DNA of 64,000 bases from a virus, in IMG/VR virus record IMGVR_UViG_3300043427_002950, positions 62,001 to 126,000 of that record. One strand, given 5' to 3'. How positions within the stretch are numbered: the first letter of the stretch is position 1; every line of letters starts with the position of its first letter. Below, in pieces: positions 1 to 64,000 of this stretch. The position numbers were made by a program, and so were the translations under genes. The notes beneath the pieces were generated by a model, which searched no databases, was not told where the DNA came from, and saw only the letters and a program-made list of their open reading frames with translations.

Positions 1-1
1 A

Positions 2-1633
2 AGACAAACATCTAATCCCACAATCTCTGTTCCAGATTCAAGTCTCGATTATGAATCTGCAAAAACAGCTTCTATTATAACTGGAACAGGTTCTGGATCT
101 CAATTCAGAATTGTTAGAGGGGGAATAAGAACTGCTGGGGTTACAACTTATTCTACAGTTGAGTTATTAAGTGGTGGATCTTTATATAATGTAAATGATG
201 TTATTAGAATACCTGGAAATCTTCTTGGGGGACAATCTGGAGATGGAACTACAAATACTCTTAGAAATGATCTTTTAATTTATATAGAACAAGTAATTTC
301 TGGTGGAAGTATTTCTGGAACTGGATTTACATTTAGAGGAATATCAAGAGATAGTGCCCCATTGGTAAACTCTGGATTATCCACAATTTATTTGGATGGA
401 GGAATTTCTAGAAGATCTAGGCCATTTGGATTAGAAAAAGTGTGGGATAATGTTAATGATTCTGGGCCACCACCAAATCAAGGGTTGTTAAGTCAAACTC
501 ATGATATGCTTACATTGGCAGAAGCAAATAAAGGTGGCGTTGTTAAAATTGATAAAGTTTATACTTATGGAGACATTGAGAAGAAAGCAGAGATTCAAGA
601 ACTATTTTTCTATAGCACTTCTTCTATAGGACATAGAGATTTGGCAGCAACAAACTTTGAAGCATCTATATTATATGATACGGGTGGAAAGAGTGGGATT
701 GCTACAATTATATTTGATAATGATGCATTTGATCAATCCGTATTTTCAAATATTGTGGCCAATGACAACTTATATTTTATAACCTCAAGAAGAAGTAATC
801 CAAATTTAGGTGTTCCATATTTAGATTATAGATTAATTAATAAATCATTGAATGTTATTCGTGCTAATACTAATTCTTCTACCGATAGTGGTTTTGATTT
901 AGTTGACGAAGGTACACAACAATTCATCCCTCCATTTGCAACTAATAATCCTGGATTTGCTTTTGGAAGTAGAATAGATCAAATAGTTATTCAAACGGAT
1001 AACACAATAACTGCTTCTATTTCCGATGATCTTCCTTCTGGGTATAAAGCAATAATCATAAATGATAAATCAGTTTTGACCGTTAGATCTGATAATCATC
1101 CATTTGTAAACGGGGAAATAGTCACTATTAGATTAAATAGATTATTTAATACAACTACATACGTTGAAGAGGGAACTGGAATAGCATATACTTCTTATAG
1201 AGTAAGAAATGCCACAACTTTTTCATTCCAATTAGAGGATGTTTCCACAGGAATCGGGTTAACTCCATCAACAATTATGCCTAATGGCAAAAAATTAATT
1301 GATTATTTTGCTGAAGCATATGTTCCAAACACAAGCATTGCTTTATCTCCATGGACAACTGCAAATCGTTCAGAATTGTATGGAAATTCAAATACTTGGT
1401 CTAGGGTGGGATATCCAGTAATTTATGCTTCCGTTGATGTAGATGGAAATGCACCATCAACTGGAACTGGTGAGGGAGATATACAAAACGTAACTAGGTC
1501 ACTTTTAAGTATTGAGGGGGAAGCATATAAGTTGATTCCAGGTGGAAAAGATCCAGTCGATAACAGAGTTGGATTGGCAAAATTAATTGCTAAAGTTATA
1601 TCAGACGCAACTCAGCAAAAATCAAATCCATAA
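2..1633 (+). CDS. Virion structural protein, 5'-truncated by the window edge
   Basis: The reading frame is open from the first bases of the window, so the true start lies upstream. The visible 543 residues are rich in Gly, Ser, Thr and Asn and lack membrane segments. The N-terminal part (GSGSQFRIVRGG, LLSGGSLYNVNDVI) resembles the beta-rich repeats of T4-like cyanophage baseplate and tail proteins. The C-terminus reads VGLAKLIAKVISDATQQKSNP. It precedes a tail-fibre cluster, which supports a virion role. A TTG at 362 could be mistaken for a start, but coding clearly continues upstream of it. The exact structural role is not recognised. Confidence 0.75.
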   Translation, partial: RQTSNPTISVPDSSLDYESAKTASIITGTGSGSQFRIVRGGIRTAGVTTYSTVELLSGGSLYNVNDVIRIPGNLLGGQSGDGTTNTLRNDLLIYIEQVISGGSISGTGFTFRGISRDSAPLVNSGLSTIYLDGGISRRSRPFGLEKVWDNVNDSGPPPNQGLLSQTHDMLTLAEANKGGVVKIDKVYTYGDIEKKAEIQELFFYSTSSIGHRDLAATNFEASILYDTGGKSGIATIIFDNDAFDQSVFSNIVANDNLYFITSRRSNPNLGVPYLDYRLINKSLNVIRANTNSSTDSGFDLVDEGTQQFIPPFATNNPGFAFGSRIDQIVIQTDNTITASISDDLPSGYKAIIINDKSVLTVRSDNHPFVNGEIVTIRLNRLFNTTTYVEEGTGIAYTSYRVRNATTFSFQLEDVSTGIGLTPSTIMPNGKKLIDYFAEAYVPNTSIALSPWTTANRSELYGNSNTWSRVGYPVIYASVDVDGNAPSTGTGEGDIQNVTRSLLSIEGEAYKLIPGGKDPVDNRVGLAKLIAKVISDATQQKSNP

Positions 1634-1637
1634 CTAT

Positions 1638-1645
1638 GATAAATA
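1638..1645 (+). promoter_or_regulatory. T4-type late promoter (GATAAATA)
   Basis: GATAAATA lies just after the stop of the upstream gene and about 35 bp before the next ATG. It matches the T4 late-promoter consensus TATAAATA at seven of eight positions and serves a structural gene. The leader between it and the ATG contains a GGGT...ACCC inverted repeat next to the start codon. Confidence 0.55.
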
Positions 1646-1679
1646 AATAAGAATAAAAGAAGGGTGGATAGGGAAACCC

Positions 1680-4600
1680 ATGGCCTCAGTCAATAAAAAC
1701 TTTGTTGTTAGAAATGGTCTTGAGGTAAATACCAATTTAATTTATGCTGACATTGATACTCAAAGAGTTGGAATAGGTTTAACTCAACCTTTAGCATCTT
1801 TTCATGTTTTAGGCGATGCAATAATAAATCCAAATTTAACGGTTTCGCAAACGTTATCTGCTGGAAATGTTGATTCATCTTCTGGTTTATTTGGATCTCT
1901 TTCTGCAGGATCTGCAAGTTTAACTGGCGCAACTATTGGAAACCTATCAGTATCAAATAGCGCCTTAATTTCTAATGATCTTACAGTTGGAGATACTCTT
2001 ACTGTTGGAAAATATGCTGGTGATGGATCAGGACTTGTTGGTATTGTAACTCAAATTGTTGCAGGACCTGGAATTAGTATTGATGAAACGCAAGTACCTG
2101 GAAAAGGTATTGTAACAATTCAATCTTTTGCGCCAGTAGGTAAAACAGTATTTGTTACTACAAATGGTGATGATGCAAATAGTGGGCTGAGTGAAGCAGA
2201 TGCGAAGGCAACTATTAAAAGTGCAGCATCTGTTGCTTTAACAAGAGATACTATTAAAGTATATCCTGGGATTTATGTTGAAGAAAATCCAATAGTTTTA
2301 AATGAACTTGTTGCTGTAGAAGGAACTGAACTAAGAAACGTTGTAATAACACCAAAATTTCCTGAAAAGGATATGTTTTATGTCAACAATGGTTGCCATA
2401 TAACTGATTTAAGTTTTATAGGAAAAAACGCAAGAGATGGAGCTGCAATGGTATCTCTTGAAAAACTTTTGGGCACAAAGGAAGATCGATATTTTGATGC
2501 CGCAAGAATGCTTAGATTTAATCTAGACTTTCTTGCAAATGAATCTGTTGCTTGGCTGCATAGTGGATATAGTGGTTATGCTGGAGATCATCTTGCACAA
2601 GATGCTGCTAAAAAAATAGAAGCAAATATTGATTATATTGCTGCAGAAACTGTAGGATTTTTAACTGCTAGAAATGTAGGAACCCTTGGATATCTTGGAA
2701 GTAATGGTCAACCATTCGTTATTTCGGTCAATGGCGTTCCAACTGCCCCAGTAAATTGTGAAGATGATGTTAAAGATATATTAAAATCTTTAGTTAATGA
2801 TTTAAAATCTGGAAGTAATAAAAAATCAATAGGTGCTGCTAGAACATATTTCAGTGATGCTGGTGCTCTTCTTCACATTACTGGCAATGATACTAATAAC
2901 AATAGTATTTTAAAAGCTACTGTAGATGCTTTAAGTTTTGCTGCTGGAATAGCAACTCATGTCGTTAATAACATTGATTGGGCAACATCCCCAGCAGCAG
3001 TTGGATTTGGAACTACGACATTTGCAAATAGCAATGCATATGGATCTAGAGGGGTATATCAGGACTTAAGTTACGATCCACTTCCTGGAAATTGCACACT
3101 TACCATAGATGACGTTAAAACCAATATTGGTATTGTTACAAATACGTTATATCAACAATACATAAGTTCCAATGGATTAACATATCTTTCTGGGATTACT
3201 ACAACTTTTGGAGTTAATCTTGATGTAGAACAAGATTGCAGAGATGATATTAAGGATGTATGGAAAAGGATAGTACATGATTTAACTAGAGGTGGAAATA
3301 GTGAGGCAATAAACGCAGGAAGTGCTTATTATGATGATGACTGGAATTTAATTCCACAAATTCTTAAAAATCCACAAGAGGTCGAGCAAACAGTAGCAAC
3401 CTTAGAACATTCATTTTTAATTGCAAGATCAATTATTAATAATAACAATTTTTCATATTTAAGTTCTAGAGCAGCAGGAATTTCTACATATGGAAAACTT
3501 GTTGTTAGTAATGTTTTGTATGATAATGAATGCGGATTTGCAACGGTTTTCATTCAAGATCAAAATGGGAATGATGTTACAGTAGAAGATGCTGATATAA
3601 GACCAGGAGATCCAATTTATTTTGAGAATTTAATATTTGGTTGCGGAAGTGGTCCTGGTTTTTCAACTGCATATTTTCCATCAGAGGAAGCACAAACTGA
3701 ATATGGTGGAAAATATTATGGAAATATTTTCTGCGTATTTAGACTTCCACAAGATAATGCATTTTTCTCTGCAAATCCAAACACATTTGAAGTTTTGGTA
3801 GGTCCATCCACAATTGCACATTATCATTCTGGAGATGGTAGTGCGGAAGCTGGATCTGTAGGATGGAGCACGATTACAGAATGGCCCTATTCATCTGGAA
3901 CAATTGAAAGAAGATCACAATTTACTAAATCTTTTACTCAAGTAAAAGATGCTGCTATTCAAAAAGATCCTTCTCTGGGTTGTGAGGAATTTTTCCCCCA
4001 AGGAGTAAACGAATCTATTGCTGGTTGCAAAAATGTAGTTTCTACAATTAGAAATTTGGTAGGTGTTGTAACTACAATAATTGGATATGGACAAACTTCA
4101 GGAATTACTACGTCATTCCCAGGAAATAGAGGGGAAGGTATCCCATTTAGTAATGTTAAGTTTGTATCTGGTGCTACTTATGACGAGGTATTTGGTAAAG
4201 TTATAGTGACCGTACCTGGATTAAATGCAAGAAAGGGCGACAGAATAGAAATAAAGGATTTAGTATTTTCATGTTCTTCTGGAGGTCCAGTTTCCGAATC
4301 AGTATTTCCTTCAGGATTTTATGGATATAGATTTTATATTGATGATGTAAATGGGGATGACTATACATTAAATGTTGGAGTTTCTACATTACCTCATACT
4401 TATGAAAGAGATGGTTATGTAATTGATAGGACGTTTAACATAACCAGTGCTCCATATGACCATACTTCTGGAATTGTTACAATTACCGCCCCAGGAGCTT
4501 ATGTTTCAAGAGAAGATATTGTAACTATTCGTGATCTTACTTATTCTTGCAGCAGTGGGGGTCCAACGATTACAGCAACTTTCCCATCAGAATCTATTCA

Positions 4601-6185
4601 AACTGAATTCGGCGGAAAGTTTTATGGAAATGATTTTAAAGTTGTAGATATTATTTCCGATAGATTATATAATGCCACAAATTGTCAATATACTCATACA
4701 ACAGGAGTAACAACAATTACAGTAACTGATCCAAATTTTTCAGTTTCTGTTGATGATTTAATAGAAATAAGAGATTTTGAATTTACTTGTGCCAGTGGTG
4801 CTCAAACAACACCAATTTATCCATCTGGAAAATTTGGTTATGTATTTAAAGTTTATGGAGTTAATGGAAATGATCTCACAATTAATACTGGGGTAGGACC
4901 TTTCCCACACACATATGTTTCTGGCGGAACAGTTAGAAATGTAACACAAAGAAAGAGTTCAACTTTCACTTTAGATGTTGGAATTTCAACAATACCTCAT
5001 ACTTATATTGGAGATGGTTATATAATTCCTCCATATTCCCCAGGTGTTGGGCCAATTACACAAGGACCTTATATCAGAAATTGCACTAATTTTGTCGGTA
5101 ACAGTATAGGAATGAAAGTTGATGGATTTGATGCAGAACCTGGATATGAAGATGATATTGGCGTAACTGGAACAATGAGTGTTGACTCATATACTCAATA
5201 TAATCAAGGTGGCATAGGCGTTTCTATTACTAATGGCGGTTATTCTCAGTTAGTTTCTATCTTTACTATCTGTGATGATATTGCAATTTTCACTGGATCT
5301 GGTGGACAGTGTGACCTTACAAACTCTAATGCTTCTTTTGGAAATTATGGATTATATTCCAGTGGTGTTGGTGATGCAAATACAAAATCAATTTATCACA
5401 TGACAGGTTTTGTTGATGAAAGGGCAGAAGTTGAACAAGATAGAGTAATTATTGCTGGGGTAGGTACATATAGACCATATGATGGACAAGCACTTTATTT
5501 TGGTGAATTGTTCAAGAGTGTTAAGAGATTAAATGTTATTGATGGTGGAAGTGGATACAGTGCTTTAGTTCCCCCAAATGTTTCTATTGAACTTCCTCCC
5601 GAAAATGCAAGAGGAATTCGTGCTGAAGGAAGTGTAAACGTAGATCCTGTAACGGGAGCAATAACTTCAATTGATGTTATTAGTGAAGGAAGTCAGTATA
5701 GAAATGTTCCTATAGTAACTATTGATCCCCCATTTGCTGGGGGAACACAAGCAATAGCTCAAGCTGAAATGGAACCTATATATTATTTTGTAGAGTCTGC
5801 CACTATTCCGTGGAATAATGGAATTACTGGAATATCAACAGTTGTTCTTACGCAGAATCTAAATAATACAATAGAAGAAGATACTACTGTATATTTTTCT
5901 AGACTAAGTTTGCAAATTGCAACAACAATTTCTTTTGAATGGGTTGGAGCAGGAACAGACATTAATAAAGCAAAACCTGCACTTGGGGGTGTGACAATTG
6001 CCGAAAATGAAGTTGTGAAATTGAATGGAGGACAAGTTGTATTTACAAGTACAAATCAAGCAGGTAACTTTAGAATTGGAACTGATTTGACCATTAATCA
6101 GTTAACTGGAACAATTAGTGGAAGGGCATTCAGTCAAAGTCTATTGCAAACAGTAACACCACTCATCATCGCATTAGGTAAGTAA
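1680..6185 (+). CDS. Giant beta-helix-type tail fibre/virion protein (cassette 1)
   Basis: 1501 aa. Residues 1-60 contain the phage fibre motif RVGIGLTQPLASFHV. Around residue 161, NGDDANSG starts a pectin-lyase-like segment (DAKATIKSA, IKVYPGIYVEENPI, VEGTELRNVVI). Residues about 830-1085 hold three copies of a ~75-aa beta module with the signature Y-D/T-H-T-x-G...CSSGG...YPSG-x-x-GY-x-F. Around 1120-1180, IGMKVDG and SYTQYNQGGIGVSITNGGY are shared nearly word for word with the gene at 12576. The C-terminus (TSTNQAGNFRIGTDLTINQ ... VTPLIIALGK) is shared too. The two are therefore paralogues. A late promoter sits upstream and the next gene starts 2 bp downstream. Virion fibre or tail decoration is inferred from content and context; receptor specificity cannot be read from sequence. 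Confidence 0.8.
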   Translation: MASVNKNFVVRNGLEVNTNLIYADIDTQRVGIGLTQPLASFHVLGDAIINPNLTVSQTLSAGNVDSSSGLFGSLSAGSASLTGATIGNLSVSNSALISNDLTVGDTLTVGKYAGDGSGLVGIVTQIVAGPGISIDETQVPGKGIVTIQSFAPVGKTVFVTTNGDDANSGLSEADAKATIKSAASVALTRDTIKVYPGIYVEENPIVLNELVAVEGTELRNVVITPKFPEKDMFYVNNGCHITDLSFIGKNARDGAAMVSLEKLLGTKEDRYFDAARMLRFNLDFLANESVAWLHSGYSGYAGDHLAQDAAKKIEANIDYIAAETVGFLTARNVGTLGYLGSNGQPFVISVNGVPTAPVNCEDDVKDILKSLVNDLKSGSNKKSIGAARTYFSDAGALLHITGNDTNNNSILKATVDALSFAAGIATHVVNNIDWATSPAAVGFGTTTFANSNAYGSRGVYQDLSYDPLPGNCTLTIDDVKTNIGIVTNTLYQQYISSNGLTYLSGITTTFGVNLDVEQDCRDDIKDVWKRIVHDLTRGGNSEAINAGSAYYDDDWNLIPQILKNPQEVEQTVATLEHSFLIARSIINNNNFSYLSSRAAGISTYGKLVVSNVLYDNECGFATVFIQDQNGNDVTVEDADIRPGDPIYFENLIFGCGSGPGFSTAYFPSEEAQTEYGGKYYGNIFCVFRLPQDNAFFSANPNTFEVLVGPSTIAHYHSGDGSAEAGSVGWSTITEWPYSSGTIERRSQFTKSFTQVKDAAIQKDPSLGCEEFFPQGVNESIAGCKNVVSTIRNLVGVVTTIIGYGQTSGITTSFPGNRGEGIPFSNVKFVSGATYDEVFGKVIVTVPGLNARKGDRIEIKDLVFSCSSGGPVSESVFPSGFYGYRFYIDDVNGDDYTLNVGVSTLPHTYERDGYVIDRTFNITSAPYDHTSGIVTITAPGAYVSREDIVTIRDLTYSCSSGGPTITATFPSESIQTEFGGKFYGNDFKVVDIISDRLYNATNCQYTHTTGVTTITVTDPNFSVSVDDLIEIRDFEFTCASGAQTTPIYPSGKFGYVFKVYGVNGNDLTINTGVGPFPHTYVSGGTVRNVTQRKSSTFTLDVGISTIPHTYIGDGYIIPPYSPGVGPITQGPYIRNCTNFVGNSIGMKVDGFDAEPGYEDDIGVTGTMSVDSYTQYNQGGIGVSITNGGYSQLVSIFTICDDIAIFTGSGGQCDLTNSNASFGNYGLYSSGVGDANTKSIYHMTGFVDERAEVEQDRVIIAGVGTYRPYDGQALYFGELFKSVKRLNVIDGGSGYSALVPPNVSIELPPENARGIRAEGSVNVDPVTGAITSIDVISEGSQYRNVPIVTIDPPFAGGTQAIAQAEMEPIYYFVESATIPWNNGITGISTVVLTQNLNNTIEEDTTVYFSRLSLQIATTISFEWVGAGTDINKAKPALGGVTIAENEVVKLNGGQVVFTSTNQAGNFRIGTDLTINQLTGTISGRAFSQSLLQTVTPLIIALGK

Positions 6186-6187
6186 AA

Positions 6188-6556
6188 ATGGCAGCAATTG
6201 CACTTAATAAATTTAGAACAATTAGAACAAGAGTTACAACAAATAATGTTGGAATTTATACTTGTCCTATTGGTGTTGCTAGTATTATTATTAATTGGCA
6301 AATTACCAATGTTTCTACGGGAAATTCTGTTGGAATATCAAGTATAACTGCTTTACATGCAAGGGATCCAGATCCAGTGACTGGAGTTGTCAGCTTTAAA
6401 TTATCAAATGGAGTAATTATTCCTCCAAATGATGGATATAATATTGTTGGTGATGGAAGACTTGCTTTGGAAACTGGTGATGTTCTTTTCATTTCCGCAT
6501 CGGAAAATTGGAAACTTGAGTCCGTTTTAAGTGTATTAGAAACTGCAAAACAGTAA
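6188..6556 (+). CDS. Small virion-associated protein (cassette 1)
   Basis: 122 aa, starting 2 bp after the giant fibre gene and ending 5 bp before the collagen-like gene. It is a beta-rich, cysteine-poor domain (YTCPIGVASIIINWQITNV ... LALETGDVLFISAS). It is paralogous to the 119-aa product at 16621, which has YTAPIGYTGVFLLAQVTNV and LILESGDRLVISSS at matching places and occupies the same position in the second cassette. The order fibre - small beta protein - collagen-like fibre suggests a structural adaptor or capping role, which is an inference. Confidence 0.75.
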   Translation: MAAIALNKFRTIRTRVTTNNVGIYTCPIGVASIIINWQITNVSTGNSVGISSITALHARDPDPVTGVVSFKLSNGVIIPPNDGYNIVGDGRLALETGDVLFISASENWKLESVLSVLETAKQ

Positions 6557-6561
6557 GATAA

Positions 6562-9258
6562 ATGACAAGAAATAGATACAACACAGGAAGATCTCTCAGA
6601 AGAGATGCAACTGGAATTACCAGTGATAGATATAGTTACATTGGATTAGATCAGGTTGAACCTCATCTTGGTGATCCTTCGGTTGGTATCGCATCTACTG
6701 GTAATAATCCGCCAGGATTGGGACTTCCAAGATCAACTTATGTTTTAGCAGCTAGACCTGGAGATCCGAGAAGATATTGGATCGATCCATTTGATTTGGA
6801 TACTGACGGCATTCAAGGTCTGCAGGGAACTCAGGGTTCTCAAGGTATGCAAGGCAATCAAGGCACCCAAGGTATGCAGGGTCTACAGGGTGCCTTGAGT
6901 AATTTCCAAGGAACCCAAGGGAGACAGGGAACTCAAGGTCTTCAGGGAAATCAAGGGAGACAAGGAACTCAAGGACTGCAAGGAGCACTTAGCAATTTCC
7001 AAGGAACTCAGGGAACAGCAAGTGGACAAGGTACTCAAGGTCTTCAAGGTCTTCAGGGAAATCAAGGAGTTCAAGGACCACAAGGAACTCAAGGATTCCA
7101 AGGGACAATAGGATCTCAGGGATACCAAGGTGTTCAAGGAATTGCAAATCAAGGTATTAGAGGAGATCAAGGTGTTCAAGGAGCTTTAAGTAATTTCCAA
7201 GGAACCCAAGGTGTTAATGGTCAACAAGGATTGCAAGGATTGCAAGGATTGTCCAACCAAGGTTTTCAGGGAATATCTGGACAAGCAGTATTTAAAGGAG
7301 ATCAAGGTGTTCAAGGTCTTCAAGGTGTTCAGGGTCCATTAAGTAATTTCCAAGGAACACAAGGAAGGCAAGGTCTTCAAGGTGTTCAAGGAGTTCAAGG
7401 TCTTCAGGGAAGGCAAGGTATTCAGGGTAATCAAGGTTTTCAAGGTGCCCAAGGATTTCCTGGAAGTGCTCAAGGAAATCAAGGAACACAGGGCGTTCAG
7501 GGACAAATTGGAAACTTCCAAGGAACTCAAGGTAGACAAGGTGCTCAAGGAGTTCAAGGAGTTCAAGGTCTTCAGGGAAGGCAAGGTGGTCAAGGAGTTC
7601 AAGGAATTCAAGGCAGTCAAGGTTTTTCAGGAACTTCTCAAGGTGTTCAAGGAACACAAGGATCCCAAGGCGTTCAAGGTCCACTAAGTAATTTCCAAGG
7701 TGTCCAAGGTCTTCAAGGTCTTTCTGGATCTTTACAAGGTCTTCAAGGAGAACAAGGCGTTCAAGGACTGCAAGGACTGCAAGGAAATCAAGGCGTTTCT
7801 GGTCAAAGTTTTAATCAAGGTCTCCAAGGAAGGCAAGGTCTTCAAGGAGTTCAAGGTCAAATTGGAAACTTCCAAGGAACTCAAGGTGTTCAAGGAAGAC
7901 AAGGAACACAAGGAACTATAGGAAATCAGGGATTCCAAGGAAGACAAGGAATACAAGGAACACAAGGTTTTCAAGGTGTTCAGGGGAATCAAGGTGTTCA
8001 GGGAAATCAAGGTATTCAAGGAAGAATTGGAACTTCTATTATTATTATTGGAACAGCCGCAAATATTTCCTCACAGTCTCCAGATCCATCCACTTACTTA
8101 ACAGCTACTTTTCCAGGTGCTCAACCAGGAAATGGTGTTGTTGATAGTGTTACCAATGAAGTCTGGGTATTGCAAGCCAATGGAACAACATGGGTTAATG
8201 TTGGAGATATTTCTATACAAGGTCTTCAAGGTCTTCAAGGTCCTCAAGGTGCTCAAGGATTCCAAGGAACACAAGGTAGACAAGGTGTTCAAGGTGTTCA
8301 AGGCATTCAAGGACTTCAAGGAAGACAAGGAAATCAAGGTGTTCAAGGTCTTCAAGGAATTCAAGGTCTTGCGGCAGCAAAACAATTGGGTGGTAAATTC
8401 TTATATGATACTGTACAGACAATAGCAGATCCTACTGGAAATGGATATTTTAGACTTAGCACTGCCTGGACTGGAGCTTTTACTCAGTTTGCAATAGACG
8501 AAACTGATTTTGAAGGAAATTCAATTGTATCGATACTGGATGCCGTTGAGGCTGTAAATAATCCACAAAAAGCTATCTTTACGTTTACAAAAATTGGAGA
8601 CTCTAATACTTTTGCTTCATTCTTTGTTACCAATAGAATTACTGATGGAGCAGCATTCAGAAGTTATTTTGTAACGAAAATTAGTTCTAATGGATCTCCC
8701 GTTCTTAATGATCAATTTAATTTAGTAGTGTCATTTGTAGGTGCTCAAGGAACCCAAGGCAGACAAGGACTTCAAGGATTACAGGGAGTTCAAGGAAATC
8801 AAGGAGTTCAGGGCCTTCAGGGTGGAAACTCTGAAACATCTTTGATTGTTGCACTTGGAGATGAATTTACAAACATTGGAATTGGAACAAGTGTAGTAAC
8901 ATTTAGGGTTCCATTTAAGTGTAGAATTACAGAACCACCAACAATTTCACTTTCATCTGCTGCAGTTGTTGGAATTACCAGTGTAGATGTTTTATATGCA
9001 GATAGAAATGCTAGCCCAGCTTCCTTTAATTCTTGGACAAGTATATACTCAAGTCGGACAACAGTAGCAAATATCGCAGTAGGAAACTACCAAAGTGAAA
9101 CTGGATTTGTTAATACCCCAACTCTCTTAAATTCACCAACAACATTCCCAAATCAAGTTTTAAATAGAAATGATCAATTAAGATTTGATATTACTGGAAT
9201 AGGAACTGGAGGAAAGGGATTGAAAGCAATAGTTTATTATTCTAAGGTATCACCATAA
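6562..9258 (+). CDS. Collagen-like (Gly-X-Gln) tail fibre protein (cassette 1)
   Basis: 898 aa. A globular N-terminus (about 1-80, containing YSYIGLDQVEPHLGDPS) leads into long runs of Gly-X-Gln triplets at about 85-490. These are interrupted at intervals by short LSNFQG or IGNFQG insertions. A non-collagen segment (about 493-550) follows, then triplets (about 555-605), a beta-rich domain (about 610-725), a short triplet run, and a C-terminal domain of about 145 aa. The regular Gly every third residue predicts a trimeric collagen triple helix, though with almost no proline. The C-terminal domain (VNTPTLLNSPTTFP..., NDQLRFDITGIG) resembles the C-terminus of the gene at 24506 in pattern. Late virion fibre gene by context. 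Confidence 0.85.
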   Translation: MTRNRYNTGRSLRRDATGITSDRYSYIGLDQVEPHLGDPSVGIASTGNNPPGLGLPRSTYVLAARPGDPRRYWIDPFDLDTDGIQGLQGTQGSQGMQGNQGTQGMQGLQGALSNFQGTQGRQGTQGLQGNQGRQGTQGLQGALSNFQGTQGTASGQGTQGLQGLQGNQGVQGPQGTQGFQGTIGSQGYQGVQGIANQGIRGDQGVQGALSNFQGTQGVNGQQGLQGLQGLSNQGFQGISGQAVFKGDQGVQGLQGVQGPLSNFQGTQGRQGLQGVQGVQGLQGRQGIQGNQGFQGAQGFPGSAQGNQGTQGVQGQIGNFQGTQGRQGAQGVQGVQGLQGRQGGQGVQGIQGSQGFSGTSQGVQGTQGSQGVQGPLSNFQGVQGLQGLSGSLQGLQGEQGVQGLQGLQGNQGVSGQSFNQGLQGRQGLQGVQGQIGNFQGTQGVQGRQGTQGTIGNQGFQGRQGIQGTQGFQGVQGNQGVQGNQGIQGRIGTSIIIIGTAANISSQSPDPSTYLTATFPGAQPGNGVVDSVTNEVWVLQANGTTWVNVGDISIQGLQGLQGPQGAQGFQGTQGRQGVQGVQGIQGLQGRQGNQGVQGLQGIQGLAAAKQLGGKFLYDTVQTIADPTGNGYFRLSTAWTGAFTQFAIDETDFEGNSIVSILDAVEAVNNPQKAIFTFTKIGDSNTFASFFVTNRITDGAAFRSYFVTKISSNGSPVLNDQFNLVVSFVGAQGTQGRQGLQGLQGVQGNQGVQGLQGGNSETSLIVALGDEFTNIGIGTSVVTFRVPFKCRITEPPTISLSSAAVVGITSVDVLYADRNASPASFNSWTSIYSSRTTVANIAVGNYQSETGFVNTPTLLNSPTTFPNQVLNRNDQLRFDITGIGTGGKGLKAIVYYSKVSP
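6811..8040 (+). repeat. 9-bp coding repeat encoding Gly-X-Gln triplets
   Basis: Variants of CAAGGNNNN repeat in a 9-nt period and encode collagen-like triplets in the gene starting at 6562. The period is broken by in-frame insertions encoding (A/P)LSNF or QIGNF. Copies differ mostly at synonymous sites and at the X residue. Confidence 0.9.
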
Positions 9259-9282
9259 TATTATTTTAAGAGGAATTAATTT

Positions 9283-10809
9283 ATGCCAGGTCCAGATGCT
9301 CAAGGTGGAATTCATTATATACTTGACACAACAAAGTTTCCAGTTATAGGTGAAGTAAGTTTTGCTTGTTCAACTAGGGAATATTTGTGGCAGGTTCCTG
9401 CTGGAATTACAAGTATAACTGCAGTTTGTATTGGTGGAGGTGGAGGTGGCCGTGCAGGAAACAATCAAACTCCTGGTGTTGGGGGTGGAGGAGGTGGACT
9501 TCGTTGGATTAATAGTATGCCAGTAGTTCCTGGGGAAATTCTAAGAGTAAAGGCTGGAGTTGGTGGAACTGGCAATCACACCTTAGTTGTTGATCAACTT
9601 GGATGGGATGCTTCATGGGGTCGTCCTGGGCAAACTAGTTATATTGCTTCAGATAATAATGCAAGTGTTCCTGGTAGAACTGGTATAGGAGGAACAATAA
9701 TTGTTTTTGCTCAAGGTGGGGGGCAAGATTTTTATGTTACAGATTCAATAAGAATTGATTCTAGGAATGGAACGACTCAATTTAATGAATCCGCTTTGCC
9801 TAAGCAAGATGCCAGAGCAATTACATCTGGAAATCAAGGTGGAACTGGATCCGCAGTTGGAACATTTGCATGGGGAACTATTGGAGGTGGTAATGGTGGT
9901 AATGGTGGTGTTCAGGGTGGAGTTGGTGGTGGACAAGATGGCGGTGGTGGAGGTGCTGGAGGATGGTTTGGTAATGGAGGAAATGGTGGAACTGCTGGCA
10001 CTCAAGAATCTCAAGATGGTCAAGGCGGAGGTGGTGGTGGAGGAATGTGGGGTGGTGGTGGAGGAGCAGACTCTGGAGGAGGTGGAGGTGGTGTAGGAGT
10101 ATTTTGGGGAGTGGGTCCAAATGGAAAAAAAGCATATTATTTCTTTAATGGATCTGTTATAGATGGTGGAGTTTTAACGTTATCTTCTGGAAATACTGGA
10201 GGAGGTGGACAGGGAGGTTCTTTTGGTGCTGATGGTAGAGCAACAGGAACGGAAGTTATATTAGATACTGATTATTTCGTTTCGGGTGCATTTTTTGGAG
10301 ATCCTCTTATTAATGAAAATTATAAAAATCTTTCAAATGGAAATGGTTTAAGGGGATTTAATGGAAGTGTTGATAATGAGTTTTCAGTTCCAGAGGTAAG
10401 ACCTAATGGTGGATTGTATGGTGGCGGAGGAGGTGCTGCTCAGACAAGTGGACAAGCTGGAACTGAAACTCCTTTTGCTGGTAACGGTGGATGTGGGCAT
10501 GTAAGAATTCTTTTTGTTGCAAGAAATCAATTTATAGTTAGGGAGTATGGGGGTCAAAGATTATCGACTCAACAAAAAACTATAAATGGGCAGACTGTAA
10601 CAGTTAATTATTATGATTTTAATCCAAATGCATCGATAACTGAAAATAGAAACAATGGATGGCCAGTTTGGACAAACTCCGCTAGAACTGCTCCTGGACA
10701 ATATTATAATCTTTTAGTTAATTGGGCAGATACTTTTGGACTTATTCCTCCAAATACACTACCACATTTACCAGCGGCAGTTGGAATAAATACGAGACAA
10801 TATCCATAA
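9283..10809 (+). CDS. Glycine-rich putative tail adhesin
   Basis: 508 aa with a good ribosome site (AGAGGAAT) 9 bp before ATG. An N-terminal beta segment (IHYILDTTKFPVIGEVSF) is followed by GGGGGGRAGNN at about 53, GVGGGGGGLRW at about 66, and a dense block from about 205 to 270 of GGNGG, GGGGGAGG, GGGGGGGM and GGGGGGVG runs. More runs occur near 305 and 380. Multiple runs of Gly separated by loops are characteristic of the polyglycine-II sandwich in T-even gp38 adhesins such as that of Salmonella phage S16. The C-terminal about 80 aa is non-repetitive and ends in TLPHLPAAVGINTRQYP. A receptor-binding role is inferred from these runs and from the location between fibre cassettes. Confidence 0.7.
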   Translation: MPGPDAQGGIHYILDTTKFPVIGEVSFACSTREYLWQVPAGITSITAVCIGGGGGGRAGNNQTPGVGGGGGGLRWINSMPVVPGEILRVKAGVGGTGNHTLVVDQLGWDASWGRPGQTSYIASDNNASVPGRTGIGGTIIVFAQGGGQDFYVTDSIRIDSRNGTTQFNESALPKQDARAITSGNQGGTGSAVGTFAWGTIGGGNGGNGGVQGGVGGGQDGGGGGAGGWFGNGGNGGTAGTQESQDGQGGGGGGGMWGGGGGADSGGGGGGVGVFWGVGPNGKKAYYFFNGSVIDGGVLTLSSGNTGGGGQGGSFGADGRATGTEVILDTDYFVSGAFFGDPLINENYKNLSNGNGLRGFNGSVDNEFSVPEVRPNGGLYGGGGGAAQTSGQAGTETPFAGNGGCGHVRILFVARNQFIVREYGGQRLSTQQKTINGQTVTVNYYDFNPNASITENRNNGWPVWTNSARTAPGQYYNLLVNWADTFGLIPPNTLPHLPAAVGINTRQYP

Positions 10810-10815
10810 TTAAAT

Positions 10816-10823
10816 TATAAATA
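10816..10823 (+). promoter_or_regulatory. T4-type late promoter (TATAAATA)
   Basis: Exact TATAAATA in the 33-bp gap before the ATG at 10843. It matches the T4 late consensus and directs structural genes. Confidence 0.75.
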
Positions 10824-10842
10824 GTTCTAAAATCTCAGAACA

Positions 10843-11184
10843 ATGTCAGTTGCTGTTGTAAATATAAGTTTGGAAAAAGGCACTGATTTTAGTGCTACAT
10901 TTAATGTGTCTGGACCAGATAATGGTCCTGTTTCTTTAGTTAATTATGACGCAGTTTCCAAAATTAGAAAGCATCCAACAGCAATAAGATCAAAATCATT
11001 TACCACGGAAGTAATTGGAAATGTAAATTCTCCATCAGTAAAAATCTCGATGGGGAGAACTGATACCGCTGATTTATCTTCTGGTAGAAATTATTTTGAT
11101 GTTTTTCTTGTCGATCAAAATACTGGTTATACTGTTAAGGTCGTTGAAGGATCAATCATAGTAAACGATAGTACATCACTATGA
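10843..11184 (+). CDS. Small virion structural protein
   Basis: 113 aa beta-rich protein (LEKGTDFSATFNVSGPDNGPV ... YFDVFLVDQNTGYTVKVVEGSI). The layout resembles N-terminal beta domains of phage baseplate or receptor-binding proteins, but no family is firmly recognised. It starts 20 bp after an exact late promoter and its stop overlaps the next start (ATGA), implying coupled translation with the following structural genes. Confidence 0.7.
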   Translation: MSVAVVNISLEKGTDFSATFNVSGPDNGPVSLVNYDAVSKIRKHPTAIRSKSFTTEVIGNVNSPSVKISMGRTDTADLSSGRNYFDVFLVDQNTGYTVKVVEGSIIVNDSTSL

Positions 11185-11522
11185 CAGATTTTAAAGTAAC
11201 AAAAACAAATTCTCAAAGTTTTAACATCAAAATAGGACCAGAACAAAAATTTAAAGTTAATGTTCAAACGGGGGGTGTAGGAGTGCCAGCAAGATTTTCA
11301 GATTTAGTAGATTTTGATGGTGAAGATACAAATGATCAATATGTTTTAATGTATAATGCTGCAACTGGAAAATGGAAAGCTGTTAATCCAGATAAAGTGT
11401 TCACTGCTGCAGCAGAAACAGAAACAATACAACCTGGATTTGTTGGTTATGCAACTTCCTTCCTCGATCGTATGGATCAAGATCTCGACGATAGAATTGA
11501 TACCGATGCTGGAGGATTTTAA
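11181..11522 (+). CDS. Small virion structural protein
   Basis: 113 aa, overlapping the preceding stop by 4 bp. The N-terminal half is beta-rich and lysine-containing (FKVTKTNSQSFNIKIGPEQ). The middle reads DQYVLMYNAATGKWKAVNPD, a repeat typical of phage fibre modules. The C-terminus is acidic and helical (DRMDQDLDDRIDTDAGGF). The specific role is unknown; structural by operon position. Confidence 0.7.
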   Translation: MTDFKVTKTNSQSFNIKIGPEQKFKVNVQTGGVGVPARFSDLVDFDGEDTNDQYVLMYNAATGKWKAVNPDKVFTAAAETETIQPGFVGYATSFLDRMDQDLDDRIDTDAGGF

Positions 11523-11524
11523 TT

Positions 11525-12316
11525 ATGCCACTGCCAGTAATTCAATTTAAAAGAGGTGCTTATTCAGATCTTCCTGGATTGGCATTAGGAGAACCTGGAG
11601 TAACTACAGATACTAGAGACTTTTATATTGGATTTGATGGAACTCTGTTTGGAAATAGGTTTTTTGGTTCCGATAGATACTGGAGAAGGGAATCTTCTGG
11701 ATCTGGTGGTGGAATAAACTTATATGAAAATACTGATAACGGAGCAAACTTTATTGGGTTAAGAGCACCCTCTAATGTCCCGTCTACTTTTAGATATTAT
11801 TTACCACCAGCTCCTATTAATGATTATATTCTTTCCACTGATGGAGATGGAAATTTATTTTGGACAAATAGAATTATTGATCCAGTTTTATCTGGAGAAA
11901 TTGAAGTAGACGGAGATATTTCTGTAGGTGGAACATCTTCAAAGTTTAATACAGAAATTTTTGACACTCAAGCAAGAATTTTTAATGTAGGATTGGGAAC
12001 TATTTCCCCATCAAATACCACATGGGATTTGGGCGTATTATTTAATTATTATAAATCAAATACTAGATATAGATCTGGAATTTTTTGGGATGATAGTACT
12101 GGTAGAATTGGAATAGCATCAAATGTTTCCATTATAGCAAATGAATTTGGTGCTGCAACAACAGATCCAATCATAGATACATCATCAGTTGTTTATGCAC
12201 CAATGGTAATAAGTGGTTTATGGCTCAGTGATTGTTCTGGAGAATCTCAAGTTATTTCTTGTTCAAATTCAGAAAGAAATTTGGAAAATATTTCTATAGA
12301 CGGTGGATTTTATTGA
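11525..12316 (+). CDS. Tail fibre-type structural protein with tropism-determinant-like N-terminus
   Basis: 263 aa. Residues 5-40 (IQFKRGAYSDLPGLALGEPG then TDTRDFYIGFDG) fit the N-terminal fold seen in major tropism determinant and many tail-fibre proteins: a basic strand, 'L..GE.G...D...Y.G'. The rest is beta-rich fibre sequence (YILSTDGDGNLFWTN). The C-terminal 30 aa contain two cysteines (DCSGESQVISC). The following gene at 12576 begins with the same type of N-terminal module. No reverse transcriptase or template repeat is present, so there is no evidence of diversity generation. Confidence 0.7.
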   Translation: MPLPVIQFKRGAYSDLPGLALGEPGVTTDTRDFYIGFDGTLFGNRFFGSDRYWRRESSGSGGGINLYENTDNGANFIGLRAPSNVPSTFRYYLPPAPINDYILSTDGDGNLFWTNRIIDPVLSGEIEVDGDISVGGTSSKFNTEIFDTQARIFNVGLGTISPSNTTWDLGVLFNYYKSNTRYRSGIFWDDSTGRIGIASNVSIIANEFGAATTDPIIDTSSVVYAPMVISGLWLSDCSGESQVISCSNSERNLENISIDGGFY

Positions 12317-12317
12317 C

Positions 12318-12325
12318 TATAAATA
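12318..12325 (+). promoter_or_regulatory. T4-type late promoter (TATAAATA)
   Basis: Exact TATAAATA starting 2 bp after the preceding stop codon, 22 bp upstream of the ATG at 12347. Confidence 0.75.
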
Positions 12326-12346
12326 GGTCAGAGTTTATATAATATC

Positions 12347-12523
12347 ATGACAGAAGAAGATTATAAGTCATTACTTTCTGTATATCAGCAAAGATCATTT
12401 GATCTTTTCAATGCAAACGTTCTGCTTGAAACGCAGATTGCACAATTAAAAAAACAGGTTGAAGATCTTCAAAGATCCATACAGTCAACTGCGTCTGTAG
12501 ATAATGGATCTGATGATTTCTGA
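12347..12523 (+). CDS. Small coiled-coil protein
   Basis: 58 aa. Residues 16-48 form a predicted amphipathic heptad helix (LFNANVLLETQIAQLKKQVE), followed by a Ser/Asp tail ending DNGSDDF. It has its own exact late promoter upstream and is followed immediately by another late-type box. Small late coiled-coil proteins are often virion or assembly factors, but no function can be assigned. Confidence 0.75.
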   Translation: MTEEDYKSLLSVYQQRSFDLFNANVLLETQIAQLKKQVEDLQRSIQSTASVDNGSDDF

Positions 12524-12529
12524 TAAATA
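12522..12529 (+). promoter_or_regulatory. T4-type late promoter (GATAAATA)
   Basis: GATAAATA overlaps the stop of the coiled-coil gene and precedes the cassette-2 fibre gene by 46 bp. It is the same variant found before the paralogous cassette-1 fibre gene (1638). Confidence 0.55.
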
Positions 12530-12539
12530 ATAAAAAAAC

Positions 12540-12555
12540 TCCCTATCGATAGGGA
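12540..12555 (+). repeat. Perfect 16-bp palindrome in the leader of the cassette-2 fibre gene
   Basis: TCCCTATCGATAGGGA is a perfect inverted repeat between the late promoter (12522) and the ATG at 12576, so it would lie in the mRNA leader. It could form an RNA hairpin or be a dyad DNA site. There is no T-run after it, so it is not a classical terminator. Confidence 0.6.
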
Positions 12556-12575
12556 CTTAGGGAACCTTATCTTCA

Positions 12576-15500
12576 ATGACAAGACCAATAATTCGTATTA
12601 AACGATCAACAACACCAGGGAGTAAGCCAAGTTTAGGACAACTCCAATTAGGTGAATTGGCTTTAAATACTAATGATATTGAGTTATATGCTCGTAGAGA
12701 AAGAGTAGGATTTGTTCCCGATATAGTTAGAATTGGTGCTGGTGCAACAGTAACCAATATTTTATACGTAACAAAGGACGGAAACGATAATAATACTGGA
12801 AAAAAACTTGGAGATGCAAAGGCAACGATTAAATCTGCAGTAGATGCATCAGAAACTGGAACGGTTATAAAAGTAAGTGCTGGTATTTATTTGGAAGACA
12901 ATCCAATAGCACTGCCAAGTCAGGTTAGTGTAGTTGGAGACAGTTTAAGAGAAGTTACAGTATCACCTTTAAATCCAGATAAGGATTTATTTTATGTTGC
13001 AAATGGAAATTATGTTGCGGAGATGTCATATACTGGATCTTTAAATCCAGGAAAAGCAATTTTTACGTTTAACCCAGAAAAGGTAGGTTATTTTAATCAA
13101 TCTCCATACATTCAAAACTGCACAAATTTTATTCCGAATAGTATAGGAATGAAGGTCGATGGTACTTATGCCATAGGACCTTTAAAATCAATGGTTCTTG
13201 ACTCATATACTCAATATAATCAAGGTGGTATAGGAGTTTCTATTACAAATGAAGGGTATGCTCAGCTAGTTTCTTTATTTACAATTTGTGACGACATAGC
13301 AGTTTTTTGTGGGTCGGGTGGTGCTTGCGATCTAACAAACTCAAACTCTTCTTTTGGAAATTATGCTTTAGTTGCAGATGGTGTTGGTCCAAAAAAATAC
13401 ACTGGAACAATAGTTGAGGGAGGTACAAGTACAGATCAATTTGTAATTGATTTAACTGTACCAACTTTAAATATCACGAATGCAATATATGATCATACAA
13501 CTGGAATTTTAACTGCATATACGGACCAAGAACACAATTTTAAAGTAGGTGTTGGAGTTTCAATTGTGGGACTTGCATTTACTTGCAGTTCTGATGGAGG
13601 GATCACACAACTTGAATATCCTACGGGCAATTATGGGTACATATTTGAACCGTTTATTGTTGCTCCTGGAAGATATTATGATGCATATAATTCTATTCAA
13701 GCAAATAAGAAAGAAATTCAAGATAAGGCACTAGCATCTATTGCATTAAATTATCCAGATTTTTACTTACCTGGAGATGAGCAAACAACTGATAGATCTA
13801 GATATTATGATTCATATCGTCTTATTAAGCAAAATCAAAGAGAAATTGCTGACAAAGCAGCATCAAAACTTGCAGTAGGATTTCCATCAGACTTCTATTT
13901 TCCAGATGAACCAGAAACTAATGAGAGATCAAGATTTTATGATGGATCTGGTTTAATTCAAAAGAATAGACAAGAAATTATTGATAAGTCACTTGCTGCT
14001 GTAGCAATTGCTCATTCAGATTTTTATTTTCCAGGCGATAATCAAACAAATGCAAGATCAAGATATGCAGATTCATATCGTTTAATTCAAAATAATAAAG
14101 ACGTAATAGTTTCTATTGCTTTTACTTCCGCAGTCAATAATCCAGGATTTGCTGGGACTGACTTTGCTGCTGTAATGGATAAATGTAAGAGAGATACTGG
14201 TTTATTCATTGATGCAGTTTCGACAGATATATTCACAGGTGGTAATAGTTATTCTATAGCATTTGCAAAATTTTATTTTGATGCTGATGGAAATCCTACA
14301 AATAATGGATTACTTGGAGAAGAATCAGAATCCATTTATGTTTTTGAACAAGCAAAGCAGTTGATGAAAGATGCTATTACCAACACTCTTGTCGGTGCTG
14401 CTTATAGTGATTTAACAATAACTGTAGACCCACTAACTGGATCAAACACAAATCCAAACTCATGTGCAAACGTTCGTTCCAATATTGATAACTTAGTTGG
14501 AATCATAACTTCGGTAATTGATAATGGAAATTTACTGTCACTTCCACCACAAAATTTTGGGTATTATGTTCAAGATAGTACTAATGTATTACCTCATACT
14601 TTAGCAGGAATAGGAACAACCAGTTCTCCTGGAGGATTAAAATGTGCGAGAGATCTTGGATATTTTATAGATGCAATTGCAACAGATTTATTTACAGGTG
14701 GAAATAAGTATTCAAGAGATTTTACATTACAGTATTTTGATGCTCAAACTGGTCAACCAATTTCCAATGGATTGATTAATGAAGAATCTCAATCAATAAC
14801 TGCATTTAATGCCGCAAGAGATCTATTTAAAAGAGCAGTTACAAATCAATTAAATATCAAAACTATTGGAATATCTTCTGGAACTGCAGAATATCTTGGA
14901 GCAGGTAATGATATTCCAGTTTTTCCATCAGGAAATGCAAATTCTTGTATTGATGTTCAAAATAATATAGACACATTAGTTGCAATATCCACTAATGTAA
15001 TTGGAGTTGGAACAACCGCATTCTTATCAACATTCAATGAGAACCTGGGAATTTCTACAACCAATAAGTGCATAAGGGATACGAGATATTTTGTCGATGC
15101 AATCGCAACTGATTTATTTGTTGGCGGAAATTATTATGCTTCTGAGTTTACAAAGCAATATTTTAATAATGTTGGTTCTGCAACAACGGCATTGCTCGGG
15201 GAAGAATCAGAATCTGTTTATGTATTCATGCAGGCATCTGAATTTTCAAAGAAAGCAATTACTAATCAATTAAATATACAAGATCTTACTCTCACTACAG
15301 ATTCAAATCCAGGAATAGGAACTACTTCTAATAAAAATCCAACATCTTGTACAAATGTTAGAAATACAATTGATACTCTTACTGGAATTGTTACTTCTGT
15401 AATTGTTTCCTCAGATCTTACTGAACTGCCACCAATAAATGAAGGAATATATTCCTTAGGATTATCAAAGTGTCGTAGAGATATTGGTTATTTAATTGAT

Positions 15501-16616
15501 TATGTATCTCTTGATGTAAGAGATTATACTAATGAGAACACAATTGACGCAACTAAATTTTATTTTAATTTGGATGGATCTCTCGATAACAGCATTGAGA
15601 ATGAAATACCACAAACAATCACTTCTTTTGAATCTGCAAGAGATTACATGAAACTTGCAATTAATAATCAGTTGAATAAGAAGAATTTTGATTTAATTGA
15701 AGATCCAACTACTCAGAGTAATAATAGTGAAAACTCTTGCTCTAATGTTAAATCTTATATTGATAATTTAGTTGGAATAGTTACAACTGCAATTTTTAAT
15801 GCAGATTTGAATATATCTCCTCTTCCATCAGTATCTGCAGCAAGTACTGTGTTTTCAGCATATGTTGGCACTGCTCCATTTGAACACTATTATGTTTCTG
15901 GTGGAACTGCAAAGATTGATGTCATAAGACCTTTCAACGGACAAGTAGTTTATTTTGAGGATCTTTATTATACTGTAAAAAATGTAATTATTTTAAATTC
16001 AGGAAGTGGATATTCGGAACCTCCAACATTATCTTTTGAATCTCCAGAGGTTGAATGGGGAATTCCAGCTCAAGCGGTTGCTGAAATACGAAGTGGATCA
16101 ATAACAAATATTGAACTCGTATCCAGTGGAAGAGGATATAAGATTCCTCCAAAAATTACAATTACTGGACCTCAAAGTGGAATAAATACAGCTACAGCAA
16201 TAGTAGAACTTACTCCAACTTATTATGTAATTACTGAAGCAACAGAAGTTTCTTCAGGAATTACAACAATAACTGTAGGAGAAAATGTTCCTTATTTTGT
16301 TGGTGTTGGAACAGAAGTTCCATTTTATAAACAAAGTAGAGTATTGGCATCTGGACATTCACTTGAATATATTGGTACGGGAATTGATATAGATAAATGT
16401 TTGCCTAGATTGGGAGGAGTTCCTATTCCAGAAAATGAAACTGATGCTCGTAATGGTGGATTAGTTGTTTACACAAGCACAGATCAAGCAGGAAACTTTA
16501 AAATTGGTGACGGTGTAATTATTAATCAAACTACAGGATCTATTACTGGTGATTTTTATTCCAAGAGTTTGTTTGCAACTATGACACCATTTATCCTAGC
16601 ATTAGGAGGAGATTAA
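12576..16616 (+). CDS. Giant beta-helix-type tail fibre/virion protein (cassette 2)
   Basis: 1346 aa, paralogue of the product at 1680. Residues 1-45 form a tropism-determinant-like N-terminal module (IIRIKRSTTPGSKPSLGQLQ). From about 63, VTKDGNDNNTGKKLGDAKA begins the pectin-lyase-like helix (DAKATIKSA, IKVSAGIYLEDNPIALP). One CSSDGG...YPTGNYGYIF beta module sits near 305-360. About 365-515 hold four copies of a ~43-aa R-Y-x-D...DFYxPG repeat. About 530-1080 hold four copies of a ~150-aa domain starting K-C-x-R-D-x-x-Y-F-I-D-A. The C-terminus (TSTDQAGNFKIGDGVIINQ ... MTPFILALGGD) matches the paralogue. Virion fibre role inferred. Confidence 0.8.
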   Translation: MTRPIIRIKRSTTPGSKPSLGQLQLGELALNTNDIELYARRERVGFVPDIVRIGAGATVTNILYVTKDGNDNNTGKKLGDAKATIKSAVDASETGTVIKVSAGIYLEDNPIALPSQVSVVGDSLREVTVSPLNPDKDLFYVANGNYVAEMSYTGSLNPGKAIFTFNPEKVGYFNQSPYIQNCTNFIPNSIGMKVDGTYAIGPLKSMVLDSYTQYNQGGIGVSITNEGYAQLVSLFTICDDIAVFCGSGGACDLTNSNSSFGNYALVADGVGPKKYTGTIVEGGTSTDQFVIDLTVPTLNITNAIYDHTTGILTAYTDQEHNFKVGVGVSIVGLAFTCSSDGGITQLEYPTGNYGYIFEPFIVAPGRYYDAYNSIQANKKEIQDKALASIALNYPDFYLPGDEQTTDRSRYYDSYRLIKQNQREIADKAASKLAVGFPSDFYFPDEPETNERSRFYDGSGLIQKNRQEIIDKSLAAVAIAHSDFYFPGDNQTNARSRYADSYRLIQNNKDVIVSIAFTSAVNNPGFAGTDFAAVMDKCKRDTGLFIDAVSTDIFTGGNSYSIAFAKFYFDADGNPTNNGLLGEESESIYVFEQAKQLMKDAITNTLVGAAYSDLTITVDPLTGSNTNPNSCANVRSNIDNLVGIITSVIDNGNLLSLPPQNFGYYVQDSTNVLPHTLAGIGTTSSPGGLKCARDLGYFIDAIATDLFTGGNKYSRDFTLQYFDAQTGQPISNGLINEESQSITAFNAARDLFKRAVTNQLNIKTIGISSGTAEYLGAGNDIPVFPSGNANSCIDVQNNIDTLVAISTNVIGVGTTAFLSTFNENLGISTTNKCIRDTRYFVDAIATDLFVGGNYYASEFTKQYFNNVGSATTALLGEESESVYVFMQASEFSKKAITNQLNIQDLTLTTDSNPGIGTTSNKNPTSCTNVRNTIDTLTGIVTSVIVSSDLTELPPINEGIYSLGLSKCRRDIGYLIDYVSLDVRDYTNENTIDATKFYFNLDGSLDNSIENEIPQTITSFESARDYMKLAINNQLNKKNFDLIEDPTTQSNNSENSCSNVKSYIDNLVGIVTTAIFNADLNISPLPSVSAASTVFSAYVGTAPFEHYYVSGGTAKIDVIRPFNGQVVYFEDLYYTVKNVIILNSGSGYSEPPTLSFESPEVEWGIPAQAVAEIRSGSITNIELVSSGRGYKIPPKITITGPQSGINTATAIVELTPTYYVITEATEVSSGITTITVGENVPYFVGVGTEVPFYKQSRVLASGHSLEYIGTGIDIDKCLPRLGGVPIPENETDARNGGLVVYTSTDQAGNFKIGDGVIINQTTGSITGDFYSKSLFATMTPFILALGGD

Positions 16617-16620
16617 AGAA

Positions 16621-16980
16621 ATGGCATTAGCACTTAATGTATTCCAAACTGTAACAAAAGTTTTACAGACAACACAACAAGAAGTTTACACAGCTCCAAT
16701 TGGATATACTGGGGTTTTTTTGTTAGCGCAGGTAACAAATGTTGGCAATGTTTCTGAAGATGTTACTGTTTTACATAGGAGAATAGTTTCTGGATCTCCA
16801 GTAGATACTGAATTGATGAAAAGTTATCCAGTTTCTGGGACAGACACTTTAAATCTTTTTGGTGGAAAATTAATTTTAGAAAGTGGAGATAGATTGGTAA
16901 TATCATCAAGTAATAATGCGGGAATAGTTTCTGGAACTAATTTAAAATTTGTAGGAAGTATATTAGAAACTCTTAACTAA
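16621..16980 (+). CDS. Small virion-associated protein (cassette 2)
   Basis: 119 aa, starting 4 bp after the giant fibre gene and followed after 2 bp by the collagen-like gene. It is paralogous to the 122-aa product at 6188: both start MA-x-A-L-N-x-F and share YT-(C/A)-PIG and a C-terminal ILE/VLETL-x motif. It is a beta-rich small domain without cysteines. Adaptor or decoration role inferred only from conserved position. Confidence 0.75.
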   Translation: MALALNVFQTVTKVLQTTQQEVYTAPIGYTGVFLLAQVTNVGNVSEDVTVLHRRIVSGSPVDTELMKSYPVSGTDTLNLFGGKLILESGDRLVISSSNNAGIVSGTNLKFVGSILETLN

Positions 16981-16982
16981 CA

Positions 16983-19900
16983 ATGGCAAAAAATTACCTA
17001 AGCAATCGTCAACGCAGAGTTAATATTGGTATTGTTTCATATACGGAAAATGAAACAGTACTGTCGATTGCTGCTGGTAAAGTTGGAGTAGGAACAAATA
17101 ATGCAATATTAGATTTACATGTAGAAGGAAAAGGATATTTTTCAGATGCAGTTGCAATAGGAACAGAAACTCCTCAGGGAGCTGCTTTATGGGTCGATGG
17201 AGATGGATATTTTACGGGGGTAGTTACTGCAAGAACATTTTTTGCAGGTCCAACAGAAATTACTGGGGGGCAAATTGTTGATGAAGCTGCAATTCAAAAG
17301 TTAAGGACACAAACCTTATTTGTTGCTGGAATTACAACATTTTTAAATGGAACTGTAAGTATTGGAGTAGGAACTGGAGTAACAACTGGAACACCAAATC
17401 AGTTATTTCAAGTTTATAGTGGAGCATATATTAATGGTTCTGTAGGAATAGGAACAACTATTGTATATTCCGACTCCAAATTACATGTTGCTGGCAGTTT
17501 GAAATTAGACGGAACAGTATACGATAAAGATGGATTTGGTGGGAATTTAGATGACCTTCTTTATTCAAATGGCGATGGAACTGTTTCTTGGAAAACTGCT
17601 TTACAAGGTACTCAGGGTACTCAAGGTCTTCAAGGCGCATTAAGTAATTTTCAAGGAACTCAGGGTGTTCAAGGAGTTCAAGGTCTCCAAGGTAATCAGG
17701 GAGTTCAAGGTCTTCAAGGTCTTCAAGGACACCAGGGAACTCAAGGAGTTCAAGGATTGCAAGGAAATCAGGGAGTTCAAGGTCTTCAAGGTCTTCAAGG
17801 ACACCAGGGAACTCAAGGAGTTCAAGGAGTTCAAGGTCTCCAAGGTAATCAGGGAGTTCAAGGTCTTCAAGGTCTTCAAGGACACCAGGGAACTCAAGGA
17901 GTTCAAGGATTGCAAGGAGATCAAGGTGTTCAAGGTCTTCAGGGAAATCAAGGAGTCCAGGGAACACAAGGTCTTCAGGGTTTCCAAGGAAATCAGGGAG
18001 TTCAAGGTCTTCAAGGTCTTCAAGGACACCAGGGAACTCAAGGAGTTCAAGGATTGCAAGGAGATCAAGGTGTTCAAGGTCTTCAAGGTCTTCAAGGACA
18101 CCAGGGAACTCAAGGAGTTCAAGGATTGCAAGGAGATCAAGGTGTTCAAGGTCTTCAAGGTCTTCAAGGACACCAGGGAACTCAAGGAGTTCAAGGATTG
18201 CAAGGAGATCAAGGTGTTCAAGGTCTTCAGGGAAATCAAGGAGTCCAGGGAACACAAGGTCTTCAGGGTTTCCAAGGAAATCAGGGAGTTCAAGGAATAC
18301 AAGGTCTTCAGGGAAATCAAGGAGTTCAAGGTCTTCAAGGAAATCAGGGAGTCCAGGGAGTCCAGGGAGTCCAAGGTCTCCAGGGAAATCAAGGAGTTCA
18401 AGGTCTTCAAGGAAATCAGGGAGTCCAGGGAGTCCAGGGAGTCCAAGGTCTCCAAGGAAATCAGGGACTCCAAGGCAATCAGGGAGTCCAGGGAGTCCAA
18501 GGTCTTCAGGGAAATCAAGGAGTTCAAGGAACTCAGGGACTCCAAGGCAATCAGGGAGTCCAGGGAGTCCAAGGTCTTCAGGGAAATCAAGGAGTTCAAG
18601 GAACTCAGGGACTCCAAGGCAATCAGGGAGTCCAGGGAGTCCAAGGTCTTCAGGGAAATCAAGGAGTTCAAGGAACCCAAGGTCTTCAAGGCAATCAAGG
18701 AGTTCAAGGAACACAAGGTCTTCAAGGTAATCAAGGAGTCCAAGGAACCCAAGGTCTTCAAGGCAATCAAGGAGTTCAGGGCAATCAAGGAACCCAAGGT
18801 GTTCAGGGTTTACAAGGAAATCAAGGAGTTCAAGGAAATCAGGGACTCCAAGGTAATCAAGGAGTTCAAGGAACTCAGGGACTCCAAGGTAATCAAGGAG
18901 TTCAAGGAACTCAGGGACTCCAAGGTAATCAAGGAGTACAAGGAACACAAGGTCTTCAAGGTAATCAAGGAGTTCAAGGTCTTCAAGGTAATCAAGGAGT
19001 CCAGGGAACTCAGGGACTTCAAGGTAATCAAGGAGTTCAAGGAAATCAGGGAGTCCAAGGAATACAAGGTCTTCAAGGTTTCCAAGGTGTCCAAGGTGTT
19101 CAAGGTCTCCAAGGAAATCAGGGAGTCCAAGGAATACAAGGTCTTCAAGGTTTCCAAGGTGTCCAAGGTGTTCAAGGTCTCCAAGGAAATCAGGGAGTCC
19201 AAGGAATACAAGGTCTTCAAGGTTTCCAAGGTGTCCAAGGTGTTCAAGGTCTCCAAGGAAATCAAGGTGTTCAAGGTGTTCAAGGTCTCCAAGGTTTCCA
19301 AGGAACTCAAGGAACCCAAGGAGTTCAAGGTCTTCAAGGAAATCAGGGAGTTCAAGGAACACAAGGTCTTCAAGGTTTCCAAGGTGTTCAAGGAACACAA
19401 GGACTTCAGGGGAATCAGGGAGTTCAAGGAACACAAGGTCTTCAAGGTTTCCAAGGTGTTCAAGGAACACAAGGACTTCAGGGGAATCAGGGAGTTCAAG
19501 GAACACAAGGTCTTCAAGGTTTCCAAGGCGTTCAGGGTGTCCAAGGATTACAGGGAAATCAAGGAGTCCAAGGTCTCCAAGGAAATCAGGGAGTTCAAGG
19601 TGTTCAAGGAACTCAGGGTCTCCAAGGCAATCAAGGGGTTCAAGGAACACAGGGTCTTCAAGGTTTCCAAGGTGCTCAAGGAACTCAGGGTGTACAAGGT
19701 CTCCAGGGAAATCAGGGAGTTCAAGGAACTCAGGGATTACAAGGAAATCAGGGAGTTCAAGGTGTTCAGGGTCTCCAGGGAAATCAGGGAGTTCAAGGAG
19801 TTCAAGGTCTCCAAGGAAATCAAGGAGTTCAAGGTGTTCAAGGAACCCAAGGTCTCCAAGGCAATCAAGGAGTCCAAGGTGTCCAAGGTGTCCAAGGATT

Positions 19901-21524
19901 ACAAGGAAATCAGGGAGTCCAAGGTGCCCAAGGATTACAAGGAAATCAGGGAGTCCAAGGTGTCCAAGGATTACAAGGAAATCAGGGAGTCCAAGGTGTC
20001 CAAGGTCTCCAGGGAAATCAAGGAGTTCAAGGTGTTCAAGGAACCCAAGGTCTCCAGGGAAATCAGGGAGTTCAAGGAACTCAGGGATTACAAGGAAATC
20101 AGGGAGTTCAAGGAGTTCAAGGTCTCCAAGGAAATCAAGGAGTTCAAGGTGTTCAAGGAACCCAAGGTCTCCAAGGCAATCAAGGAGTTCAAGGAGTTCA
20201 AGGTGTTCAGGGTCTCCAAGGAAATCAGGGAGTTCAAGGTGTTCAAGGAACCCAAGGTCTCCAAGGTAATCAAGGAGTTCAAGGAGTTCAAGGTCTCCAA
20301 GGAAATCAAGGTGTCCAAGGTGTCCAAGGAAATCAGGGTGTCCAAGGTGTTCAAGGTCTTCAAGGAAATCAGGGTGTCCAAGGTGTTCAAGGTCTTCAAG
20401 GAAATCAGGGTGTCCAAGGTGTTCAAGGTCTCCAGGGAGTTCAAGGAAATCAAGGAGTTCAGGGAGTCCAAGGTCTCCAAGGTAATCAAGGTGTTCAAGG
20501 TCTTCAAGGAAATCAGGGTGTCCAAGGTGTCCAAGGTCTCCAGGGAGTTCAAGGTCTCCAAGGTGTTCAAGGTCTTCAAGGAAATCAGGGAGTCCAAGGT
20601 GTCCAAGGTCTTCAAGGAAATCAAGGAGTTCAAGGTGTCCAAGGGCTCCAAGGAAATCAAGGAGTTCAAGGTGTCCAAGGTGTCCAAGGATTACAAGGAA
20701 ATCAGGGAGTCCAAGGTGTCCAAGGTGTTCAAGGTCTCCAAGGAAATCAAGGAGTTCAAGGTGTCCAAGGTGTCCAAGGATTACAAGGAAATCAGGGAGT
20801 CCAAGGTGTCCAAGGATTACAAGGAAATCAGGGTGTTCAAGGCGTTCAAGGTCTTCAAGGAAATCAGGGAGTCCAAGGTGTCCAAGGATTACAAGGAAAT
20901 CAGGGTGTTCAAGGCGTTCAAGGTCTTCAAGGAAATCAGGGAGTCCAAGGTGTTCAAGGTTTACAAGGAAATCAGGGAGTTCAAGCAACTCAAGGACTCC
21001 AGGGTGTTCAAGGATTGCAAGGTCTTCAAGGCGCACTTAGCAATTTCCAGGGAACACAAGGAACACAAGGAAATCAGGGATTACAAGGAACACAAGGAAA
21101 ACAAGTATCAATTCCAGATCAAACAGTCATAATTGCATTTGAAGAGGTGTTTGATGGGTCTAGAACTACATTTACTCCATATGATAAAGTATTATTTGCA
21201 AATCAAGGATATTCTGTTGGATCTGGAAATCTTGCACGATTCATAAATAATGAGATAGACAGTTTGGCAAGATTTATACTTTCTGTCGGTGGAATTATTC
21301 AAGAACCAGATCCATCAAATAATCGTGGATTTAACACCAATCAAATTGGTGGTGGTGGAAATAATAAAGCAGCAGACCCAATTACTATCGCATTTGTTGA
21401 GGCACCAAAAGTTACAGATTCCTTCTTTGGGTATGCTGTTAAATCTACAAATTCCCCAACAAATATAAATCAATTTGGAACAGTTACAGATTCTATAGTT
21501 TATTCAATCATATTCGGAGTATAA
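16983..21524 (+). CDS. Very long collagen-like (Gly-X-Gln) tail fibre protein (cassette 2)
   Basis: 1513 aa. Residues 1-205 carry fibre motifs of the type VGVGTNNAILDLHVEG, VSIGVGTG and VGIGTT, ending with DDLLYSNGDGTVSWKTALQG. From about 207 to 1375 the protein is an almost uninterrupted (Gly-X-Gln) array of roughly 380 triplets with X mostly Val, Leu, Asn or Thr, flanked at both ends by a GALSNFQG interruption. The C-terminal about 135 aa (ISIPDQTVIIAFEEVF-like start, IGGGGNNKAADPITIAFVEA) is a globular cap. This predicts a fibre far longer than the cassette-1 homologue. No proline occurs in the array. Virion surface fibre by family. Confidence 0.85.
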   Translation: MAKNYLSNRQRRVNIGIVSYTENETVLSIAAGKVGVGTNNAILDLHVEGKGYFSDAVAIGTETPQGAALWVDGDGYFTGVVTARTFFAGPTEITGGQIVDEAAIQKLRTQTLFVAGITTFLNGTVSIGVGTGVTTGTPNQLFQVYSGAYINGSVGIGTTIVYSDSKLHVAGSLKLDGTVYDKDGFGGNLDDLLYSNGDGTVSWKTALQGTQGTQGLQGALSNFQGTQGVQGVQGLQGNQGVQGLQGLQGHQGTQGVQGLQGNQGVQGLQGLQGHQGTQGVQGVQGLQGNQGVQGLQGLQGHQGTQGVQGLQGDQGVQGLQGNQGVQGTQGLQGFQGNQGVQGLQGLQGHQGTQGVQGLQGDQGVQGLQGLQGHQGTQGVQGLQGDQGVQGLQGLQGHQGTQGVQGLQGDQGVQGLQGNQGVQGTQGLQGFQGNQGVQGIQGLQGNQGVQGLQGNQGVQGVQGVQGLQGNQGVQGLQGNQGVQGVQGVQGLQGNQGLQGNQGVQGVQGLQGNQGVQGTQGLQGNQGVQGVQGLQGNQGVQGTQGLQGNQGVQGVQGLQGNQGVQGTQGLQGNQGVQGTQGLQGNQGVQGTQGLQGNQGVQGNQGTQGVQGLQGNQGVQGNQGLQGNQGVQGTQGLQGNQGVQGTQGLQGNQGVQGTQGLQGNQGVQGLQGNQGVQGTQGLQGNQGVQGNQGVQGIQGLQGFQGVQGVQGLQGNQGVQGIQGLQGFQGVQGVQGLQGNQGVQGIQGLQGFQGVQGVQGLQGNQGVQGVQGLQGFQGTQGTQGVQGLQGNQGVQGTQGLQGFQGVQGTQGLQGNQGVQGTQGLQGFQGVQGTQGLQGNQGVQGTQGLQGFQGVQGVQGLQGNQGVQGLQGNQGVQGVQGTQGLQGNQGVQGTQGLQGFQGAQGTQGVQGLQGNQGVQGTQGLQGNQGVQGVQGLQGNQGVQGVQGLQGNQGVQGVQGTQGLQGNQGVQGVQGVQGLQGNQGVQGAQGLQGNQGVQGVQGLQGNQGVQGVQGLQGNQGVQGVQGTQGLQGNQGVQGTQGLQGNQGVQGVQGLQGNQGVQGVQGTQGLQGNQGVQGVQGVQGLQGNQGVQGVQGTQGLQGNQGVQGVQGLQGNQGVQGVQGNQGVQGVQGLQGNQGVQGVQGLQGNQGVQGVQGLQGVQGNQGVQGVQGLQGNQGVQGLQGNQGVQGVQGLQGVQGLQGVQGLQGNQGVQGVQGLQGNQGVQGVQGLQGNQGVQGVQGVQGLQGNQGVQGVQGVQGLQGNQGVQGVQGVQGLQGNQGVQGVQGLQGNQGVQGVQGLQGNQGVQGVQGLQGNQGVQGVQGLQGNQGVQGVQGLQGNQGVQATQGLQGVQGLQGLQGALSNFQGTQGTQGNQGLQGTQGKQVSIPDQTVIIAFEEVFDGSRTTFTPYDKVLFANQGYSVGSGNLARFINNEIDSLARFILSVGGIIQEPDPSNNRGFNTNQIGGGGNNKAADPITIAFVEAPKVTDSFFGYAVKSTNSPTNINQFGTVTDSIVYSIIFGV
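17606..21105 (+). repeat. 3.5-kb array of 9-bp units encoding Gly-X-Gln
   Basis: CAAGGNNNN units tile this stretch with very few breaks. Higher-order units (27, 63, 72 nt) recur, for example a three-copy 72-nt tandem at 19056-19271. The array keeps several other frames free of stops on both strands, which creates long false ORFs. Confidence 0.95.
19056..19271 (+). repeat. Three tandem 72-bp units within the collagen array
   Basis: Units begin at 19056, 19128 and 19200. The first two are identical over 72 bp and the third matches for 63 bp before diverging. Each encodes the same eight triplets starting QGI. The identity at synonymous positions points to recent duplication. Confidence 0.85.
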
Positions 21525-21530
21525 TTAAAA

Positions 21531-24506
21531 ATGGCAAGAAGATTTGAAAAATTATATAAATTTGATCCTGTTGCTGGAACATTAAAGATTCCAGGACATA
21601 TTGAACTTGAAGATTTACTTTTAGTTGTTAATACAACAAGAAATGTTATAATTTATAATTTTTCAGATCCCTCTAAAGGCGCAACATGGGAACATGATCA
21701 TTTAGGGGATGAAGATTACCCAGAAGCAATTGATGGGACATGCACTTTTAATTTTTTTGCGGATACATCTGGGATGTCTGCGGAAGATAGATTGCAAGTT
21801 GTAGTTGAAGATCAAAGAAGAGGAATTATTTCAAGACCTCCAGAATTTGGTTTAGACTCTATAGAAAGGCAAAGAGTTTCTAGTCCAGAAGCATTAATTG
21901 ACGCGGATTTTGAGTATGGAATTCAATTAACAAAATGGGATAACTTAGGATTAAATAGAAATATTCCTTCTTTTTATGAATTTCCAAAACCAACTCAAGA
22001 TATTAATAACATAGTTTCAAATGGGGTTTCTCCATTTTCATTGATTACTGTAACTTATAATGCTGGTGTTGCATCAACTGATGTTCCTGTTACTGGTGGA
22101 GTTATATCTGTAAGGGGAACTGGAAATCCACTTGCAGATGGACTTTTTATTGTTGAAAGTGGAGATTCTGTTACAGCAAAAACTTCATCTTATAGAGCAA
22201 AAGGAGTAATCTCTGTTGGATCTTCTTTACTCAACAATTATACTCAAGCAAAAGAGGGTGGAATTTTTGAAAGAGGGGTTTTGCCAGTTACGAGTTATCA
22301 AACTGGAGCAACTTCTGGTATTGTTACCGTTACATTTTCTGGATTTCATGGTTTAGTTCCAGGTTCTCCAATTTTAGTTGCAGATAACAGAGCTGGAAGA
22401 CAAACTCATGAAGGAAGATTTTATGTTCGTCAAGTTGTAGACGGAAGATCAATTAATTATGATTCTGGAAACACTCTAACGGACGTTCCAAACACAACAA
22501 ATACAGCAGTCTATGCAATAAATGACAGTTTCTTTGAACATGCACCTTTTGATGGTGGAGTAAAAACTGGATCATTATTGCCCGTTCATGGACTAGAAGC
22601 AAAAAGACAAACAAAAAGATATTTTAGATATCAAGCAGGAAAGGGAATTCTTTTCTCTACTGGAGCACTTCTTGCTCCATCTTTTGATGTAGATGATTTG
22701 GAAATTATTAATAATAAAACACAGATAAAAATAACAACTTCAGATTTTCATGGATTACAAACTGGAGCAGGAATTAAACTTATTGGAATTAGTACAACTG
22801 CTTCTGGAGATTCCTCATTAATCAACAAATATTATACAGTTTCTGGAATTACCAGTGAAAAGGCTATTATAGTAGATGCTGCTGCTGGTATTGCTGGAAC
22901 ATCAATAGTTACTGTAGATTCAAAAGTTGGAATTACAACATGGGCAGGAGCTGCAGTAAGACTTGGAATATTTGATGATTTTAATGGAATGTATTGGGAA
23001 TTTGATGGTCAAAAAATTTATATTGCTAAAAGGTCATCAACATACCAATTATCTGGATTTGCATCCATGAATGTTGGAAGTACAGAAATATTTGGTATTG
23101 GCACTAAATTTGCAGATCAACTTATAGTCGGAGATTCCTTACAAATTAAAGGACAGAGATATCAAGTTGTAGGAATTTCAAGTAATACTACGTGCCATGT
23201 TTCACCTCCATATAGAGGAGCTTCTTTCTCAGGTTCTAAAATATGTTTAATACAAGATAAAAGAGTACCGCAAGAAGATTTCAACTTTGATACTATAAAT
23301 GGAAAAGGACCATCTCATTTTAATTTAAAAACTGATGGAGACGCATTTAGAAAAATGCAGATGTTTGGAATACAATATTCTTGGTATGGTGCTGGATATA
23401 TTGATTATGCTATTCGTGGTCCATTAGGTGAATGGATTATTGCACATCGTATTGCAAATAATAATAAAAATACAGAAGCATACATGAGATCTGGAAATCT
23501 TCCAGCAAGATATGAAGTGTCTCATAATACTGCAAGAAGTAAATTAACTAATCAGACAGGATTTACAACTACAACTTTGAATTTGAAGGATGCTAATGAA
23601 TTCCCAACTCCACTTCCTGGATATCCAGAATATGTTGAAGTCACCAGTAAACAAACAATTAGTGGATCTGATAATTATATTCATGAGATTATGAGTTACA
23701 CTGGAAAATCAGGTAATACTTTAACTGGAGTTACAACTTCTACAAACTATAGTATTTTCTTAAGTGGATCAGAAAGAACATTTTACGGTCCTGGTGGAAT
23801 TGCTGAAGCAGGAAAAAGATTACAATCATGGAATCATCCAGAACATAGTTCAGTAATATTAATCAATACTACTTGTGCTCCAACAATTACTCACTGGGGG
23901 TCATCGGTAATTATGGATGGAGGATTTGATGGGGACCCTACTATTCAATTTTCATTAACGAGAAATACAATTGATGTTGCTGGTGGAGCACAAGTATTAG
24001 TTGGAGTACTTAGACCAGCTCCTTCAGTTTCCGATACTTTAATTGGCAATCTTGGAGAAAGGGAACTAATTAATAGATCTCTTATTAAGTTTGGAAATTT
24101 ATATGTATCTTCAAAACTTGGAACAGGAAATATTCAACCAACAACAATTGAAGTTATTGGAATATTAAATTCTACAGGATATGAAAATACATCTTGGATT
24201 TCTGCAAATCGAGTAACAATTGGAACAAATAATTATTATCAACCATCTTTTGTTCAATATAGTACTACCGAAACTCTTATTCCAAGAGATGGTGAAATTC
24301 TTTTTAGATTCCAATTAAGATCTGATGAGAGTAAAATTTTTGACCTTACTGGAATTAAAGAATTGCAAAATAGCATATTGGGTGGAAATAGAACATATCC
24401 AGATGGTCCAGAAGTTCTTGCAGTGGTTATAAACAACCCAGATGGTGGCGCATCAGATAATGCTATTGTTGATATCTCTCTTAGTTGGACGGAGGCACAA
24501 GCATAA
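21531..24506 (+). CDS. Large virion structural protein
   Basis: 991 aa, 6 bp after the collagen-like gene. The N-terminus (ARRFEKLYKFDPVAGTLKIP) is charged. The body is beta-rich with repeated modules containing 'GIVTVTFSGFHGLVPGSPI' and 'TQIKITTSDFHGLQTGAGI' (F-H-G-L motif at about 280 and 405). The C-terminal third (SSVILINTTCAPTITHWGSS, MDGGFDGDPTIQFSLTRNT) is typical of conserved large T4-like cyanophage tail/baseplate-associated proteins. Its last base overlaps the next start. No enzymatic motif is visible. Confidence 0.75.
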   Translation: MARRFEKLYKFDPVAGTLKIPGHIELEDLLLVVNTTRNVIIYNFSDPSKGATWEHDHLGDEDYPEAIDGTCTFNFFADTSGMSAEDRLQVVVEDQRRGIISRPPEFGLDSIERQRVSSPEALIDADFEYGIQLTKWDNLGLNRNIPSFYEFPKPTQDINNIVSNGVSPFSLITVTYNAGVASTDVPVTGGVISVRGTGNPLADGLFIVESGDSVTAKTSSYRAKGVISVGSSLLNNYTQAKEGGIFERGVLPVTSYQTGATSGIVTVTFSGFHGLVPGSPILVADNRAGRQTHEGRFYVRQVVDGRSINYDSGNTLTDVPNTTNTAVYAINDSFFEHAPFDGGVKTGSLLPVHGLEAKRQTKRYFRYQAGKGILFSTGALLAPSFDVDDLEIINNKTQIKITTSDFHGLQTGAGIKLIGISTTASGDSSLINKYYTVSGITSEKAIIVDAAAGIAGTSIVTVDSKVGITTWAGAAVRLGIFDDFNGMYWEFDGQKIYIAKRSSTYQLSGFASMNVGSTEIFGIGTKFADQLIVGDSLQIKGQRYQVVGISSNTTCHVSPPYRGASFSGSKICLIQDKRVPQEDFNFDTINGKGPSHFNLKTDGDAFRKMQMFGIQYSWYGAGYIDYAIRGPLGEWIIAHRIANNNKNTEAYMRSGNLPARYEVSHNTARSKLTNQTGFTTTTLNLKDANEFPTPLPGYPEYVEVTSKQTISGSDNYIHEIMSYTGKSGNTLTGVTTSTNYSIFLSGSERTFYGPGGIAEAGKRLQSWNHPEHSSVILINTTCAPTITHWGSSVIMDGGFDGDPTIQFSLTRNTIDVAGGAQVLVGVLRPAPSVSDTLIGNLGERELINRSLIKFGNLYVSSKLGTGNIQPTTIEVIGILNSTGYENTSWISANRVTIGTNNYYQPSFVQYSTTETLIPRDGEILFRFQLRSDESKIFDLTGIKELQNSILGGNRTYPDGPEVLAVVINNPDGGASDNAIVDISLSWTEAQA

Positions 24507-25969
24507 TGGCAGAATTATCAAGAGGTCAAATACTTAAAAATCCAGAAGTTATTTCTGGAGTATCTGGTGTAGGTGCAACAATTCGATTACAAGATGGAGA
24601 TAGAAGTGCTTATGTTGATATAAAATGCCCTGATACATTAGCATCGTCTTATCAATTAACTCTACCATTAAATGATGGAAATTCAGATCAAGTATTAAAA
24701 ACTGATGGATCTGGAACTCTTTCCTGGTCAGATACTCCAGCATCTGGAAGTAATACTCAATTACAATACAACAATTCTGGCGTTTTTGCTGGTGCTGCAG
24801 CTACTACAAATGGAAGTAGTGTATATTTTAACGCAGGAAGTGGTGTAATTTTTAAAGATAGTGTTGATTTATATTCTCAGATCAAACATTCAGCATCTTC
24901 AAATATAGATGGAGTAAATAATTTAGTTTATAATTTACCTCAACATGTTGGACTTGGAGGTTCTGTATTAAAAGTATTAACAAATCCAGTAAGTGGTGAG
25001 CATACACTTCATTGGGCTCCAGATCTTCTTGGTGAGTTTGATAGTGTTGCTGGAGCCGACGGATCAATTCAATATAATAACGGTGGACTTCATGGAGGGT
25101 CTACAAATCTTATTTTTGATGATAACACCAATACGATAGAATTAATTGGAAATCTTTTTGTTGGAAATAAAACAAGCCCAACAACGACGACTGTTGGAAT
25201 AGCAACTGTAACCACTAGATTGGCAGTAGGTCCTATAACAAACACTACAGGAGAAGGTGTTTTAATAAGAACAACTGCATTAGCTGGAAACCCAAATGCC
25301 ATTTCAATCTCAAATCCAACTAATGCAGTAACATTAACTGTTGGTTATCAAGGAAACGAGCCAATAATAAGATCAACGGGTGCAGATTTAAATCTCGTTA
25401 ATGTAACATCTGGTGAAATTGTATTAGATCCAACAAACAATGTAACACTTTCTGGAAATAAAAGTTTCAGATTTGCAAATAGTGGAAACACTCAGTTTGC
25501 ATCTTTTAAATTTAATAACCCAACTACAGATTATACAGTAACTTTACCAGCAACAGATGGTATTCAAGATGACATTCTCCAAAGAGATGCGTCTGGAATT
25601 ATGCAGTGGGTTGATAATAGAAGAGTTGTAAATGCTGTATTTTATGGAGGTTCAAATCCAATTGGAAGTGGATCAACGGTTGTTCTTTCAATACCAAATG
25701 ATTGCACAATCATTGAAGCAAGATTAATTGCTGGGGTATCTGACAGCATGACAATTATCGTAGAACGTTCAACTTTTGCAGCAACACCATCATGGGCAGA
25801 CATAAGCAATGGTGGACAAGCATTGAGTTCAGCAATTGCTGTTTCAAATACTGCATTAACTGGGTGGACAACTCAACTTAATAGAGGAGATTTATTAAGA
25901 TTTAGAGTAACAACAATTCCAACATCTGCAGTAAATGCCACATTATCACTAATACTTAGATCTAGATAA
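24506..25969 (+). CDS. Tail fibre-type structural protein
   Basis: 487 aa. The start at 24506 overlaps the previous TAA and has GGAGG 10 bp upstream, which favours it over upstream in-frame codons. The sequence has repeated fibre motifs (SYQLTLPLNDGNSDQVLKTD, DYTVTLPATDGIQDDILQRD: the A-x-x-Y-x-x-T-L-P-x-x-D-G module common in phage fibres) and VGNKTSPTTTTVGIATV. The C-terminal about 110 aa domain resembles in pattern the terminal domain of the gene at 6562. Virion fibre role inferred. Confidence 0.75.
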   Translation: MAELSRGQILKNPEVISGVSGVGATIRLQDGDRSAYVDIKCPDTLASSYQLTLPLNDGNSDQVLKTDGSGTLSWSDTPASGSNTQLQYNNSGVFAGAAATTNGSSVYFNAGSGVIFKDSVDLYSQIKHSASSNIDGVNNLVYNLPQHVGLGGSVLKVLTNPVSGEHTLHWAPDLLGEFDSVAGADGSIQYNNGGLHGGSTNLIFDDNTNTIELIGNLFVGNKTSPTTTTVGIATVTTRLAVGPITNTTGEGVLIRTTALAGNPNAISISNPTNAVTLTVGYQGNEPIIRSTGADLNLVNVTSGEIVLDPTNNVTLSGNKSFRFANSGNTQFASFKFNNPTTDYTVTLPATDGIQDDILQRDASGIMQWVDNRRVVNAVFYGGSNPIGSGSTVVLSIPNDCTIIEARLIAGVSDSMTIIVERSTFAATPSWADISNGGQALSSAIAVSNTALTGWTTQLNRGDLLRFRVTTIPTSAVNATLSLILRSR

Positions 25970-25971
25970 TC

Positions 25972-26526
25972 ATGCCATATCAAACTTTATTTCCTGATGC
26001 AATTTTAGCTTCTGCAAATTATACAGCACCTGTAACTGTTGGTAATATTGATAATGGTGTAAGTAGTGCCGATACAGTATATCTCGATGCAAATGGAGGT
26101 GGACAAACTCAAGTTCGCGTGTCCTTTCCAACTCCAACACAAACTTTCGATAGACCTGGATTAGTTGGAATTCAAACATTCAGATGTTCTTTTAGAAGAA
26201 GAAATGCAGCTAATAGTGGAACGGGAGGTCAAAACGTAACAGCAACATTGACTTTATTTGAAAATGGAACAACAAGAAATATTTCCGCATCGGCAACAAA
26301 CACTGGAGCAACTAATGTAACAGCAGTACTTGAAGTAAATGCAAGTACAATTAATCCAAGTCTTGCAACAGGTTCTGGAGTAGAATTGCTGGTAGCACAA
26401 ACTGCTGGAGGTGTTGGAGGTGGAGCTGCTACTAGATCCTATGTTGAAGTTAATGAAATTGAATGGATATCACAAACTCCACAACCTTATACTTACCAAT
26501 CTTATAATTGGGGAGAAGTATCTTAG
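25972..26526 (+). CDS. Small virion structural protein
   Basis: 184 aa beta-rich, low-lysine protein rich in Thr, Asn and Gly (PTPTQTFDRPGLVGIQTFRC ... VTATLTLFENGTTRNISASA). It ends with a tyrosine/glutamine-rich tail (PQPYTYQSYNWGEVS). It is the last gene of the structural block. The exact role is not recognised. Confidence 0.7.
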   Translation: MPYQTLFPDAILASANYTAPVTVGNIDNGVSSADTVYLDANGGGQTQVRVSFPTPTQTFDRPGLVGIQTFRCSFRRRNAANSGTGGQNVTATLTLFENGTTRNISASATNTGATNVTAVLEVNASTINPSLATGSGVELLVAQTAGGVGGGAATRSYVEVNEIEWISQTPQPYTYQSYNWGEVS

Positions 26527-26662
26527 AGACTTTATTAATATAACTATCATCCTTGACAAGGACATTGTAACAAAAAATTGAACCTAAGTCAAGCTTGCTT
26601 TTTGAAATAAAAACGACTATACTGATAAGATTCTAAATATATCGAATTGACTTGAGATATTC
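26527..26662 (+). promoter_or_regulatory. Junction between structural block and glycan island, with sigma-70-type promoter
   Basis: This 136-bp gap is the largest in the window. A small inverted repeat TCCTTGACAAGGA lies near 26551-26563. TTGCTT at 26595-26600 is spaced 17 bp from TATACT at 26618-26623, a good host-type promoter. The next ATG is at 26663. A CTAAATAT string at 26633 weakly resembles a late box. Confidence 0.6.
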
Positions 26663-27658
26663 ATGACTGTAGATCCAAATAATCTGGTAAAACTTGCTAT
26701 TCAAAATGGAGGAAGTATTCATCCTCTTGTTATTCCATCTAAAGATTTAAAGGGTCCAGCTTTAATGAACCCTTCAATTTATGTGGATGGGGATAAAATT
26801 TGGGTAAATCTTAGAAATATTAATTACACATTATATCATTCAGAAACAAAAAAGTTTGAGCATCATTGGGGTCCTTTAGTTTATATTCATCCAGAAAATG
26901 ATCTTCGTCTTCGCACATGGAATATTATGTGTGAACTTGATGAGGACATGAGAATCAAAAAATACCATCATATTGATACGACAAAATTTCCCAATAAAGA
27001 ACTTTGGGATTTTGTTGGGTTAGAAGATGTTCGTATTTTTAGATGGGAAGGAAAATTTTATACTTGTGGAGTTAGACGAGATTTAGAAACCACAGGTATT
27101 GGTAGAATGGAACTATGTGAACTTGAGATTGGTGATGGATATGTAAAAGAAATAAATCAAATTCGTATTCCTACCCCTGGAAATGATGATTCTTATTGCG
27201 AGAAAAATTGGATGCCAATTCTCGATATGCCATATCACTTCTTAAAGTGGACTAATGGAACTGAAATTGTAAAATATGATTTAGAATCTAAAAAAACAGA
27301 AAAAGTTGTCTCACATCATTGGAAAGATCTTGGATGTATTGATCTTCGTGGAGGATCTCAAGTTCTTAGGTTTGATGAAAAGCATAGATTTTGTTTAACA
27401 CATGAAACATTTTTAACTCAAAGTCCTCATTATAGAAAAGATGGAACTTACAGACATAGATTTGTTGTCTTTGATGAAGATTGGAACATTGTTAAAGTTT
27501 CTAAAAGATTCTCATTTTTGAATGCGGAAATAGAATTTGCAGTTGGAATGACTGAATATAAAGAAGATTATCTAATTACTTTTGGATTTCAAGATAATGC
27601 ATCATATCTTTTAAAAGCATCTAAGGAATTTGTTAAAAATTATATTTTTGAGGATTGA
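26663..27658 (+). CDS. Beta-propeller glycosidase-like protein (GH43/GH130 type)
   Basis: 331 aa with about five repeated blade-like segments. GLEDVRIFRWEGKFYTCGVR (about 118-137) resembles the E-D-x-R-I catalytic region of GH130-like phosphorylases. Other blade motifs are EKNWMPILDMPYHFLKW (about 180-196) and DLRGGSQVLRFDEKHRFCLT (about 230-249). Such folds act on glycosidic bonds or phosphorolytic sugar substrates; activity here is unproven. It heads a run of carbohydrate- and lipid-related genes, supporting a role in modifying host or virion glycans. Confidence 0.6.
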   Translation: MTVDPNNLVKLAIQNGGSIHPLVIPSKDLKGPALMNPSIYVDGDKIWVNLRNINYTLYHSETKKFEHHWGPLVYIHPENDLRLRTWNIMCELDEDMRIKKYHHIDTTKFPNKELWDFVGLEDVRIFRWEGKFYTCGVRRDLETTGIGRMELCELEIGDGYVKEINQIRIPTPGNDDSYCEKNWMPILDMPYHFLKWTNGTEIVKYDLESKKTEKVVSHHWKDLGCIDLRGGSQVLRFDEKHRFCLTHETFLTQSPHYRKDGTYRHRFVVFDEDWNIVKVSKRFSFLNAEIEFAVGMTEYKEDYLITFGFQDNASYLLKASKEFVKNYIFED

Positions 27659-27660
27659 TT

Positions 27661-28779
27661 ATGAATATCATTATCCCAATGGCGGGACTTGGTAGTAGGT
27701 TTTCTAAAAATGGAATTAAAACACCTAAACCTTTGATTAAAGTTAATGGAAAAACTCTTATTGAACATTCTGTAGAATCTCTTGGTATTCCTGGAAGATA
27801 TATTTTCATTACCCGAAATTATGAAGATCCTCAATACAATGAAGAACTGACAAAGATTCTTAAAAAATTAGATCCAAATTGTGAAGAAATTCGCATTGAT
27901 AATGTTACAAGTGGATGCAGTGAAACTTGTCTTTATGCAAAGCATTTAATTGATAATGAAGAAGAGTTGATTATTACGAATTGCGATCAACTCATGGATT
28001 GGGATCCTAATGCTTTTTTGGAAGAAGTCTCAGACAATCTTTCCGTAGATGGAGCAGTTGTATTATTTAAATCAAAAGATCCTAAAAATAGTTTTGCTAA
28101 AATTAAAGAAAATTATACTAATGGATGCAAAATTGTAAAGATTGTGGAAAAAGATCCAATTAGTGATAATGCTCTTGTTGGAATACATTATTGGGCAAGA
28201 GGAAAAGATTTTGTAGAGTCTTCTGAAAATTTACTTAAACATTTTAGAATAAGTGGACTTCCAGAATGTTATATCTCAGAAACTTATAATTATTTGATTG
28301 AAAGAAATTATTCTATTGTTCCATTTTTTATTCCCAAAAATAGTTATATTCCATTAGGAACTCCCGAAGATGTTTCAATTTATCTTGGAAAGTTAAAGGA
28401 ATTTTATACAAATAAACCAAAAACAATTTTTTGTGATTTGGATGGAACAGTGTTAAAACACTGTCATAAATTTAGTGATCTAAATCAAATTGATCCAGAA
28501 GTTCTTCCTGGAGTTAATAATAAATTTAATGAATGGGATTCTAAAGGATATAAAATTATTTTAACAACTGCTAGAAAAGAATCTGCCAGAGAAATGACAG
28601 AGAATCATCTTAAATCTCTGGGAATATGTTGGGATCATTTGATTATGGGTGTTTCTAGTGGAGTTAGAGTTTTAATCAATGATAAACTCAAAGATGAAGA
28701 CAACGATAGATCTGTAGCAATTAATTTAATTACTGACTCTGGATTTGATAGTGTTGATTGGGAGAAATATAATCTATGA
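27661..28779 (+). CDS. Nucleotidyltransferase - HAD phosphatase fusion
   Basis: 372 aa from the ATG at 27661 (GAGG about 7 bp upstream). An in-frame TTG 6 bp earlier is less likely. Residues 1-235 are a sugar-nucleotidyltransferase fold: IIPMAGLGSRFSKNG (G-x-G-x-R loop), PKPLIKVNGK, and NCDQLMDWDP as a metal-binding segment. From about 256, FCDLDGTVLKH is a HAD motif I, followed by ILTTARKESAREMTE (motif II, T/R type) and GVRVLINDKL. It would make an activated sugar or alcohol and hydrolyse a phosphate intermediate. Its ATGA overlap with the cupin gene supports one pathway. Confidence 0.75.
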   Translation: MNIIIPMAGLGSRFSKNGIKTPKPLIKVNGKTLIEHSVESLGIPGRYIFITRNYEDPQYNEELTKILKKLDPNCEEIRIDNVTSGCSETCLYAKHLIDNEEELIITNCDQLMDWDPNAFLEEVSDNLSVDGAVVLFKSKDPKNSFAKIKENYTNGCKIVKIVEKDPISDNALVGIHYWARGKDFVESSENLLKHFRISGLPECYISETYNYLIERNYSIVPFFIPKNSYIPLGTPEDVSIYLGKLKEFYTNKPKTIFCDLDGTVLKHCHKFSDLNQIDPEVLPGVNNKFNEWDSKGYKIILTTARKESAREMTENHLKSLGICWDHLIMGVSSGVRVLINDKLKDEDNDRSVAINLITDSGFDSVDWEKYNL

Positions 28780-29102
28780 AATTAGATAGACTTGATAGAA
28801 TGATTGGTGGATGGTTTATTGGAAACTTTGATTGTGCGTATAAAACTGATGCAGTTGAAGTTTCTTATAAAACTCATCCGAAGGGTGAGCAATGGGATAT
28901 TCATTACCATGAAAAAGTCACAGAAATAAATTTGTTGGTTCGTGGTAGAATGATTCTTCAAGGAGTGGAATTAAATGCTGGAGATATTTTTACTTTAACC
29001 CCTTTTGAAATTGCAGATCCAGAATTTTTAGAAGATTGTGAAATAGTATGTGTGAAACTTCCTGGTATACAAAACGATAAAATTTCCTTAACAAAAAAAT
29101 GA
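28776..29102 (+). CDS. Cupin-domain protein
   Basis: 108 aa. The metal-site pattern WDIHYHEKVTEINLLVRGRM (H...H...E) followed by LNAGDIFTLTPFEIADPEF is a compact single-domain cupin. Such proteins are sugar epimerases/isomerases or small-molecule sensors. It overlaps both neighbours by 4 bp, so it is translationally coupled with the nucleotidyltransferase-HAD and GDPD-like genes. Confidence 0.7.
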   Translation: MKLDRLDRMIGGWFIGNFDCAYKTDAVEVSYKTHPKGEQWDIHYHEKVTEINLLVRGRMILQGVELNAGDIFTLTPFEIADPEFLEDCEIVCVKLPGIQNDKISLTKK

Positions 29103-29575
29103 AAATAATCGCACATAGAGGAAATCTCGATGGACCAAATCCATTGAGAGAAAATAGTTTAGACTATATTGATGAGGCCATTAAATCTGGATTTGATGTG
29201 GAAATTGATATTAGAGAAGATAACGGACTTTTTCTTGGACATGATAATCCTCAGCATCATGTGACTTTTGATTGGTTAATACGAAGAAAAAAATATCTTT
29301 GGATTCATTGTAAAAATGTTCAAGCACTTGACTTTTTTTCTGAAACATCTTTTAATTATTTTTGGCATGAAAATGATCAATATACAATCACAAGTCATGG
29401 AATAGGGTGGGTGTATCCAGGCAAAAAACCATATCATAAATCCATAATTGTGCTTCCAGAAATTACAGATTTTTATCATTCTGAAGAAAGTAATGGTTAT
29501 CTTACAAATTCAAAAGGAATTTGCACGGATTTTTGCAACGACTACAAAAGATTGTTTTTCAAATCGGTTAAATAA
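29099..29575 (+). CDS. Glycerophosphodiester phosphodiesterase-like protein
   Basis: 158 aa. The N-terminal half carries the GDPD signature: IAHRGN (residues 4-9), EN-S (18-20), G-x-D-x-E-x-D-I-R (31-39) and LGHD (46-49). The family uses these His and Glu/Asp residues for acid-base catalysis and metal binding. The protein is shorter than typical GDPDs (about 240 aa), so the barrel may be minimal or truncated. Substrate is unknown; teichoic-acid-like or phospholipid head groups are possible from the family. Confidence 0.65.
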   Translation: MKIIAHRGNLDGPNPLRENSLDYIDEAIKSGFDVEIDIREDNGLFLGHDNPQHHVTFDWLIRRKKYLWIHCKNVQALDFFSETSFNYFWHENDQYTITSHGIGWVYPGKKPYHKSIIVLPEITDFYHSEESNGYLTNSKGICTDFCNDYKRLFFKSVK

Positions 29576-29596
29576 AGAAAATATAGTTTTGACATT

Positions 29597-32500
29597 ATGA
29601 GTGTATCATTAATTTGTTCTTGCAAAAATAGAATTGATGCTTTACGGGTTTCTTTAAATTCTTGGGTTAAATTTAAAGAAATAACAGAAATAATAATTGT
29701 GGATTGGGATTCTGATGAATCAATTGATTTTTTACTTTCCCATGATCCGAGAATAAAAATTATTAAAGTCTCTGATGAGAAATATTTTAATCAACCTCAA
29801 CCTTTAAATCTTGCGGCTGATTTTGCTACAGGAGAATATATTTTAAAAGTTGATTGTGATTATGTAATAAATCCATATTATAATTTTTTTGAAAGATATT
29901 TCCCTAAAGATAATGAATTTGTCTGTGGAGAATATGAACATGCTGTTGATGAATCTCAATTTCCAGAAGATTATAATTACATGTTACTGGGGAGAGAAGG
30001 ATTGCTCCTATACGATAAATCATATTCTCCATTTTATAAGTATTTGATTGGACTTCTTTTTACCAAGAAAGAAAATTTTAATAAAATAAATGGGTATAAT
30101 GAGTTATTGCACAACTATTATGCGTTTGAAGATGAAGAAATATTTAAAAGATTGGAATTATCTGGACTCAAAAAAGTAAAAATTGATTTTGATAATTCTA
30201 TAATTCATATTCCCCATCCAGATAGTAAAAGGGTTGAAAATTTTAAAGGACATGTAGATCAACCTTACATTAGAGAAGAAATATATAATAACCTTAAAGA
30301 AATTTACTCAGAAGATCAACTTGAGTGGGAAGTTGATTATGTCTTGTCTACACTTCATGTGTCATTGAATAAAAATGACATTGGTAAAATTGATAATTTT
30401 TATATTAAAAGGATTCATGAATGGAAATTGGAAGAAATATCCGAGAGATATTTTCATGCAAAAAAAGTAAATAATATAAAAAAACTTGAAGATTTTCCAA
30501 AAGTAAATTTTATTAGTCTTGAAGAAAGTAAAGATAGGCAAAAAAATTTAATAGAACAATTTAAAAAAAATGGAGTAACTGAATTTAATCCATTAATATC
30601 TAAAAGATTTGATCAGTCTAATGATATAGTTACTGGATCTCAAGTTAATATTTTAGATAGTGGGACTAAAGGATGTGTAGTTTCACATATCAAAATGATT
30701 AAAAAATGGTATGATGAATCTGATGAAAAATATGGATTCTTTTGTGAAGATGATCTAAGTTTGGAATCTTTAAAATATTGGGATTTTACCTGGAAAGAGT
30801 TCATTGAAAATCTTCCAGATGATGCTGACTGCGTTCAACTTTATTGTATTAGGGATGAACAAAGAGATTTAAAATTTGAAAATAGATGGCAAACCGATTG
30901 GTCAGTAACTGCTTATATTCTCACTAAAGAATACGCAAAACGTATTATTGATCAATATTATGTTTCAGAAAATGAATTTAATTTGGAAGTTTATGATACT
31001 GGATGGTATCCAATGCCAGAAAATGTTTTATTCTGGGGACATGGTAAAGTATATTCAGTCAATTTATTTCTAGAAGATCTTAAATTAGGGACCACGTTTT
31101 CTGAAATAGATAGTGGTATTAAGGAAAATCATCTCGATAGCTATACTTACAATTTAAATTGGTGGAAAAATAATTCAAAAAATAATTTAAATTTAATTTT
31201 TGGGAAAAATAATTTAAAAAAATTAAAAGTAGTTCAAATTGGTTGTAATAGAGGGTATGATGATTTATATGAGTATTTGTCTTTAAATTATAAAGAAAAT
31301 GAAATAGAATTTGGACTATTTGTAGATGCAAATAAAATACATATAGATTCTGTAAAAGAATGCTATAAAAAATATAATAATATTTTTGTAGAAAATTTGG
31401 GAATAAAAAGTCCATCGCATGAACATGATCATCTAACCTTTTATTATCATCCTGAAGAATCAAATTACGAAATCGCATCTTGCAAAAAAGAACATATTCA
31501 AAAATGTATTGATTGGCCTGGATCTTCCCTCACGGATGGAAATATTGAAACTTTTGAAATTTCCTGTATTACATTGGAAGAATTATTTGATAGATACAAT
31601 CTTAAAGAAATTGATTGGTTATTATTGGACATTGAAGGTCTAGAATCGGATATATTACTTAATTTTAATTGGGAAAAATATTTGATAAAAAAAGTAGAAT
31701 TTGAATACCTTCACTTGGATGAGAATGCTGAAAAAATTCAAAGTTTGATGTATAATATGGGATATAGACAAGTAAAATCACTTTCAGCAAATGATTGGGC
31801 ATTTGAAAAAGTAGAAAATTTAGGAGAAAAATCAATGGTGCATGTAAAAAATCAAAACTATGTTCAAATTGTTCTGGATATTGAAGAATTGCTGACTGAA
31901 TATTCATCTGATACTGAAAATCCAGAACTTAATTTTAAAATTGGACTTTGGTATGAAGTTCATGGTCAAGATGCGGCTGCACTTTCTTTCTTCTTAAGAG
32001 CAGCAGAAAGATTTGAAAACGATCATTATGCTTATGAATCTTTAATTCATGGTGCTTATTGTTATGATAGGCAAGGAACTAGAGATATGACCGCAAAAGG
32101 AATTTTACAACAAGCATTGGTATTATTACCACATAGACCAGAAGCATATTATCATCTGAGTAATTTCTGCAGAAAAAGAGGATTTTGGCAAGATTGTTAT
32201 ATTTACGCATCAACAGCTTTAAATTTTTCCAGTTTTGATTCTATTCCCAATTTTAAAACGGATGTTCATTTTCCTGGGAAATTTGCTATTATGTACGAGC
32301 AAGCACTTGCTGCTTGGGATTGGGGTAAAATTGAAGAATCTTATAATATTTTGATGGATATTAAAGATAATTATGAAATTCCAGAAGAATATAAAGTTCA
32401 AGTAGAAAAAGAACTAGAAAAATTTAAGAACATTGAGTGCTTCTTTACCGAGCAATATCGAGATATACTGGAAAATCTTTCCTGCAATAAAAATAAAAAT

Positions 32501-33322
32501 GAAGAAACCAATAGTGTAAATAACGATATTGGAAAAATTGATATTGTCCTTGCTGGGCATTTTGATGAAGAGACTCCAAATATTATAAATTCATACCTTA
32601 AACTAGATTTTATTAATAATATAATTCTTTCTACTTGGAAGGGACAGTATGACGGATCTATTGATCATGATAGAGTTAAAATTGTTGAAATAGAAAAACC
32701 AATTCCAGGAACTGACAATAGAAATTTACAAATAGCAAGTGCTCATGCTGGACTTGAATTAGTTACAACTGAGTATTGCGCCAAAATGAGAACCGATCAA
32801 AGATATTATGATGAAAGTATGCATAATATGTACAATTACCTGTTGAATAATCGAGAATTTGAAGATCAGATTTTTGTTGCTGGAATATATCCAAATCTTT
32901 TGTTTCATCCAAGAGATCATGTTTTTTGGGGAAAAAGTTGTAATGTAAAAGAATTGTATGATATTCCATTAGAATATAATGGTCTTTCTGATAAAATTAA
33001 AATATCAAAAGAAAATCTTCACAAATATTATCCTTTCTTTGTTAGAAATGAAACTTATATTGGAGCAAGATATTGCTCTAAATTTGATGAAACAATCAAC
33101 ATCATGTTACTTGAACCTGAAAAATATTTACATGACAATTGCGGAGGATGGAATCAATCCCATCAAGTTAGTCAAAATGTTACTACTAGAGCATTTAAGT
33201 CTTTCCCCAGAGAAGGAATTGATCTGGAATGGAACCGTAAAGGATTGCAACATTATCCATATGATGACCAGAAAAATGGATACGGTGAGTGCTGGGCAGA
33301 AGATTTTCAAATTGAGGATTGA
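29597..33322 (+). CDS. Five-module glycan-modifying megaprotein (GT2 - GT25 - FkbM - TPR - WavE-like)
   Basis: 1241 aa. About 1-290: family-2 glycosyltransferase (SLICSCKNRIDALRVSL, IIIVDWDSDES, LKVDCDYV as metal site near 85-91). About 300-530: GT25/LPS-type glycosyltransferase (VNFISLEESKDRQKN at about 302, GCVVSHIKMI near 358, FFCEDDLS near 380). About 540-735: FkbM-type methyltransferase (KVVQIGCNRGYDD near 543, WLLLDIEGLESDILLNF near 674). About 765-950: helical TPR-like repeats (NPELNFKIGLWYEV, HRPEAYYHLSNFCRKRGFW). About 980-1241: WavE-like region (IDIVLAGHFDEETPNIINS, AKMRTDQRYYDE). No frameshift is visible. It likely builds and methylates a surface glycan; substrates are unknown. Confidence 0.75.
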   Translation: MSVSLICSCKNRIDALRVSLNSWVKFKEITEIIIVDWDSDESIDFLLSHDPRIKIIKVSDEKYFNQPQPLNLAADFATGEYILKVDCDYVINPYYNFFERYFPKDNEFVCGEYEHAVDESQFPEDYNYMLLGREGLLLYDKSYSPFYKYLIGLLFTKKENFNKINGYNELLHNYYAFEDEEIFKRLELSGLKKVKIDFDNSIIHIPHPDSKRVENFKGHVDQPYIREEIYNNLKEIYSEDQLEWEVDYVLSTLHVSLNKNDIGKIDNFYIKRIHEWKLEEISERYFHAKKVNNIKKLEDFPKVNFISLEESKDRQKNLIEQFKKNGVTEFNPLISKRFDQSNDIVTGSQVNILDSGTKGCVVSHIKMIKKWYDESDEKYGFFCEDDLSLESLKYWDFTWKEFIENLPDDADCVQLYCIRDEQRDLKFENRWQTDWSVTAYILTKEYAKRIIDQYYVSENEFNLEVYDTGWYPMPENVLFWGHGKVYSVNLFLEDLKLGTTFSEIDSGIKENHLDSYTYNLNWWKNNSKNNLNLIFGKNNLKKLKVVQIGCNRGYDDLYEYLSLNYKENEIEFGLFVDANKIHIDSVKECYKKYNNIFVENLGIKSPSHEHDHLTFYYHPEESNYEIASCKKEHIQKCIDWPGSSLTDGNIETFEISCITLEELFDRYNLKEIDWLLLDIEGLESDILLNFNWEKYLIKKVEFEYLHLDENAEKIQSLMYNMGYRQVKSLSANDWAFEKVENLGEKSMVHVKNQNYVQIVLDIEELLTEYSSDTENPELNFKIGLWYEVHGQDAAALSFFLRAAERFENDHYAYESLIHGAYCYDRQGTRDMTAKGILQQALVLLPHRPEAYYHLSNFCRKRGFWQDCYIYASTALNFSSFDSIPNFKTDVHFPGKFAIMYEQALAAWDWGKIEESYNILMDIKDNYEIPEEYKVQVEKELEKFKNIECFFTEQYRDILENLSCNKNKNEETNSVNNDIGKIDIVLAGHFDEETPNIINSYLKLDFINNIILSTWKGQYDGSIDHDRVKIVEIEKPIPGTDNRNLQIASAHAGLELVTTEYCAKMRTDQRYYDESMHNMYNYLLNNREFEDQIFVAGIYPNLLFHPRDHVFWGKSCNVKELYDIPLEYNGLSDKIKISKENLHKYYPFFVRNETYIGARYCSKFDETINIMLLEPEKYLHDNCGGWNQSHQVSQNVTTRAFKSFPREGIDLEWNRKGLQHYPYDDQKNGYGECWAEDFQIED

Positions 33323-33369
33323 CAAATTAGATATAATCGGTTACAGTTCTGTCAACCACTACAAACTCC

Positions 33370-34080
33370 ATGAATCTTGAAGAAATTGCCGATCTAATTC
33401 AAAATAATTGTGATTGGGACTCATTTGTTGGATTTTGTATGGACATTCATAATGATATAGGATTTAAAAGTAGATCTGATAATATGTTGGTCTCTTCCAT
33501 GAGAGAAAAAGCATTCTCTCATTTTTGTTCAATACCTTTGCAACATATTGATGAAAATGGAAGAGACTATAAACTTTTTAAATCGCCAATTGAATATAAA
33601 AGTCAGCAAAATATCTTTAGAGTAAGAAAACCTAATGATAAAAATGGAAAACTTTTTGAAAGAGGAATAGTACAAAAAGATGATACCTCTCCAATTAAAA
33701 TGAAAAATTTTTATGGGTCGGGAGAAGCCACCATACACTCTTTTCTTGAAGAATGTAAGTATAATAGTACATGTGAATTTATTATTTTAAATCAAACTAA
33801 TTGTTTTGACTTTAGAGTTGGTTTGGTTAAAGATGAATATGCTAGAACAAGATATTATGCTCAGGGGGATGGAATTTATGCTGATTTTGAGAAAGATCAC
33901 ATTCACTTTTTAGATCTTTCAAATATAAATCCAGTCACTTTAAATAATAATATCTTTCTGGAAAATTCATATACAACTATTAAGTTGAATTGCCCAATGT
34001 CATACTCTCTCCAGAGCCTCCTTGAAGCAAAATTTAATTTGTATATGAAAATTTCTGAAGAGATGAAAAAAATAAAGTAG
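33370..34080 (+). CDS. Unrecognised protein
   Basis: 236 aa soluble protein, AT-rich like the glycan genes before it. No family is recognised with confidence. The stretch FKSPIEYKSQQNIFRVRKPN (E-x-K with basic surroundings) and the two-domain look are compatible with a nuclease fold, but a PD-(D/E)XK core cannot be demonstrated. A terminator lies 23 bp after its stop, so it closes the transcription unit that began near 26.6 kb. Confidence 0.6.
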   Translation: MNLEEIADLIQNNCDWDSFVGFCMDIHNDIGFKSRSDNMLVSSMREKAFSHFCSIPLQHIDENGRDYKLFKSPIEYKSQQNIFRVRKPNDKNGKLFERGIVQKDDTSPIKMKNFYGSGEATIHSFLEECKYNSTCEFIILNQTNCFDFRVGLVKDEYARTRYYAQGDGIYADFEKDHIHFLDLSNINPVTLNNNIFLENSYTTIKLNCPMSYSLQSLLEAKFNLYMKISEEMKKIK

Positions 34081-34090
34081 TCGGATTAAA

Positions 34091-34148
34091 AACTGGCACA
34101 CTGACCCCCCTCCTGGAACCCACCAGGGGGGTCTTTTCATGCTATAAT
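34091..34148 (+). promoter_or_regulatory. AACTGGCACA box + terminator hairpin + TATAAT (junction A)
   Basis: AACTGGCACA (34091-34100) precedes a G/C-rich hairpin, and TATAAT lies at 34143-34148. Box-to-(-10) distance is 52 bp, about one helical turn more than at the other eight junctions. No -35 hexamer fits. The -10 abuts an ATG at 34149, so initiation here would favour the in-frame ATG at 34170. Confidence 0.55.
34103..34137 (+). terminator. Intrinsic terminator after the glycan island
   Basis: GACCCCCCT...CCAGGGGGGTC inverted repeat (34103-34133) with a small internal bulge, followed by TTTT. It ends the upstream AT-rich unit and overlaps the promoter region of the helicase. Confidence 0.8.
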
Positions 34149-34169
34149 ATGACCACACACGACAGACCG

Positions 34170-35402
34170 ATGATTCAACTCCGACCGCACCAACAACGTG
34201 CTCTCGATGCCATGCTCAAGCATAGCAAGGGTCAACTCGTCATGCCGACTGGTGCTGGCAAGACCCTGACCATGATCTTCAATGCCATTGGGCAGATGAA
34301 GACCTCCTCTGAGTCCATGCACTTCGTAGTGGTTGCTCCACGCATCCTCCTGGCATCTCAGCTGTGCTCTGAGTTCCTTGAGCACATCGACAATGCCCAC
34401 ATCATTCATGTGCATTCTGGTGAAACCGATCACTTTAGCACGACCAAGACCGCAATGATCCATGCTTGGCACCATGCCGTTGATGGTCATCGCATTACCT
34501 TCACCACTTACAACTCCCTTCAGAAGGTTGTTGATTCTGGTGTCCATATCAATACCATCTACTTTGATGAGGCACACAATAGTGTCAAGAAGTCCTTTTA
34601 TACTTCCACTGAGATTCTTAGTGACAAGGCAGATCGTTCCTACTTCTTCACCGCAACTCCCAAGCACAGTGCTGCCTGGAACAAACCTGGCATGAACAAT
34701 GCTCAGGTCTATGGCAACGTCATCATCAACGTTCCTGCTCCAGAACTGATTGAGAATGGTTCTATCATTCCTCCTGTTGTTAATGCAGTCAACATCAACA
34801 TGGAACGTGACAAGGAGTTCGGTGCAGAACGTGACTGCATGACTCTGCTTGACACCATCATCAACGGCGACAACATGCAGAAAGTGCTTGTTGCTGCTCC
34901 CAACACTAAGGTTCTGATGCGAATGCTTGCAGAAACCGACTTCATGCCTGAGATTCAATCCTACGGGTATGATGTGCTGTGGATCACTTCTAAGCATGGT
35001 GCCTTTATCAACAATGAGAAAGTCACCCGTGAGGAGTTCTTCAACGTTCTGAGTCAGTATGGTCATGATCCCGAGAAGAAGTTTGTTATCCTTCACTACA
35101 GCATTCTGTCTGAAGGCATCAATTGCCCTGGATTGACAGCATGTGTTATGATGCGTCAGATGGACGTAATCCAGATGTGTCAAACGATTGGTCGTGTGAT
35201 CCGTCTTCATCCCGAAGACGCATCCAACATTCGTAGTGGTAAGGTTGCTGCTGGTGATCTTGACAACTACACTAAGTCGTTTGGTCTCATTCATGTCCCT
35301 GTTTACTCCAACACTGGTATTGCAACTGCTCGTCGTCTTCAGGCAGTAGTCGATACCGTATTCACCGAAGGTCAACCCTGCATTGCTACTATCCAAAAAT
35401 GA
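34170..35402 (+). CDS. SF2 DNA helicase (DEAH type, UvsW/Res-like)
   Basis: 410 aa from the ATG at 34170; an ATG 21 bp upstream (34149) is alternative but sits directly on the -10 box. Numbering from 34149: Q-motif-like LRPHQQRALD, Walker A MPTGAGKT (32-39), motif II DEAH (140-143), motif III TATP (168-171), motif VI QTIGRVIR (345-352). It is a compact two-RecA-domain helicase similar to UvsW and type III restriction Res subunits, without obvious extra domains. Probable role in recombination-dependent replication or fork remodelling. Its GC content is much higher than that of the preceding genes. It overlaps the next gene by 4 bp. Confidence 0.85.
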   Translation: MIQLRPHQQRALDAMLKHSKGQLVMPTGAGKTLTMIFNAIGQMKTSSESMHFVVVAPRILLASQLCSEFLEHIDNAHIIHVHSGETDHFSTTKTAMIHAWHHAVDGHRITFTTYNSLQKVVDSGVHINTIYFDEAHNSVKKSFYTSTEILSDKADRSYFFTATPKHSAAWNKPGMNNAQVYGNVIINVPAPELIENGSIIPPVVNAVNINMERDKEFGAERDCMTLLDTIINGDNMQKVLVAAPNTKVLMRMLAETDFMPEIQSYGYDVLWITSKHGAFINNEKVTREEFFNVLSQYGHDPEKKFVILHYSILSEGINCPGLTACVMMRQMDVIQMCQTIGRVIRLHPEDASNIRSGKVAAGDLDNYTKSFGLIHVPVYSNTGIATARRLQAVVDTVFTEGQPCIATIQK

Positions 35403-35995
35403 CTGAAAACTTTGACATTTCTGCCCTCAATCAACGGATTGCTGAGGTTAAACAGGAAAGTAATGAGTGTACTGAGTTTACTCATTCTTTCATTGAGTGC
35501 CTTCTGAAAAGGCATGATCTCTCAAACATGATTCAAATTGATCAAGATTTTGAAGATGTCCCATCCGAAATGGTTGAAATGATCTTCAATGGCAAATGCC
35601 CACCTAAGGAAGAAATTTTTAAACTTGACATCGATACACAAGATGCTTTCATCAAGGATCTTGTGTGGATTTGTGGAATGGGAGCTGTCTCATGGTACTG
35701 CGATAATGAAGAGCAGTATCAAAAGATGGATCCTAAACCTTTTGATGAGATCATTAAGATGCCCACTCTTTCTATTGGACATCACTCATCCTCCTTTATT
35801 ATTGCTGCTTTGGTTCTTTTGACTGCAACCATTCCAAATCAGGTTATGGTCGAATGCATGACCAATAGCTTTGATAGTAGTGATGAACAACTTGAAAAAA
35901 ATGCCATCATCTATAACGATCTTTGCTACTGCATCCTTAAAAGGTACACTGAAGATTTGAACTACTTCAAAATTAACGACGGGTATAAGGAATAA
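35399..35995 (+). CDS. Unrecognised protein in the helicase operon
   Basis: 198 aa acidic protein, overlapping the helicase stop by 4 bp (ATGA). It is mostly alpha-helical, with a hydrophobic helix near 126-147 (SSSFIIAALVLLTATIPNQV) that could be buried or membrane-associated. Several cysteines are scattered (ECLLKRH, CPP, WICGM, CYCILKR), not in a metal-binding arrangement. No function assigned. Confidence 0.65.
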   Translation: MTENFDISALNQRIAEVKQESNECTEFTHSFIECLLKRHDLSNMIQIDQDFEDVPSEMVEMIFNGKCPPKEEIFKLDIDTQDAFIKDLVWICGMGAVSWYCDNEEQYQKMDPKPFDEIIKMPTLSIGHHSSSFIIAALVLLTATIPNQVMVECMTNSFDSSDEQLEKNAIIYNDLCYCILKRYTEDLNYFKINDGYKE

Positions 35996-35999
35996 AAAT

Positions 36000-36170
36000 A
36001 TGTTAGATGGATTTATTACTGACGATGGATACGCAGCAGTTCCTTTTGTAAATCAACTTATGGTGATTTACAATGGGCAACAACTAAAGGTTTGTAGGAC
36101 AGCAAAATCTGCTGCAAAATTTATCGCAGAGCACAGATCTCTTCCAAAATCTGGAACTGTTTTTAATTGA
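36000..36170 (+). CDS. Small unrecognised protein
   Basis: 56 aa (MLDGFITDDGYAAVPFVNQL ... EHRSLPKSGTVFN). It starts 4 bp after the previous stop. Its TGA stop overlaps a TTGACA promoter element used by the next gene. It resembles the small helix-strand proteins common in cyanophage accessory regions. Confidence 0.6.
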   Translation: MLDGFITDDGYAAVPFVNQLMVIYNGQQLKVCRTAKSAAKFIAEHRSLPKSGTVFN

Positions 36171-36195
36171 CAACTATCCCCTGACATATTAAAAT
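36167..36195 (+). promoter_or_regulatory. Sigma-70-type promoter TTGACA-17-TAAAAT
   Basis: TTGACA (36167-36172) overlaps the stop of the preceding gene. TAAAAT (36190-36195) overlaps the ATG at 36194. Transcripts begun here would start after that ATG, so either the 67-aa gene is read from upstream transcripts or this promoter serves the dehydratase gene. Confidence 0.55.
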
Positions 36196-36397
36196 GAACG
36201 CAACACGAAAGAAATTCATCTCAGTCATTCCATTGTCCAAACAAGCAAAAATCAGGTTTTCTGAAGATATGGATTTATTCCATTCATGCTTGGTCGAAAA
36301 TGAAACTGAAACTATGTTTTATTTGCAATCACTAAATAAGCAGTACAGATTTTGTGTTGAAAAAAAAGGTAATTGTCATTGGAGAATTGAAAAATGA
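36194..36397 (+). CDS. Small basic unrecognised protein
   Basis: 67 aa (MNATRKKFISVIPLSKQAKI ... ENETETMFYLQSLNKQYRFC), ending in a lysine-rich tail that overlaps the next start by 4 bp. The overlap and continuous frame support expression, but the ATG coincides with a -10 hexamer, so it must be translated from a longer transcript or from a different start. Confidence 0.55.
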   Translation: MNATRKKFISVIPLSKQAKIRFSEDMDLFHSCLVENETETMFYLQSLNKQYRFCVEKKGNCHWRIEK

Positions 36398-37416
36398 AAA
36401 AAGCACTTATTACTGGAGGAGCAGGGTTCATTGCTCATCATCTTATTGGAAAGATTCTTAGAGATACTGATTGGGATATTGTTACTCTTGACCGCCTTGA
36501 TTATAGTGGCAACCTTAATCGTCTGCACGATCTTATGCTTTCTTTTCCTGAGGACGTTAGAAAGCGAGTTAAAATTGTACATCATGACCTAAAAGCAGAA
36601 CTGAATCCTTTGATTTGTTCTGAGATTGGCAAAGTCGATTACATCTTCCACCTTGCTGCAGGATCTCATGTCGATAGAAGTATTGAGTATCCTATGGAAT
36701 TTGTGATGGACAACGTTGTGGGAACCTGCAACATCCTCAGTTTTGCGAGGACTCAGGATAATCTTGATCAGTTTCTGTACTTCAGCACAGATGAGATCTT
36801 TGGACCTGCTCCTGATGGCATCAAGTACAAGGAGAATGATCGGTACAACTCCACAAACCCCTACAGTGCATCCAAAGCGGGTGGTGAGGAACTTGCCGTA
36901 GCATTTGAGAACACCTATGGTCTTCCTGTCATCATCACGCATACGATGAACGTGTTTGGTGAAAGGCAGCATCCTGAGAAGTACATTCCCATGTGTATTC
37001 GCAAAGTGAGGGATGGTGAGACGATTACCATTCACAGTGATCATACAAAAACTATTCCTGGATCAAGGCATTATATTCATGCCGAAGATGTTGCAGACGC
37101 AGTTCTCTTTCTTTCAAAGTCGATTAAATATTTTGGAACAACTTGGGGTGGTGCAAAGTGTCCTAAGTTCAACATTGTTGGAGCAGAGGAGCTGAATAAT
37201 CTTCAACTTGCACAATTCATTGCAGATGCTCAAGGAAAAGAACTTAAGTATGAACTTGTAGATTTCCATTCTTCCCGTCCTGGTCATGATCTTCGTTATG
37301 CTCTTGACGGAACTAAAATGAAGGAAATGGGTTGGGAACCAAAACCAGTTTGTGAACGACTGAAAGAAGTTGTTCAATGGACACTTGCTAATGATAGGTG
37401 GATTAAAAATGTATAA
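36394..37416 (+). CDS. NDP-sugar 4,6-dehydratase/epimerase (extended SDR)
   Basis: 340 aa, full length for the family. The NAD-binding loop TGGAGFIA is at 7-14, VTLDRLDYSGNLNRL follows the second strand, and the catalytic motifs are FSTDEIFG and Y-S-A-S-K (about 157-161). The dTDP-glucose 4,6-dehydratase (RmlB) signature D-E near STDE is present. It would act on a nucleotide sugar in deoxysugar synthesis. It may supply substrate to the glycosyltransferases at 26.6-33.3 kb, although it lies in a separate transcription unit. Confidence 0.85.
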   Translation: MKKALITGGAGFIAHHLIGKILRDTDWDIVTLDRLDYSGNLNRLHDLMLSFPEDVRKRVKIVHHDLKAELNPLICSEIGKVDYIFHLAAGSHVDRSIEYPMEFVMDNVVGTCNILSFARTQDNLDQFLYFSTDEIFGPAPDGIKYKENDRYNSTNPYSASKAGGEELAVAFENTYGLPVIITHTMNVFGERQHPEKYIPMCIRKVRDGETITIHSDHTKTIPGSRHYIHAEDVADAVLFLSKSIKYFGTTWGGAKCPKFNIVGAEELNNLQLAQFIADAQGKELKYELVDFHSSRPGHDLRYALDGTKMKEMGWEPKPVCERLKEVVQWTLANDRWIKNV

Positions 37417-37597
37417 ACCCTATTCTCCTGAATGGAATCGTCAGAGGTATCTGCGAGAAGCACTTTACGCATACATTGAAGATGGTATTGATAACGACAC
37501 CATTCTTCAAGAGATTTGTGATATTCTATATGAACGATCTGAGCAATCATATCAGGATTTTGCTAAGTGTAATGATTTGGCAGAACGATTTAAGTAA
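37409..37597 (+). CDS. Small unrecognised protein
   Basis: 62 aa from ATG at 37409, overlapping the dehydratase end by 8 bp. A longer reading from 37370 is open but would overlap far more. Sequence MYKPYSPEWNRQRYLREALY then an acidic helical body (NDTILQEICDILYERS). No family recognised. Confidence 0.65.
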   Translation: MYKPYSPEWNRQRYLREALYAYIEDGIDNDTILQEICDILYERSEQSYQDFAKCNDLAERFK

Positions 37598-37602
37598 CTA
37601 AT

Positions 37603-37610
37603 GCTAAATA
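37603..37610 (+). promoter_or_regulatory. Possible late-type box (GCTAAATA)
   Basis: GCTAAATA lies 20 bp before the ATG at 37631. It matches TATAAATA at six of eight positions, so it is a weak candidate. Confidence 0.3.
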
Positions 37611-37630
37611 ACCCAATATGGAGATTACAT

Positions 37631-37951
37631 ATGCTCTCTACACAATATCGCATCCGTCTGGAAGGTATTTGTCAGAAGATTGCCCTTCATGAAGAAGTCA
37701 GTTTAGAAGACATGATCTGGGCAGAAAAACTTGCTAAAGCAAATCGTTCTGCTGCTACCATACTCCGCCAGGCAAGAAGAAAGGCAGAGAATCCAGACAT
37801 GAAAGAAGGTGATATGGATGATTTTTTGAACCAACTTGATATTGGTGGTTTGGGTCATGAAAGATTCGGCAAACGTGGATTTGACAGTATAGATGACATG
37901 AAAGATTGGTGGACTCAAGATAAACCAGAAGATTGGAGACAGAGAGATTAA
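37631..37951 (+). CDS. Conserved-type small phage protein
   Basis: 106 aa. The start at 37631 is chosen because GGAG lies 7 bp upstream, rather than the in-frame ATG at 37601 inside the gap. The helical N-terminal half (RIRLEGICQKIALHEEVSLE) includes a repeated Ala/Arg helix (KANRSAATILRQARRKAEN). The C-terminal half is Gly/Asp-rich and ends WWTQDKPEDWRQRD. It resembles a recurring cyanophage family of unknown function. Confidence 0.7.
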   Translation: MLSTQYRIRLEGICQKIALHEEVSLEDMIWAEKLAKANRSAATILRQARRKAENPDMKEGDMDDFLNQLDIGGLGHERFGKRGFDSIDDMKDWWTQDKPEDWRQRD

Positions 37952-37956
37952 ATTTC

Positions 37957-38079
37957 ATGGATTATCAGGAAATCCTTGAATTAATAGATTTTACATCACA
38001 TATCTTATTTCTCTTTGTATCTTTCATGTGTGGAATGTTTATAGGATACATTAAAGGAAGATTAGATGAACGTGATTGA
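37957..38079 (+). CDS. Single-pass membrane microprotein
   Basis: 40 aa: acidic N-terminus (MDYQEILELIDF), one hydrophobic helix (about 13-31, including HILFLFVSFMCGMFIGY), basic-acidic tail KGRLDERD. It sits 5 bp after the preceding stop and 2 bp before the next start. Predicted inner-membrane location. Confidence 0.55.
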   Translation: MDYQEILELIDFTSHILFLFVSFMCGMFIGYIKGRLDERD

Positions 38080-38081
38080 TT

Positions 38082-38297
38082 ATGAATAACGAAGAAAAAA
38101 AATGGATAAATGATGCTTTTTATGTTAAGAAGCAAAGATGGGGAACTTGGGTATCTTATGATAAGGACGATAAAGCATTAATTACATCTCTTGCTGAGGA
38201 TATATGTATTTCTGCAACTCATTTTTACCTTAAAGGATTACAAGAAAGTTTTCACGAAACTAAAACTTATGATGGTGAAGTAGGTGGAAAACTTTAA
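38082..38297 (+). CDS. Small unrecognised protein
   Basis: 71 aa from ATG 38082 (MNNEEKKWINDAFYVKKQRW ... DGEVGGKL). A TTG 6 bp upstream is less likely. Charged and soluble, with no known motif. Confidence 0.6.
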   Translation: MNNEEKKWINDAFYVKKQRWGTWVSYDKDDKALITSLAEDICISATHFYLKGLQESFHETKTYDGEVGGKL

Positions 38298-38333
38298 ATG
38301 CATAAATTATATTGAGTTTAATTACTTACTATT

Positions 38334-38627
38334 ATGACCGAATATAACATTACATTTAAACTTTCCGATGGAACTGAACAAACCATTCAATGTCCTGACG
38401 ATCAATACATTCTTGATGCTGCTGAATATGCAGGTTTAGATCTCCCTTCTTCCTGTCGTGCTGGTGCTTGCTCTGCTTGTACTGGTAGAATTGTAGATGG
38501 AGAAATTGATGATGAAGAACAAACATTCCTTGATGACGATCAGATTGAAAAAGGATTTGCACTGCTCTGCTGTTCTTATCCAAAATCTGATCTTATAATT
38601 GAAACTGAACAAGAAGAAAATCTTTGA
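38334..38627 (+). CDS. petF: Plant-type [2Fe-2S] ferredoxin
   Basis: 97 aa, the normal length for photosynthetic-type ferredoxins. The cluster cysteines are C41, C46 and C49 ([12 protein letters not shown]) and C79 (FALLCC), in exact C-x4-C-x2-C-x29-C spacing. Ferredoxins carry electrons from photosystem I to reductases; phage copies can feed bilin reductases or other phage redox enzymes in the infected cyanobacterium. No partner reductase is in this window. This is an auxiliary metabolic gene pointing to a cyanobacterial host. Confidence 0.93.
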
Positions 38628-38639
38628 TTAAAATTACTT

Positions 38640-38774
38640 ATGACTACTCGCACATACACCCAAAAGGATGGTACAATATGGGAGTGGGAGGAAACCCCTG
38701 CTGCTTCCAAATTGATTAAAGCAATCCATGCAACGACGAAAGAAAGCAACGAAACTGAAAACCAAAGTAATTAG
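38640..38774 (+). CDS. Small unrecognised protein
   Basis: 44 aa (MTTRTYTQKDGTIWEWEETP ... NETENQSN), 12 bp after the ferredoxin stop. The following gene begins inside it in another frame, an overlap of 47 bp, which lowers confidence in at least one of the two. Confidence 0.5.
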   Translation: MTTRTYTQKDGTIWEWEETPAASKLIKAIHATTKESNETENQSN

Positions 38775-38982
38775 TCCTATTAAAAAGTTAGGAGAAGATA
38801 TTATTTTCTCCGAACCTTTTCATGAGGTTTTTCCTTATACTTTAAAGCATCTTAAAGATGATAAAAAGGTATGTTACTTTCAGTGCGAAGAGCACATGAA
38901 AAAATACATTGAAAGGGCTAAACTTAATAAAAAGGAGTATAAAATTGAATCAACAGAACCCAGAAACAATGAAGAGGAATAA
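38728..38982 (+). CDS. Small basic unrecognised protein
   Basis: 84 aa. The N-terminus is very basic (MQRRKKATKLKTKVISPIKK) and the C-terminus acidic (RNNEEE). CYFQCEEHMKKYIERAKL contains a C-x3-C pair. The first 47 bp overlap the preceding small gene. Confidence 0.6.
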   Translation: MQRRKKATKLKTKVISPIKKLGEDIIFSEPFHEVFPYTLKHLKDDKKVCYFQCEEHMKKYIERAKLNKKEYKIESTEPRNNEEE

Positions 38983-39178
38983 ATCTCTTTGGGGACTTTG
39001 GGCAAAATCTTTAGGGCAAAAAGCATCAAAATGTAATAAAGAATCTGATAAAGTTGCATTGATTAGAACTATTATCTTTGCAACCTATCTGATTACAAAC
39101 TGCTTTATCATTGCTGGTGTCATTAGGCACTGGAATGATGTTGATTATTCTAATCCACCATCTAAGGTAATCAAATGA
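38945..39178 (+). CDS. Small membrane protein with TTG start
   Basis: 77 aa. TTG at 38945 is preferred because AAAGGAG (38931-38937) lies 7 bp upstream. An ATG exists at 38969 and a poorer one upstream at 38909. A basic N-terminal half (KSLWGLWAKSLGQKASKC) is followed by one transmembrane helix (RTIIFATYLITNCFIIAGVI) and a polar tail. It overlaps both neighbours. Confidence 0.6.
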   Translation: MNQQNPETMKRNKSLWGLWAKSLGQKASKCNKESDKVALIRTIIFATYLITNCFIIAGVIRHWNDVDYSNPPSKVIK

Positions 39179-39384
39179 GATACCGAGTTTTAGAAAAGGC
39201 CGATCTTAACGGGGAAGTAGTCTTTATTCCACAATATCAAAGGTTTTTTATGTGGATGGATTTTTTTGATTTTGATTTTCCTCCCAGGCAAATTAAATTT
39301 CATTCTTTAGAATCTGCTACAAAATTTGTTCGCAAACAGATTATTAAACCTAAAGAAAAGGTTGTTTACATTACAGAGGGTTAA
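39175..39384 (+). CDS. Small unrecognised protein
   Basis: 69 aa, overlapping the previous stop by 4 bp. Aromatic-rich segment QRFFMWMDFFDFDFPPRQIK, then a basic C-terminus (KFVRKQIIKPKEKVVYI). No known family. Confidence 0.6.
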   Translation: MRYRVLEKADLNGEVVFIPQYQRFFMWMDFFDFDFPPRQIKFHSLESATKFVRKQIIKPKEKVVYITEG

Positions 39385-39438
39385 CCGAACTTTACTTATC
39401 TGTTCTTTCGTTATAAAATAATAAAAAAGGAGAAACAC

Positions 39439-39687
39439 ATGGCTCTGTCAAAACAAGTTGAAGAAAGTTTGAGGGATGCAGAATCTCATCTTAGGAATGC
39501 CCTTGCGTTTTCTGCAAGAAATGAAAAACCTTTCGTAAACAAACAAATTGCTGAAATGATCGCGGCAATTGATCATTTGATTTCAATTGATAATCTTTTT
39601 GATATGATGGAATCGAAAATTAAATCTATGAAAGATGATAATGATGAAGGTCCAAGTGGCAAGTCATTCTTCACTTTTGGATCATAA
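39439..39687 (+). CDS. Small helical protein with strong ribosome site
   Basis: 82 aa. AAGGAG lies 7 bp before the ATG, one of the strongest sites in the window, preceded by TATAAAATAATAAA, so it may be well expressed. The sequence is helical and charged (QVEESLRDAESHLRNALAFS) with a Gly/Ser/Phe tail (GPSGKSFFTFGS). Function unknown. Confidence 0.75.
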   Translation: MALSKQVEESLRDAESHLRNALAFSARNEKPFVNKQIAEMIAAIDHLISIDNLFDMMESKIKSMKDDNDEGPSGKSFFTFGS

Positions 39688-39688
39688 G

Positions 39689-39761
39689 TTACAATTTGTA
39701 ACATAAACATAAAAAAATAATTAAAAAATCAAAGTTTGTCAGGATTTCCTGATAATATAGT
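39689..39761 (+). promoter_or_regulatory. Inverted repeats and probable promoter (TATAGT)
   Basis: GTTACAATTTGTAAC (39689-39703) and TCAGGATTTCCTGA (39739-39752) are inverted repeats. TATAGT lies at 39756-39761. The downstream leader GGCAATTCAAACAA resembles the cobT and cobS leaders. No correctly spaced -35 hexamer is visible. Confidence 0.45.
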
Positions 39762-39782
39762 AAGGCAATTCAAACAAAGAGC

Positions 39783-39968
39783 ATGACAGAACAAGAATGG
39801 AACGAACTTAACGCACTTCGCAATGCAATCAATGATAATCCTGCGAGTGTTCATCCAGAAAAAATGGAACTTTTTACTTCATTGTTTGTCAAATCTCTGT
39901 CATATGTAGACAATGTGCCACCTTTTGAAGTGGCACAATCCCTTGACAAAACCACAACTACCAAGTAA
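39783..39968 (+). CDS. Small unrecognised protein whose 3' end contains a promoter
   Basis: 61 aa (MTEQEWNELNALRNAINDNP ... FEVAQSLDKTTTTK). The last ~45 bases also hold an AAGTGGCACA box, a hairpin, TTGACA and the start of a TAAACT -10, so the C-terminal residues double as regulatory DNA for the next gene. The stop TAA is the first half of the -10. Confidence 0.65.
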   Translation: MTEQEWNELNALRNAINDNPASVHPEKMELFTSLFVKSLSYVDNVPPFEVAQSLDKTTTTK

Positions 39969-39971
39969 ACT
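39914..39971 (+). promoter_or_regulatory. Hairpin, AAGTGGCACA box and TTGACA-17-TAAACT promoter (junction J)
   Basis: TGTGCCAC/GTGGCACA stem (39914-39937) whose 3' arm is the box AAGTGGCACA (39928-39937). TTGACA (39943-39948) is spaced 17 bp from TAAACT (39966-39971). Box-to-(-10) distance is 38 bp. Confidence 0.65.
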
Positions 39972-39994
39972 TTAGGAGTCGTTTAAAAACAAAG

Positions 39995-40228
39995 ATGAAA
40001 AACCTGTACATTGTCGATCACTTCTGTCCTTTCCCAACTTCCGAATATGGTGGAATTTGGAACGTAGTTGCAGAAAATGATGAGGAATGTTATGATTTGA
40101 TCGTTGAAGCTGATCAAGAGTTCAATGTTGATTATTATCCAAATCTTCGTGATCGAATCTTGAATGCAAGGGTTTTTGCTCTTGCTGAAGAAGTTGAATC
40201 TCAAGTTGTTGAATCTTTTACCACCTGA
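39995..40228 (+). CDS. Small acidic unrecognised protein
   Basis: 77 aa (MKNLYIVDHFCPFPTSEYGG ... EEVESQVVESFTT). Strongly acidic, strand-helix pattern. It is read from the TTGACA promoter inside the preceding gene. Its final A is the first base of the next ATG. Confidence 0.65.
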   Translation: MKNLYIVDHFCPFPTSEYGGIWNVVAENDEECYDLIVEADQEFNVDYYPNLRDRILNARVFALAEEVESQVVESFTT

Positions 40229-40371
40229 TGTTTACCCCTCACGACTCTAAAATTTTTGAACTAAAAGAACTTCAACAAAAACGAGTTGAAGTTCTTGAAA
40301 ATAAAATCAAAGAACTTCAAGAAGAAATTGAACTTCTTTATCAAACTATGAATAGGATGGATGATCTATGA
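40228..40371 (+). CDS. Small coiled-coil protein
   Basis: 47 aa, almost entirely a heptad coiled coil (FELKELQQKRVEVLENKIKE and onward). It overlaps both neighbours by 1 and 4 bp. Probably oligomeric; function unknown. Confidence 0.65.
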   Translation: MFTPHDSKIFELKELQQKRVEVLENKIKELQEEIELLYQTMNRMDDL

Positions 40372-40556
40372 CTGAACAAGAACAACTTATTCTGAACCTT
40401 GAAGCTTTCTGGTGCCAGAGAATGACAGAACTTCATGAGCAAAATAGAATTGAAGATGCAAGTGCTCTGTTTTCTGAGTTTGTTCTTGATGATCAAGATC
40501 CTTTTCTTGACTTTGATACTAAAACTAAACATTGGGCATTTCTTCAAGTAATTTAA
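40368..40556 (+). CDS. Small acidic unrecognised protein
   Basis: 62 aa (MTEQEQLILNLEAFWCQRMT ... DPFLDFDTKTKHWAFLQVI), overlapping the coiled-coil gene by 4 bp and ending 3 bp before an intrinsic terminator, so it is the last gene of its unit. Confidence 0.65.
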   Translation: MTEQEQLILNLEAFWCQRMTELHEQNRIEDASALFSEFVLDDQDPFLDFDTKTKHWAFLQVI

Positions 40557-40558
40557 TT

Positions 40559-40584
40559 AAAGGGAGGTTATTCCTCCCTTTTTT
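40559..40584 (+). terminator. Intrinsic terminator
   Basis: Nine-bp stem AAAGGGAGG/CCTCCCTTT with loop TTATT, followed by a T-run. It ends the unit running from about 39.9 kb and abuts a late promoter. Confidence 0.9.
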
Positions 40585-40592
40585 AATAAATA
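40585..40592 (+). promoter_or_regulatory. T4-type late promoter (AATAAATA)
   Basis: AATAAATA directly follows the terminator T-run and lies 18 bp before the ATG at 40611. The same terminator-then-late-box arrangement occurs at 50425-50456. Confidence 0.6.
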
Positions 40593-40610
40593 AAAAAAAG
40601 AAGAAAAGCA

Positions 40611-40985
40611 ATGAAAACCTGGCAACAATTTAATGAAGATGTTCAATCTTATGCTAAAGATAAAGAAGCATATGAGAGGGCAACTGCTTCTGCCCAAAAG
40701 TTATCTGCCAGAAGAGATGCTGCCTTAAAAAAATCTAAATCTTCTGGAAATTTTACTTCACGAATGAAAAGAAAAATGAGTGAAATAAAAAGAAAATCTC
40801 AAGCACAGAAATCTGAGTATGAATCTGATAAAGAACATTTGGATGCTGTAAGAGAAAGAGAAAGGGCAATAAGTAAAAAAACAGTTAGACAAGGTGCATC
40901 TATGTTTAATGCTGGTGCAAAGGCTGGTGGAAAATTACTGAAGTTTGCAAGAAATAAAATACGGAAAGGACAATCCAAAAACTGA
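40611..40985 (+). CDS. Late basic protein, possible internal head protein
   Basis: 124 aa, highly basic and helical (RATASAQKLSARRDAALKKS; MKRKMSEIKRKSQ). It begins MKTWQQFNEDVQS, which resembles the T4 capsid-targeting peptide (M-K-T-Y-x-E-F-I-x-E-A) of internal head proteins. It has its own late promoter and ends in a terminator. Packaging inside the head is an inference; the protease cleavage site cannot be confirmed. Confidence 0.65.
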   Translation: MKTWQQFNEDVQSYAKDKEAYERATASAQKLSARRDAALKKSKSSGNFTSRMKRKMSEIKRKSQAQKSEYESDKEHLDAVRERERAISKKTVRQGASMFNAGAKAGGKLLKFARNKIRKGQSKN

Positions 40986-41025
40986 CCACTGCCCCCTTGA
41001 CCAATGGTTAAGGGGGTTTTATAAT
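40980..41025 (+). promoter_or_regulatory. AACTGACCAC box, TTGACC-17-TATAAT promoter (junction G)
   Basis: The box (40980-40989) overlaps the stop of the upstream gene. TTGACC (40997-41002) lies in the 5' arm of a terminator hairpin and is spaced 17 bp from TATAAT (41020-41025). It drives the RNA ligase operon; the ATG is 20 bp beyond the -10. Confidence 0.8.
40992..41020 (+). terminator. Terminator hairpin overlapping a promoter
   Basis: CCCCCTTGACC/GGTTAAGGGGG stem (one G-T pair, 3-nt loop) followed by TTTT. The -35 hexamer of the next gene is inside the stem. Confidence 0.75.
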
Positions 41026-41045
41026 AGGTTTGAACAAGAGGACTA

Positions 41046-42230
41046 ATGAACTACGATTTCCCCCAAATTGAAACCATCGAAGATGTCCTTGATGATATCA
41101 ATGGATACGATGAAATCCGTGTGATGGCTAAGGGCGATTACACCGTTATCAATTATGCTGTTGCATTTGAAGAAACTTTTGCATGGGATTTAGAAGATCC
41201 TCATGCATCTTCAATTCGTCGGGAATGTCGTGGTTTGATCTTTAACAAGGAAGGGAAACTGATTTCCCGTCCATACCATAAGTTCTTCAATGCTGGCGAG
41301 AAAGAAGAAACCCAGTTGAATAAGATCAATCTGTATGAACCTCATGTGGTTCTGGAGAAACTGGATGGTAGTATGATCCGTCCGATTCCAACTGCTGATG
41401 GATTTGTTCTTGCAACCAAAGCTGGAGTTACTGATATTGCTCAGCAGGCAGAAGAATTCATTGCTGATAAACCTGAATACACTGAGTTTATTCGTTCTTC
41501 TATTGCTTGTGGGTTGACTCCTATTTTTGAGTGGTGCTCTCGTAAAAATCGTATTGTGATTGACTATCCCGAGGATCAATTGATTCTCACTGCTGTTAGG
41601 GACACTCTAAGTGGAACTTATGTCAATTATCCACTGATTGTTGAAACTGGTAAAAACTACGGCATTCCTGTAGTCAAAGCAGTGGATGGTCTTTCTGTCC
41701 AGAACATTGAACTATTTGTGAAACAGGTTCGTGAGTGGGAAGACAACGAGGGTATCGTTCTTCGGTTTGATACTGGTCATATGATCAAGGTCAAAGCAGA
41801 TGATTATATTCTGCGTCACAAGTCCAAGGAATCCATCAACCAGGAAAAAAATGTCATTCAGGTAGTCCTGGACGATGCTGTGGATGATATGATTCCCCTC
41901 TTAACTAAAGAGGATGCTGAACGACTAAAGAACTTCCAGAAAGCATTCTGGGACTCTGTGGAACACACCGCAATGGACATGAATGATCTTTACAATGCTG
42001 GAAATACCATGTATCCAGATAAAAAAGAATTTGCAGTGAACTTTGTTCAGAAGATGATTCTTCCATTCCATGCTCCTATCATGTATGCAATCCGAGGTGG
42101 ACGACCTACCATAGAAGTCATTAAAGAAATGATTCGCAAATCCCTTACTTCACAAGCAAAACTTAACGACAATCGGTGGCTGTGGGGGAACCTCGATTGG
42201 AACTATTCTAACGCAACCGCAGGAGAGTAA
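41046..42230 (+). CDS. rnlA: T4 RNA ligase 1-like RNA ligase
   Basis: 394 aa (T4 Rnl1 is 374). The nucleotidyl-transferase core is intact: upstream R-x-x-R-G-x-x-F (RECRGLIF, 59-66), the Rnl1-type HKFFNAGE (78-85), motif I LEKLDGS with nucleophile K105, motif IIIa/III around TPIFEWCS, motif IV EGIVLRF and motif V IKVKADDYI. It joins 5'-phosphate to 3'-hydroxyl RNA ends, typically repairing cleaved tRNA. It heads an operon with an HNH nuclease and a polynucleotide kinase, its usual partner. The promoter G lies directly upstream. Confidence 0.92.
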   Translation: MNYDFPQIETIEDVLDDINGYDEIRVMAKGDYTVINYAVAFEETFAWDLEDPHASSIRRECRGLIFNKEGKLISRPYHKFFNAGEKEETQLNKINLYEPHVVLEKLDGSMIRPIPTADGFVLATKAGVTDIAQQAEEFIADKPEYTEFIRSSIACGLTPIFEWCSRKNRIVIDYPEDQLILTAVRDTLSGTYVNYPLIVETGKNYGIPVVKAVDGLSVQNIELFVKQVREWEDNEGIVLRFDTGHMIKVKADDYILRHKSKESINQEKNVIQVVLDDAVDDMIPLLTKEDAERLKNFQKAFWDSVEHTAMDMNDLYNAGNTMYPDKKEFAVNFVQKMILPFHAPIMYAIRGGRPTIEVIKEMIRKSLTSQAKLNDNRWLWGNLDWNYSNATAGE

Positions 42231-42231
42231 A

Positions 42232-42708
42232 ATGCAACACTACCACATTTCCCCAAGAAGTCAGGTTCTTGTGCTCAATGCATCTTATGAACCAATCAAT
42301 CTCACAAATTGGAAACGTGCAATTGTCCTTGTCTTGAAGGAAAAGGCACAAGTTCTTTCTGCAAGAGTAATTCGTCTCGTTAATTACATCAAGATTCCTG
42401 TCGATCAATTTAGAAACATTCGTCCTTCACGGGATATGATCTATCGTAGAGACAATCATAAATGCCAATACTGTGGATCCACAAAGGGTCTTACGATTGA
42501 TCATGTTCTGCCAAAATCTAAAGGTGGCAAGGATACATGGGAAAACCTTGTGGTTGCATGTTCTACTTGCAACACTAAGAAAGGTGATAGATACCTGGAA
42601 CAAACTGGAATGAAACTTCAACGCATTCCCAAGGCACCTTATAACAAAGTCACACTGGCATTGAATTACAGTAATATCGAAGAATGGAGAGAGTACATGT
42701 ATGCCTAA
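42232..42708 (+). CDS. HNH endonuclease of cyanobacterial type
   Basis: 158 aa. The zinc and catalytic residues are C78-x2-C81 (CQYCG), D90-H91 (TIDHVLPKSKGG), N105 (WENLVVAC) and C110-x2-C113 (CSTCNTKKG). The N-terminal 70 aa (VLVLNASYEPINLTNWKRAI) match the stand-alone HNH family common in cyanobacteria and their phages, not a homing nuclease inside an intron. It lies 1 bp after RNA ligase and overlaps the kinase by 8 bp. A function in DNA packaging, nicking or host DNA breakdown is possible. Confidence 0.88.
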   Translation: MQHYHISPRSQVLVLNASYEPINLTNWKRAIVLVLKEKAQVLSARVIRLVNYIKIPVDQFRNIRPSRDMIYRRDNHKCQYCGSTKGLTIDHVLPKSKGGKDTWENLVVACSTCNTKKGDRYLEQTGMKLQRIPKAPYNKVTLALNYSNIEEWREYMYA

Positions 42709-43201
42709 TCTTGTAATGATGTGTGGGATTCCAGCATCTGGAAAATCAACGTATATACAACAAGGTTTGGATTATACTGATTTTTTCAATACTGGATACA
42801 CTTTTCTCTCCACTGATAACTACATTGAAGAAAAAGCAAAGAAAGAAGGAACAACTTACAATGAAATCTTTGATCGTACAATCAAAGAAGCAACTGAAGA
42901 AATGAATAAACTTCTTGAGTTTGCCGTTCAAAATAACATGAGTATTGTTTGGGACCAGACCAATCTGACTCCAAAGGTAAGGCAAAAGAAACTCAAAAAG
43001 ATTCCAGAGCATTACACTAAAGTTGCTGTCTACAGCAATATTTCTCTTGAAGAGGCAATGAAACGCAATAGAAAGAGAACTGGAAAGGTCGTTCCACAAC
43101 GAGTGCTAATTCAAATGCACTCCGTTTTTGTCCCTCCCACTGAAGACGAGGGATTTGATAAAGTTATTCAATTTGGAGAACAACATGAAATGCAAAGTTA
43201 A
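42701..43201 (+). CDS. Polynucleotide 5'-kinase (PNK kinase domain)
   Basis: 166 aa. The P-loop is GIPASGKS (9-16). STDNY (37-41) places the catalytic Asp as in T4 Pnkp. The lid-like basic region is AMKRNRKRTGKVVPQRVL. T4 Pnkp is 301 aa with a C-terminal 3'-phosphatase; here only the kinase domain is present, so 3' end healing would need another enzyme. The metallophosphoesterase at 43840 is a possible, unproven, candidate. Operon with RNA ligase 1 supports an RNA repair role. Confidence 0.85.
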   Translation: MPNLVMMCGIPASGKSTYIQQGLDYTDFFNTGYTFLSTDNYIEEKAKKEGTTYNEIFDRTIKEATEEMNKLLEFAVQNNMSIVWDQTNLTPKVRQKKLKKIPEHYTKVAVYSNISLEEAMKRNRKRTGKVVPQRVLIQMHSVFVPPTEDEGFDKVIQFGEQHEMQS

Positions 43202-43325
43202 ACTTTACGTTGCTGGTAAAGTATTTGAAGAAATTGTAGAAGCAGCAAATTATCAAGACGCAAGGGAAACTGCTCTTGCTCGCAATCCCAAAGCAAAAGT
43301 TGTTGGAGTTACCGCAGTATTTTAA
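43185..43325 (+). CDS. Small unrecognised protein
   Basis: 46 aa from ATG 43185 with GGAG 7 bp upstream, overlapping the kinase by 17 bp. Pattern MKCKVKLYVAGKVFEEIVEA then YQDARETALARNPKAKVVGV: a beta-beta-alpha-beta mini domain frequent in cyanophages. Function unknown. Confidence 0.7.
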   Translation: MKCKVKLYVAGKVFEEIVEAANYQDARETALARNPKAKVVGVTAVF

Positions 43326-43327
43326 TC

Positions 43328-43495
43328 ATGAATGATGCATATTATGGTTGGGGAGTTGATTGCGATTGGGACTGGTTGAATCTTCTTATTGAAATGAAAG
43401 CAAAAAATCCTCAGAGGTTTTATGCATTTTACAACGATGCTTCGATTTATTATTATATGGAGAAACTCCAAGATAGGCAACATACATTGGATTAA
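43328..43495 (+). CDS. Small aromatic-rich protein
   Basis: 55 aa (MNDAYYGWGVDCDWDWLNLL ... YYYMEKLQDRQHTLD), 2 bp after the preceding stop. Rich in Trp and Tyr. No family recognised. Confidence 0.6.
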   Translation: MNDAYYGWGVDCDWDWLNLLIEMKAKNPQRFYAFYNDASIYYYMEKLQDRQHTLD

Positions 43496-43558
43496 CGCAT
43501 AGTTTTCCTCTGATAGAGTGGCGTAAAACGCCTAATTACATAAGATACATAAGAACCA
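43496..43558 (+). promoter_or_regulatory. Gap with a GGCGTAAAACGCC hairpin
   Basis: A 5-bp stem hairpin (43520-43532) precedes TAAGAT (43541-43546), a possible -10. There is no box or -35 at the usual spacing, so the promoter call is weak. Confidence 0.35.
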
Positions 43559-43843
43559 ATGAAATTCTCAGACATTCCCTTTCGTCCCTATAACGTAAAC
43601 GGAGCATACGGAAAGACCGCAAAAATCCAATGTGGGCGTGGGTATCAACTCAGTGTAGTCCAAATCTTCGATGAGGTTCAGGGGAACTCTCATGGGGCAG
43701 AGGAGGGGTTCTACGAGGCAGCATTGCTCAAGCACGGGGAAATGTGCTATGATACTCACATCACAGGGTTTGAGAAGAAGGTCATTGGCTTTCTGTCCGA
43801 ATCTGATGTAGAAAAACTTATTGAAGAGGTAGACAAATTGTGA
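43559..43843 (+). CDS. Unrecognised small protein
   Basis: 94 aa (MKFSDIPFRPYNVNGAYGKT ... SESDVEKLIEEVDKL). Mixed alpha/beta; motif YQLSVVQIFDEVQGNSHGAE. Overlaps the phosphoesterase start by 4 bp, suggesting coupled translation. Confidence 0.7.
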   Translation: MKFSDIPFRPYNVNGAYGKTAKIQCGRGYQLSVVQIFDEVQGNSHGAEEGFYEAALLKHGEMCYDTHITGFEKKVIGFLSESDVEKLIEEVDKL

Positions 43844-44532
43844 GGAATTATGCGTTAATTGGGGATGTACATTCCCATTACGGAAGACTTTCACAGGCAC
43901 TTCTCTATTGCCGTGATCACGAACTTACACCGATACTTCTCGGAGATTTGTTCGATAGTCGGTGTTTTGTGAGTGAGAGTGTGGAAGTTTATTCTCTTGT
44001 GAGAGAAGCAGAGCAAGCACTGGGTGCAATTGTATTGCAGTCAAATCATCAGAACAAACTGATTCGTCACCTGAAAGGAAACAAAGTTGTTCTGAATCAT
44101 GGACTTGAAAGAACTGTTGAAGAATTTGAAAATTCTTCTGTAGATTCTGAAGTTTTGAAGGAATGGTTGGAAACTCGTCCGTATGGAATCGCGTTTCGTG
44201 ATAAGAATGGAGAAGAGTATCGGTGTGCTCATGCGTACTTCTCTTCCAGAATTGAAGTTCCTGAATACGAAGACTTTCATTTGGTCGAATATGATTCGAT
44301 CAATACTAAGTTAAAAAATGTGATGATCTATGGTCCCGTAGATTCCAGTGGGAGAATCTCATGGTGGGATAGTCCCCGTAGACATGATTATCGAATGGTT
44401 GCAGGACATTATCATGTTGTTGTAGATCGTGATCACTGTTTGATTCTTGATGGAGAATGCGGTGATGAAGGAGAATACGTTTTTCTTGCTCTCTATGATG
44501 TGAACAAAAGAATTCTAAAGAAGTTTTTTTAG
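43840..44532 (+). CDS. Calcineurin-like metallophosphoesterase
   Basis: 230 aa with GTG start at 43840. Motifs: GDVHSHYGRL (D9, H11), GDLFD (35-39), SNH (68-70, in place of the usual GNH), and AGHYHVV (about 188). These are the two-metal site residues of the PrpE/diadenosine-tetraphosphatase-like branch. Substrate could be a phosphoprotein, nucleotide or RNA end; not determinable. The G-to-S change before NH is conservative in position but unusual. Confidence 0.82.
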   Translation: MRNYALIGDVHSHYGRLSQALLYCRDHELTPILLGDLFDSRCFVSESVEVYSLVREAEQALGAIVLQSNHQNKLIRHLKGNKVVLNHGLERTVEEFENSSVDSEVLKEWLETRPYGIAFRDKNGEEYRCAHAYFSSRIEVPEYEDFHLVEYDSINTKLKNVMIYGPVDSSGRISWWDSPRRHDYRMVAGHYHVVVDRDHCLILDGECGDEGEYVFLALYDVNKRILKKFF

Positions 44533-44533
44533 T

Positions 44534-44722
44534 ATGGCACAATTTTCAGAGGGAGTATTAGTTCAGTATAAAAATCTGATTGGACGTATTTCTTTCATAT
44601 GTGATTCTTCATTATCAATTCTAATCAGAGAGTTTCCTGAAGAACCAGTACGAAACGTAAAGGTTGTCGTTCAACGTCCAGAATGGAAAAACATTAAACT
44701 AATTAAGGAGAGTGACAAATGA
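44534..44722 (+). CDS. Small beta-rich protein
   Basis: 62 aa (MAQFSEGVLVQYKNLIGRIS ... EWKNIKLIKESDK), 1 bp after the phosphoesterase. The strand pattern resembles an SH3-like barrel. Its stop overlaps the next ATG. Confidence 0.65.
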   Translation: MAQFSEGVLVQYKNLIGRISFICDSSLSILIREFPEEPVRNVKVVVQRPEWKNIKLIKESDK

Positions 44723-44865
44723 AGTATGATGTCGTTTATGATCAACCGAAGAAAAAAGGATTTGCAAAACAAACTGCTACATTTTTAAAAATCGATGACG
44801 CAATTTTTTGGGAAAATGTTATCAAAACTCAGGGGTGCAAAAACATTCAAATCTGTCCCCGCTGA
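44719..44865 (+). CDS. Small basic protein
   Basis: 48 aa with AAGGAG 8 bp upstream. MKYDVVYDQPKKKGFAKQTA then FLKIDDAIFWENVIKTQGC: a mini domain with two Cys near the C-terminus. Overlaps the next gene by 50 bp. Confidence 0.65.
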   Translation: MKYDVVYDQPKKKGFAKQTATFLKIDDAIFWENVIKTQGCKNIQICPR

Positions 44866-45001
44866 ATACAAGTGTCAGTGTTGCGGTGAAATTAAACCAC
44901 TCAACACTGATCACTTTCAAACTGTGAATAAGTTTAAATATGGTTATTCTACGTATTGCAATGTATGCCATGTAATATGTAATCGACCAAAAGAAAAATA
45001 A
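44816..45001 (+). CDS. Small zinc-ribbon protein
   Basis: 61 aa from ATG 44816 (an ATG at 44795 is also open). Two C-x2-C pairs (YKCQCCGEIKPLNTDHF and TYCNVCHVICN) bracket about 25 residues, a treble-clef or HNH-like zinc-binding fold without a clear catalytic His-Asn. Possibly nucleic-acid-binding. Confidence 0.65.
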   Translation: MLSKLRGAKTFKSVPAEYKCQCCGEIKPLNTDHFQTVNKFKYGYSTYCNVCHVICNRPKEK

Positions 45002-45029
45002 AACTCTAAATAATATGAGGAATTCCATC

Positions 45030-45368
45030 ATGACAATGGCCAATTACAAGATCTCTCTGCGTCTAAACGAACAGCAATTAAACATTCTTTACGACGCACT
45101 TCAATATTACTCGATGATGAATGAAGAAATGAAAGAGCAATATTCAAATGCGGATGTTGCTGAATTGTTTGAAGAAGTTAGTAATTTGTATCTGGAAGAA
45201 GAACCAGAACATCAAATGGATCCTGCTGCACAAGCATTCATTGAGCAGTATGGAAGTACTGAACTTCTTTCTAACTACGAACGTTGGAAAGGTTTTAAGG
45301 CAGCATATGATCTGATGCATGAAAGTAAACCTGAATTTGTCGTAAGAGATACGGAAGTCGATATGTGA
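45030..45368 (+). CDS. Unrecognised acidic helical protein
   Basis: 112 aa from ATG 45030 with GAGGA 9 bp upstream. The N-terminal MANYKISLRLNEQQLNILYD suggests a strand plus helix; the rest is Glu-rich and helical. TCTAAATA at 45005 is a weak late-type box. Confidence 0.65.
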   Translation: MTMANYKISLRLNEQQLNILYDALQYYSMMNEEMKEQYSNADVAELFEEVSNLYLEEEPEHQMDPAAQAFIEQYGSTELLSNYERWKGFKAAYDLMHESKPEFVVRDTEVDM

Positions 45369-45378
45369 GGTGAGCATC

Positions 45379-45834
45379 ATGAAGCTCATCATCGAAGGAT
45401 CAGAAGACGATAAGGTTCTTCATCGCAAAGCAAGAAGAGTCGATAAGATTGATGATACCATTCGCACAATCTGTGTTAGAATGGAAGAGTTGATGCTTCA
45501 ACACAATGGAGTTGGAATCTCTGGAAATCAAGTTGGTCTTTTAAAAAGAATCATTGTCATATCAGATGGCAATAAAATTATTCATATGATTAATCCAGAG
45601 ATTGCAATTGCTCCAAATGAATGGGAAATGGGAGAAGAGGGATGTCTGAGTCTTCCCCAAACCTTTATACATAAAAAAAGATTAAAGACAGTCAAAGTCA
45701 AATATAGGGATCGTAAAGGAAAACCACATATTGAAGAGTATAGTGGATTGACGGCTCGTGTGATACAACACGAAATCGATCATTTAGATGGCATTTTAAT
45801 GATAGAAGAAAATGAACCGCAAAAATACAGCTAG
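45379..45834 (+). CDS. def: Peptide deformylase
   Basis: 151 aa from ATG 45379 (GAGG 8 bp upstream); GTG at 45370 is alternative. Motif I GVGISGNQ (44-51), motif II EGCLS (87-91) with the metal Cys, motif III HEIDH (131-135) with both His ligands and catalytic Glu. All active-site residues are present. The enzyme removes the N-formyl group from nascent proteins. Cyanophage deformylases have been proposed to help D1/photosystem II protein turnover during infection; that role is from family knowledge. It overlaps the ligase-fold gene by 23 bp. Confidence 0.93.
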   Translation: MKLIIEGSEDDKVLHRKARRVDKIDDTIRTICVRMEELMLQHNGVGISGNQVGLLKRIIVISDGNKIIHMINPEIAIAPNEWEMGEEGCLSLPQTFIHKKRLKTVKVKYRDRKGKPHIEEYSGLTARVIQHEIDHLDGILMIEENEPQKYS

Positions 45835-46798
45835 AATCGGAACAATTACGCAGATCGAAGAAATCGAAGATAATAACGATTTTGTAATTGGTTTTATTGA
45901 TAAAGGATGGCAAGTTGTTTTTGAAAAGGGCAATTATAACGTCAACGATAAGGTTACTTTCATTCCTTCTGGTTCCTGGGTTCCAGATGAATTACTTCCA
46001 ATTATTGATGCTCAGAAATATAAGGGTGTCAAGGGTGGATATCTTACTGTCATGAAACGTGGTGGACATATTTCAGAGGGAATTGTTTTAGACGCAGACA
46101 AATATAACGACAATTTGGAAGTTCGTATTTGGGAAAGAGACCTTCCCGAAGAATTTGAATGTAAAGACTATCGAACATATCCATCTTTTATTCCAAAAAT
46201 TGAGTATTCATATGCTCAAGATATTGCGGAATCAATATTCACTGATCATTATTCAGAATCATTTGAAATTACTCCAAGACTTGATGGAGTTGAAATGACT
46301 GTTTATGTTAAGAATGGAAGATTTGGTTTGTGCTCAGAGAAATATGATATTACTGAAACAACAGATAATGCATTCTGGAAGTTTGCAAGACAACTGAATC
46401 TGATTGATCCAATGATTAACTATCGTGATCAGTATGCAATTCATGGAACAATCGTTGGTGAAGGAATTTACTCAAATCATGAACGAGTGTATGGTGAAAG
46501 GAAGTTCTACATTCACGACATTTACGACATTGAAAAGTCCGCTTTTTCTACATCGAAAGAAAGATATCAGATATTTTCCGACCTTGCAGAGTATTGTAAA
46601 TTTGATCATGTAGGCATTTTTAAACACTCTATGCCTCTGTTTGAAGTTGCATCAAACATTAGAGAACTGGTTAATTATGCAAATGGTCCTTCAATGTCAC
46701 CATTGACAAAAAGAAAGGGTTTGATCTTCAAGTCAAATGATTCTGACTTTAAATTTAAAGTAAAGTCGAATAACTTCTGCATAGCCAATAAATTATGA
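45812..46798 (+). CDS. RNA-ligase-fold protein with substituted catalytic residues (probable pseudoenzyme)
   Basis: 328 aa. Residues 5-60 form an N-terminal OB-like domain (ARIGTITQIEEIEDNNDFVI). The nucleotidyltransferase fold follows, of Rnl2/DraRnl type. Motif I reads TPRLDGVEMTVYVKNGRFG: the nucleophilic Lys of K-x-D-G is Arg156 (AGA). Motif III-like HGTIVGEGIY has Thr213 where Glu is expected (Q-G-E). Motif IV reads KRKGLIFKS with Lys302 instead of Glu. Motif V KVKSNNF is near normal. The frame is intact and full length, so it is maintained, not decaying. It may bind RNA or nucleotides without ligating. It is coupled to peptide deformylase and followed by a glycosyltransferase-like gene. 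Confidence 0.8.
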   Translation: MNRKNTARIGTITQIEEIEDNNDFVIGFIDKGWQVVFEKGNYNVNDKVTFIPSGSWVPDELLPIIDAQKYKGVKGGYLTVMKRGGHISEGIVLDADKYNDNLEVRIWERDLPEEFECKDYRTYPSFIPKIEYSYAQDIAESIFTDHYSESFEITPRLDGVEMTVYVKNGRFGLCSEKYDITETTDNAFWKFARQLNLIDPMINYRDQYAIHGTIVGEGIYSNHERVYGERKFYIHDIYDIEKSAFSTSKERYQIFSDLAEYCKFDHVGIFKHSMPLFEVASNIRELVNYANGPSMSPLTKRKGLIFKSNDSDFKFKVKSNNFCIANKL

Positions 46799-47655
46799 AA
46801 ACACTTGTTATTTTAATCGGCACACCGAGAGGAAACGAGGTGGTTTGGAAGAGCATGTATGATCATCTTCTTAAACCATATAAAGCTCATCTTGCATTAT
46901 GTTTTGAGCAGCAGGAAGATAAAACTTCATCCTTATATTCTAAGGCCAAATATCTTTGGGAAGTTCCAAAATATGATAACTGGGAACAGTATTATTTGGA
47001 CAATGAAATTGAAGGTAATTGGAGGGAGATTTATGAGTGGTGTGAATATGAAGGAAATAACATTGGGTTTTCTGGAATCGGCAAATCAAAGGGATTTGGT
47101 TCTGGTGCAATCTTAGTTGCATTTAGGCATTATCTTTTAAATAACCATTTGGATACGATTCGGAAGTATGATCGTATTATTCTGACTCGATCTGATTACT
47201 TTTATTTGTTTGATCAACCAATTCTTGATAATGAATATTATTGGGTTCCGAAAGGTGAAACCTATGGTGGAATTACTGATAGATTTCAACAGTTCCCATC
47301 AAAATTTGCAGAGGAAGCATTAAATATCATGCACTATGTCTGCTCACCACAGATACTGCATGATTTCAAATATACTCAACGATTAATTAATATTGAAAGA
47401 GTAATTGCCAGATACTTTGATTCTATATCATTTGATTATTCAAATCGAATTAAAACATTCAATAGATCAAATGTTTTGGTAATGACAGAACAAGATGATA
47501 CCACAGGTAGTTCTCAAAGAGTTTGGCTTAGAGGTGGAAAATGGCCAATTCCAGGAATGGAAGGAATTCACGTTAAATATATTGATGAATGGCATCATGC
47601 TTTGCAAAATAGTTTTGTACACTATGTTGCGAACAAGTATAAGGACATGTTATAA
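46795..47655 (+). CDS. Putative glycosyltransferase-like protein
   Basis: 286 aa, overlapping the ligase-fold gene by 4 bp. The N-terminus MKTLVILIGTPRGNEVVWKS has a strand-loop of the nucleotide-sugar-binding type. RKYDRIILTRSDYFYLFDQP (about 123-142) resembles the R-x-D-x-x-Y segment of WavE/galactosyltransferase-like proteins also seen in the 1241-aa gene (AKMRTDQRYYDE). The C-terminus (VKYIDEWHHALQNSFVHYVA) is helical. Assignment is tentative. Confidence 0.5.
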   Translation: MKTLVILIGTPRGNEVVWKSMYDHLLKPYKAHLALCFEQQEDKTSSLYSKAKYLWEVPKYDNWEQYYLDNEIEGNWREIYEWCEYEGNNIGFSGIGKSKGFGSGAILVAFRHYLLNNHLDTIRKYDRIILTRSDYFYLFDQPILDNEYYWVPKGETYGGITDRFQQFPSKFAEEALNIMHYVCSPQILHDFKYTQRLINIERVIARYFDSISFDYSNRIKTFNRSNVLVMTEQDDTTGSSQRVWLRGGKWPIPGMEGIHVKYIDEWHHALQNSFVHYVANKYKDML

Positions 47656-47678
47656 TTAAATTGTGTATAGGAGGATTT

Positions 47679-47915
47679 ATGAGTCGTACTCATCGAAAAG
47701 ACATCTACCATCCAGGTGCATTGCGTCACCCACAAACTACAAATGAAAAGTCACAGTTAGATGAAATTCTGAATGATCCAGAACTGGATGAATATCCAGT
47801 AGATAAGAAGAATCGTATGCAGTCCCGTAGAGGGGAATCTGGAAAACTGCCTACTGCTTATGATGATATGGTAGTTTCTGCATATTACGAAACAGATCAT
47901 GGCAAGGGAAGTTAA
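47679..47915 (+). CDS. Small basic unrecognised protein
   Basis: 78 aa from ATG 47679, chosen for AGGAGG about 6 bp upstream. SRTHRKDIYHPGALRHPQTT then DEYPVDKKNRMQSRRGESGK: polar, likely disordered. Overlaps the next gene by 17 bp. Confidence 0.7.
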   Translation: MSRTHRKDIYHPGALRHPQTTNEKSQLDEILNDPELDEYPVDKKNRMQSRRGESGKLPTAYDDMVVSAYYETDHGKGS

Positions 47916-48072
47916 GTTAGAGTTAGGTCCAGATATACAAGAAGATTACGAATCTTGGGTTGAATGTTGTCGGTCACTTGATAGACCGATCAACATCAAC
48001 TCTTTTTTATCTTATATCGATTACTTTGGGACCTATACAAATCCTAAAGATCCTGCTACAATGGATGAGTAA
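47899..48072 (+). CDS. Small acidic unrecognised protein
   Basis: 57 aa (MAREVKLELGPDIQEDYESW ... NPKDPATMDE), overlapping the preceding gene. Contains adjacent Cys (ECCRSLDRP). No family recognised. Confidence 0.6.
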   Translation: MAREVKLELGPDIQEDYESWVECCRSLDRPININSFLSYIDYFGTYTNPKDPATMDE

Positions 48073-48086
48073 TTTGGATTTATATT

Positions 48087-48272
48087 ATGTCACGAGCTCC
48101 TGATGGTGAACTAATTAGTGATAAGCATAATCGAGCAGTCGAAATGTTCAGACAGAGAATTCTGCATGATGAAGAATTGGAATCTTATGCACATGAACAG
48201 CACTGCTATCACGAATGCATGAATATCCGTGAGCATCTACTGCAGATTATTGATGGTCTGTACTGGGTGTAG
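48087..48272 (+). CDS. Small unrecognised protein
   Basis: 61 aa (MSRAPDGELISDKHNRAVEM ... EHLLQIIDGLYWV). Helical, with a His/Cys cluster (YAHEQHCYHECMNIREH) that could bind metal. Last gene before junction B. Confidence 0.6.
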   Translation: MSRAPDGELISDKHNRAVEMFRQRILHDEELESYAHEQHCYHECMNIREHLLQIIDGLYWV

Positions 48273-48283
48273 GACACTTTCTA

Positions 48284-48330
48284 AACTGGCACAAGGGTGG
48301 TTGCACTGCCCCCTTCCCCCATGGTATATT
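48284..48330 (+). promoter_or_regulatory. AACTGGCACA box, TTGCAC-18-TATATT promoter (junction B)
   Basis: Box at 48284-48293, TTGCAC at 48301-48306 in the loop of an AAGGG/CCCTT hairpin, TATATT at 48325-48330. Box-to-(-10) distance 41 bp. The leader contains GTAAACAAACGGAGG. Confidence 0.65.
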
Positions 48331-48361
48331 ACTTAGGTAAACAAACGGAGGTCTTCCCCCC

Positions 48362-48544
48362 ATGCAAATTTCCCAACAAGTTCTGGAAACCATCACCGAT
48401 CCTACCGTGGATCGTCAAACTGCCCGTGAGCAACTGATTGCCCTGTCCATTCTGAATGGTGGTCGCAAACTGCGTTCTGCTCGCAAGGCAAGTGTCGTTC
48501 GTCTTGCTCAGTGGGCAAGTGGCACCCCTGCTGCTATTTCCTGA
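48362..48544 (+). CDS. Small basic helical protein
   Basis: 60 aa (MQISQQVLETITDPTVDRQT ... VVRLAQWASGTPAAIS). GGAGG lies about 12 bp upstream, a long spacing. The central stretch GGRKLRSARKASVVRLA is basic, compatible with nucleic-acid binding. Flanked by promoters on both sides, so it is a single-gene unit. Confidence 0.65.
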   Translation: MQISQQVLETITDPTVDRQTAREQLIALSILNGGRKLRSARKASVVRLAQWASGTPAAIS

Positions 48545-48553
48545 CGTTTGAGA

Positions 48554-48589
48554 GGGAGGGGTTGACACTCCTCCCAATCATCCTATAAT
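48554..48589 (+). promoter_or_regulatory. TTGACA-16-TATAAT promoter with the -35 in a hairpin loop (junction I)
   Basis: GGGAGGGG/CTCCTCCC (48554-48575) forms an 8-bp stem whose six-base loop is exactly TTGACA (48562-48567). TATAAT is at 48584-48589. It is the closest match to a consensus sigma-70 promoter in the window. Confidence 0.85.
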
Positions 48590-48612
48590 ACCACCGAACA
48601 ACTTCTTCATTC

Positions 48613-48981
48613 ATGACTGCAACACCCACTGTTCACAAGATCCCTTCTCACGTCAAAACTTTCAGGGCAGATGGCAAGTATGTTATGCCTTGGACAGTCG
48701 CAGAATTCCAAGCAGCAGTAAAATGCTATCTGATGATTGGTGGATTCTCTGAGCGTGATAACGACCTGAGATTCGGTTATTTCGCACAGGCAATTCGCAA
48801 CATTAACCCCAAACGCAGTGATGACTCCATTTATATGGTGTTCTTCAACATTGCACGATGCGATAAGAAAGTTCTGGAAATGAACTACTATAATCTTTAC
48901 GGTGGAAACAGCAATCTTCTCATGTCTGTTTTGAAGAAAATGGATCCAAACGAAGTTCGTTTTACTCAAAACCCAGCATGA
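48613..48981 (+). CDS. Unrecognised protein, early-type promoter
   Basis: 122 aa (MTATPTVHKIPSHVKTFRAD ... MDPNEVRFTQNPA), mostly alpha-helical (WTVAEFQAAVKCYLMIGGFS). Immediately preceded by a consensus host-type promoter, so probably expressed early and strongly. Function unknown. Confidence 0.7.
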   Translation: MTATPTVHKIPSHVKTFRADGKYVMPWTVAEFQAAVKCYLMIGGFSERDNDLRFGYFAQAIRNINPKRSDDSIYMVFFNIARCDKKVLEMNYYNLYGGNSNLLMSVLKKMDPNEVRFTQNPA

Positions 48982-49124
48982 CGTTTCTGCTCTTTTATCT
49001 TGGTGGGTTGGCAACAGCCCTCCTCTTCAACTATGCTATCCACAGTCCCAATAAGAAATGGGAGGAAGTGGAGAAAAAACTGAATATTCTTGAAGATAAT
49101 CTTTATCGTAATTCAGGTCATTAA
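48978..49124 (+). CDS. Single-pass membrane microprotein
   Basis: 48 aa: an N-terminal hydrophobic helix (TFLLFYLGGLATALLFNYAI) and a charged coiled tail (KKWEEVEKKLNILEDNLYRN). Overlaps the previous stop by 4 bp. Confidence 0.6.
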   Translation: MTFLLFYLGGLATALLFNYAIHSPNKKWEEVEKKLNILEDNLYRNSGH

Positions 49125-49126
49125 CT

Positions 49127-49252
49127 ATGGTTACTACTATTATGGCAGCATTTGCCTTCGGTTATTGTGTTGCTGATATTATCATCGGCATTTACAATAA
49201 AAAACGTGACAAAGAACTTTTGGAACAAATTCTTGCTGAATCTAAACGATGA
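49127..49252 (+). CDS. Single-pass membrane microprotein
   Basis: 41 aa: hydrophobic helix (TTIMAAFAFGYCVADIIIGI) then a charged helix (NKKRDKELLEQILAESKR). Same design as the preceding gene, suggesting a pair. Overlaps the next start by 4 bp. Confidence 0.6.
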   Translation: MVTTIMAAFAFGYCVADIIIGIYNKKRDKELLEQILAESKR

Positions 49253-49674
49253 CTAAAGTTGTCTACAATGCCTGCTATGGTGGGTTCGGTCTGTCCCGTG
49301 AAGCATGTAAGCGTTATTGGGAACTTCAAGAAAAAGAAGTTTGGATTGAGGAAGACCCTAAATTCAAATCTCTGGATGTATTCACCGTTTGGTTGGTTCC
49401 ACCCGAAGAACGTGTTGAACAAAAAAATTGGCATTCTATGTCTCTTACTGAACGTCTTGCTTACAATAAAAAGCATTCTGAACAAACTTGGTATGACCGT
49501 AATGTTTCCCGTCACGATCCTATTCTTGTTCAAGTTGTAGAAGAACTGGGTGCCAAAGCAAATAGTGATTATGCTAACCTTACTATTCAAGAGGTCTCTG
49601 GTGCCTATCGTATTGATGAGTATGATGGGTATGAGAGTGTTATTGAATCTTATGACGATTGGATTACTCCCTGA
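49249..49674 (+). CDS. Conserved-type phage protein of unknown function
   Basis: 141 aa (MTKVVYNACYGGFGLSREAC ... DEYDGYESVIESYDDWITP). The start 'KVVYNACYGGFGLS' and the ending with repeated acidic Tyr residues form a pattern I associate with a recurring phage family whose role is unknown. Acidic and soluble. Confidence 0.75.
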   Translation: MTKVVYNACYGGFGLSREACKRYWELQEKEVWIEEDPKFKSLDVFTVWLVPPEERVEQKNWHSMSLTERLAYNKKHSEQTWYDRNVSRHDPILVQVVEELGAKANSDYANLTIQEVSGAYRIDEYDGYESVIESYDDWITP

Positions 49675-49696
49675 ACTTTATTAAAGGTAAAAAATT

Positions 49697-50104
49697 ATGA
49701 AACAACAAAACGGATTTATTGACCCTGCCATTGCTCTCATTGCTGTTGGTGTTGTGGTAGTTGGTGGTCTCATCTTTATCGGTGGTCCACAATATAATGT
49801 GTGGCAACAATCTCTTGCTGGTAAGGCAGAACTTCAGAAAGCAGAATATACTCGTCAGGTAGCAGTGTTGGAAGCACAAGCAAAGAAAGATAGTGCTCAA
49901 CAACTAGCTGATGCTGAGATTATTCGTGCTACTGGTGTTGCCAAAGCAAACCAAATCATTGGTGATTCGCTGAAAGATAATCGTGAGTATCTTCAGTATC
50001 TGTATATCACTGGACTGGAAGAAGGATCTAACAAAGGTAATGTGACCATCTATGTGCCTACTGAGGGTGGTATGCCTGTTCCCACACTACAGATGAATAA
50101 GTGA
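49697..50104 (+). CDS. Membrane-anchored SPFH/prohibitin-tail-like protein
   Basis: 135 aa. One N-terminal transmembrane helix (about 10-29, PAIALIAVGVVVVGGLIFIG), then a long Ala/Gln/Lys helix (SLAGKAELQKAEYTRQVAVL ... IIRATGVAKANQIIGDSL) ending in LQYLYITGLEEG. This matches the C-terminal coiled-coil part of SPFH (band 7/prohibitin) proteins, with the SPFH domain itself missing. Possibly interferes with or joins host FtsH-prohibitin assemblies; inferred from family only. Confidence 0.65.
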   Translation: MKQQNGFIDPAIALIAVGVVVVGGLIFIGGPQYNVWQQSLAGKAELQKAEYTRQVAVLEAQAKKDSAQQLADAEIIRATGVAKANQIIGDSLKDNREYLQYLYITGLEEGSNKGNVTIYVPTEGGMPVPTLQMNK

Positions 50105-50106
50105 TT

Positions 50107-50421
50107 ATGTGTAACGACGACATTCTTTACAATTCCTTTATGGAGGATGATGTGATTAAGATTACTGGTCCTGAGGAAATTGATCCAAGCAAAGACACTT
50201 ATCCTCATAACTATGCAAAGACATCTTACAATCATGCAAGGAAAGAACGACTTGATGATGTTGTCTTTGATTACATTTCTGATGAAAATGTTGATGCAAA
50301 TCAATTCTATAAAGAGTTGAAAGAATCAATTCAAGAGTGTGTTGATTATTTTGAAAAATTTTCAAAAAAGTCAAGCAGTATGCTTGAACTTGTGACAAAA
50401 AATAAAGTTGAACTTTTTTGA
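50107..50421 (+). CDS. Small unrecognised protein
   Basis: 104 aa from ATG 50107 (a GTG 6 bp upstream overlaps the previous stop). Begins MCNDDILYNSFMEDDVIKIT; the C-terminal half is a helical lysine-rich stretch. The terminator follows 3 bp after its stop. Confidence 0.7.
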   Translation: MCNDDILYNSFMEDDVIKITGPEEIDPSKDTYPHNYAKTSYNHARKERLDDVVFDYISDENVDANQFYKELKESIQECVDYFEKFSKKSSSMLELVTKNKVELF

Positions 50422-50424
50422 TTT

Positions 50425-50449
50425 GAGGGGCAATGCCCCTCTTTTTTTT
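50425..50449 (+). terminator. Intrinsic terminator
   Basis: GAGGGGC/GCCCCTC stem with loop AAT followed by eight T. It ends the unit of small genes and abuts an exact late promoter. Confidence 0.92.
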
Positions 50450-50456
50450 ATAAATA
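50449..50456 (+). promoter_or_regulatory. T4-type late promoter (TATAAATA)
   Basis: Exact TATAAATA whose first T is the end of the terminator T-run, 20 bp before the ATG at 50477. Confidence 0.8.
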
Positions 50457-50476
50457 ATCAAAAAGTAATTAGAAAA

Positions 50477-51382
50477 ATGCCTAATATCACTGGAAAAGAT
50501 GCTTTTGAGCTGTTCCAAGCATATCAAGATGTTTATGCTTCACAAGAAGTGGATGAAGCAACCGCAATGGCAAAACGTGGACTGGATGAACCAGCAATTC
50601 GTCAAAAGATTGCCAAAAACACTGGTGGTGGTCAGGCAGCAGATCGTGCAACTGCTCTGGCAGACAAGCAGACCTATGGACAAAGTGGTGTAGATCCTAA
50701 GGCAAGGCAACAACTTGCTGCAAAGCAGAGAGGTGACTTCCGCAACACCACATCCTCCAACCCAGGATTGCATGGTTACGCACACAAGGCAGAAACTCCT
50801 GCAGATAAAGCAAAGCAGGCAGCAAGAGGAGCACAGAGAGGTGCATTGACTCCAGCAGAAAGACAGAAACTCAACATGGGTTATGAGATGGAAGGTGAAA
50901 TGTCGGAAGCAACTTATAGAACAACTGCATCAGGTAACAGAGTTCGTTGGGACGAAGATGATGCAATTGATAATGCAGTGTCTGATAGATTGCAAAGACA
51001 AAGAGAAGCAGCAGCAAAGAAAACAGCACAAGCAAGAATGAAAGCAAAGGGCACTGTTCCCACAAAGAATGGTAAGCCTGTTTTTGAAGAAGTTGTTGAG
51101 TATTTGTATGTTGAGGGATATGCTGATAGTATTGAAGCAGCAGAACTGATTGCAGAACACGCTGGTGAAGAATGGATTGATATCATTCTTGAAAAAGATG
51201 AGACCGAAATTGGAATTGCTGGCCTCCCAATTCCAAAGAAAAAAATGTCTCCAGCAAAAAGACATGAGTTTGAAAAGAAGAGAAGAGAAAATCTAAAAAA
51301 GCAACCAGGACAAGCAGGAGATAGCAAAATGATTCAGGCACTCCGCAAAAAAGCACAAGATTCTGGCAATTATGCCAACTGA
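50477..51382 (+). CDS. Late disordered protein with cyanophage 'EGYADS' motif
   Basis: 301 aa from ATG 50477 (further upstream frame crosses the terminator). N-terminus: MPNITGKDAFELFQAYQDVY. Residues about 40-205 are polar, Gln/Ala/Arg-rich and likely disordered. About 208-240 contain EEVVEYLYVEGYADSIEAAE then EEWIDIILE, a motif I associate with many T4-like cyanophage proteins of unknown role. The C-terminus is basic (MSPAKRHEFEKKRRENLKKQ). Late promoter directly upstream. Probable virion or assembly component by expression class. Confidence 0.7.
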   Translation: MPNITGKDAFELFQAYQDVYASQEVDEATAMAKRGLDEPAIRQKIAKNTGGGQAADRATALADKQTYGQSGVDPKARQQLAAKQRGDFRNTTSSNPGLHGYAHKAETPADKAKQAARGAQRGALTPAERQKLNMGYEMEGEMSEATYRTTASGNRVRWDEDDAIDNAVSDRLQRQREAAAKKTAQARMKAKGTVPTKNGKPVFEEVVEYLYVEGYADSIEAAELIAEHAGEEWIDIILEKDETEIGIAGLPIPKKKMSPAKRHEFEKKRRENLKKQPGQAGDSKMIQALRKKAQDSGNYAN

Positions 51383-51392
51383 GGACATTTCT

Positions 51393-52067
51393 ATGAAAAA
51401 CTTAACGGAAGTTTATTTTGAAATGTATGGTGATCAGGAACTGAATGAAAATGTGTCTGGAGGAAGAGGAAGACGTGCAAGTTCACAGCAAGCACCTATT
51501 CCTCAAAGAGTTACTGCTGGACAAGCTGCAGAAATTCGTAGAAATGCAAGACAAAAAAATGATCCGATTCCTGAAGAACCAAAGAAAAAGAAAAAGGAAC
51601 CTCCAGAACCAACTACTGTTCCATCCAGAGGTGTTGGAGCAGAAGAACCTGCATTGAGAAGAAGAACTCCTGAAGGTCATAGAAAGAGAGGAGCATCTCC
51701 AATGTCTGTTGCTAAGAAAAAGCAGAGACTTCTTTCAACTGGGCAGGATACCACACAAAAATATACATATGCGAGAACTCCAACACCTGAAAGTAAAGCA
51801 AGAGCAAAAAAAATTAGTGCTGCTTTAAGAAATAGGGAAAACTGGGGATCTAAAAAAGAGTCATTGACCTTTCAAGATTTTATGACAATTGCTGAGGCAA
51901 AGGTTGATTGGAAGGATAGAGACAAAGAAAATGTGCAAGATAGAATTAATGTGCTGAGGGATAGAAATAGAAGATTAGAAAGTGATCATCCAGAAGTTGC
52001 AAGTGGTAAGTATCAAACTGATTTCAGAAGAAAAAGACACGAAGAATCCAGAGGAAAGAAAAAATGA
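51393..52067 (+). CDS. Late basic disordered protein
   Basis: 224 aa from ATG 51393 (GAGGA 7 bp upstream). Begins MKNLTEVYFEMYGDQELNEN; then a long Arg/Lys/Pro-rich disordered region (PIPEEPKKKKKEPPEPTTVP). LTFQDFMTIAEAKVDWKD (about 168-185) resembles a capsid-targeting type F-x-x-F-M-x-x-A-E-A segment found internally. It overlaps the next gene by 4 bp. Head-associated role is a guess from motif and late context. Confidence 0.65.
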   Translation: MKNLTEVYFEMYGDQELNENVSGGRGRRASSQQAPIPQRVTAGQAAEIRRNARQKNDPIPEEPKKKKKEPPEPTTVPSRGVGAEEPALRRRTPEGHRKRGASPMSVAKKKQRLLSTGQDTTQKYTYARTPTPESKARAKKISAALRNRENWGSKKESLTFQDFMTIAEAKVDWKDRDKENVQDRINVLRDRNRRLESDHPEVASGKYQTDFRRKRHEESRGKKK

Positions 52068-52450
52068 TTACATTTTCTGAATTCATGCTTTTGGTAGAGA
52101 AAAGATATGCTCCAGATGAGAAACTTCCATCTGGAAAAACTCCCGATGAAAAAATGTATAGAAAACGTGCCCAACATGGCGCAAGAGTGATGTTGGGTAA
52201 TCCTGCATTGGGAAGAAATTCTCGTAATGATCCTGAAAGAGATTCTTATCGTGAAAGAGCACATACAATGGATCTTGTTAAAAAAGCACAAGATGCTAAA
52301 GAAGAACCAAGAGATAGTTCAGCATGGAAAAATACCATTGCTGCTCGTCGTCGTCCCCGTGCTTCTTATGAGAAACCAAATGAAAGACCTGGCGGTTTGA
52401 GAGCAAAAGAAACAAAAGCAGGTGGTTATAGGAAAGTAACAAGAAAATAA
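52064..52450 (+). CDS. Late basic small protein
   Basis: 128 aa. The N-terminus MITFSEFMLLVEKRYAPDEK again matches the F-x-E-F-M-x-x-x-E pattern of T4 head-targeting peptides. The rest is basic and disordered (RRPRASYEKPNERPGGLRAK). Overlaps the preceding gene by 4 bp. Confidence 0.65.
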   Translation: MITFSEFMLLVEKRYAPDEKLPSGKTPDEKMYRKRAQHGARVMLGNPALGRNSRNDPERDSYRERAHTMDLVKKAQDAKEEPRDSSAWKNTIAARRRPRASYEKPNERPGGLRAKETKAGGYRKVTRK

Positions 52451-52451
52451 T

Positions 52452-53753
52452 ATGGAAGGATTTCCCTTAGAATCAAGCAATATAATTGAACATTTCACAT
52501 CAGTTGGATATGGGAAAAAATTTGGAATGCTTAGATTTTCTGGCAATCCTACCAAAAAAAGATTTATAATTGATAATTTATATGGATATGAACTTACTAA
52601 GGAAAAAAAAGATAAATTTGTAGAATTTTTAATATCCAAAAAATTTGCTATAACAGAAAAAAGATGGAATGGTGATACTTTAACAATAACTGATAATAGA
52701 AAAAATACAGTACAAATAATATTTCAAATACCAACAGAATCAAAAACTAATTGGGGAAATACAGTTGAAAGTATTTTGACAGTTGCTATAGGATGTAGAT
52801 TTAAACATAAAAACGATAATATAACTCAAGAGCAATATTATGACTTTTTAAACGAATTTAATAAAAAATCAAAATTAAAAACAACATCCGATAATAAAGA
52901 TATACCAGATAAAGATAAGTTAACAGTCACTTTATCTCTTACAAAAAGTGATTCTTTGTTTACAAGAACAGATGAGACGAAATATAAAACACATGTTAAA
53001 TCGGCACTTCAATATGTAAATACGTCAAAAGTTAAAGCATGGTCAACATTGATCTATGAGAATAATAGAATAGATGAAATAACAGTTACTGGAAAGGGGA
53101 AACAAGGAGGAAAGGTAGATACTGAAGTTAGATGCACAGGTCAGGATCCAAATGCAAATTTAAAAATAAAATTGGATCTTTCGGTAAAAGCTGAGTCTGT
53201 GAAACAATTTGGACAAGCAGTTGGATCGGATTTTGATACAACTAACAATTTTTTAAATGGCATTTTTGGTCATCAATTTAAATCGGATAAATTAAAATAT
53301 AATAATTTGATAGTCAATCATAAAGTTGCAGAAGCATTTCAACTTGCATATCAAAAAATAGCGCAAGAAATTAATCAAAACGGTGTCGATCCAGACATTT
53401 TGGTAAAAGGAATTAAACAACATGCTACTGGCGGAAATTCACAAATGAGAATGTTAATCCTTGGACAAGATACTAAACTTTTAAATTTTGAAAAACTGCA
53501 ACAATGGGTTGATGATAATAAATCAACTTGGGATATTGTTAATGAGCAATTTTATGCAGATTATCAATTAACTAATAGTGATTTTCCTAAAATTCAAATA
53601 AAAATTAAAGGATATGATAATACAAAATCATTATTTCAGGTTAGAGCAAGACAAGATAAATCAACATCAAAAGGTAATATAGTCTATAGACATTATATCG
53701 AAAAAGGAACTTTGATGAATGAATTACTTGGAGTAGATTTACAGGAAGAGTAA
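52452..53753 (+). CDS. Unrecognised protein A of an AT-rich two-gene unit
   Basis: 433 aa, Lys/Asn/Ile-rich, with base composition much more AT-rich than the preceding genes. Begins MEGFPLESSNIIEHFTSVGY and contains an alternating beta/alpha region (FGMLRFSGNPTKKRFIIDNL). The C-terminal part (IKIKGYDNTKSLFQVRARQD ... KGNIVYRHYIEKGTLMNELL) resembles a small nucleic-acid-binding or nuclease-like fold in pattern only. TAATG coupling with the next gene. No catalytic motif identified. Confidence 0.65.
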   Translation: MEGFPLESSNIIEHFTSVGYGKKFGMLRFSGNPTKKRFIIDNLYGYELTKEKKDKFVEFLISKKFAITEKRWNGDTLTITDNRKNTVQIIFQIPTESKTNWGNTVESILTVAIGCRFKHKNDNITQEQYYDFLNEFNKKSKLKTTSDNKDIPDKDKLTVTLSLTKSDSLFTRTDETKYKTHVKSALQYVNTSKVKAWSTLIYENNRIDEITVTGKGKQGGKVDTEVRCTGQDPNANLKIKLDLSVKAESVKQFGQAVGSDFDTTNNFLNGIFGHQFKSDKLKYNNLIVNHKVAEAFQLAYQKIAQEINQNGVDPDILVKGIKQHATGGNSQMRMLILGQDTKLLNFEKLQQWVDDNKSTWDIVNEQFYADYQLTNSDFPKIQIKIKGYDNTKSLFQVRARQDKSTSKGNIVYRHYIEKGTLMNELLGVDLQEE

Positions 53754-55477
53754 TGGCAAAAGGCAAAAAAACCAAAGACGATTTAGGCAAAGAACTTATA
53801 CAGTGCATGGCATTTGCACATTTTGCTGTTCAAAAATATAGATCATCAGATTCTGATGCTCATATGGAATCTTTTTATAAACTTTTTGATCCAAATGAAA
53901 AGCCAAATAATTCTATAATAAATGAATATACTCAATATTTGGGTGAAAAATTTGATTTTGATAGATTATATGCAAATTGGGGCAAAAAGGAAGGATCTAA
54001 AGACGTAAAAATAGTATATGATGTAGCAAAAAAATTCTATCTTTCAAATAATATCTCAAAAAACTTTTCGCAGTATGAATTCTTGGATCAAAAAGATTCA
54101 TTTATGATTACGATTAAAGATAAAGCACTTGATAAAATTATATTGGCACTAAAGTTACCTTTTAAAAGAGACATTTTATCCAGTGCTGACATTTATATTG
54201 TTAAAAAGCAATCGAAAAAAAATATTCGGAAAGAATTTGAGGATGAGATAATTAATAAAAATACCTTATACTTAATCAATAATTTTGATATGTACAATAA
54301 GTTATTGATTAAGTATTGGAAATCTCACGATTTATTTGGAGTGTCATTAAAACTTCCAAGTGTCATAAGTGCAAGTAAAAATATTAAGATTGTTGGCGCA
54401 GAAGAAGATATTTTAAATAAAAAAATGCAAAAACAACTTGATCCGTACACCAAATTTATATCTCTTTTATCTGATAAAAATACTAATATTCGACAACTAA
54501 TCGACGATACAATAGAGATTAGAAGTAAAAATTTAAAAAATGCATCTTGGGATTTTAATTTTAGATTTAATTATAAAAAGTTGGGATTATATCCAACCGA
54601 TGTTGATTTTGTACTTAAATCTTGGACAAAAGCACAAACTGCTGGTGGCGGAGCAGCAGGTTTCAATGGTGGATTTGATAAAAGTGTCCCAGGATATTCT
54701 GATCAATGGGTTGGGGGAACAGGAATTGAAACATTGCAAACATTCCTATTTAAATACTCGGAATATAATAGAATAATGGCAGAATTGTCTAATATTAGAC
54801 AAAAGGCATTAAATTATACCTTAACTGGATCTGCAAACACAAGAGCAAATGTTAATCAACCATTACAAAATTCTAAAAGAGAAATTAGTTTTCCCATTGT
54901 TCCCAAAGAACCAAAGTTTAATAAGCAAGGAAAACTTACAAGATTTATTAAGAAGAAGGGAGAAATGAACGGAATAACATATAAAACTGATGTTACAGGT
55001 GAAATGAAAGTTAAAAATTTGCAAAGTTTTTATTCAAGTGCTTTGAGAGAAATTAAATCTAAAAATTTCAATCTTGGTGTGAATAAAAATAAAAATCTTG
55101 ACTTGTTTTTTATTGAATATGAAAAAGCAAATAATATTGCTGAAGGTGAATTGTGGAGAAGATATAAGATGGCTGTCATAAATTTGGCTACACAAACATC
55201 AATTGGAACTAAAATAAATCAATCTGATAGTATGCTTAATTCATTCTATGAGCACAGTCAGATTTCTTATTTTATGCTTCGTGGTGGACAGGACTTTTTA
55301 AAAAGAAAAATCTTCATGACAATATTTGGTGTTATTACTAAAAAGGGTTATCATATCATCAAAGATTCTGATCTTACTTCAAGTAGACTTGAGGGAGCAA
55401 TAAGAGCAATCGCATCTAAGAAATTATTAAGAGAAATAAAACAATTTGACACCGTACCACATTTCTACATGTCATAA
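53753..55477 (+). CDS. Unrecognised protein B of an AT-rich two-gene unit
   Basis: 574 aa. Helical Lys-rich N-terminal region (GKELIQCMAFAHFAVQKYRS); a Gly-rich middle segment near 298-330 (TAGGGAAGFNGGFDKSVPGY); a C-terminal helical domain (FYEHSQISYFMLRGGQDFLK, IFGVITKKGYHIIKDSDLTS). It shares its start with the last base of protein A's stop, so the two are almost certainly co-translated and act together. A late-type box begins inside its stop codon region. No family recognised. Confidence 0.65.
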   Translation: MAKGKKTKDDLGKELIQCMAFAHFAVQKYRSSDSDAHMESFYKLFDPNEKPNNSIINEYTQYLGEKFDFDRLYANWGKKEGSKDVKIVYDVAKKFYLSNNISKNFSQYEFLDQKDSFMITIKDKALDKIILALKLPFKRDILSSADIYIVKKQSKKNIRKEFEDEIINKNTLYLINNFDMYNKLLIKYWKSHDLFGVSLKLPSVISASKNIKIVGAEEDILNKKMQKQLDPYTKFISLLSDKNTNIRQLIDDTIEIRSKNLKNASWDFNFRFNYKKLGLYPTDVDFVLKSWTKAQTAGGGAAGFNGGFDKSVPGYSDQWVGGTGIETLQTFLFKYSEYNRIMAELSNIRQKALNYTLTGSANTRANVNQPLQNSKREISFPIVPKEPKFNKQGKLTRFIKKKGEMNGITYKTDVTGEMKVKNLQSFYSSALREIKSKNFNLGVNKNKNLDLFFIEYEKANNIAEGELWRRYKMAVINLATQTSIGTKINQSDSMLNSFYEHSQISYFMLRGGQDFLKRKIFMTIFGVITKKGYHIIKDSDLTSSRLEGAIRAIASKKLLREIKQFDTVPHFYMS

Positions 55478-55480
55478 ATA
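55473..55480 (+). promoter_or_regulatory. T4-type late box (CATAAATA)
   Basis: CATAAATA overlaps the stop of protein B. It matches TATAAATA at seven of eight positions. Confidence 0.4.
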
Positions 55481-55515
55481 CTAAAAATTTATTTGACTTG
55501 TTATGCCAGATAAAG

Positions 55516-55560
55516 AAGTGTCACAACACTCCTACAACCGATGGTCGAATCCACTATACT
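55516..55560 (+). promoter_or_regulatory. AAGTGTCACA box with TATACT -10 (junction F)
   Basis: AAGTGTCACA (55516-55525) is 39 bp upstream of TATACT (55555-55560). No -35 hexamer lies at 16-18 bp. The 24 bp from 55503 are repeated with two mismatches at 59739. Confidence 0.6.
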
Positions 55561-55584
55561 ACAAGTATCAACACATGAATTCTC

Positions 55585-55761
55585 ATGAACCCCTATCCTC
55601 TTGGTTTGGACAATCCTTACATCGTCCGAGCAGTGGTTGGAAGCAGTCGATGGGCAATCTATCGCAAAGAAAATTTTCAAAAAATAGCAACTTTTCCTAA
55701 TCAATTTGTTGCATATGAGTGTCGTCGTGCTCTTTTAAGATTTGATGGGTATAATGCATGA
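55585..55761 (+). CDS. Small unrecognised protein
   Basis: 58 aa (MNPYPLGLDNPYIVRAVVGS ... FVAYECRRALLRFDGYNA). Preferred over another open frame here because its sequence is balanced and its stop overlaps the next ATG. It lies 24 bp after the TATACT box. Confidence 0.65.
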   Translation: MNPYPLGLDNPYIVRAVVGSSRWAIYRKENFQKIATFPNQFVAYECRRALLRFDGYNA

Positions 55762-56075
55762 AATTTACAGGAAAAACCCTCGCAGAAGAAGAATGGAAGA
55801 AAATCTATGGTGATTGGCCATCAGATTCTGATTTTGCATGGCCTTTTTTCCGTGATGCTTTCGATGCTGGAAAAAAATCCACAAAAACAGAAAACCAATC
55901 TTTTTATGAAATTTTAAGATCTAAATTTTTATTTTCATCTGAAATTGCTGATGATATTTTAAATGAATTTGATACATGGTTATCCTCCATACAGACAACA
56001 TCTCAATCTGATGATAGAATTTCAGTTTCATTAATTCGCAAAAAACTCAAAAAAATCAAAACTTATGATCCCTGA
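55758..56075 (+). CDS. Unrecognised protein
   Basis: 105 aa (MKFTGKTLAEEEWKKIYGDW, DSDFAWPFFRDAFDAGKKST), aromatic N-terminal half, helical charged C-terminus. Overlaps both neighbours (4 and 11 bp). Confidence 0.7.
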   Translation: MKFTGKTLAEEEWKKIYGDWPSDSDFAWPFFRDAFDAGKKSTKTENQSFYEILRSKFLFSSEIADDILNEFDTWLSSIQTTSQSDDRISVSLIRKKLKKIKTYDP

Positions 56076-56274
56076 TTGGAACGTTCCAGAAAAAATTACA
56101 AGCATTACTATATCTCGTCTTCTCAGTGAATTGGAAGGTTGCTCTTATCTTCTTAAGAGGATGGAAGAGCATGAGGATTTTGAAATGATTGAACTATTAA
56201 AAAACAAATATTATAAAATGTACTTTCAAATACACAAAATAGAAAAAAGTGATCAGTACCCATACCCCATATAA
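56065..56274 (+). CDS. Small unrecognised protein
   Basis: 69 aa (MIPDWNVPEKITSITISRLL ... HKIEKSDQYPYPI), helical, acidic-basic mixed. Overlaps the preceding gene by 11 bp and the next by 26 bp. Confidence 0.65.
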   Translation: MIPDWNVPEKITSITISRLLSELEGCSYLLKRMEEHEDFEMIELLKNKYYKMYFQIHKIEKSDQYPYPI

Positions 56275-56368
56275 AACCGCAGATATCATTCGTGATACTT
56301 GGCCAAATCTTTATAGACCCACCAAAGATTATAAACCACCATCAAATTGGAGACCTAAACAATCATGA
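56249..56368 (+). CDS. Microprotein with GTG start
   Basis: 39 aa beginning at GTG 56249; the sequence continues ISTHTPYKTADIIRDTWPNL and ends SNWRPKQS. It bridges an otherwise empty gap and overlaps the next ATG by 4 bp, which supports it, but the GTG start is not certain. Confidence 0.5.
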   Translation: MISTHTPYKTADIIRDTWPNLYRPTKDYKPPSNWRPKQS

Positions 56369-56520
56369 CAGTTCAAACTTCTGGATATTTTGATGAAATC
56401 ACTGGAATTTATGGAATTAACATTGCATTTGATGACAATCATGTAATTACATTGGATGGATTGAGCAAAGAAGATATGCAAGAACTAAAATCATGCATTG
56501 AATGTATGTTGGTTGACTGA
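56365..56520 (+). CDS. Small unrecognised protein
   Basis: 51 aa (MTVQTSGYFDEITGIYGINI ... LKSCIECMLVD), beta-rich N-terminus, C-x2-C near the end. Last gene before junction H. Confidence 0.6.
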   Translation: MTVQTSGYFDEITGIYGINIAFDDNHVITLDGLSKEDMQELKSCIECMLVD

Positions 56521-56534
56521 TAAGCATCCCTTAT

Positions 56535-56568
56535 ACCCCTTGACTCCTTGAGTCGGGGGTGTTATTCT
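56535..56568 (+). promoter_or_regulatory. TTGACT-17-TATTCT promoter inside a terminator-like hairpin (junction H)
   Basis: ACCCC-TT-GACTC / GAGTC-G-GGGGT stem (56535-56560). TTGACT (56540-56545) lies in its 5' arm and TATTCT at 56563-56568. It begins a long operon; no AASTG box at the usual distance. Confidence 0.65.
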
Positions 56569-56592
56569 ATTATTATCACTTGAGGACTCATC

Positions 56593-57417
56593 ATGACTCA
56601 CGGCGCAAAACTTACACTCAAATACGATAGTAAATTTGAATATACTGGAACTTACTATGGTGATGATATTCTTCCAGAAGAGCATATCACTATGGAGATT
56701 CCTGCAGAAGATCTGAGTACAATGCAATTGTTCAGGTTCTTCAGTAATTTCCTTCGTTCCATTGGACACAATGAGTATGGCATCATGAAAGGTGCCTGTA
56801 ATCTTGCGTTTAATGAAATGAACAACGAAGATGACATGAAAAAACTTGCACATGAGTTTGATCTTGTCATGGAAGAACATATCGACGCAAGAATCAAAGT
56901 ATATGAAGAACTTGCAGAAAATTGGGAAAAACGATATTGGGATCTCCGACGTAACATGCAAAAGAAGCAAAACGAAGATTGTATGCCACCTTGGGGACAT
57001 AGTGATATGGAAGCACTTCGTTATACTGATGAAGAGATTAATGCGATGTGCGATGCTGCAGAAGATAAGGAATCATGCAAAGAAATGACCACCCGTGAGT
57101 TGGAATGGGCAAATAAACCACTTACATGTGATAAAGACGATAAATCTAAAGAATGTGAAGATGCATGGGGCAAATTTTGGAGTGATGACCATAGTAAAGC
57201 ATTAACTTATGGTGAAATGGTTGCTGAAGGTTATGAAATGACAGCAGATGGATTTTGGGTTCCAGGTGACAACATGATGACATGGAATGGTTTGATTCCT
57301 GGATCTAAAGAGGCAGTAAAAAAAGGATGTAAATGTCCAGTAATGGATAACGCAGAAATGCCAGATGATCGTAAATGGGTCAATGGCGACTGTCCTCTTC
57401 ATGGTAAATCAAAATGA
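56593..57417 (+). CDS. Phage protein with C-terminal GC-x-CP ... CPLHG domain
   Basis: 274 aa. N-terminal beta segment (MTHGAKLTLKYDSKFEYTGT), helical middle, and a C-terminal Cys-rich module: GSKEAVKKGCKCPVMDNAEM then WVNGDCPLHGKSK. This G-x-x-x-A-x-x-x-G-C-x-C-P-x-x-D-N ... C-P-L-H-G pattern recurs as a small stand-alone domain in many phages and probably binds zinc. First gene of the operon started at junction H, with TGAGGA as ribosome site. Confidence 0.75.
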   Translation: MTHGAKLTLKYDSKFEYTGTYYGDDILPEEHITMEIPAEDLSTMQLFRFFSNFLRSIGHNEYGIMKGACNLAFNEMNNEDDMKKLAHEFDLVMEEHIDARIKVYEELAENWEKRYWDLRRNMQKKQNEDCMPPWGHSDMEALRYTDEEINAMCDAAEDKESCKEMTTRELEWANKPLTCDKDDKSKECEDAWGKFWSDDHSKALTYGEMVAEGYEMTADGFWVPGDNMMTWNGLIPGSKEAVKKGCKCPVMDNAEMPDDRKWVNGDCPLHGKSK

Positions 57418-57644
57418 AAAAACTAAAGTTTAGGGATCCATACAATCATCATCACGAATACACTAATGACATTGATCGCATTGTCAAAGTGTTTGCCGAT
57501 CGAGGATATGACATCTCCCATCAGGATGCAGTTCGTGCATGGGAATGTGTTTCAGAATCCTTATGTGCTGGATGGTTGTGCTTAGATTCAAGTGATGATG
57601 ATGAAGTTTTTCGTGATGCATTCCGTTATTTTGAGGAAGTATGA
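57414..57644 (+). CDS. Small unrecognised protein
   Basis: 76 aa (MKKLKFRDPYNHHHEYTNDI ... VFRDAFRYFEEV), helical, acidic C-terminus with WECVSESLCAGWLCLD. Overlaps both neighbours by 4 bp. Confidence 0.7.
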   Translation: MKKLKFRDPYNHHHEYTNDIDRIVKVFADRGYDISHQDAVRAWECVSESLCAGWLCLDSSDDDEVFRDAFRYFEEV

Positions 57645-57850
57645 CTCAGTTCTTTACCGTAACATCTGATGCTCCTTATGATAGGCATCATTATATACTT
57701 CATTATACGAATGGGAAGCAAGTGAAGTATGAGGAGTATGATCTTGCCAGAAAGGCATGGATGGATTATGATAAAAGGTATGTTGATTACATTGAAGTGA
57801 TTGATATTCCTAAAAAGAAGTCAAAGTCCAGTAAAGGGGGATTTGCATGA
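57641..57850 (+). CDS. Small unrecognised protein
   Basis: 69 aa (MTQFFTVTSDAPYDRHHYIL ... PKKKSKSSKGGFA), strand-rich with a basic tail. Overlaps both neighbours by 4 bp. Confidence 0.7.
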   Translation: MTQFFTVTSDAPYDRHHYILHYTNGKQVKYEEYDLARKAWMDYDKRYVDYIEVIDIPKKKSKSSKGGFA

Positions 57851-57984
57851 TTAAGATGTTTATTATGAGTCAATTGTTGATCATTACATTTTTTGTTGGT
57901 GCTGCAGTTGGAGTTGCTGGAACTATCACCGTATATAATAATACCAATATCTTGAAAATAGTCGGAGGGTTTCAATCACAATGA
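57847..57984 (+). CDS. Single-pass membrane microprotein
   Basis: 45 aa with an N-terminal transmembrane helix (SQLLIITFFVGAAVGVAGTI) and a short polar tail. Overlaps both neighbours by 4 bp. Confidence 0.65.
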   Translation: MIKMFIMSQLLIITFFVGAAVGVAGTITVYNNTNILKIVGGFQSQ

Positions 57985-58175
57985 ATAGATATTACATGCA
58001 AGAACAATTTGATGAATGGTTCTATGAACTTGAAGGTTATTCATTTAGGTCGGAAAGATTGATCGATGACTTGTATTATGCTGCAGATACGAAGGATGTT
58101 TCTACGATAATCACTTGGATAAAAGCAGCATTTGAAGAAGGATACAAAGCGGGAATTAAAGATGATAAACTTTGA
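57981..58175 (+). CDS. Small acidic helical protein
   Basis: 64 aa (MNRYYMQEQFDEWFYELEGY ... WIKAAFEEGYKAGIKDDKL). 'AAFEEGYKAG' resembles a short helix motif common in phage accessory proteins. Overlaps the next gene by 14 bp. Confidence 0.7.
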   Translation: MNRYYMQEQFDEWFYELEGYSFRSERLIDDLYYAADTKDVSTIITWIKAAFEEGYKAGIKDDKL

Positions 58176-58770
58176 AAAATTGGCACAAGTGCCATACATG
58201 GCAGATTACTCCAAGAATGACATGTTTAAAGCATATGTTGCCAAGTGGGAGTCAATTTGGAGAAGGCAATCTGAGACTGGCAAACAACATGCTGCCCTGA
58301 TTCGTGCAATTGAATGCACTAATGGATGCATTCAATATGCCTACAGAGATGGAGTTACCAATCTAACATTGGAACAGACACGCGAATGCATGAAACTGTC
58401 TATGAGTGCTATTAAAAACAAGCAAATTACGTTGAAAAATGGGGAGACAATCGGATTTGATCCGACTATCCATGATATTTTGGACGAAACCAGAGACATT
58501 TATATTGCTGGATTTAAGCATGGAGACGATGAGAAACTGATGGAGTTTTATGCTCAATCGGTTGCTATTTTTTATGTTCTTGGCAGAGATCGTATTGATG
58601 ATGCATTTCAAATGGTAGTCGATAACTTTGCTGACGTGTTTACTCTACCTTGGATAGACAGGGGTAGGTCTTATGTTTATAAATATGTCAACGCTATTGA
58701 GCCAGCAACTCACACAAATGAAAATAGCATAAATCCATACATTGACTTAATCCTCGGAGGCATCATATGA
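58162..58770 (+). CDS. Unrecognised protein upstream of the sulfotransferase
   Basis: 202 aa from ATG 58162 (in-frame ATG at 58132 gives a larger overlap). Mainly helical (QHAALIRAIECTNGCIQYAY, YAQSVAIFYVLGRDRIDDAF). No motif recognised. Overlaps the sulfotransferase start by 4 bp, suggesting joint action. Confidence 0.7.
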   Translation: MINFEKLAQVPYMADYSKNDMFKAYVAKWESIWRRQSETGKQHAALIRAIECTNGCIQYAYRDGVTNLTLEQTRECMKLSMSAIKNKQITLKNGETIGFDPTIHDILDETRDIYIAGFKHGDDEKLMEFYAQSVAIFYVLGRDRIDDAFQMVVDNFADVFTLPWIDRGRSYVYKYVNAIEPATHTNENSINPYIDLILGGII

Positions 58771-59399
58771 TCTGTCATCATTATAAATGTATTTTTATTC
58801 ACGTTCAAAGAACGGGTGGAACAACCATAGAAAGATGGTTACAGGGAGAAGATCAATGGAATATTCGTCATAATACAAAGCATATTACGACTGGTTATGC
58901 TAGAGATAGGGCATATCCTGAATATTTCAATGATTACTTTAAATTTGCTTTTGTGAGAAATCCATATGAGCATATAATGTCACAGATTATCATTGCAGAT
59001 TCCTATCAAAATAGACATTTTGGACCAAATAGAGAAACACCAGATGAAAGTTATCTGAGATTTAATTATAATGAATATATTAATGTTCATTGTGTTGGAG
59101 GTGCTCATATTAATGATTATCATGATGAATGGAATAACCTAATTCCAAATTCAATATATCAAAATATTTTTGCTGCTGGAATTGATAAAGTTTATAAATT
59201 TGAAGAGTATGATGATGCAATTGATGACATTGCATCAATTTTGGGAATTGAATCACCATCTGGAAAATTGCAGAAACATGGTGCAAGACCTGAAGATTAT
59301 CCACAAGTTGATCAATTAAAACCAAAAGATTTTGAAATGATAAATGAATTATATGGAGCAGACTTTGAAAAATATGGATATGACAAACGATTTGTATGA
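58767..59399 (+). CDS. Sulfotransferase family protein
   Basis: 210 aa. The PAPS-binding 5'-phosphosulfate loop is HVQRTGGTTIERWL (12-25), matching K/Q-x-G-T/G-T/G-T. The 3'-phosphate motif is FVRNPYEHIMSQ (about 62-73). This is the Sulfotransfer/HS2ST-like branch that sulfates carbohydrates. It would add sulfate from PAPS to a glycan or lipid. Overlaps both neighbours, so it is embedded in the ten-gene operon begun at 56540. Links conceptually with the glycan island at 26.6-33.3 kb. Confidence 0.82.
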   Translation: MICHHYKCIFIHVQRTGGTTIERWLQGEDQWNIRHNTKHITTGYARDRAYPEYFNDYFKFAFVRNPYEHIMSQIIIADSYQNRHFGPNRETPDESYLRFNYNEYINVHCVGGAHINDYHDEWNNLIPNSIYQNIFAAGIDKVYKFEEYDDAIDDIASILGIESPSGKLQKHGARPEDYPQVDQLKPKDFEMINELYGADFEKYGYDKRFV

Positions 59400-59568
59400 G
59401 TGGTTTTGTGGTCAGTGTAATGCTGCTTCAAATCAAATAAAAACTGATGAAGATCGTGAAAGGGCTCAAAAACTTATTCTTTCTTCATTCGTAAAAAAAA
59501 TTGCAGACATTGCGATGAATGATGGATTAGATTCACTATTGATGTTGTCTAAAGAGATTGAAAGTTAA
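59380..59568 (+). CDS. Small helical protein
   Basis: 62 aa from ATG 59380 (ATG 59374 and 59344 are in frame but overlap the sulfotransferase more). MTNDLYEWFCGQCNAASNQI then a helical body. Overlaps the sulfotransferase by 20 bp. Confidence 0.6.
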   Translation: MTNDLYEWFCGQCNAASNQIKTDEDRERAQKLILSSFVKKIADIAMNDGLDSLLMLSKEIES

Positions 59569-59736
59569 ATGGAAAACTACAATAAAGTTACCAGATTTGA
59601 AGTCATTGATCGGTTTGGAAGATCCTATTCCAATTGGAATGTTGAAGATGTTAGTTTTTCTCTTCAAGATAATGGAAAAACACTTAAAGTTTTTCTGAAG
59701 GATACTACAAGATACAACTATGAATGTGATATATAA
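59569..59736 (+). CDS. Small beta-rich protein
   Basis: 55 aa (MENYNKVTRFEVIDRFGRSY ... DTTRYNYECDI), beginning immediately after the previous stop. Beta-strand pattern. The stop TAA is part of a TATAAATA late box. Confidence 0.65.
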   Translation: MENYNKVTRFEVIDRFGRSYSNWNVEDVSFSLQDNGKTLKVFLKDTTRYNYECDI

Positions 59737-59739
59737 ATA
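59732..59739 (+). promoter_or_regulatory. T4-type late promoter (TATAAATA)
   Basis: Exact TATAAATA overlapping the preceding stop. The gene at 59993 or the short transcript downstream could be read from it. Confidence 0.6.
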
Positions 59740-59762
59740 TGCCAGATTCAGAAGTGTCACAA
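59739..59762 (+). repeat. 24-bp repeat shared with 55503-55526
   Basis: Both copies start ATGCCAGAT and end AGAAGTGTCACAA, differing only at two bases in the middle. Each contains the AAGTGTCACA box. Confidence 0.85.
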
Positions 59763-59797
59763 GATACCTTGTGGTGCGATAAAACTCTGAATACTAT
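59752..59797 (+). promoter_or_regulatory. AAGTGTCACA box, TTGTGG-17-TACTAT promoter (junction E)
   Basis: Box at 59752-59761; CACAAG/CTTGTG hairpin (59758-59773) carries TTGTGG (59769-59774) in its 3' arm; TACTAT at 59792-59797. Box-to-(-10) distance 40 bp. Confidence 0.6.
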
Positions 59798-59803
59798 GAT
59801 CAA

Positions 59804-59958
59804 CTACAAGATCAAAACAATGAAAGTCCCGAATTGGCAACACCACTCCCGCAAGGAGCAGAAACGGAAACTTAAACCACAGGCACTGCGACAAGCAAAG
59901 GCCCGACTGAGCCACTTCAAAAAGCGGCACATGACCTCCCCGAAACGGGAGGTTTTTT
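59804..59958 (+). ncRNA. Possible short RNA between promoter E and terminator
   Basis: Initiation near 59804 and termination at the hairpin 59934-59958 would give about 155 nt. A frame from ATG 59820 (MKVPNWQHHSRKEQKRKLKP, very basic) has no stop before the terminator and continues to 60053, inside the next gene. So the product is either an untranslated RNA, a non-stop message, or a basic protein made only on read-through. Confidence 0.35.
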
Positions 59959-59966
59959 CGTATATT
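59922..59966 (+). promoter_or_regulatory. AAGCGGCACA box with TATATT -10 (junction K)
   Basis: Box at 59922-59931, terminator hairpin over the -35 region, TATATT at 59961-59966, distance 39 bp. The leader TTCAGTTCAAACAA follows 3 bp after the -10 and is repeated before the partner ATPase gene. Confidence 0.6.
59934..59958 (+). terminator. Intrinsic terminator
   Basis: ACCTCCC/GGGAGGT stem with loop CGAAAC followed by six T. Confidence 0.92.
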
Positions 59967-59992
59967 GGATTCAGTTCAAACAAACCGCACCC

Positions 59993-62179
59993 ATGTCTGT
60001 CAACTACGAAGTCAAAGGTGGAATTGCCCGTGTGCTTGCCACAGAGAACCTGATCGTGGAGCACAAGCAATGTGACACCGCACAATTTAACGTTCAAACC
60101 CGTGTCCTGACTCTTCCCATGTGGGGAAAAGCAACTGATGAAGTGTTCGACCTTCTGGTTGCACACGAAGTTGGTCATGCTCTCTACACTCCTAACATCG
60201 ACTGGACGGAAACCCATAAGATTCCTCCTCAGTTTGTGAATGTGACTGAAGATGCTCGCATTGAGAAACTGATGAAACGTCGTTATGGTGGTCTTCCAAA
60301 GACCTTCTTCAAAGGATACCAGCAAATGCAGGATGATGATTTCTTCTGCCTTGAGAATGAAGATATTTCCAAGATGAATCTTGCAGATCGTGCCAACCTG
60401 CACTTCAAGATCGGCAACTTTGTTGATATTTCCTTCACTCCCGAAGAAGATGTCATCATTGATATGATTGATAAAGCAGAATCTTTTGATGATGCTCTGA
60501 ATGCTGCACAGGCACTCTATGATTATTGCAAACAGAAAAACCCTACTCCTCTGGATATATCCATTCAGGCGGACTACACTGAACAAGGTAGTGGTGGTGG
60601 TTCTCTGGAAGAACAACCTCCCAGTGATGCTGGTCAACAGCAACCAAAGGATGAAGGTAAATCTGAAGAATCGCAAGAATCTGAAGAATCCCAGGCACAT
60701 CCTTCTGCAGATTCCGATCAACCTTCCACTTCTGGTGAGAATGTGAAAGGTGCTGGAAACGATCCAAAGCAACCAGTTGATGAAGAGCCCAAGGTTCGCA
60801 CTGATGATATGCTTAAGAATAATCTTCGTGATCTTATCAATAAGAGCGCAAAGGATGCAGTGTATCTTGAGTTTCCGAATGTCAATCTGAAGAATCATGT
60901 AGTGGATACCAAGGATGTTCACAAGTTGATTGAATCTCACTTCAAAGCACAAGAACCTTCTACAAGTTATCTTTATCCTACTCCATTCAATGCTCCAGAT
61001 TCTGAGTATCAAAAATACAAGACAGAATCTGTGAAGGAAGTCAACTATCTGGTGAAAGAGTTTGAATGCCGCAAGGCAGCAGATTCTTATGCCCGTGCCA
61101 CAACTGCTCGCACTGGTATTCTTGACTGCACCAAACTGCATACCTACAAGTACAATGAGGATCTGTTCAAGAAAGTAACAACCATTCCTGATGGTAAGAA
61201 CCATGGTTTGGTGTTCATTTTGGATTGGTCTGGTTCGATGAGTAAAGTGATGCTTCAAACTCTGAAGCAACTTTACAATCTCATCTCTTTCTGCAAGAAG
61301 TGTGGTATTCCTTTTGATGTTTATGCTTTCACCAACAACTGGTCTGAAACTGCTTCTTCCATGGAACCAGAAAACAAAAATTACCAGATGAGGTTGGATC
61401 CCACCTTCAGTTTGATGAATTTCTTCTCCAGTAAGACATCATCGCGTGAACTTGAGAAGCAAATGCTTAACATCTGGAGGGTTGCATACAATTTCGATCA
61501 CTGGACTTGTTATGGTATTCCTTCTTCTATGCATCTGTCTGGAACTCCTTTGAATGAAACTATGATGTGTCTGAAAGAAATTCTTCCCCAGTTCCAGAAG
61601 AAGAACAATGTTCAAAAGGTTCATTGTATTCTTCTGACTGATGGTGAAGGTAATCCCCTTCAGTATTCCGTTCACATTAAAAAAGATTGGATTGATCCAG
61701 ATACCAATAGCAAGTTTGGTTATTGGGGCGTGAGGAGTATTTTCTATAGTGACAATCAGCACTATGTTCGTAATCGTGCCACTGGAAAAGTTTACAAGAT
61801 CAGGAACAATGCCTATCTTGCTCAAGATACTCTTCTGGAAGCTCTCCAGGATGAGTTTGTGAATGTCAATTTCATTGGTATTCGTATTCTTGAGAACGGA
61901 TTTGATGCTGGAAAGTTCATGGATTACTATGTGAATTTTGGTGAAAAGACCAAACTCATGACTGATTGGAAGAAAGAGAAGTCATTCTCCATTTCCGATT
62001 CTCCTTACAGTAAATACTTTGGTATTGCAATGGCAGGTATGGATAATCAAACTGATTATCTTTCGCAACTTGAGGAGAATGCAACCAAGATTCAGATTCG
62101 TAATGCAATGAAGAAGACCTTGACATCCAAGAAGATGAACAAGAAGATCCTCAACGAATTTGTCCAACTGATTGCCTGA
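59993..62179 (+). CDS. cobT: VWA-domain protein with N-terminal zinc-peptidase motif (cyanophage CobT-like)
   Basis: 728 aa. N-terminal zincin: HEVGH at 58-62 and the downstream E-D motif NVTEDARIEK (83-92). An acidic Ser/Gln/Glu linker spans about 200-265. The C-terminal VWA domain carries the MIDAS motif D-x-S-x-S in VFILDWSGSMSK (about 406-417) and LLTDGEG near 545. It resembles the VWA partner of MoxR ATPases, annotated CobT (cobaltochelatase subunit) in cyanophages. The HExxH makes a protease or metal-insertion role equally possible. The MoxR-type ATPase gene follows within 85 bp. GC content is higher than the virion genes. Confidence 0.82.
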   Translation: MSVNYEVKGGIARVLATENLIVEHKQCDTAQFNVQTRVLTLPMWGKATDEVFDLLVAHEVGHALYTPNIDWTETHKIPPQFVNVTEDARIEKLMKRRYGGLPKTFFKGYQQMQDDDFFCLENEDISKMNLADRANLHFKIGNFVDISFTPEEDVIIDMIDKAESFDDALNAAQALYDYCKQKNPTPLDISIQADYTEQGSGGGSLEEQPPSDAGQQQPKDEGKSEESQESEESQAHPSADSDQPSTSGENVKGAGNDPKQPVDEEPKVRTDDMLKNNLRDLINKSAKDAVYLEFPNVNLKNHVVDTKDVHKLIESHFKAQEPSTSYLYPTPFNAPDSEYQKYKTESVKEVNYLVKEFECRKAADSYARATTARTGILDCTKLHTYKYNEDLFKKVTTIPDGKNHGLVFILDWSGSMSKVMLQTLKQLYNLISFCKKCGIPFDVYAFTNNWSETASSMEPENKNYQMRLDPTFSLMNFFSSKTSSRELEKQMLNIWRVAYNFDHWTCYGIPSSMHLSGTPLNETMMCLKEILPQFQKKNNVQKVHCILLTDGEGNPLQYSVHIKKDWIDPDTNSKFGYWGVRSIFYSDNQHYVRNRATGKVYKIRNNAYLAQDTLLEALQDEFVNVNFIGIRILENGFDAGKFMDYYVNFGEKTKLMTDWKKEKSFSISDSPYSKYFGIAMAGMDNQTDYLSQLEENATKIQIRNAMKKTLTSKKMNKKILNEFVQLIA

Positions 62180-62187
62180 TGGACAGT

Positions 62188-62237
62188 TGGGCAAGTGTCC
62201 ACTGCGGACCTTGCCCACCCCACCTTTGCCCTATACT
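62188..62237 (+). promoter_or_regulatory. AAGTGTCCAC box, hairpin and TATACT promoter (junction C)
   Basis: Stem TGGGCAAG-GTCC / GGAC-CTTGCCCA (62188-62217) with a 1-nt bulge. Box 62193-62202 lies within its 5' arm. TATACT at 62232-62237, distance 39 bp. TTGCCC at 62211 would be spaced only 15 bp. The leader TTCAGTTCAAACAA matches that of the preceding gene. Confidence 0.65.
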
Positions 62238-62262
62238 TACTTCAGTTCAAACAACCACCCAC

Positions 62263-63381
62263 ATGATTGCCATGACTCAAGACCAAATCATCGAAGATCT
62301 CAAGACCACCTACGGCACTGAGATCACTGCTGCTGATGTCCGTGCCTACTGTGCTATGAACGATGTCTCCTATCCCACCATCACCCGTCGTCTTGAAGAG
62401 TACAAGACCACCCGCGGTCGTTGGAACCTGGAGATGACTATGCAACGTGTTCAAGAGATCGAACATGCCTATCAATCTCCTTCTGTGATTCCTGCTGAAG
62501 ACAGGCAGTGCATGATTCCTGACAAGGATGATTCCTTTGTTCCTTTCGGTAACTTTGCCGATCTCAAGAAGATTGTCAAGTCGGAGATCTTCTATCCTGT
62601 GTTCATCACTGGTCTCTCTGGTAACGGCAAGACCTTCAGTGTCGAGCAAGCATGTGCTCAACTGAAACGTGAACTGATTCGTGTCAACATTACTATTGAA
62701 ACTGATGAAGATGATCTTATCGGGGGTTTCCGCCTTCTCAATGGGGATACTGCTTGGCACAACGGTCCCGTCATTGAAGCACTGGAGCGAGGAGCAATCC
62801 TGCTTCTTGATGAAATTGACCTTGCCAGCAACAAAATCCTGTGCCTACAGTCCATTCTTGAAGGTAAAGGTGTCTTCCTGAAGAAGATTGGTCGTTATGT
62901 GAAACCTGCTCCTGGTTTCAACGTGATTGCCACTGCTAACACCAAAGGTAAGGGTTCTGATGATGGTCGTTTCATCGGCACCAACGTGCTCAACGAGGCA
63001 TTCCTGGAACGGTTCCCTGTGACCATGGAGCAGTCCTATCCTGCCCCCTCTGTGGAGCAGAAGATCCTTGAAGGCACTGCCCTGGACCTTGGGGTGGAAG
63101 ACCGTGACTTCTGCAAACGACTCGTTGACTGGGCAGATAACATCCGTAAAACCTTCTTCGATGGTGGTGTGGATGAGATTATCAGCACCCGTCGTCTGGT
63201 TCACATCATCCGTGCCTATAGCATCTTTGGTAACAAGGAAAAAGCACTGAAGGCGTGCATCAACCGATTCGATGATGAGACCAAGCAGATCTTCCTGCAG
63301 ACCTATGACAAGTTCGATGCCGATTTCAACGTGAATGCTGAGGAATCGACTCCCGAACTGACTGTCGAATATACTTCCTGA
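62263..63381 (+). CDS. cobS: MoxR-type AAA+ ATPase (cyanophage CobS-like)
   Basis: 372 aa from ATG 62263 (ATG 62272 also possible; upstream frame covers the promoter only). Walker A GLSGNGKT (117-124), Walker B LLLDEID (180-186), sensor 1 ATANT (223-227). The N-terminal 85 aa are helical. The C-terminal lid follows STRRLVHIIRAYSIFG. It matches the MoxR/CobS/NorQ branch, which remodels a VWA partner. The partner is the gene immediately upstream. Cobalamin-specific function is from naming tradition only. Confidence 0.9.
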   Translation: MIAMTQDQIIEDLKTTYGTEITAADVRAYCAMNDVSYPTITRRLEEYKTTRGRWNLEMTMQRVQEIEHAYQSPSVIPAEDRQCMIPDKDDSFVPFGNFADLKKIVKSEIFYPVFITGLSGNGKTFSVEQACAQLKRELIRVNITIETDEDDLIGGFRLLNGDTAWHNGPVIEALERGAILLLDEIDLASNKILCLQSILEGKGVFLKKIGRYVKPAPGFNVIATANTKGKGSDDGRFIGTNVLNEAFLERFPVTMEQSYPAPSVEQKILEGTALDLGVEDRDFCKRLVDWADNIRKTFFDGGVDEIISTRRLVHIIRAYSIFGNKEKALKACINRFDDETKQIFLQTYDKFDADFNVNAEESTPELTVEYTS

Positions 63382-63392
63382 TACAACTCGGG

Positions 63393-63438
63393 AACTGTCC
63401 ACCAGGCACTCTGCGGAGTGCCTTTTTGATGCTACAAT
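63393..63438 (+). promoter_or_regulatory. AACTGTCCAC box with TACAAT -10 (junction D)
   Basis: Box at 63393-63402, terminator stem over the -35 region, TACAAT at 63433-63438, distance 40 bp. No consensus -35. Confidence 0.6.
63404..63427 (+). terminator. Intrinsic terminator after the MoxR-type gene
   Basis: AGGCACTC/GAGTGCCT stem with loop TGCG followed by a T-run. Confidence 0.93.
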
Positions 63439-63459
63439 GATCTCATCCGCAAAGGAGCA

Positions 63460-63900
63460 ATGACCAAAACCTACACTCTCACGATCACTGAAAAGCAGGC
63501 ATGGGCACTTCAAGAGGCAACTGACTTGCTTCAACGGGTTCAACTGGGACAGTGGAGGGAGATTGAAGACAATCTACCTCTTAAGAAACCTGTTGACTAT
63601 GAAGAACTTCGTAATGATCTTCAAATCATCGGAGCACTGCTATCCAAGCACATGATCAACAACATTGATGGATATGCCTCTTCACTTGGCATTGGCAATC
63701 AGAATCTTCCAGAGAGCAATGGGATTCTTTATGATCTTCATTGTGTGATTCGGCACAAACTCTCATGGGAACGTGCTGTAGAGCAGAATATCATTGAAAG
63801 TGAAGGTTCTGAAAGGAAATGGCCTGAAATGATTGGTGTGAATTATGATCCCCCGATGAAATGGGGCAATGAACCACTTGCTAAAATGGAGAGAGTATGA
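63460..63900 (+). CDS. Unrecognised phage protein
   Basis: 146 aa with AAAGGAG 3-4 bp before the ATG (63450-63456). Begins MTKTYTLTITEKQAWALQEA; helical body, ending PPMKWGNEPLAKMERV. Its stop overlaps the next start. No function assigned. Confidence 0.75.
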   Translation: MTKTYTLTITEKQAWALQEATDLLQRVQLGQWREIEDNLPLKKPVDYEELRNDLQIIGALLSKHMINNIDGYASSLGIGNQNLPESNGILYDLHCVIRHKLSWERAVEQNIIESEGSERKWPEMIGVNYDPPMKWGNEPLAKMERV

Positions 63901-64000
63901 CACCAGTAAAGTTTGTATCAGTCATCCGTGTGATTGACCCCAAGACCCGCATTCATTACCTGGATGCTGTTGATGTAGATGGCATTCACTGGATGGCACA
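63897..64000 (+). CDS. Unrecognised protein, cut by the window end
   Basis: Only the first 34 codons are visible (MTPVKFVSVIRVIDPKTRIH ... DGIHWMA). The ATG overlaps the preceding stop by 4 bp. A beta-rich N-terminus; nothing more can be said. Confidence 0.6.
   Translation, partial: MTPVKFVSVIRVIDPKTRIHYLDAVDVDGIHWMA

Follow-up and report, generated by a model that had tools for sequence, protein, structure and literature searches.

Among the closest described systems are two proteins of a chlorovirus. A064R of PBCV-1, a protein of 638 aa, is described in the available text of its report as joining two glycosyltransferases and a methyltransferase in one polypeptide that assembles and methylates the terminal part of the glycan on the virus's own capsid protein (PMC9614988). 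A111/114R of the same virus is described in its abstract as one polypeptide containing three domains that are putative glycosyltransferases (PMC7826918). In the accessible text of the literature considered, the viral multi-domain proteins of the glycosyltransferase-methyltransferase kind with a tested function come from chloroviruses. Here, we analyzed a window of 64,000 nucleotides (positions 62,001 to 126,000 of record IMGVR_UViG_3300043427_002950, which looks like a fragment of a cyanophage) that encodes a 1241-aa protein resembling A064R, by a functional analogy drawn from the papers, in that one viral polypeptide holds two predicted glycosyltransferases and a methyltransferase. In contrast, A064R belongs to an algal virus and has three domains, with the second described as representing a new glycosyltransferase family and no TPR reported in the available text. 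A111/114R differs as well, with an abstract that mentions neither a methyltransferase nor TPR and concerns the N-glycan core of an algal virus (PMC7826918).

The 1241-aa protein is encoded by a single open frame of 3.7 kb in which the ORF check found no internal stop, confirming the claim of an earlier note on this DNA that the modules occupy one frame without a frameshift. Its gene is the last in a run of five overlapping or closely spaced genes (26663 to 33322), which virion structural genes adjoin. The run and the modules are arranged as follows:

26663..27658, + strand: 331-aa conserved gene, first of the run, with homologues in two cyanophages
27655..28779, + strand: fusion of a sugar nucleotidyltransferase and a HAD phosphatase (Pfam PF00483 and PF03767, above cut-off)
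28776..29102, + strand: 108-aa gene, phrog_24762 (PHROG; no Pfam match)
29099..29575, + strand: 158-aa gene, phrog_34507 (PHROG; no Pfam match above cut-off)
29597..33322, + strand: 1241-aa multi-module protein, GT2-GT25-FkbM-TPR-WavE (ORF, Pfam, AlphaFold)
29597..30241, + strand: GT2 module, aa 1-215, GT-A fold, DxD at 86-88 and ED at 178-179 (Pfam PF00535 and PF02709, AlphaFold)
30473..31186, + strand: GT25 module, aa 293-530, EDD at 384-386 (Pfam PF01755, PHROG 2835, fold match)
31223..31867, + strand: FkbM-type SAM methyltransferase module, aa 543-757 (Pfam PF05050)
31880..32431, + strand: TPR superhelix, aa 762-945 (AlphaFold, fold search; aligns with the fused relative L003)
32519..33304, + strand: WavE module, aa 975-1236, probable third GT-A glycosyltransferase (Pfam PF07507)

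The nucleotidyltransferase-HAD gene, three genes upstream of the 1241-aa gene, would help to supply the sugar donor. The 331-aa gene has one Pfam match, below cut-off, and no match in the PDB; we take it to be GH130-like, a reading that rests in part on the names given by depositors to its homologues in two cyanophages, "MGP protein" and "beta-mannosyltransferase". The 108-aa gene is presumably cupin-like, as judged by eye, and in phage DSL-LC03 the DNA related to the 158-aa gene overlaps a CDS that carries the annotation glycerophosphoryl diester phosphodiesterase. The 331-aa gene lies upstream in 29 of 35 eligible relative loci and the 158-aa gene does so in 6; at least one of the two is present there in 34. 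A late promoter upstream of the run was considered and rejected: the ATAAATA motif falls below expectation (14 found against 22.5 expected) and is absent between 21249 and 40586, with no late-promoter-like motif ahead of the run.

The earlier note had tied its assignment to no more than one module going unsupported; the assignment holds because all of the modules it named are supported, GT2, GT25, FkbM, and WavE by Pfam above cut-off and TPR by the AlphaFold model. GT2 and GT25 are glycosyltransferases by Pfam, motif, and fold, with sugar transfer as their predicted activity. In GT2, Glycos_transf_2 (PF00535) covers aa 4-115 (E 2e-8, 34.6 bits against a cut-off of 23.3) and Glyco_transf_7C (PF02709) covers aa 144-205 (E 1e-6, above the curated cut-off), while in GT25, Glyco_transf_25 (PF01755) covers aa 304-455 (E 2e-6, 28.2 bits against 24) and PHROG 2835 matches at 4e-41. 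In an alignment of 29 sequences (A6), residues D86, D88, and D179 of GT2 and E384-D385-D386 of GT25 are invariant, and E178 is conserved in at least 90%. Distant relatives thus retain the motif residues of both modules, as they do those of WavE (below). The AlphaFold models are confident for GT2, GT25, TPR, and WavE. Fold matches of GT2 include heparosan synthase, chondroitin polymerase, and GalNAc-T2. For GT2-GT25 together, heparosan synthase 2 and K4 chondroitin polymerase, which have tandem GT-A domains, head the Foldseek list with TM-scores of only 0.19-0.29, and their two-domain alignments have an rmsd above 15; these two enzymes make a repeating polymer. GT2 and GT25 would transfer sugars in succession, with nucleotide sugars as donors, both the order and the sugars being predictions.

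The third module matches Methyltransf_21/FkbM (PF05050) over aa 590-724 (E 2.4e-10, 41.3 bits against a cut-off of 22.7), and contains VVQIGCNRG and LDIEGLE, which we take to be the SAM-binding motif and the DxEG motif, respectively. Among the fetched loci, it is most closely related to a stand-alone FkbM-GT2 gene of L104 (43%). The AlphaFold pLDDT is below 50 across most of aa 539-760, where the FkbM rows of relatives are misaligned. This module may O-methylate a sugar, thereby presumably capping it.

At the C terminus, WavE (PF07507) matches aa 1008-1125 (E 6e-8, 32.7 bits against a cut-off of 27), and the module shares 69% identity with the WavE part of the L036 fusion. Its AlphaFold model alternates strands and helices, and hhalign against the GT2-GT25 profile places KMRTDQ opposite the DxD segment, with a probability of only 27.7 (E 6e-4). 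Searches by sequence against solved structures returned four matches of the kind expected by chance (E 0.7 or worse), none of them credible, and PDB fold searches with the C-terminal model gave lists filled by TPR chains. In the viral fold library, the 50 matches listed for the same model, given without the part matched, include two phage proteins annotated as GT-A and several FkbM or GT2 proteins. From topology and the weak profile match, the WavE module is probably a third GT-A glycosyltransferase, which would probably add a third sugar.

Relatives of the 1241-aa protein show how its modules are combined elsewhere. Because the census loci were fetched with the protein's own modules, with 80 of 172 relatives kept at one step, the counts that follow are not natural frequencies. 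GT2-GT25 is joined to TPR in 57 dereplicated viral ORFs, the window's frame included, with varying add-ons. The notion that such enzymes are normally separate must therefore be qualified for GT2-GT25-TPR, which is commonly fused among the fetched loci of uncultured phages; what does stand out is the exact five-module order, seen once among the 57 representatives. The closest fused relatives share modules that are ~47-69% identical, in the same order, and have upstream genes in common. FkbM matches in the tail occur in 14/57 and are partial and weak; in L037 and L113, which have an FkbM tail and no other FkbM and were given to Pfam, the tail matches fall below cut-off. Long inserts separate GT25 from TPR in 18 cases, and Pfam was run on 5 of these. 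WavE also occurs as a separate ORF abutting a TPR ORF, in 11 of 34 lone-WavE representatives. A single polypeptide looks non-essential, since in relatives these modules are spread over neighbouring genes.

These patterns bear on two less favored explanations. Part of the protein could be degenerate, for example if only GT2 and GT25 act and FkbM or WavE is a passenger of shuffling, as might be suspected from the presence of FkbM between GT25 and TPR in only 1/57 (the window's) and from the 28/57 that have no tail module after TPR. However, residues K1063, R1065, D1067, D1107, and H1108 of WavE are invariant in 42/42 non-gap rows, the D and G of the DxEG-type motif of FkbM are invariant in 20 aligned sequences, and 3.7 kb are free of stops and frameshifts, making degeneration improbable. 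An assembly chimera of unrelated genes would account for a module order seen once, and near-identical records may have been left out, so that no second contig was compared. Such a chimera is very hard to reconcile with the four of the five modules found in unchanged order in L003, L035, L036, L038, L048, and L128, or with an FkbM insertion that is in frame and flush (query 543 to 761 against 545 to 541 of L003), and we consider it highly improbable.

Of 50,697 annotated phage records, 97 gave a match, in no case across 80% of the protein, with the same numbers when the L079 protein served as the query; this and the other searches may have omitted records that closely resemble the window. A scan of cellular contigs gave 22 loci, of which 20 contain GT2-module ORFs (21 ORFs), none with another of the five modules, and two (L169 and L187) have no ORF that passed the module profiles. 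In Cyanobacteriota, 5/386 genomes match at E 1e-15 or better, with the match covering approximately positions 1-115 of a 529-position profile. A bacterial origin of the fusion was rejected, with no fusion among the cellular matches; both cellular scans query the GT2-GT25 part, and distant cellular fusions could therefore escape them. Among the papers that searches of the open-licence PMC literature listed, none describes this fusion family in its title or in the start of its abstract. D1-family photosystem genes are present in 6 of 30 TPR-bearing viral records, which are fragments, and cyanophage identity is therefore shown for only part of the relatives.

This set of modules most naturally reads as one that assembles and caps a short glycan; that it would do so processively, as the earlier note proposed, is conjecture. 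Judging from sequence and structural models, we put at roughly 0.5 the probability that the 1241-aa protein builds and O-methylates a short glycan whose acceptor is most likely a virion fibre protein. The TPR module bears on the choice of acceptor. The two Pfam TPR models listed are both below cut-off (E 0.05 and 0.06), while AlphaFold predicts a paired-helix superhelix, mostly above 90 pLDDT, and this pLDDT-92 model aligns with TPR-type chains with a VIA-align Z of up to 17.1. Its fold matches include GmaR, O-GlcNAc transferase (OGT), SPINDLY (SPY), and a capsule-synthesis multienzyme (8qoy), among many other TPR proteins. As in the 1241-aa protein, these four carry a TPR superhelix in a glycosyltransferase protein, but the similarity is generic (11-20% identity), and the catalytic domains of OGT and SPY are GT-B. 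The superhelix may hold the acceptor protein or partner enzymes, and because most of its fold matches are unrelated to glycosylation, the argument from TPR for a protein acceptor is weak.

The first candidates for a fibre acceptor are two collagen-like proteins encoded 8 kb (1513 aa) and 20 kb (898 aa) upstream of the 1241-aa gene:

16983..21524, + strand: collagen-like protein, 1513 aa, candidate acceptor (Pfam Collagen, 1.1e-187)
6562..9258, + strand: second collagen-like protein, 898 aa, with 111 Gly-X-Y triplets in runs of at least 8

The larger protein contains 370 uninterrupted Gly-X-Gln triplets. The best single-domain fold match of GT25 is Mimivirus R655 (Z 16.8, 190 residues, rmsd 3.2), a match that may mirror PDB content, since solved GT25 structures may be few. 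R655 is described in the available text as a putative collagen glycosyltransferase, earlier annotated as an LPS enzyme, from a virus with collagen-like proteins (PMC9546862). The GT25 module shares its fold with R655 and COLGALT1/GLT25D1, but the acceptor of the human enzyme COLGALT1/GLT25D1 is hydroxylysine, the activity of R655 is only putative in that text (PMC9546862), and no lysine occupies X or Y in the 370 and 111 triplets of the phage proteins. Glycosylation of hydroxylysine as in animal collagen is therefore inapplicable to these repeats, Thr or Asn would be needed, and we rejected the collagen hydroxylysine glycosyltransferase class.

Collagen-like genes are present in 26 of the 30 TPR-bearing records, which were hand-chosen (GT2-GT25...TPR in one ORF in 26, GT25 and TPR in 27); one of the 4 records without such a gene is 90.7 kb long. 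Among 20 WavE control records, with TPR presence judged within the fetched stretch, collagen-like genes occur in only the 2 that have TPR and in 0/18 of the others. In cultured phages the counts are 2/2 with a TPR gene and 3/14 for cyanophages without (P 0.08), where the 14 controls were picked from match lists and counted as TPR-lacking by a search that matched 2 records. Two cultured relatives, Synechococcus phages DSL-LC02 and S-SCSM2R, have both the 331-aa gene and a TPR gene; in DSL-LC02, the 331-aa, TPR-FkbM, and FkbM genes are flanked by a collagen-like gene on one side and a tail-fibre gene on the other. Phage lineage confounds the association, as does the comparison of uncultured fragments with cultured genomes.

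The protein could instead remodel host LPS or O-antigen for receptor masking or phage exclusion, acting on a lipid-linked or LPS glycan while TPR only tethers enzymes. The Pfam names of the GT25 and WavE families come from LPS synthesis, stand-alone GT25 genes lie in sugar clusters of other cyanophages, and the available text on pelagimyophages proposes this role for their glycosyltransferases, some of which are in the host-recognition region (PMC7029224). This alternative is tenable but tentative, as TPR superhelices are present on protein-glycosylating enzymes (OGT, SPY, GmaR), the TPR module tracks collagen-like genes, and the gene run adjoins virion structural genes.

Glycosylation of a virion fibre leads to a bolder and rather unlikely proposal, that many uncultured cyanophages carry a modular system building a methyl-capped glycan on collagen-like virion fibres, with modules swapped as a surface code. 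The TPR scaffold would recruit the triple-helix protein, GT2 and GT25 would initiate a chain on Thr or Asn within the Gly-X-Gln repeats and lengthen it, and phages would exchange FkbM, WavE, GT17, and a second GT25 with one another, giving the virion surface a code akin to antigenic variation. A phage family with chlorovirus logic and two or three swap slots, tracking collagen-like genes, would make cyanophage virion glycosylation directly testable, and its mix-and-match layout offers a natural set of fusions from which the wiring of multi-step glycan enzymes could be learned.

The frame at 29597-33322 (+) is uninterrupted and encodes a 1241-aa protein in which GT2, GT25, FkbM methyltransferase and WavE domains follow one another, all above curated Pfam cut-offs, bearing out the earlier note's reading of these segments, in that order, in one open frame. 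The second half of GT2 is galactosyltransferase-type (Pfam, above the curated cut-off), and the GT25 part matches a glucosyltransferase family (PHROGs, 4e-41). The TPR-like repeats claimed alongside them fall below cut-off by sequence but are clear in an AlphaFold model of residues 759-1241 (mean pLDDT 92), where a paired-helix superhelix, matching TPR-type structures with Z up to 17, precedes an alternating strand-helix domain. GT2 and GT25 also have confident AlphaFold folds; the FkbM part has no confident fold, and relatives' FkbM fragments are misplaced in its alignment. The fusion protein is real and functional-looking, with a putative target and chemistry.

The virus record (127,876 bases, of which the window is bases 62001-126000) carries tail tube and baseplate genes, nucleotide-sugar epimerases, PhoH and two photosystem II D1 family genes. 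Its helicase, which we take to be UvsW-like, is closest to cyanophage helicases (58% to S-SRM01), and we take the record for a T4-like cyanophage fragment. In a stretch of this record outside the window (L015), a ribosomal protein S6 glutaminyl transferase PHROG gene (9755-10645) adjoins two photosystem D1-family genes, and a further multi-module protein (763 aa, 10662-12953) combines an RXYLT1_C-like part just below cut-off, Methyltransf_24 and GT25 (PHROG 5e-37, marginally under the Pfam cut-off). Within the window, a 574-aa ORF (53753-55477) is unmatched in PHROGs and annotated phages.

The 1241-aa protein belongs to a sizeable phage family. Loci from four viral scans, rescanned with profiles grown from each module, gave 272 ORFs with one or more modules, of which 146 remained after dereplication at 95%, and the fusion was found to recur as GT2-GT25 plus TPR in one ORF in 57 of these 146, the 1241-aa protein included. 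Between GT25 and TPR, 31 have an empty slot, 18 an insert of 250 aa or more, 7 another GT25 and one, the 1241-aa protein, FkbM; all five inserts given to Pfam (L079, L101, L094, L095, L113) are GT17. Behind the TPR, 28 have no tail module, 7 end in WavE, 14 in FkbM (on partial, weak matches) and 8 in something else; FkbM is N-terminal in 6. One relative, L003, aligns with FkbM cleanly missing. Among the fetched relatives, the nearest WavE is in L036 (69%), the nearest GT2 in L039 and L063 (60%) and the nearest FkbM is a separate gene in L104 (43%), a module-by-module difference that fits module shuffling. A lone WavE ORF lies within 3 bases of, or overlaps, a TPR ORF end in 11 of 34 lone-WavE representatives, and in L115 and L119 the modules stand mostly as successive individual genes. 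That the same parts are fused in some phages and split in others suggests that they work together. No annotated phage record had 80% of the protein covered in one place, and the cellular genomes scanned matched the GT2 part only. Searches of open-licence PMC papers listed none whose title or opening abstract lines describe the family; the protein is new, as a variant, among viral multi-domain glycan enzymes.

The acidic motifs of both GT2 and GT25 are unchanged across 29 relatives, and K-x-R-x-D and D-H of WavE are kept in 42/42; these three modules are therefore likely active. Profile comparison aligned WavE KMRTDQ with the GT2 DxD segment (E 6e-4, probability just 27.7), and, given also the strand order of the model, WavE is probably a GT-A enzyme. 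Heparosan and chondroitin polymerases, which share the layout of two tandem GT-A domains, top the fold list for GT2-GT25 at low TM-scores. GT2, GT25 and perhaps WavE would build a short chain, which FkbM would methylate. The same build-and-methylate logic, proposed here, was established by assay for chlorovirus A064R (PMC9614988).

The fusion gene ends a five-gene run:

26663-27658 (+), conserved 331-aa protein, overlapping the next gene by 4 bases
27655-28779 (+), nucleotidyltransferase-HAD fusion, overlapping the next gene by 4 bases
28776-29102 (+), 108-aa protein, overlapping the next gene by 4 bases
29099-29575 (+), 158-aa protein, 21 bases before the fusion gene
29597-33322 (+), the fusion gene, last of the run

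Directly behind the run, a gene for a 236-aa protein (33370-34080) is unmatched in Pfam, in PHROGs and among the fetched relatives. Of the 35 fused representatives whose upstream sequence extends 3 kb or more, 29 have the 331-aa gene there, 6 the 158-aa gene and 34 either of them. The 331-aa gene is the best conserved of the run (63-76% protein identity in eligible fused relatives, against 60% at best for the GT modules). Its product matches nothing in the PDB and nothing in Pfam above cut-off; depositors named two homologues "MGP protein" and "beta-mannosyltransferase". The gene adjoins a TPR gene in S-SCSM2R and DSL-LC02, and the cultured phages DSL-LC03 and S-PRM1 cluster separate HAD, diesterase or hypothetical, glycosyltransferase and glucosyltransferase genes.

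GmaR, O-GlcNAc transferase and SPINDLY are among the fold matches of the TPR, along with many unrelated TPR proteins. The window encodes two collagen-like proteins, one of 898 aa and one of 1513 aa (16983-21524) with 370 unbroken Gly-X-Gln triplets; long minus-strand antisense frames over the latter probably arise from the repeat itself. Collagen-like genes occur in 26/30 TPR-bearing records (23 above Pfam cut-off) and in 2/20 WavE-bearing controls, the only two whose fetched stretch contains a TPR module (26/30 vs 0/18 for the remaining controls, Fisher P 1e-9). Cultured phages have one in 2/2 with a TPR gene vs 3/14 without (S-PRM1, S-CAM7, S-CAM9; P 0.08 alone); 30/34 vs 3/14 gives P 2e-5, and 27/34 vs 3/14, counting matches above cut-off only, P 3e-4. 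Because lineage and sampling are confounded in these comparisons, the association counts as a lead to the acceptor. In DSL-LC02, a collagen-like gene and a tail-fibre gene flank the 331-aa and TPR-FkbM genes. The bacterial collagen-like BclA is known to carry glycans (PMC8968730). The collagen-like repeats of the window contain no lysine, so that the analogy to animal collagen is not a strict one. A 717-aa protein of DSL-LC02 (L197:7983-10136), annotated as FkbM family methyltransferase only, combines a TPR module (tblastn), FkbM methyltransferase, radical SAM and SPASM.

Several uncultured phages encode a RuBisCO large-chain-like protein (412-416 aa) in or near their sugar genes:

L004:4285-5523, RuBisCO-like ORF
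L035:2653-3891, RuBisCO-like ORF
L036:580-1818, RuBisCO-like ORF
L063:2568-3818, RuBisCO-like ORF
L108:3285-4523, RuBisCO-like ORF
L135:5403-6653, RuBisCO-like ORF

None was seen in the window, and the protein had no match among annotated phages. It matches PF00016 (Pfam, 1e-42) and, in PDB, RuBisCO and RuBisCO-like proteins; the other copies share 88-94% identity with the L004 protein along their whole length. The L004 protein retains GVDFIKEDE, the motif that surrounds the catalytic lysine.

Follow-up and report, generated by a model that had tools for sequence, protein, structure and literature searches.

The DNA analysed here, a 64-kb stretch referred to throughout as the window, corresponds to bases 62001-126000 of an IMG/VR record of 127,876 bases that, from the usual size of such genomes, is probably incomplete. 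When the DNA at about 60-64 kb was compared with annotated phages, the nearest were Synechococcus myoviruses (70-74% identity), and the source is therefore taken to be a cyanophage. Outside the window the record carries six tRNA genes (Met CAT, Leu CAA, Ile TAT, Leu TAA, Thr TGT and Pro TGG) at G000:C1:47193-48140 (L240:7193-8140). The gene under study, P0001, is a frame of 328 uninterrupted codons with no stop and no indel; it overlaps the genes on both sides, at its start with the tail of a peptide deformylase gene and at its stop with the beginning of the following gene (ATGA; Table 1). That next gene encodes a 286-aa protein for which no match was found in GenBank phages and no good match to a family.

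Six related records share the gene order Rnl1 - (HNH) - P-loop kinase - PNKP-type HAD phosphatase - Rnl5, a set that by analogy with T4-type systems could plausibly serve RNA repair, the kinase and phosphatase healing RNA ends and the ligases sealing them. The window phage carries Rnl1, HNH and kinase in the cluster order, with P0001 lying 2.6 kb downstream of the kinase, and neither the HAD phosphatase nor a canonical Rnl5 was found in the 127,876-base record. Alignment of the window Rnl1 with T4 Rnl1 showed motifs I (EKLDGS), III (FEW), IV (EGIV) and V (KVK) to be intact, so that this ligase is apparently active, as the first-pass annotation of the locus had proposed. The phage with the most similar Rnl1 (L144, 80%) has the cluster as far as the deformylase, and no copy of P0001 was found downstream of its deformylase; because of this absence the gene is either dispensable in the L144 lineage or located in its unsequenced part. 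At a separate locus (L151:8001-9808) Rnl1 was found in two pieces, which match query residues 1-195 and 198-388 and lie about 650 bases apart, as if split by an intron or an inserted element, with an HNH gene following the split Rnl1.

Table 1. Genes, domains and replaced residues at the P0001 locus (window coordinates, except for the related cluster loci).
Feature	Position	Strand	Basis or remark
T4 Rnl1-type RNA ligase, intact motifs	41046..42230	+	alignment to T4 Rnl1
HNH endonuclease	42232..42708	+	adjoins Rnl1 in related phages too
P-loop (AAA_33) kinase, polynucleotide-kinase-like	42701..43201	+	
Peptide deformylase	45370..45834	+	directly upstream, overlaps P0001 start
P0001, 328-aa Rnl5-type ORF, putative pseudoligase	45812..46798	+	ORF list, profile/structure matches
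N-terminal OB domain, residues 1-105	45812..46126	+	fold kept; many conserved polar residues replaced
Ile106 in NgrRnl Lys121 column	46127..46129	+	Lys in 89/92 homologues
Tyr134 in NgrRnl Arg149 column	46211..46213	+	Arg in 86/92 homologues
Arg156 for motif I nucleophilic Lys (K-x-D-G; NgrRnl Lys170)	46277..46279 (AGA)	+	K in 92/92 others
Val160-Glu161 for motif I Ser-Ser	46289..46294	+	alignment
Glu176-Lys177 for motif Ia Arg-Asn	46337..46342	+	alignment
Thr213 for motif III Glu (NgrRnl Glu227)	46448..46450 (ACA)	+	E in 92/92 others
His235 for motif IIIa Phe/Tyr (adenine-stacking position)	46514..46516	+	alignment
Lys302 for motif IV Glu (NgrRnl Glu312)	46715..46717 (AAG)	+	E in 92/92, multiple alignment
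Ile305 for motif IV Val (adenine sandwich, other side)	46724..46726	+	V in 92/92 others
Motif V, residues 315-318	46754..46765	+	Phe315, Lys316 (= NgrRnl Lys326) kept; Ile>Lys318
286-aa ORF	46795..47655	+	directly downstream, ATGA stop/start overlap; weak DUF7796 match
Conserved cyanophage cluster, related loci	L013:2903-7044, L147:8001-11939, L008, L010, L012, L016		

P0001 matched the profiles Pfam RNA_ligase (PF09414, E 6e-12), PHROG 968 RNA ligase (E 2e-32) and NCBIfam TIGR02306 (RNA_lig_DRB0094, E 8e-15), the last with 54.5 bits against an equivalog cut-off of 151.15 bits, by which rule it is not a bona fide member. Among solved structures it matched the Naegleria gruberi RNA ligase NgrRnl (phmmer, E 4e-37), an Rnl5-type enzyme (PDB 5COT, 5COU and the 6VT series) with which it shares the full-length fold. 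An AlphaFold2 model based on an alignment of 41 sequences reached a pLDDT of 93.9 and a pTM of 0.90, and Foldseek matched the model to NgrRnl over its full length (TM 0.90/0.87); because homologues in the alignment help AlphaFold to return the family fold, the model is evidence of compatibility with that fold and not proof of it. By full-length homology P0001 has the Rnl5 architecture of an N-terminal OB domain followed by a C-terminal nucleotidyltransferase domain. T4 RNA ligases 1 and 2 share with it the superfamily fold of the nucleotidyltransferase domain and differ in their accessory domains.

The catalytic columns were assigned by phmmer alignment to NgrRnl, by MAFFT alignments and by 92 independent pairwise global alignments, with a comparison set of 92 further distinct homologues of phages, drawn from IMG/VR and from the GenBank phages. 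(The deposited NgrRnl chain is numbered one higher than the numbering used here, an offset taken to be a tag residue.) It had been proposed from the sequence that Arg156, Thr213 and Lys302 occupy the positions of the nucleophilic lysine and of the motif III and motif IV glutamates, and on this point the frame, the codons and all three kinds of alignment agree: K/E/E stands in these columns in all 92 other sequences of the multiple alignment, and in the pairwise alignments K lies opposite Arg156 in 92/92, E opposite Thr213 in 92/92 and E opposite Lys302 in 90/92. The unanimous pairing at Arg156 rules out that another lysine of P0001 aligns at the nucleophile position. A scan of bacterial and archaeal genomes yielded 14 distant homologues, each of which has K at the first site and E at the second; the third site, covered in 13 of the 14, is E in those.

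What these residues do is known from NgrRnl, where structure 5COT shows Lys170 bonded to AMP, Mn held via waters by Asp172, Glu227 and Glu312, and Lys326 in contact with the AMP phosphate (PMC9931718). P0001 retains the equivalents of Asp172 and Lys326 (Asp158 and Lys316), as well as Lys307, and has Arg, Thr, Lys, Ile and Tyr for Lys170, Glu227, Glu312, Lys121 and Arg149, of which Lys121 and Arg149 are named as mutated residues in the titles of the 6VT-series entries. The losses thus extend beyond the three residues first noticed, to positions 106 and 134, to the two serines at 160-161, to motif Ia (in the 92 homologues Arg in 91 and the following Asn in 90) and to the adenine sandwich. The latter has been described for TbREL1 as a Phe of motif IIIa and a Val of motif IV (PMC4599027), and mapping from the motif positions suggests that the corresponding pair in P0001 is His235 and Ile305. 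Motif V, annotated as kept, is so at Phe315 and Lys316 but not at its isoleucine. On the evidence of the aligned columns, P0001 has therefore replaced the nucleophile, two of the three acids that bind metal, the Arg-Asn of motif Ia and both residues of the adenine sandwich. Unlike NgrRnl, it would be expected to have no ligase activity.

Steps 1 and 2 of ligation cannot proceed without the motif I lysine (PMC3514331), so that both should be dead in P0001, and mutation of the equivalent lysine in human C12orf29 (K57A) abolishes auto-AMPylation (PMC9931718). P0001 is thus very probably incapable of adenylylation. The first-pass annotation had gone further in stating that loss of the lysine alone abolishes ligation, which is too strong: MthRnl K97A retains full step-3 sealing of pre-adenylated ends, and T4 Rnl2 K35A, which likewise lacks the motif I lysine, retains it in part (PMC3514331). 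P0001 might by the same token be a ligase that no longer adenylylates itself and seals AppRNA made by another ligase, e.g. the neighbouring Rnl1, and the retention of Asp158, Lys307 and Lys316 would fit such an activity. However, the motif III and IV glutamates, the motif Ia Arg-Asn and the adenine sandwich, which would be expected to hold AppRNA and metal, are replaced, and both T4 Rnl1 K99A and the double mutant MthRnl K97A/K246A are inactive at all steps (PMC3514331). Because two metal acids, the motif Ia pair and the adenine sandwich have gone together with the lysine, sealing of this kind is quite improbable. Catalysis might instead have been relocated, as in WNK kinases, to one of two lysines that are new and sit in active-site motifs, Lys177 (motif Ia) and Lys302 (motif IV), and migrated catalytic lysines do occur in other enzyme families (PMC10211241). 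The metal ligands and ATP contacts of P0001 have been lost as well, however, which makes a new nucleophile extremely improbable. To our knowledge there is no precedent for a migrated nucleophilic lysine in nucleotidyltransferases.

The replacements at the active site are part of a much wider divergence. P0001 departs from the family at 41/76 of the columns with at least 90% conservation, compared with 17/74 for the worst of 90 homologues and a median of 1; for conserved polar columns the loss is 23/33, against at most 8/32 in any of the 90. In contrast, 74/81 of the family-wide hydrophobic columns are still hydrophobic, which is as good a retention as in the most divergent active homologues. 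When columns invariant in the 24 nearest homologues were scored by domain, the nucleotidyltransferase domain was found to keep 42 and lose 21, and the OB domain to keep 17 and lose 25 (replacements there include, family residue first, E52P, D54G, R77Y and Q89E); the OB domain, reported as kept, is therefore kept as a fold but not in its conserved columns. In a maximum-likelihood tree the end branch of P0001 is the longest (3.16 changes per column; median 0.2). The window Rnl1 is 55-70% identical to the Rnl1 of the six related phages, whereas P0001 is 35-36% identical to their Rnl5 proteins, which are 77-99% identical to one another; judged against the window Rnl1, the accelerated change is thus specific to the P0001 gene. 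The charge has also shifted, the net charge of the nucleotidyltransferase domain being 0 in P0001 and about -11 in its nearest relatives, a change confined to this domain; the whole protein stays acidic (pI 5.4).

The nearest relatives of P0001 by identity (35-39%) are the cyanophage Rnl5 ligases (Synechococcus phage S-CREM1 UYA57570.1; IMG/VR loci L008-L017, L039 and L040), which in several phages lie, like P0001, in the same cluster with Rnl1 and a kinase and which, unlike P0001, all keep K/R/E/E. In the tree P0001 falls beside or at the base of this group with weak support (82/66). The weak support for this place and the long branch would also fit a gene acquired horizontally from an old inactive family of other phages, with no loss of function in the present lineage, and its third codon positions are poor in G+C (0.27), although those of the downstream neighbour are similar (0.26). 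This origin nevertheless appears unlikely: the best matches by both identity and tree are cyanophage ligases, P0001 stands downstream of the same Rnl1-kinase cluster, and neither IMG/VR and the GenBank phages nor the scan of bacterial genomes yielded such an inactive family.

The pattern of loss could alternatively reflect a decaying gene, in which a ligase made redundant by the active Rnl1 nearby drifts without selection and has stayed open by chance. The long branch, the loss of conserved residues in all domains, the absence of the gene from the syntenic L144 and the failure to find relatives that carry it all point in this direction. A neutral codon model was run with 46-58% of residues changed, comparable to the near-invariant columns, of which P0001 has lost 26/46 (about 57%). 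At this level about 11 stops (9-13) are expected in 328 codons and P0001 has none, an outcome whose probability lies between about 3e-6 and 2e-4 according to the transition bias that is assumed. The overlaps with both neighbouring genes would not by themselves protect the middle of the frame, and the core hydrophobicity is as well preserved as in active homologues. Rejection of this null indicates that unconstrained drift is not the source of most of the divergence, although it does not date the loss of catalysis, which part of the divergence may predate; much of the divergence could have preceded or accompanied that loss. Decay without selection is accordingly an unlikely account of P0001.

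The 13 listed replacements require at least 21 base changes, with no indel, so that neither sequencing error, which is ruled out, nor a very recent loss explains the gene. Recent decay from a Lys/Glu/Glu copy, which the first-pass annotation had named as a counter-reading, does not fit this number or the length of the branch. Relatives sharing the substitutions were looked for in IMG/VR by octapeptide, conserved-peptide and alignment scans and none was found, in a scope that possibly left out the records closest to the source. The pattern R-L-D-G-x-x-M-T gave 20 matches, all unrelated to P0001, and G-T-x-x-G-E-G-I gave 45, none of them related; 11 related records held only canonical copies, and a scan with a gene near the window end (59993-62179) found no near relatives. 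Because no relative with the same substitutions was found, maintenance of the gene is supported indirectly, through rejection of neutral decay. We consider it probable that P0001 has been kept by selection.

P0001 combines a homologous fold with the absence of conserved catalytic residues, as pseudokinases and other pseudoenzymes do, and since it lacks the catalytic residues by which the Rnl5 family is defined it is best classified as a pseudoenzyme that has diverged from that family and has probably been retained. On balance it is likely that P0001 is a pseudoligase derived from an Rnl5-type nick-sealing ligase of cyanophage RNA-repair clusters and is still made as a correctly folded protein. 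The original proposal of a pseudoenzyme, perhaps sensing nucleotides, therefore holds in its first part, with the fold and core kept, the functional polar residues replaced and no stops; its second part is not favoured, because the contacts to the ATP phosphates, the metal and the adenine have all changed.

A role in binding RNA ends or a partner protein, in or around RNA repair, is tentatively favoured instead, because a folded protein with an OB domain and a cleft remains and its nucleotidyltransferase domain has a net charge of 0 where the nearest relatives have about -11. The cleft that once held metal and ATP has become less acidic and would in this case serve as a metal-independent binding surface, which we tentatively regard as the most likely mode of action. 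Binding to RNA is possible, although general RNA binding is not indicated because the total charge remains acidic. P0001 could act, for example, as a non-catalytic partner or decoy beside the active Rnl1 and kinase, and its rapid change would fit a role in an arms race, e.g. against a host defence that targets RNA. That the ligase has been retooled into such a fast-evolving RNA-end-binding or regulatory partner or decoy, for the phage's own RNA repair or against host RNA-targeting defence, is conceivable but somewhat doubtful.

Pseudoenzymes are well studied in kinases and proteases. In the literature searched, which did not include most subscription journals, no naturally occurring pseudoenzyme with the RNA-ligase fold was found. 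If functional, P0001 would show that an enzyme of RNA repair can be converted by a phage to a binding or regulatory function, and it offers a small, concrete target whose active relatives are well characterised for comparison.

Two further proteins of the window were noted. The region 27655-28779 encodes, in one 374-aa frame, a sugar-nucleotidyltransferase-like domain followed by a HAD-type phosphatase domain with a weak PNKP-like match. The region 16983-21524 encodes a 1513-aa protein consisting mostly of a collagen-like Gly-x-Gln repeat (GNQGVQGLQ), and the long antisense or shifted open frames that cover it (e.g. 17458-21036 on the minus strand) are by-products of the repeat.
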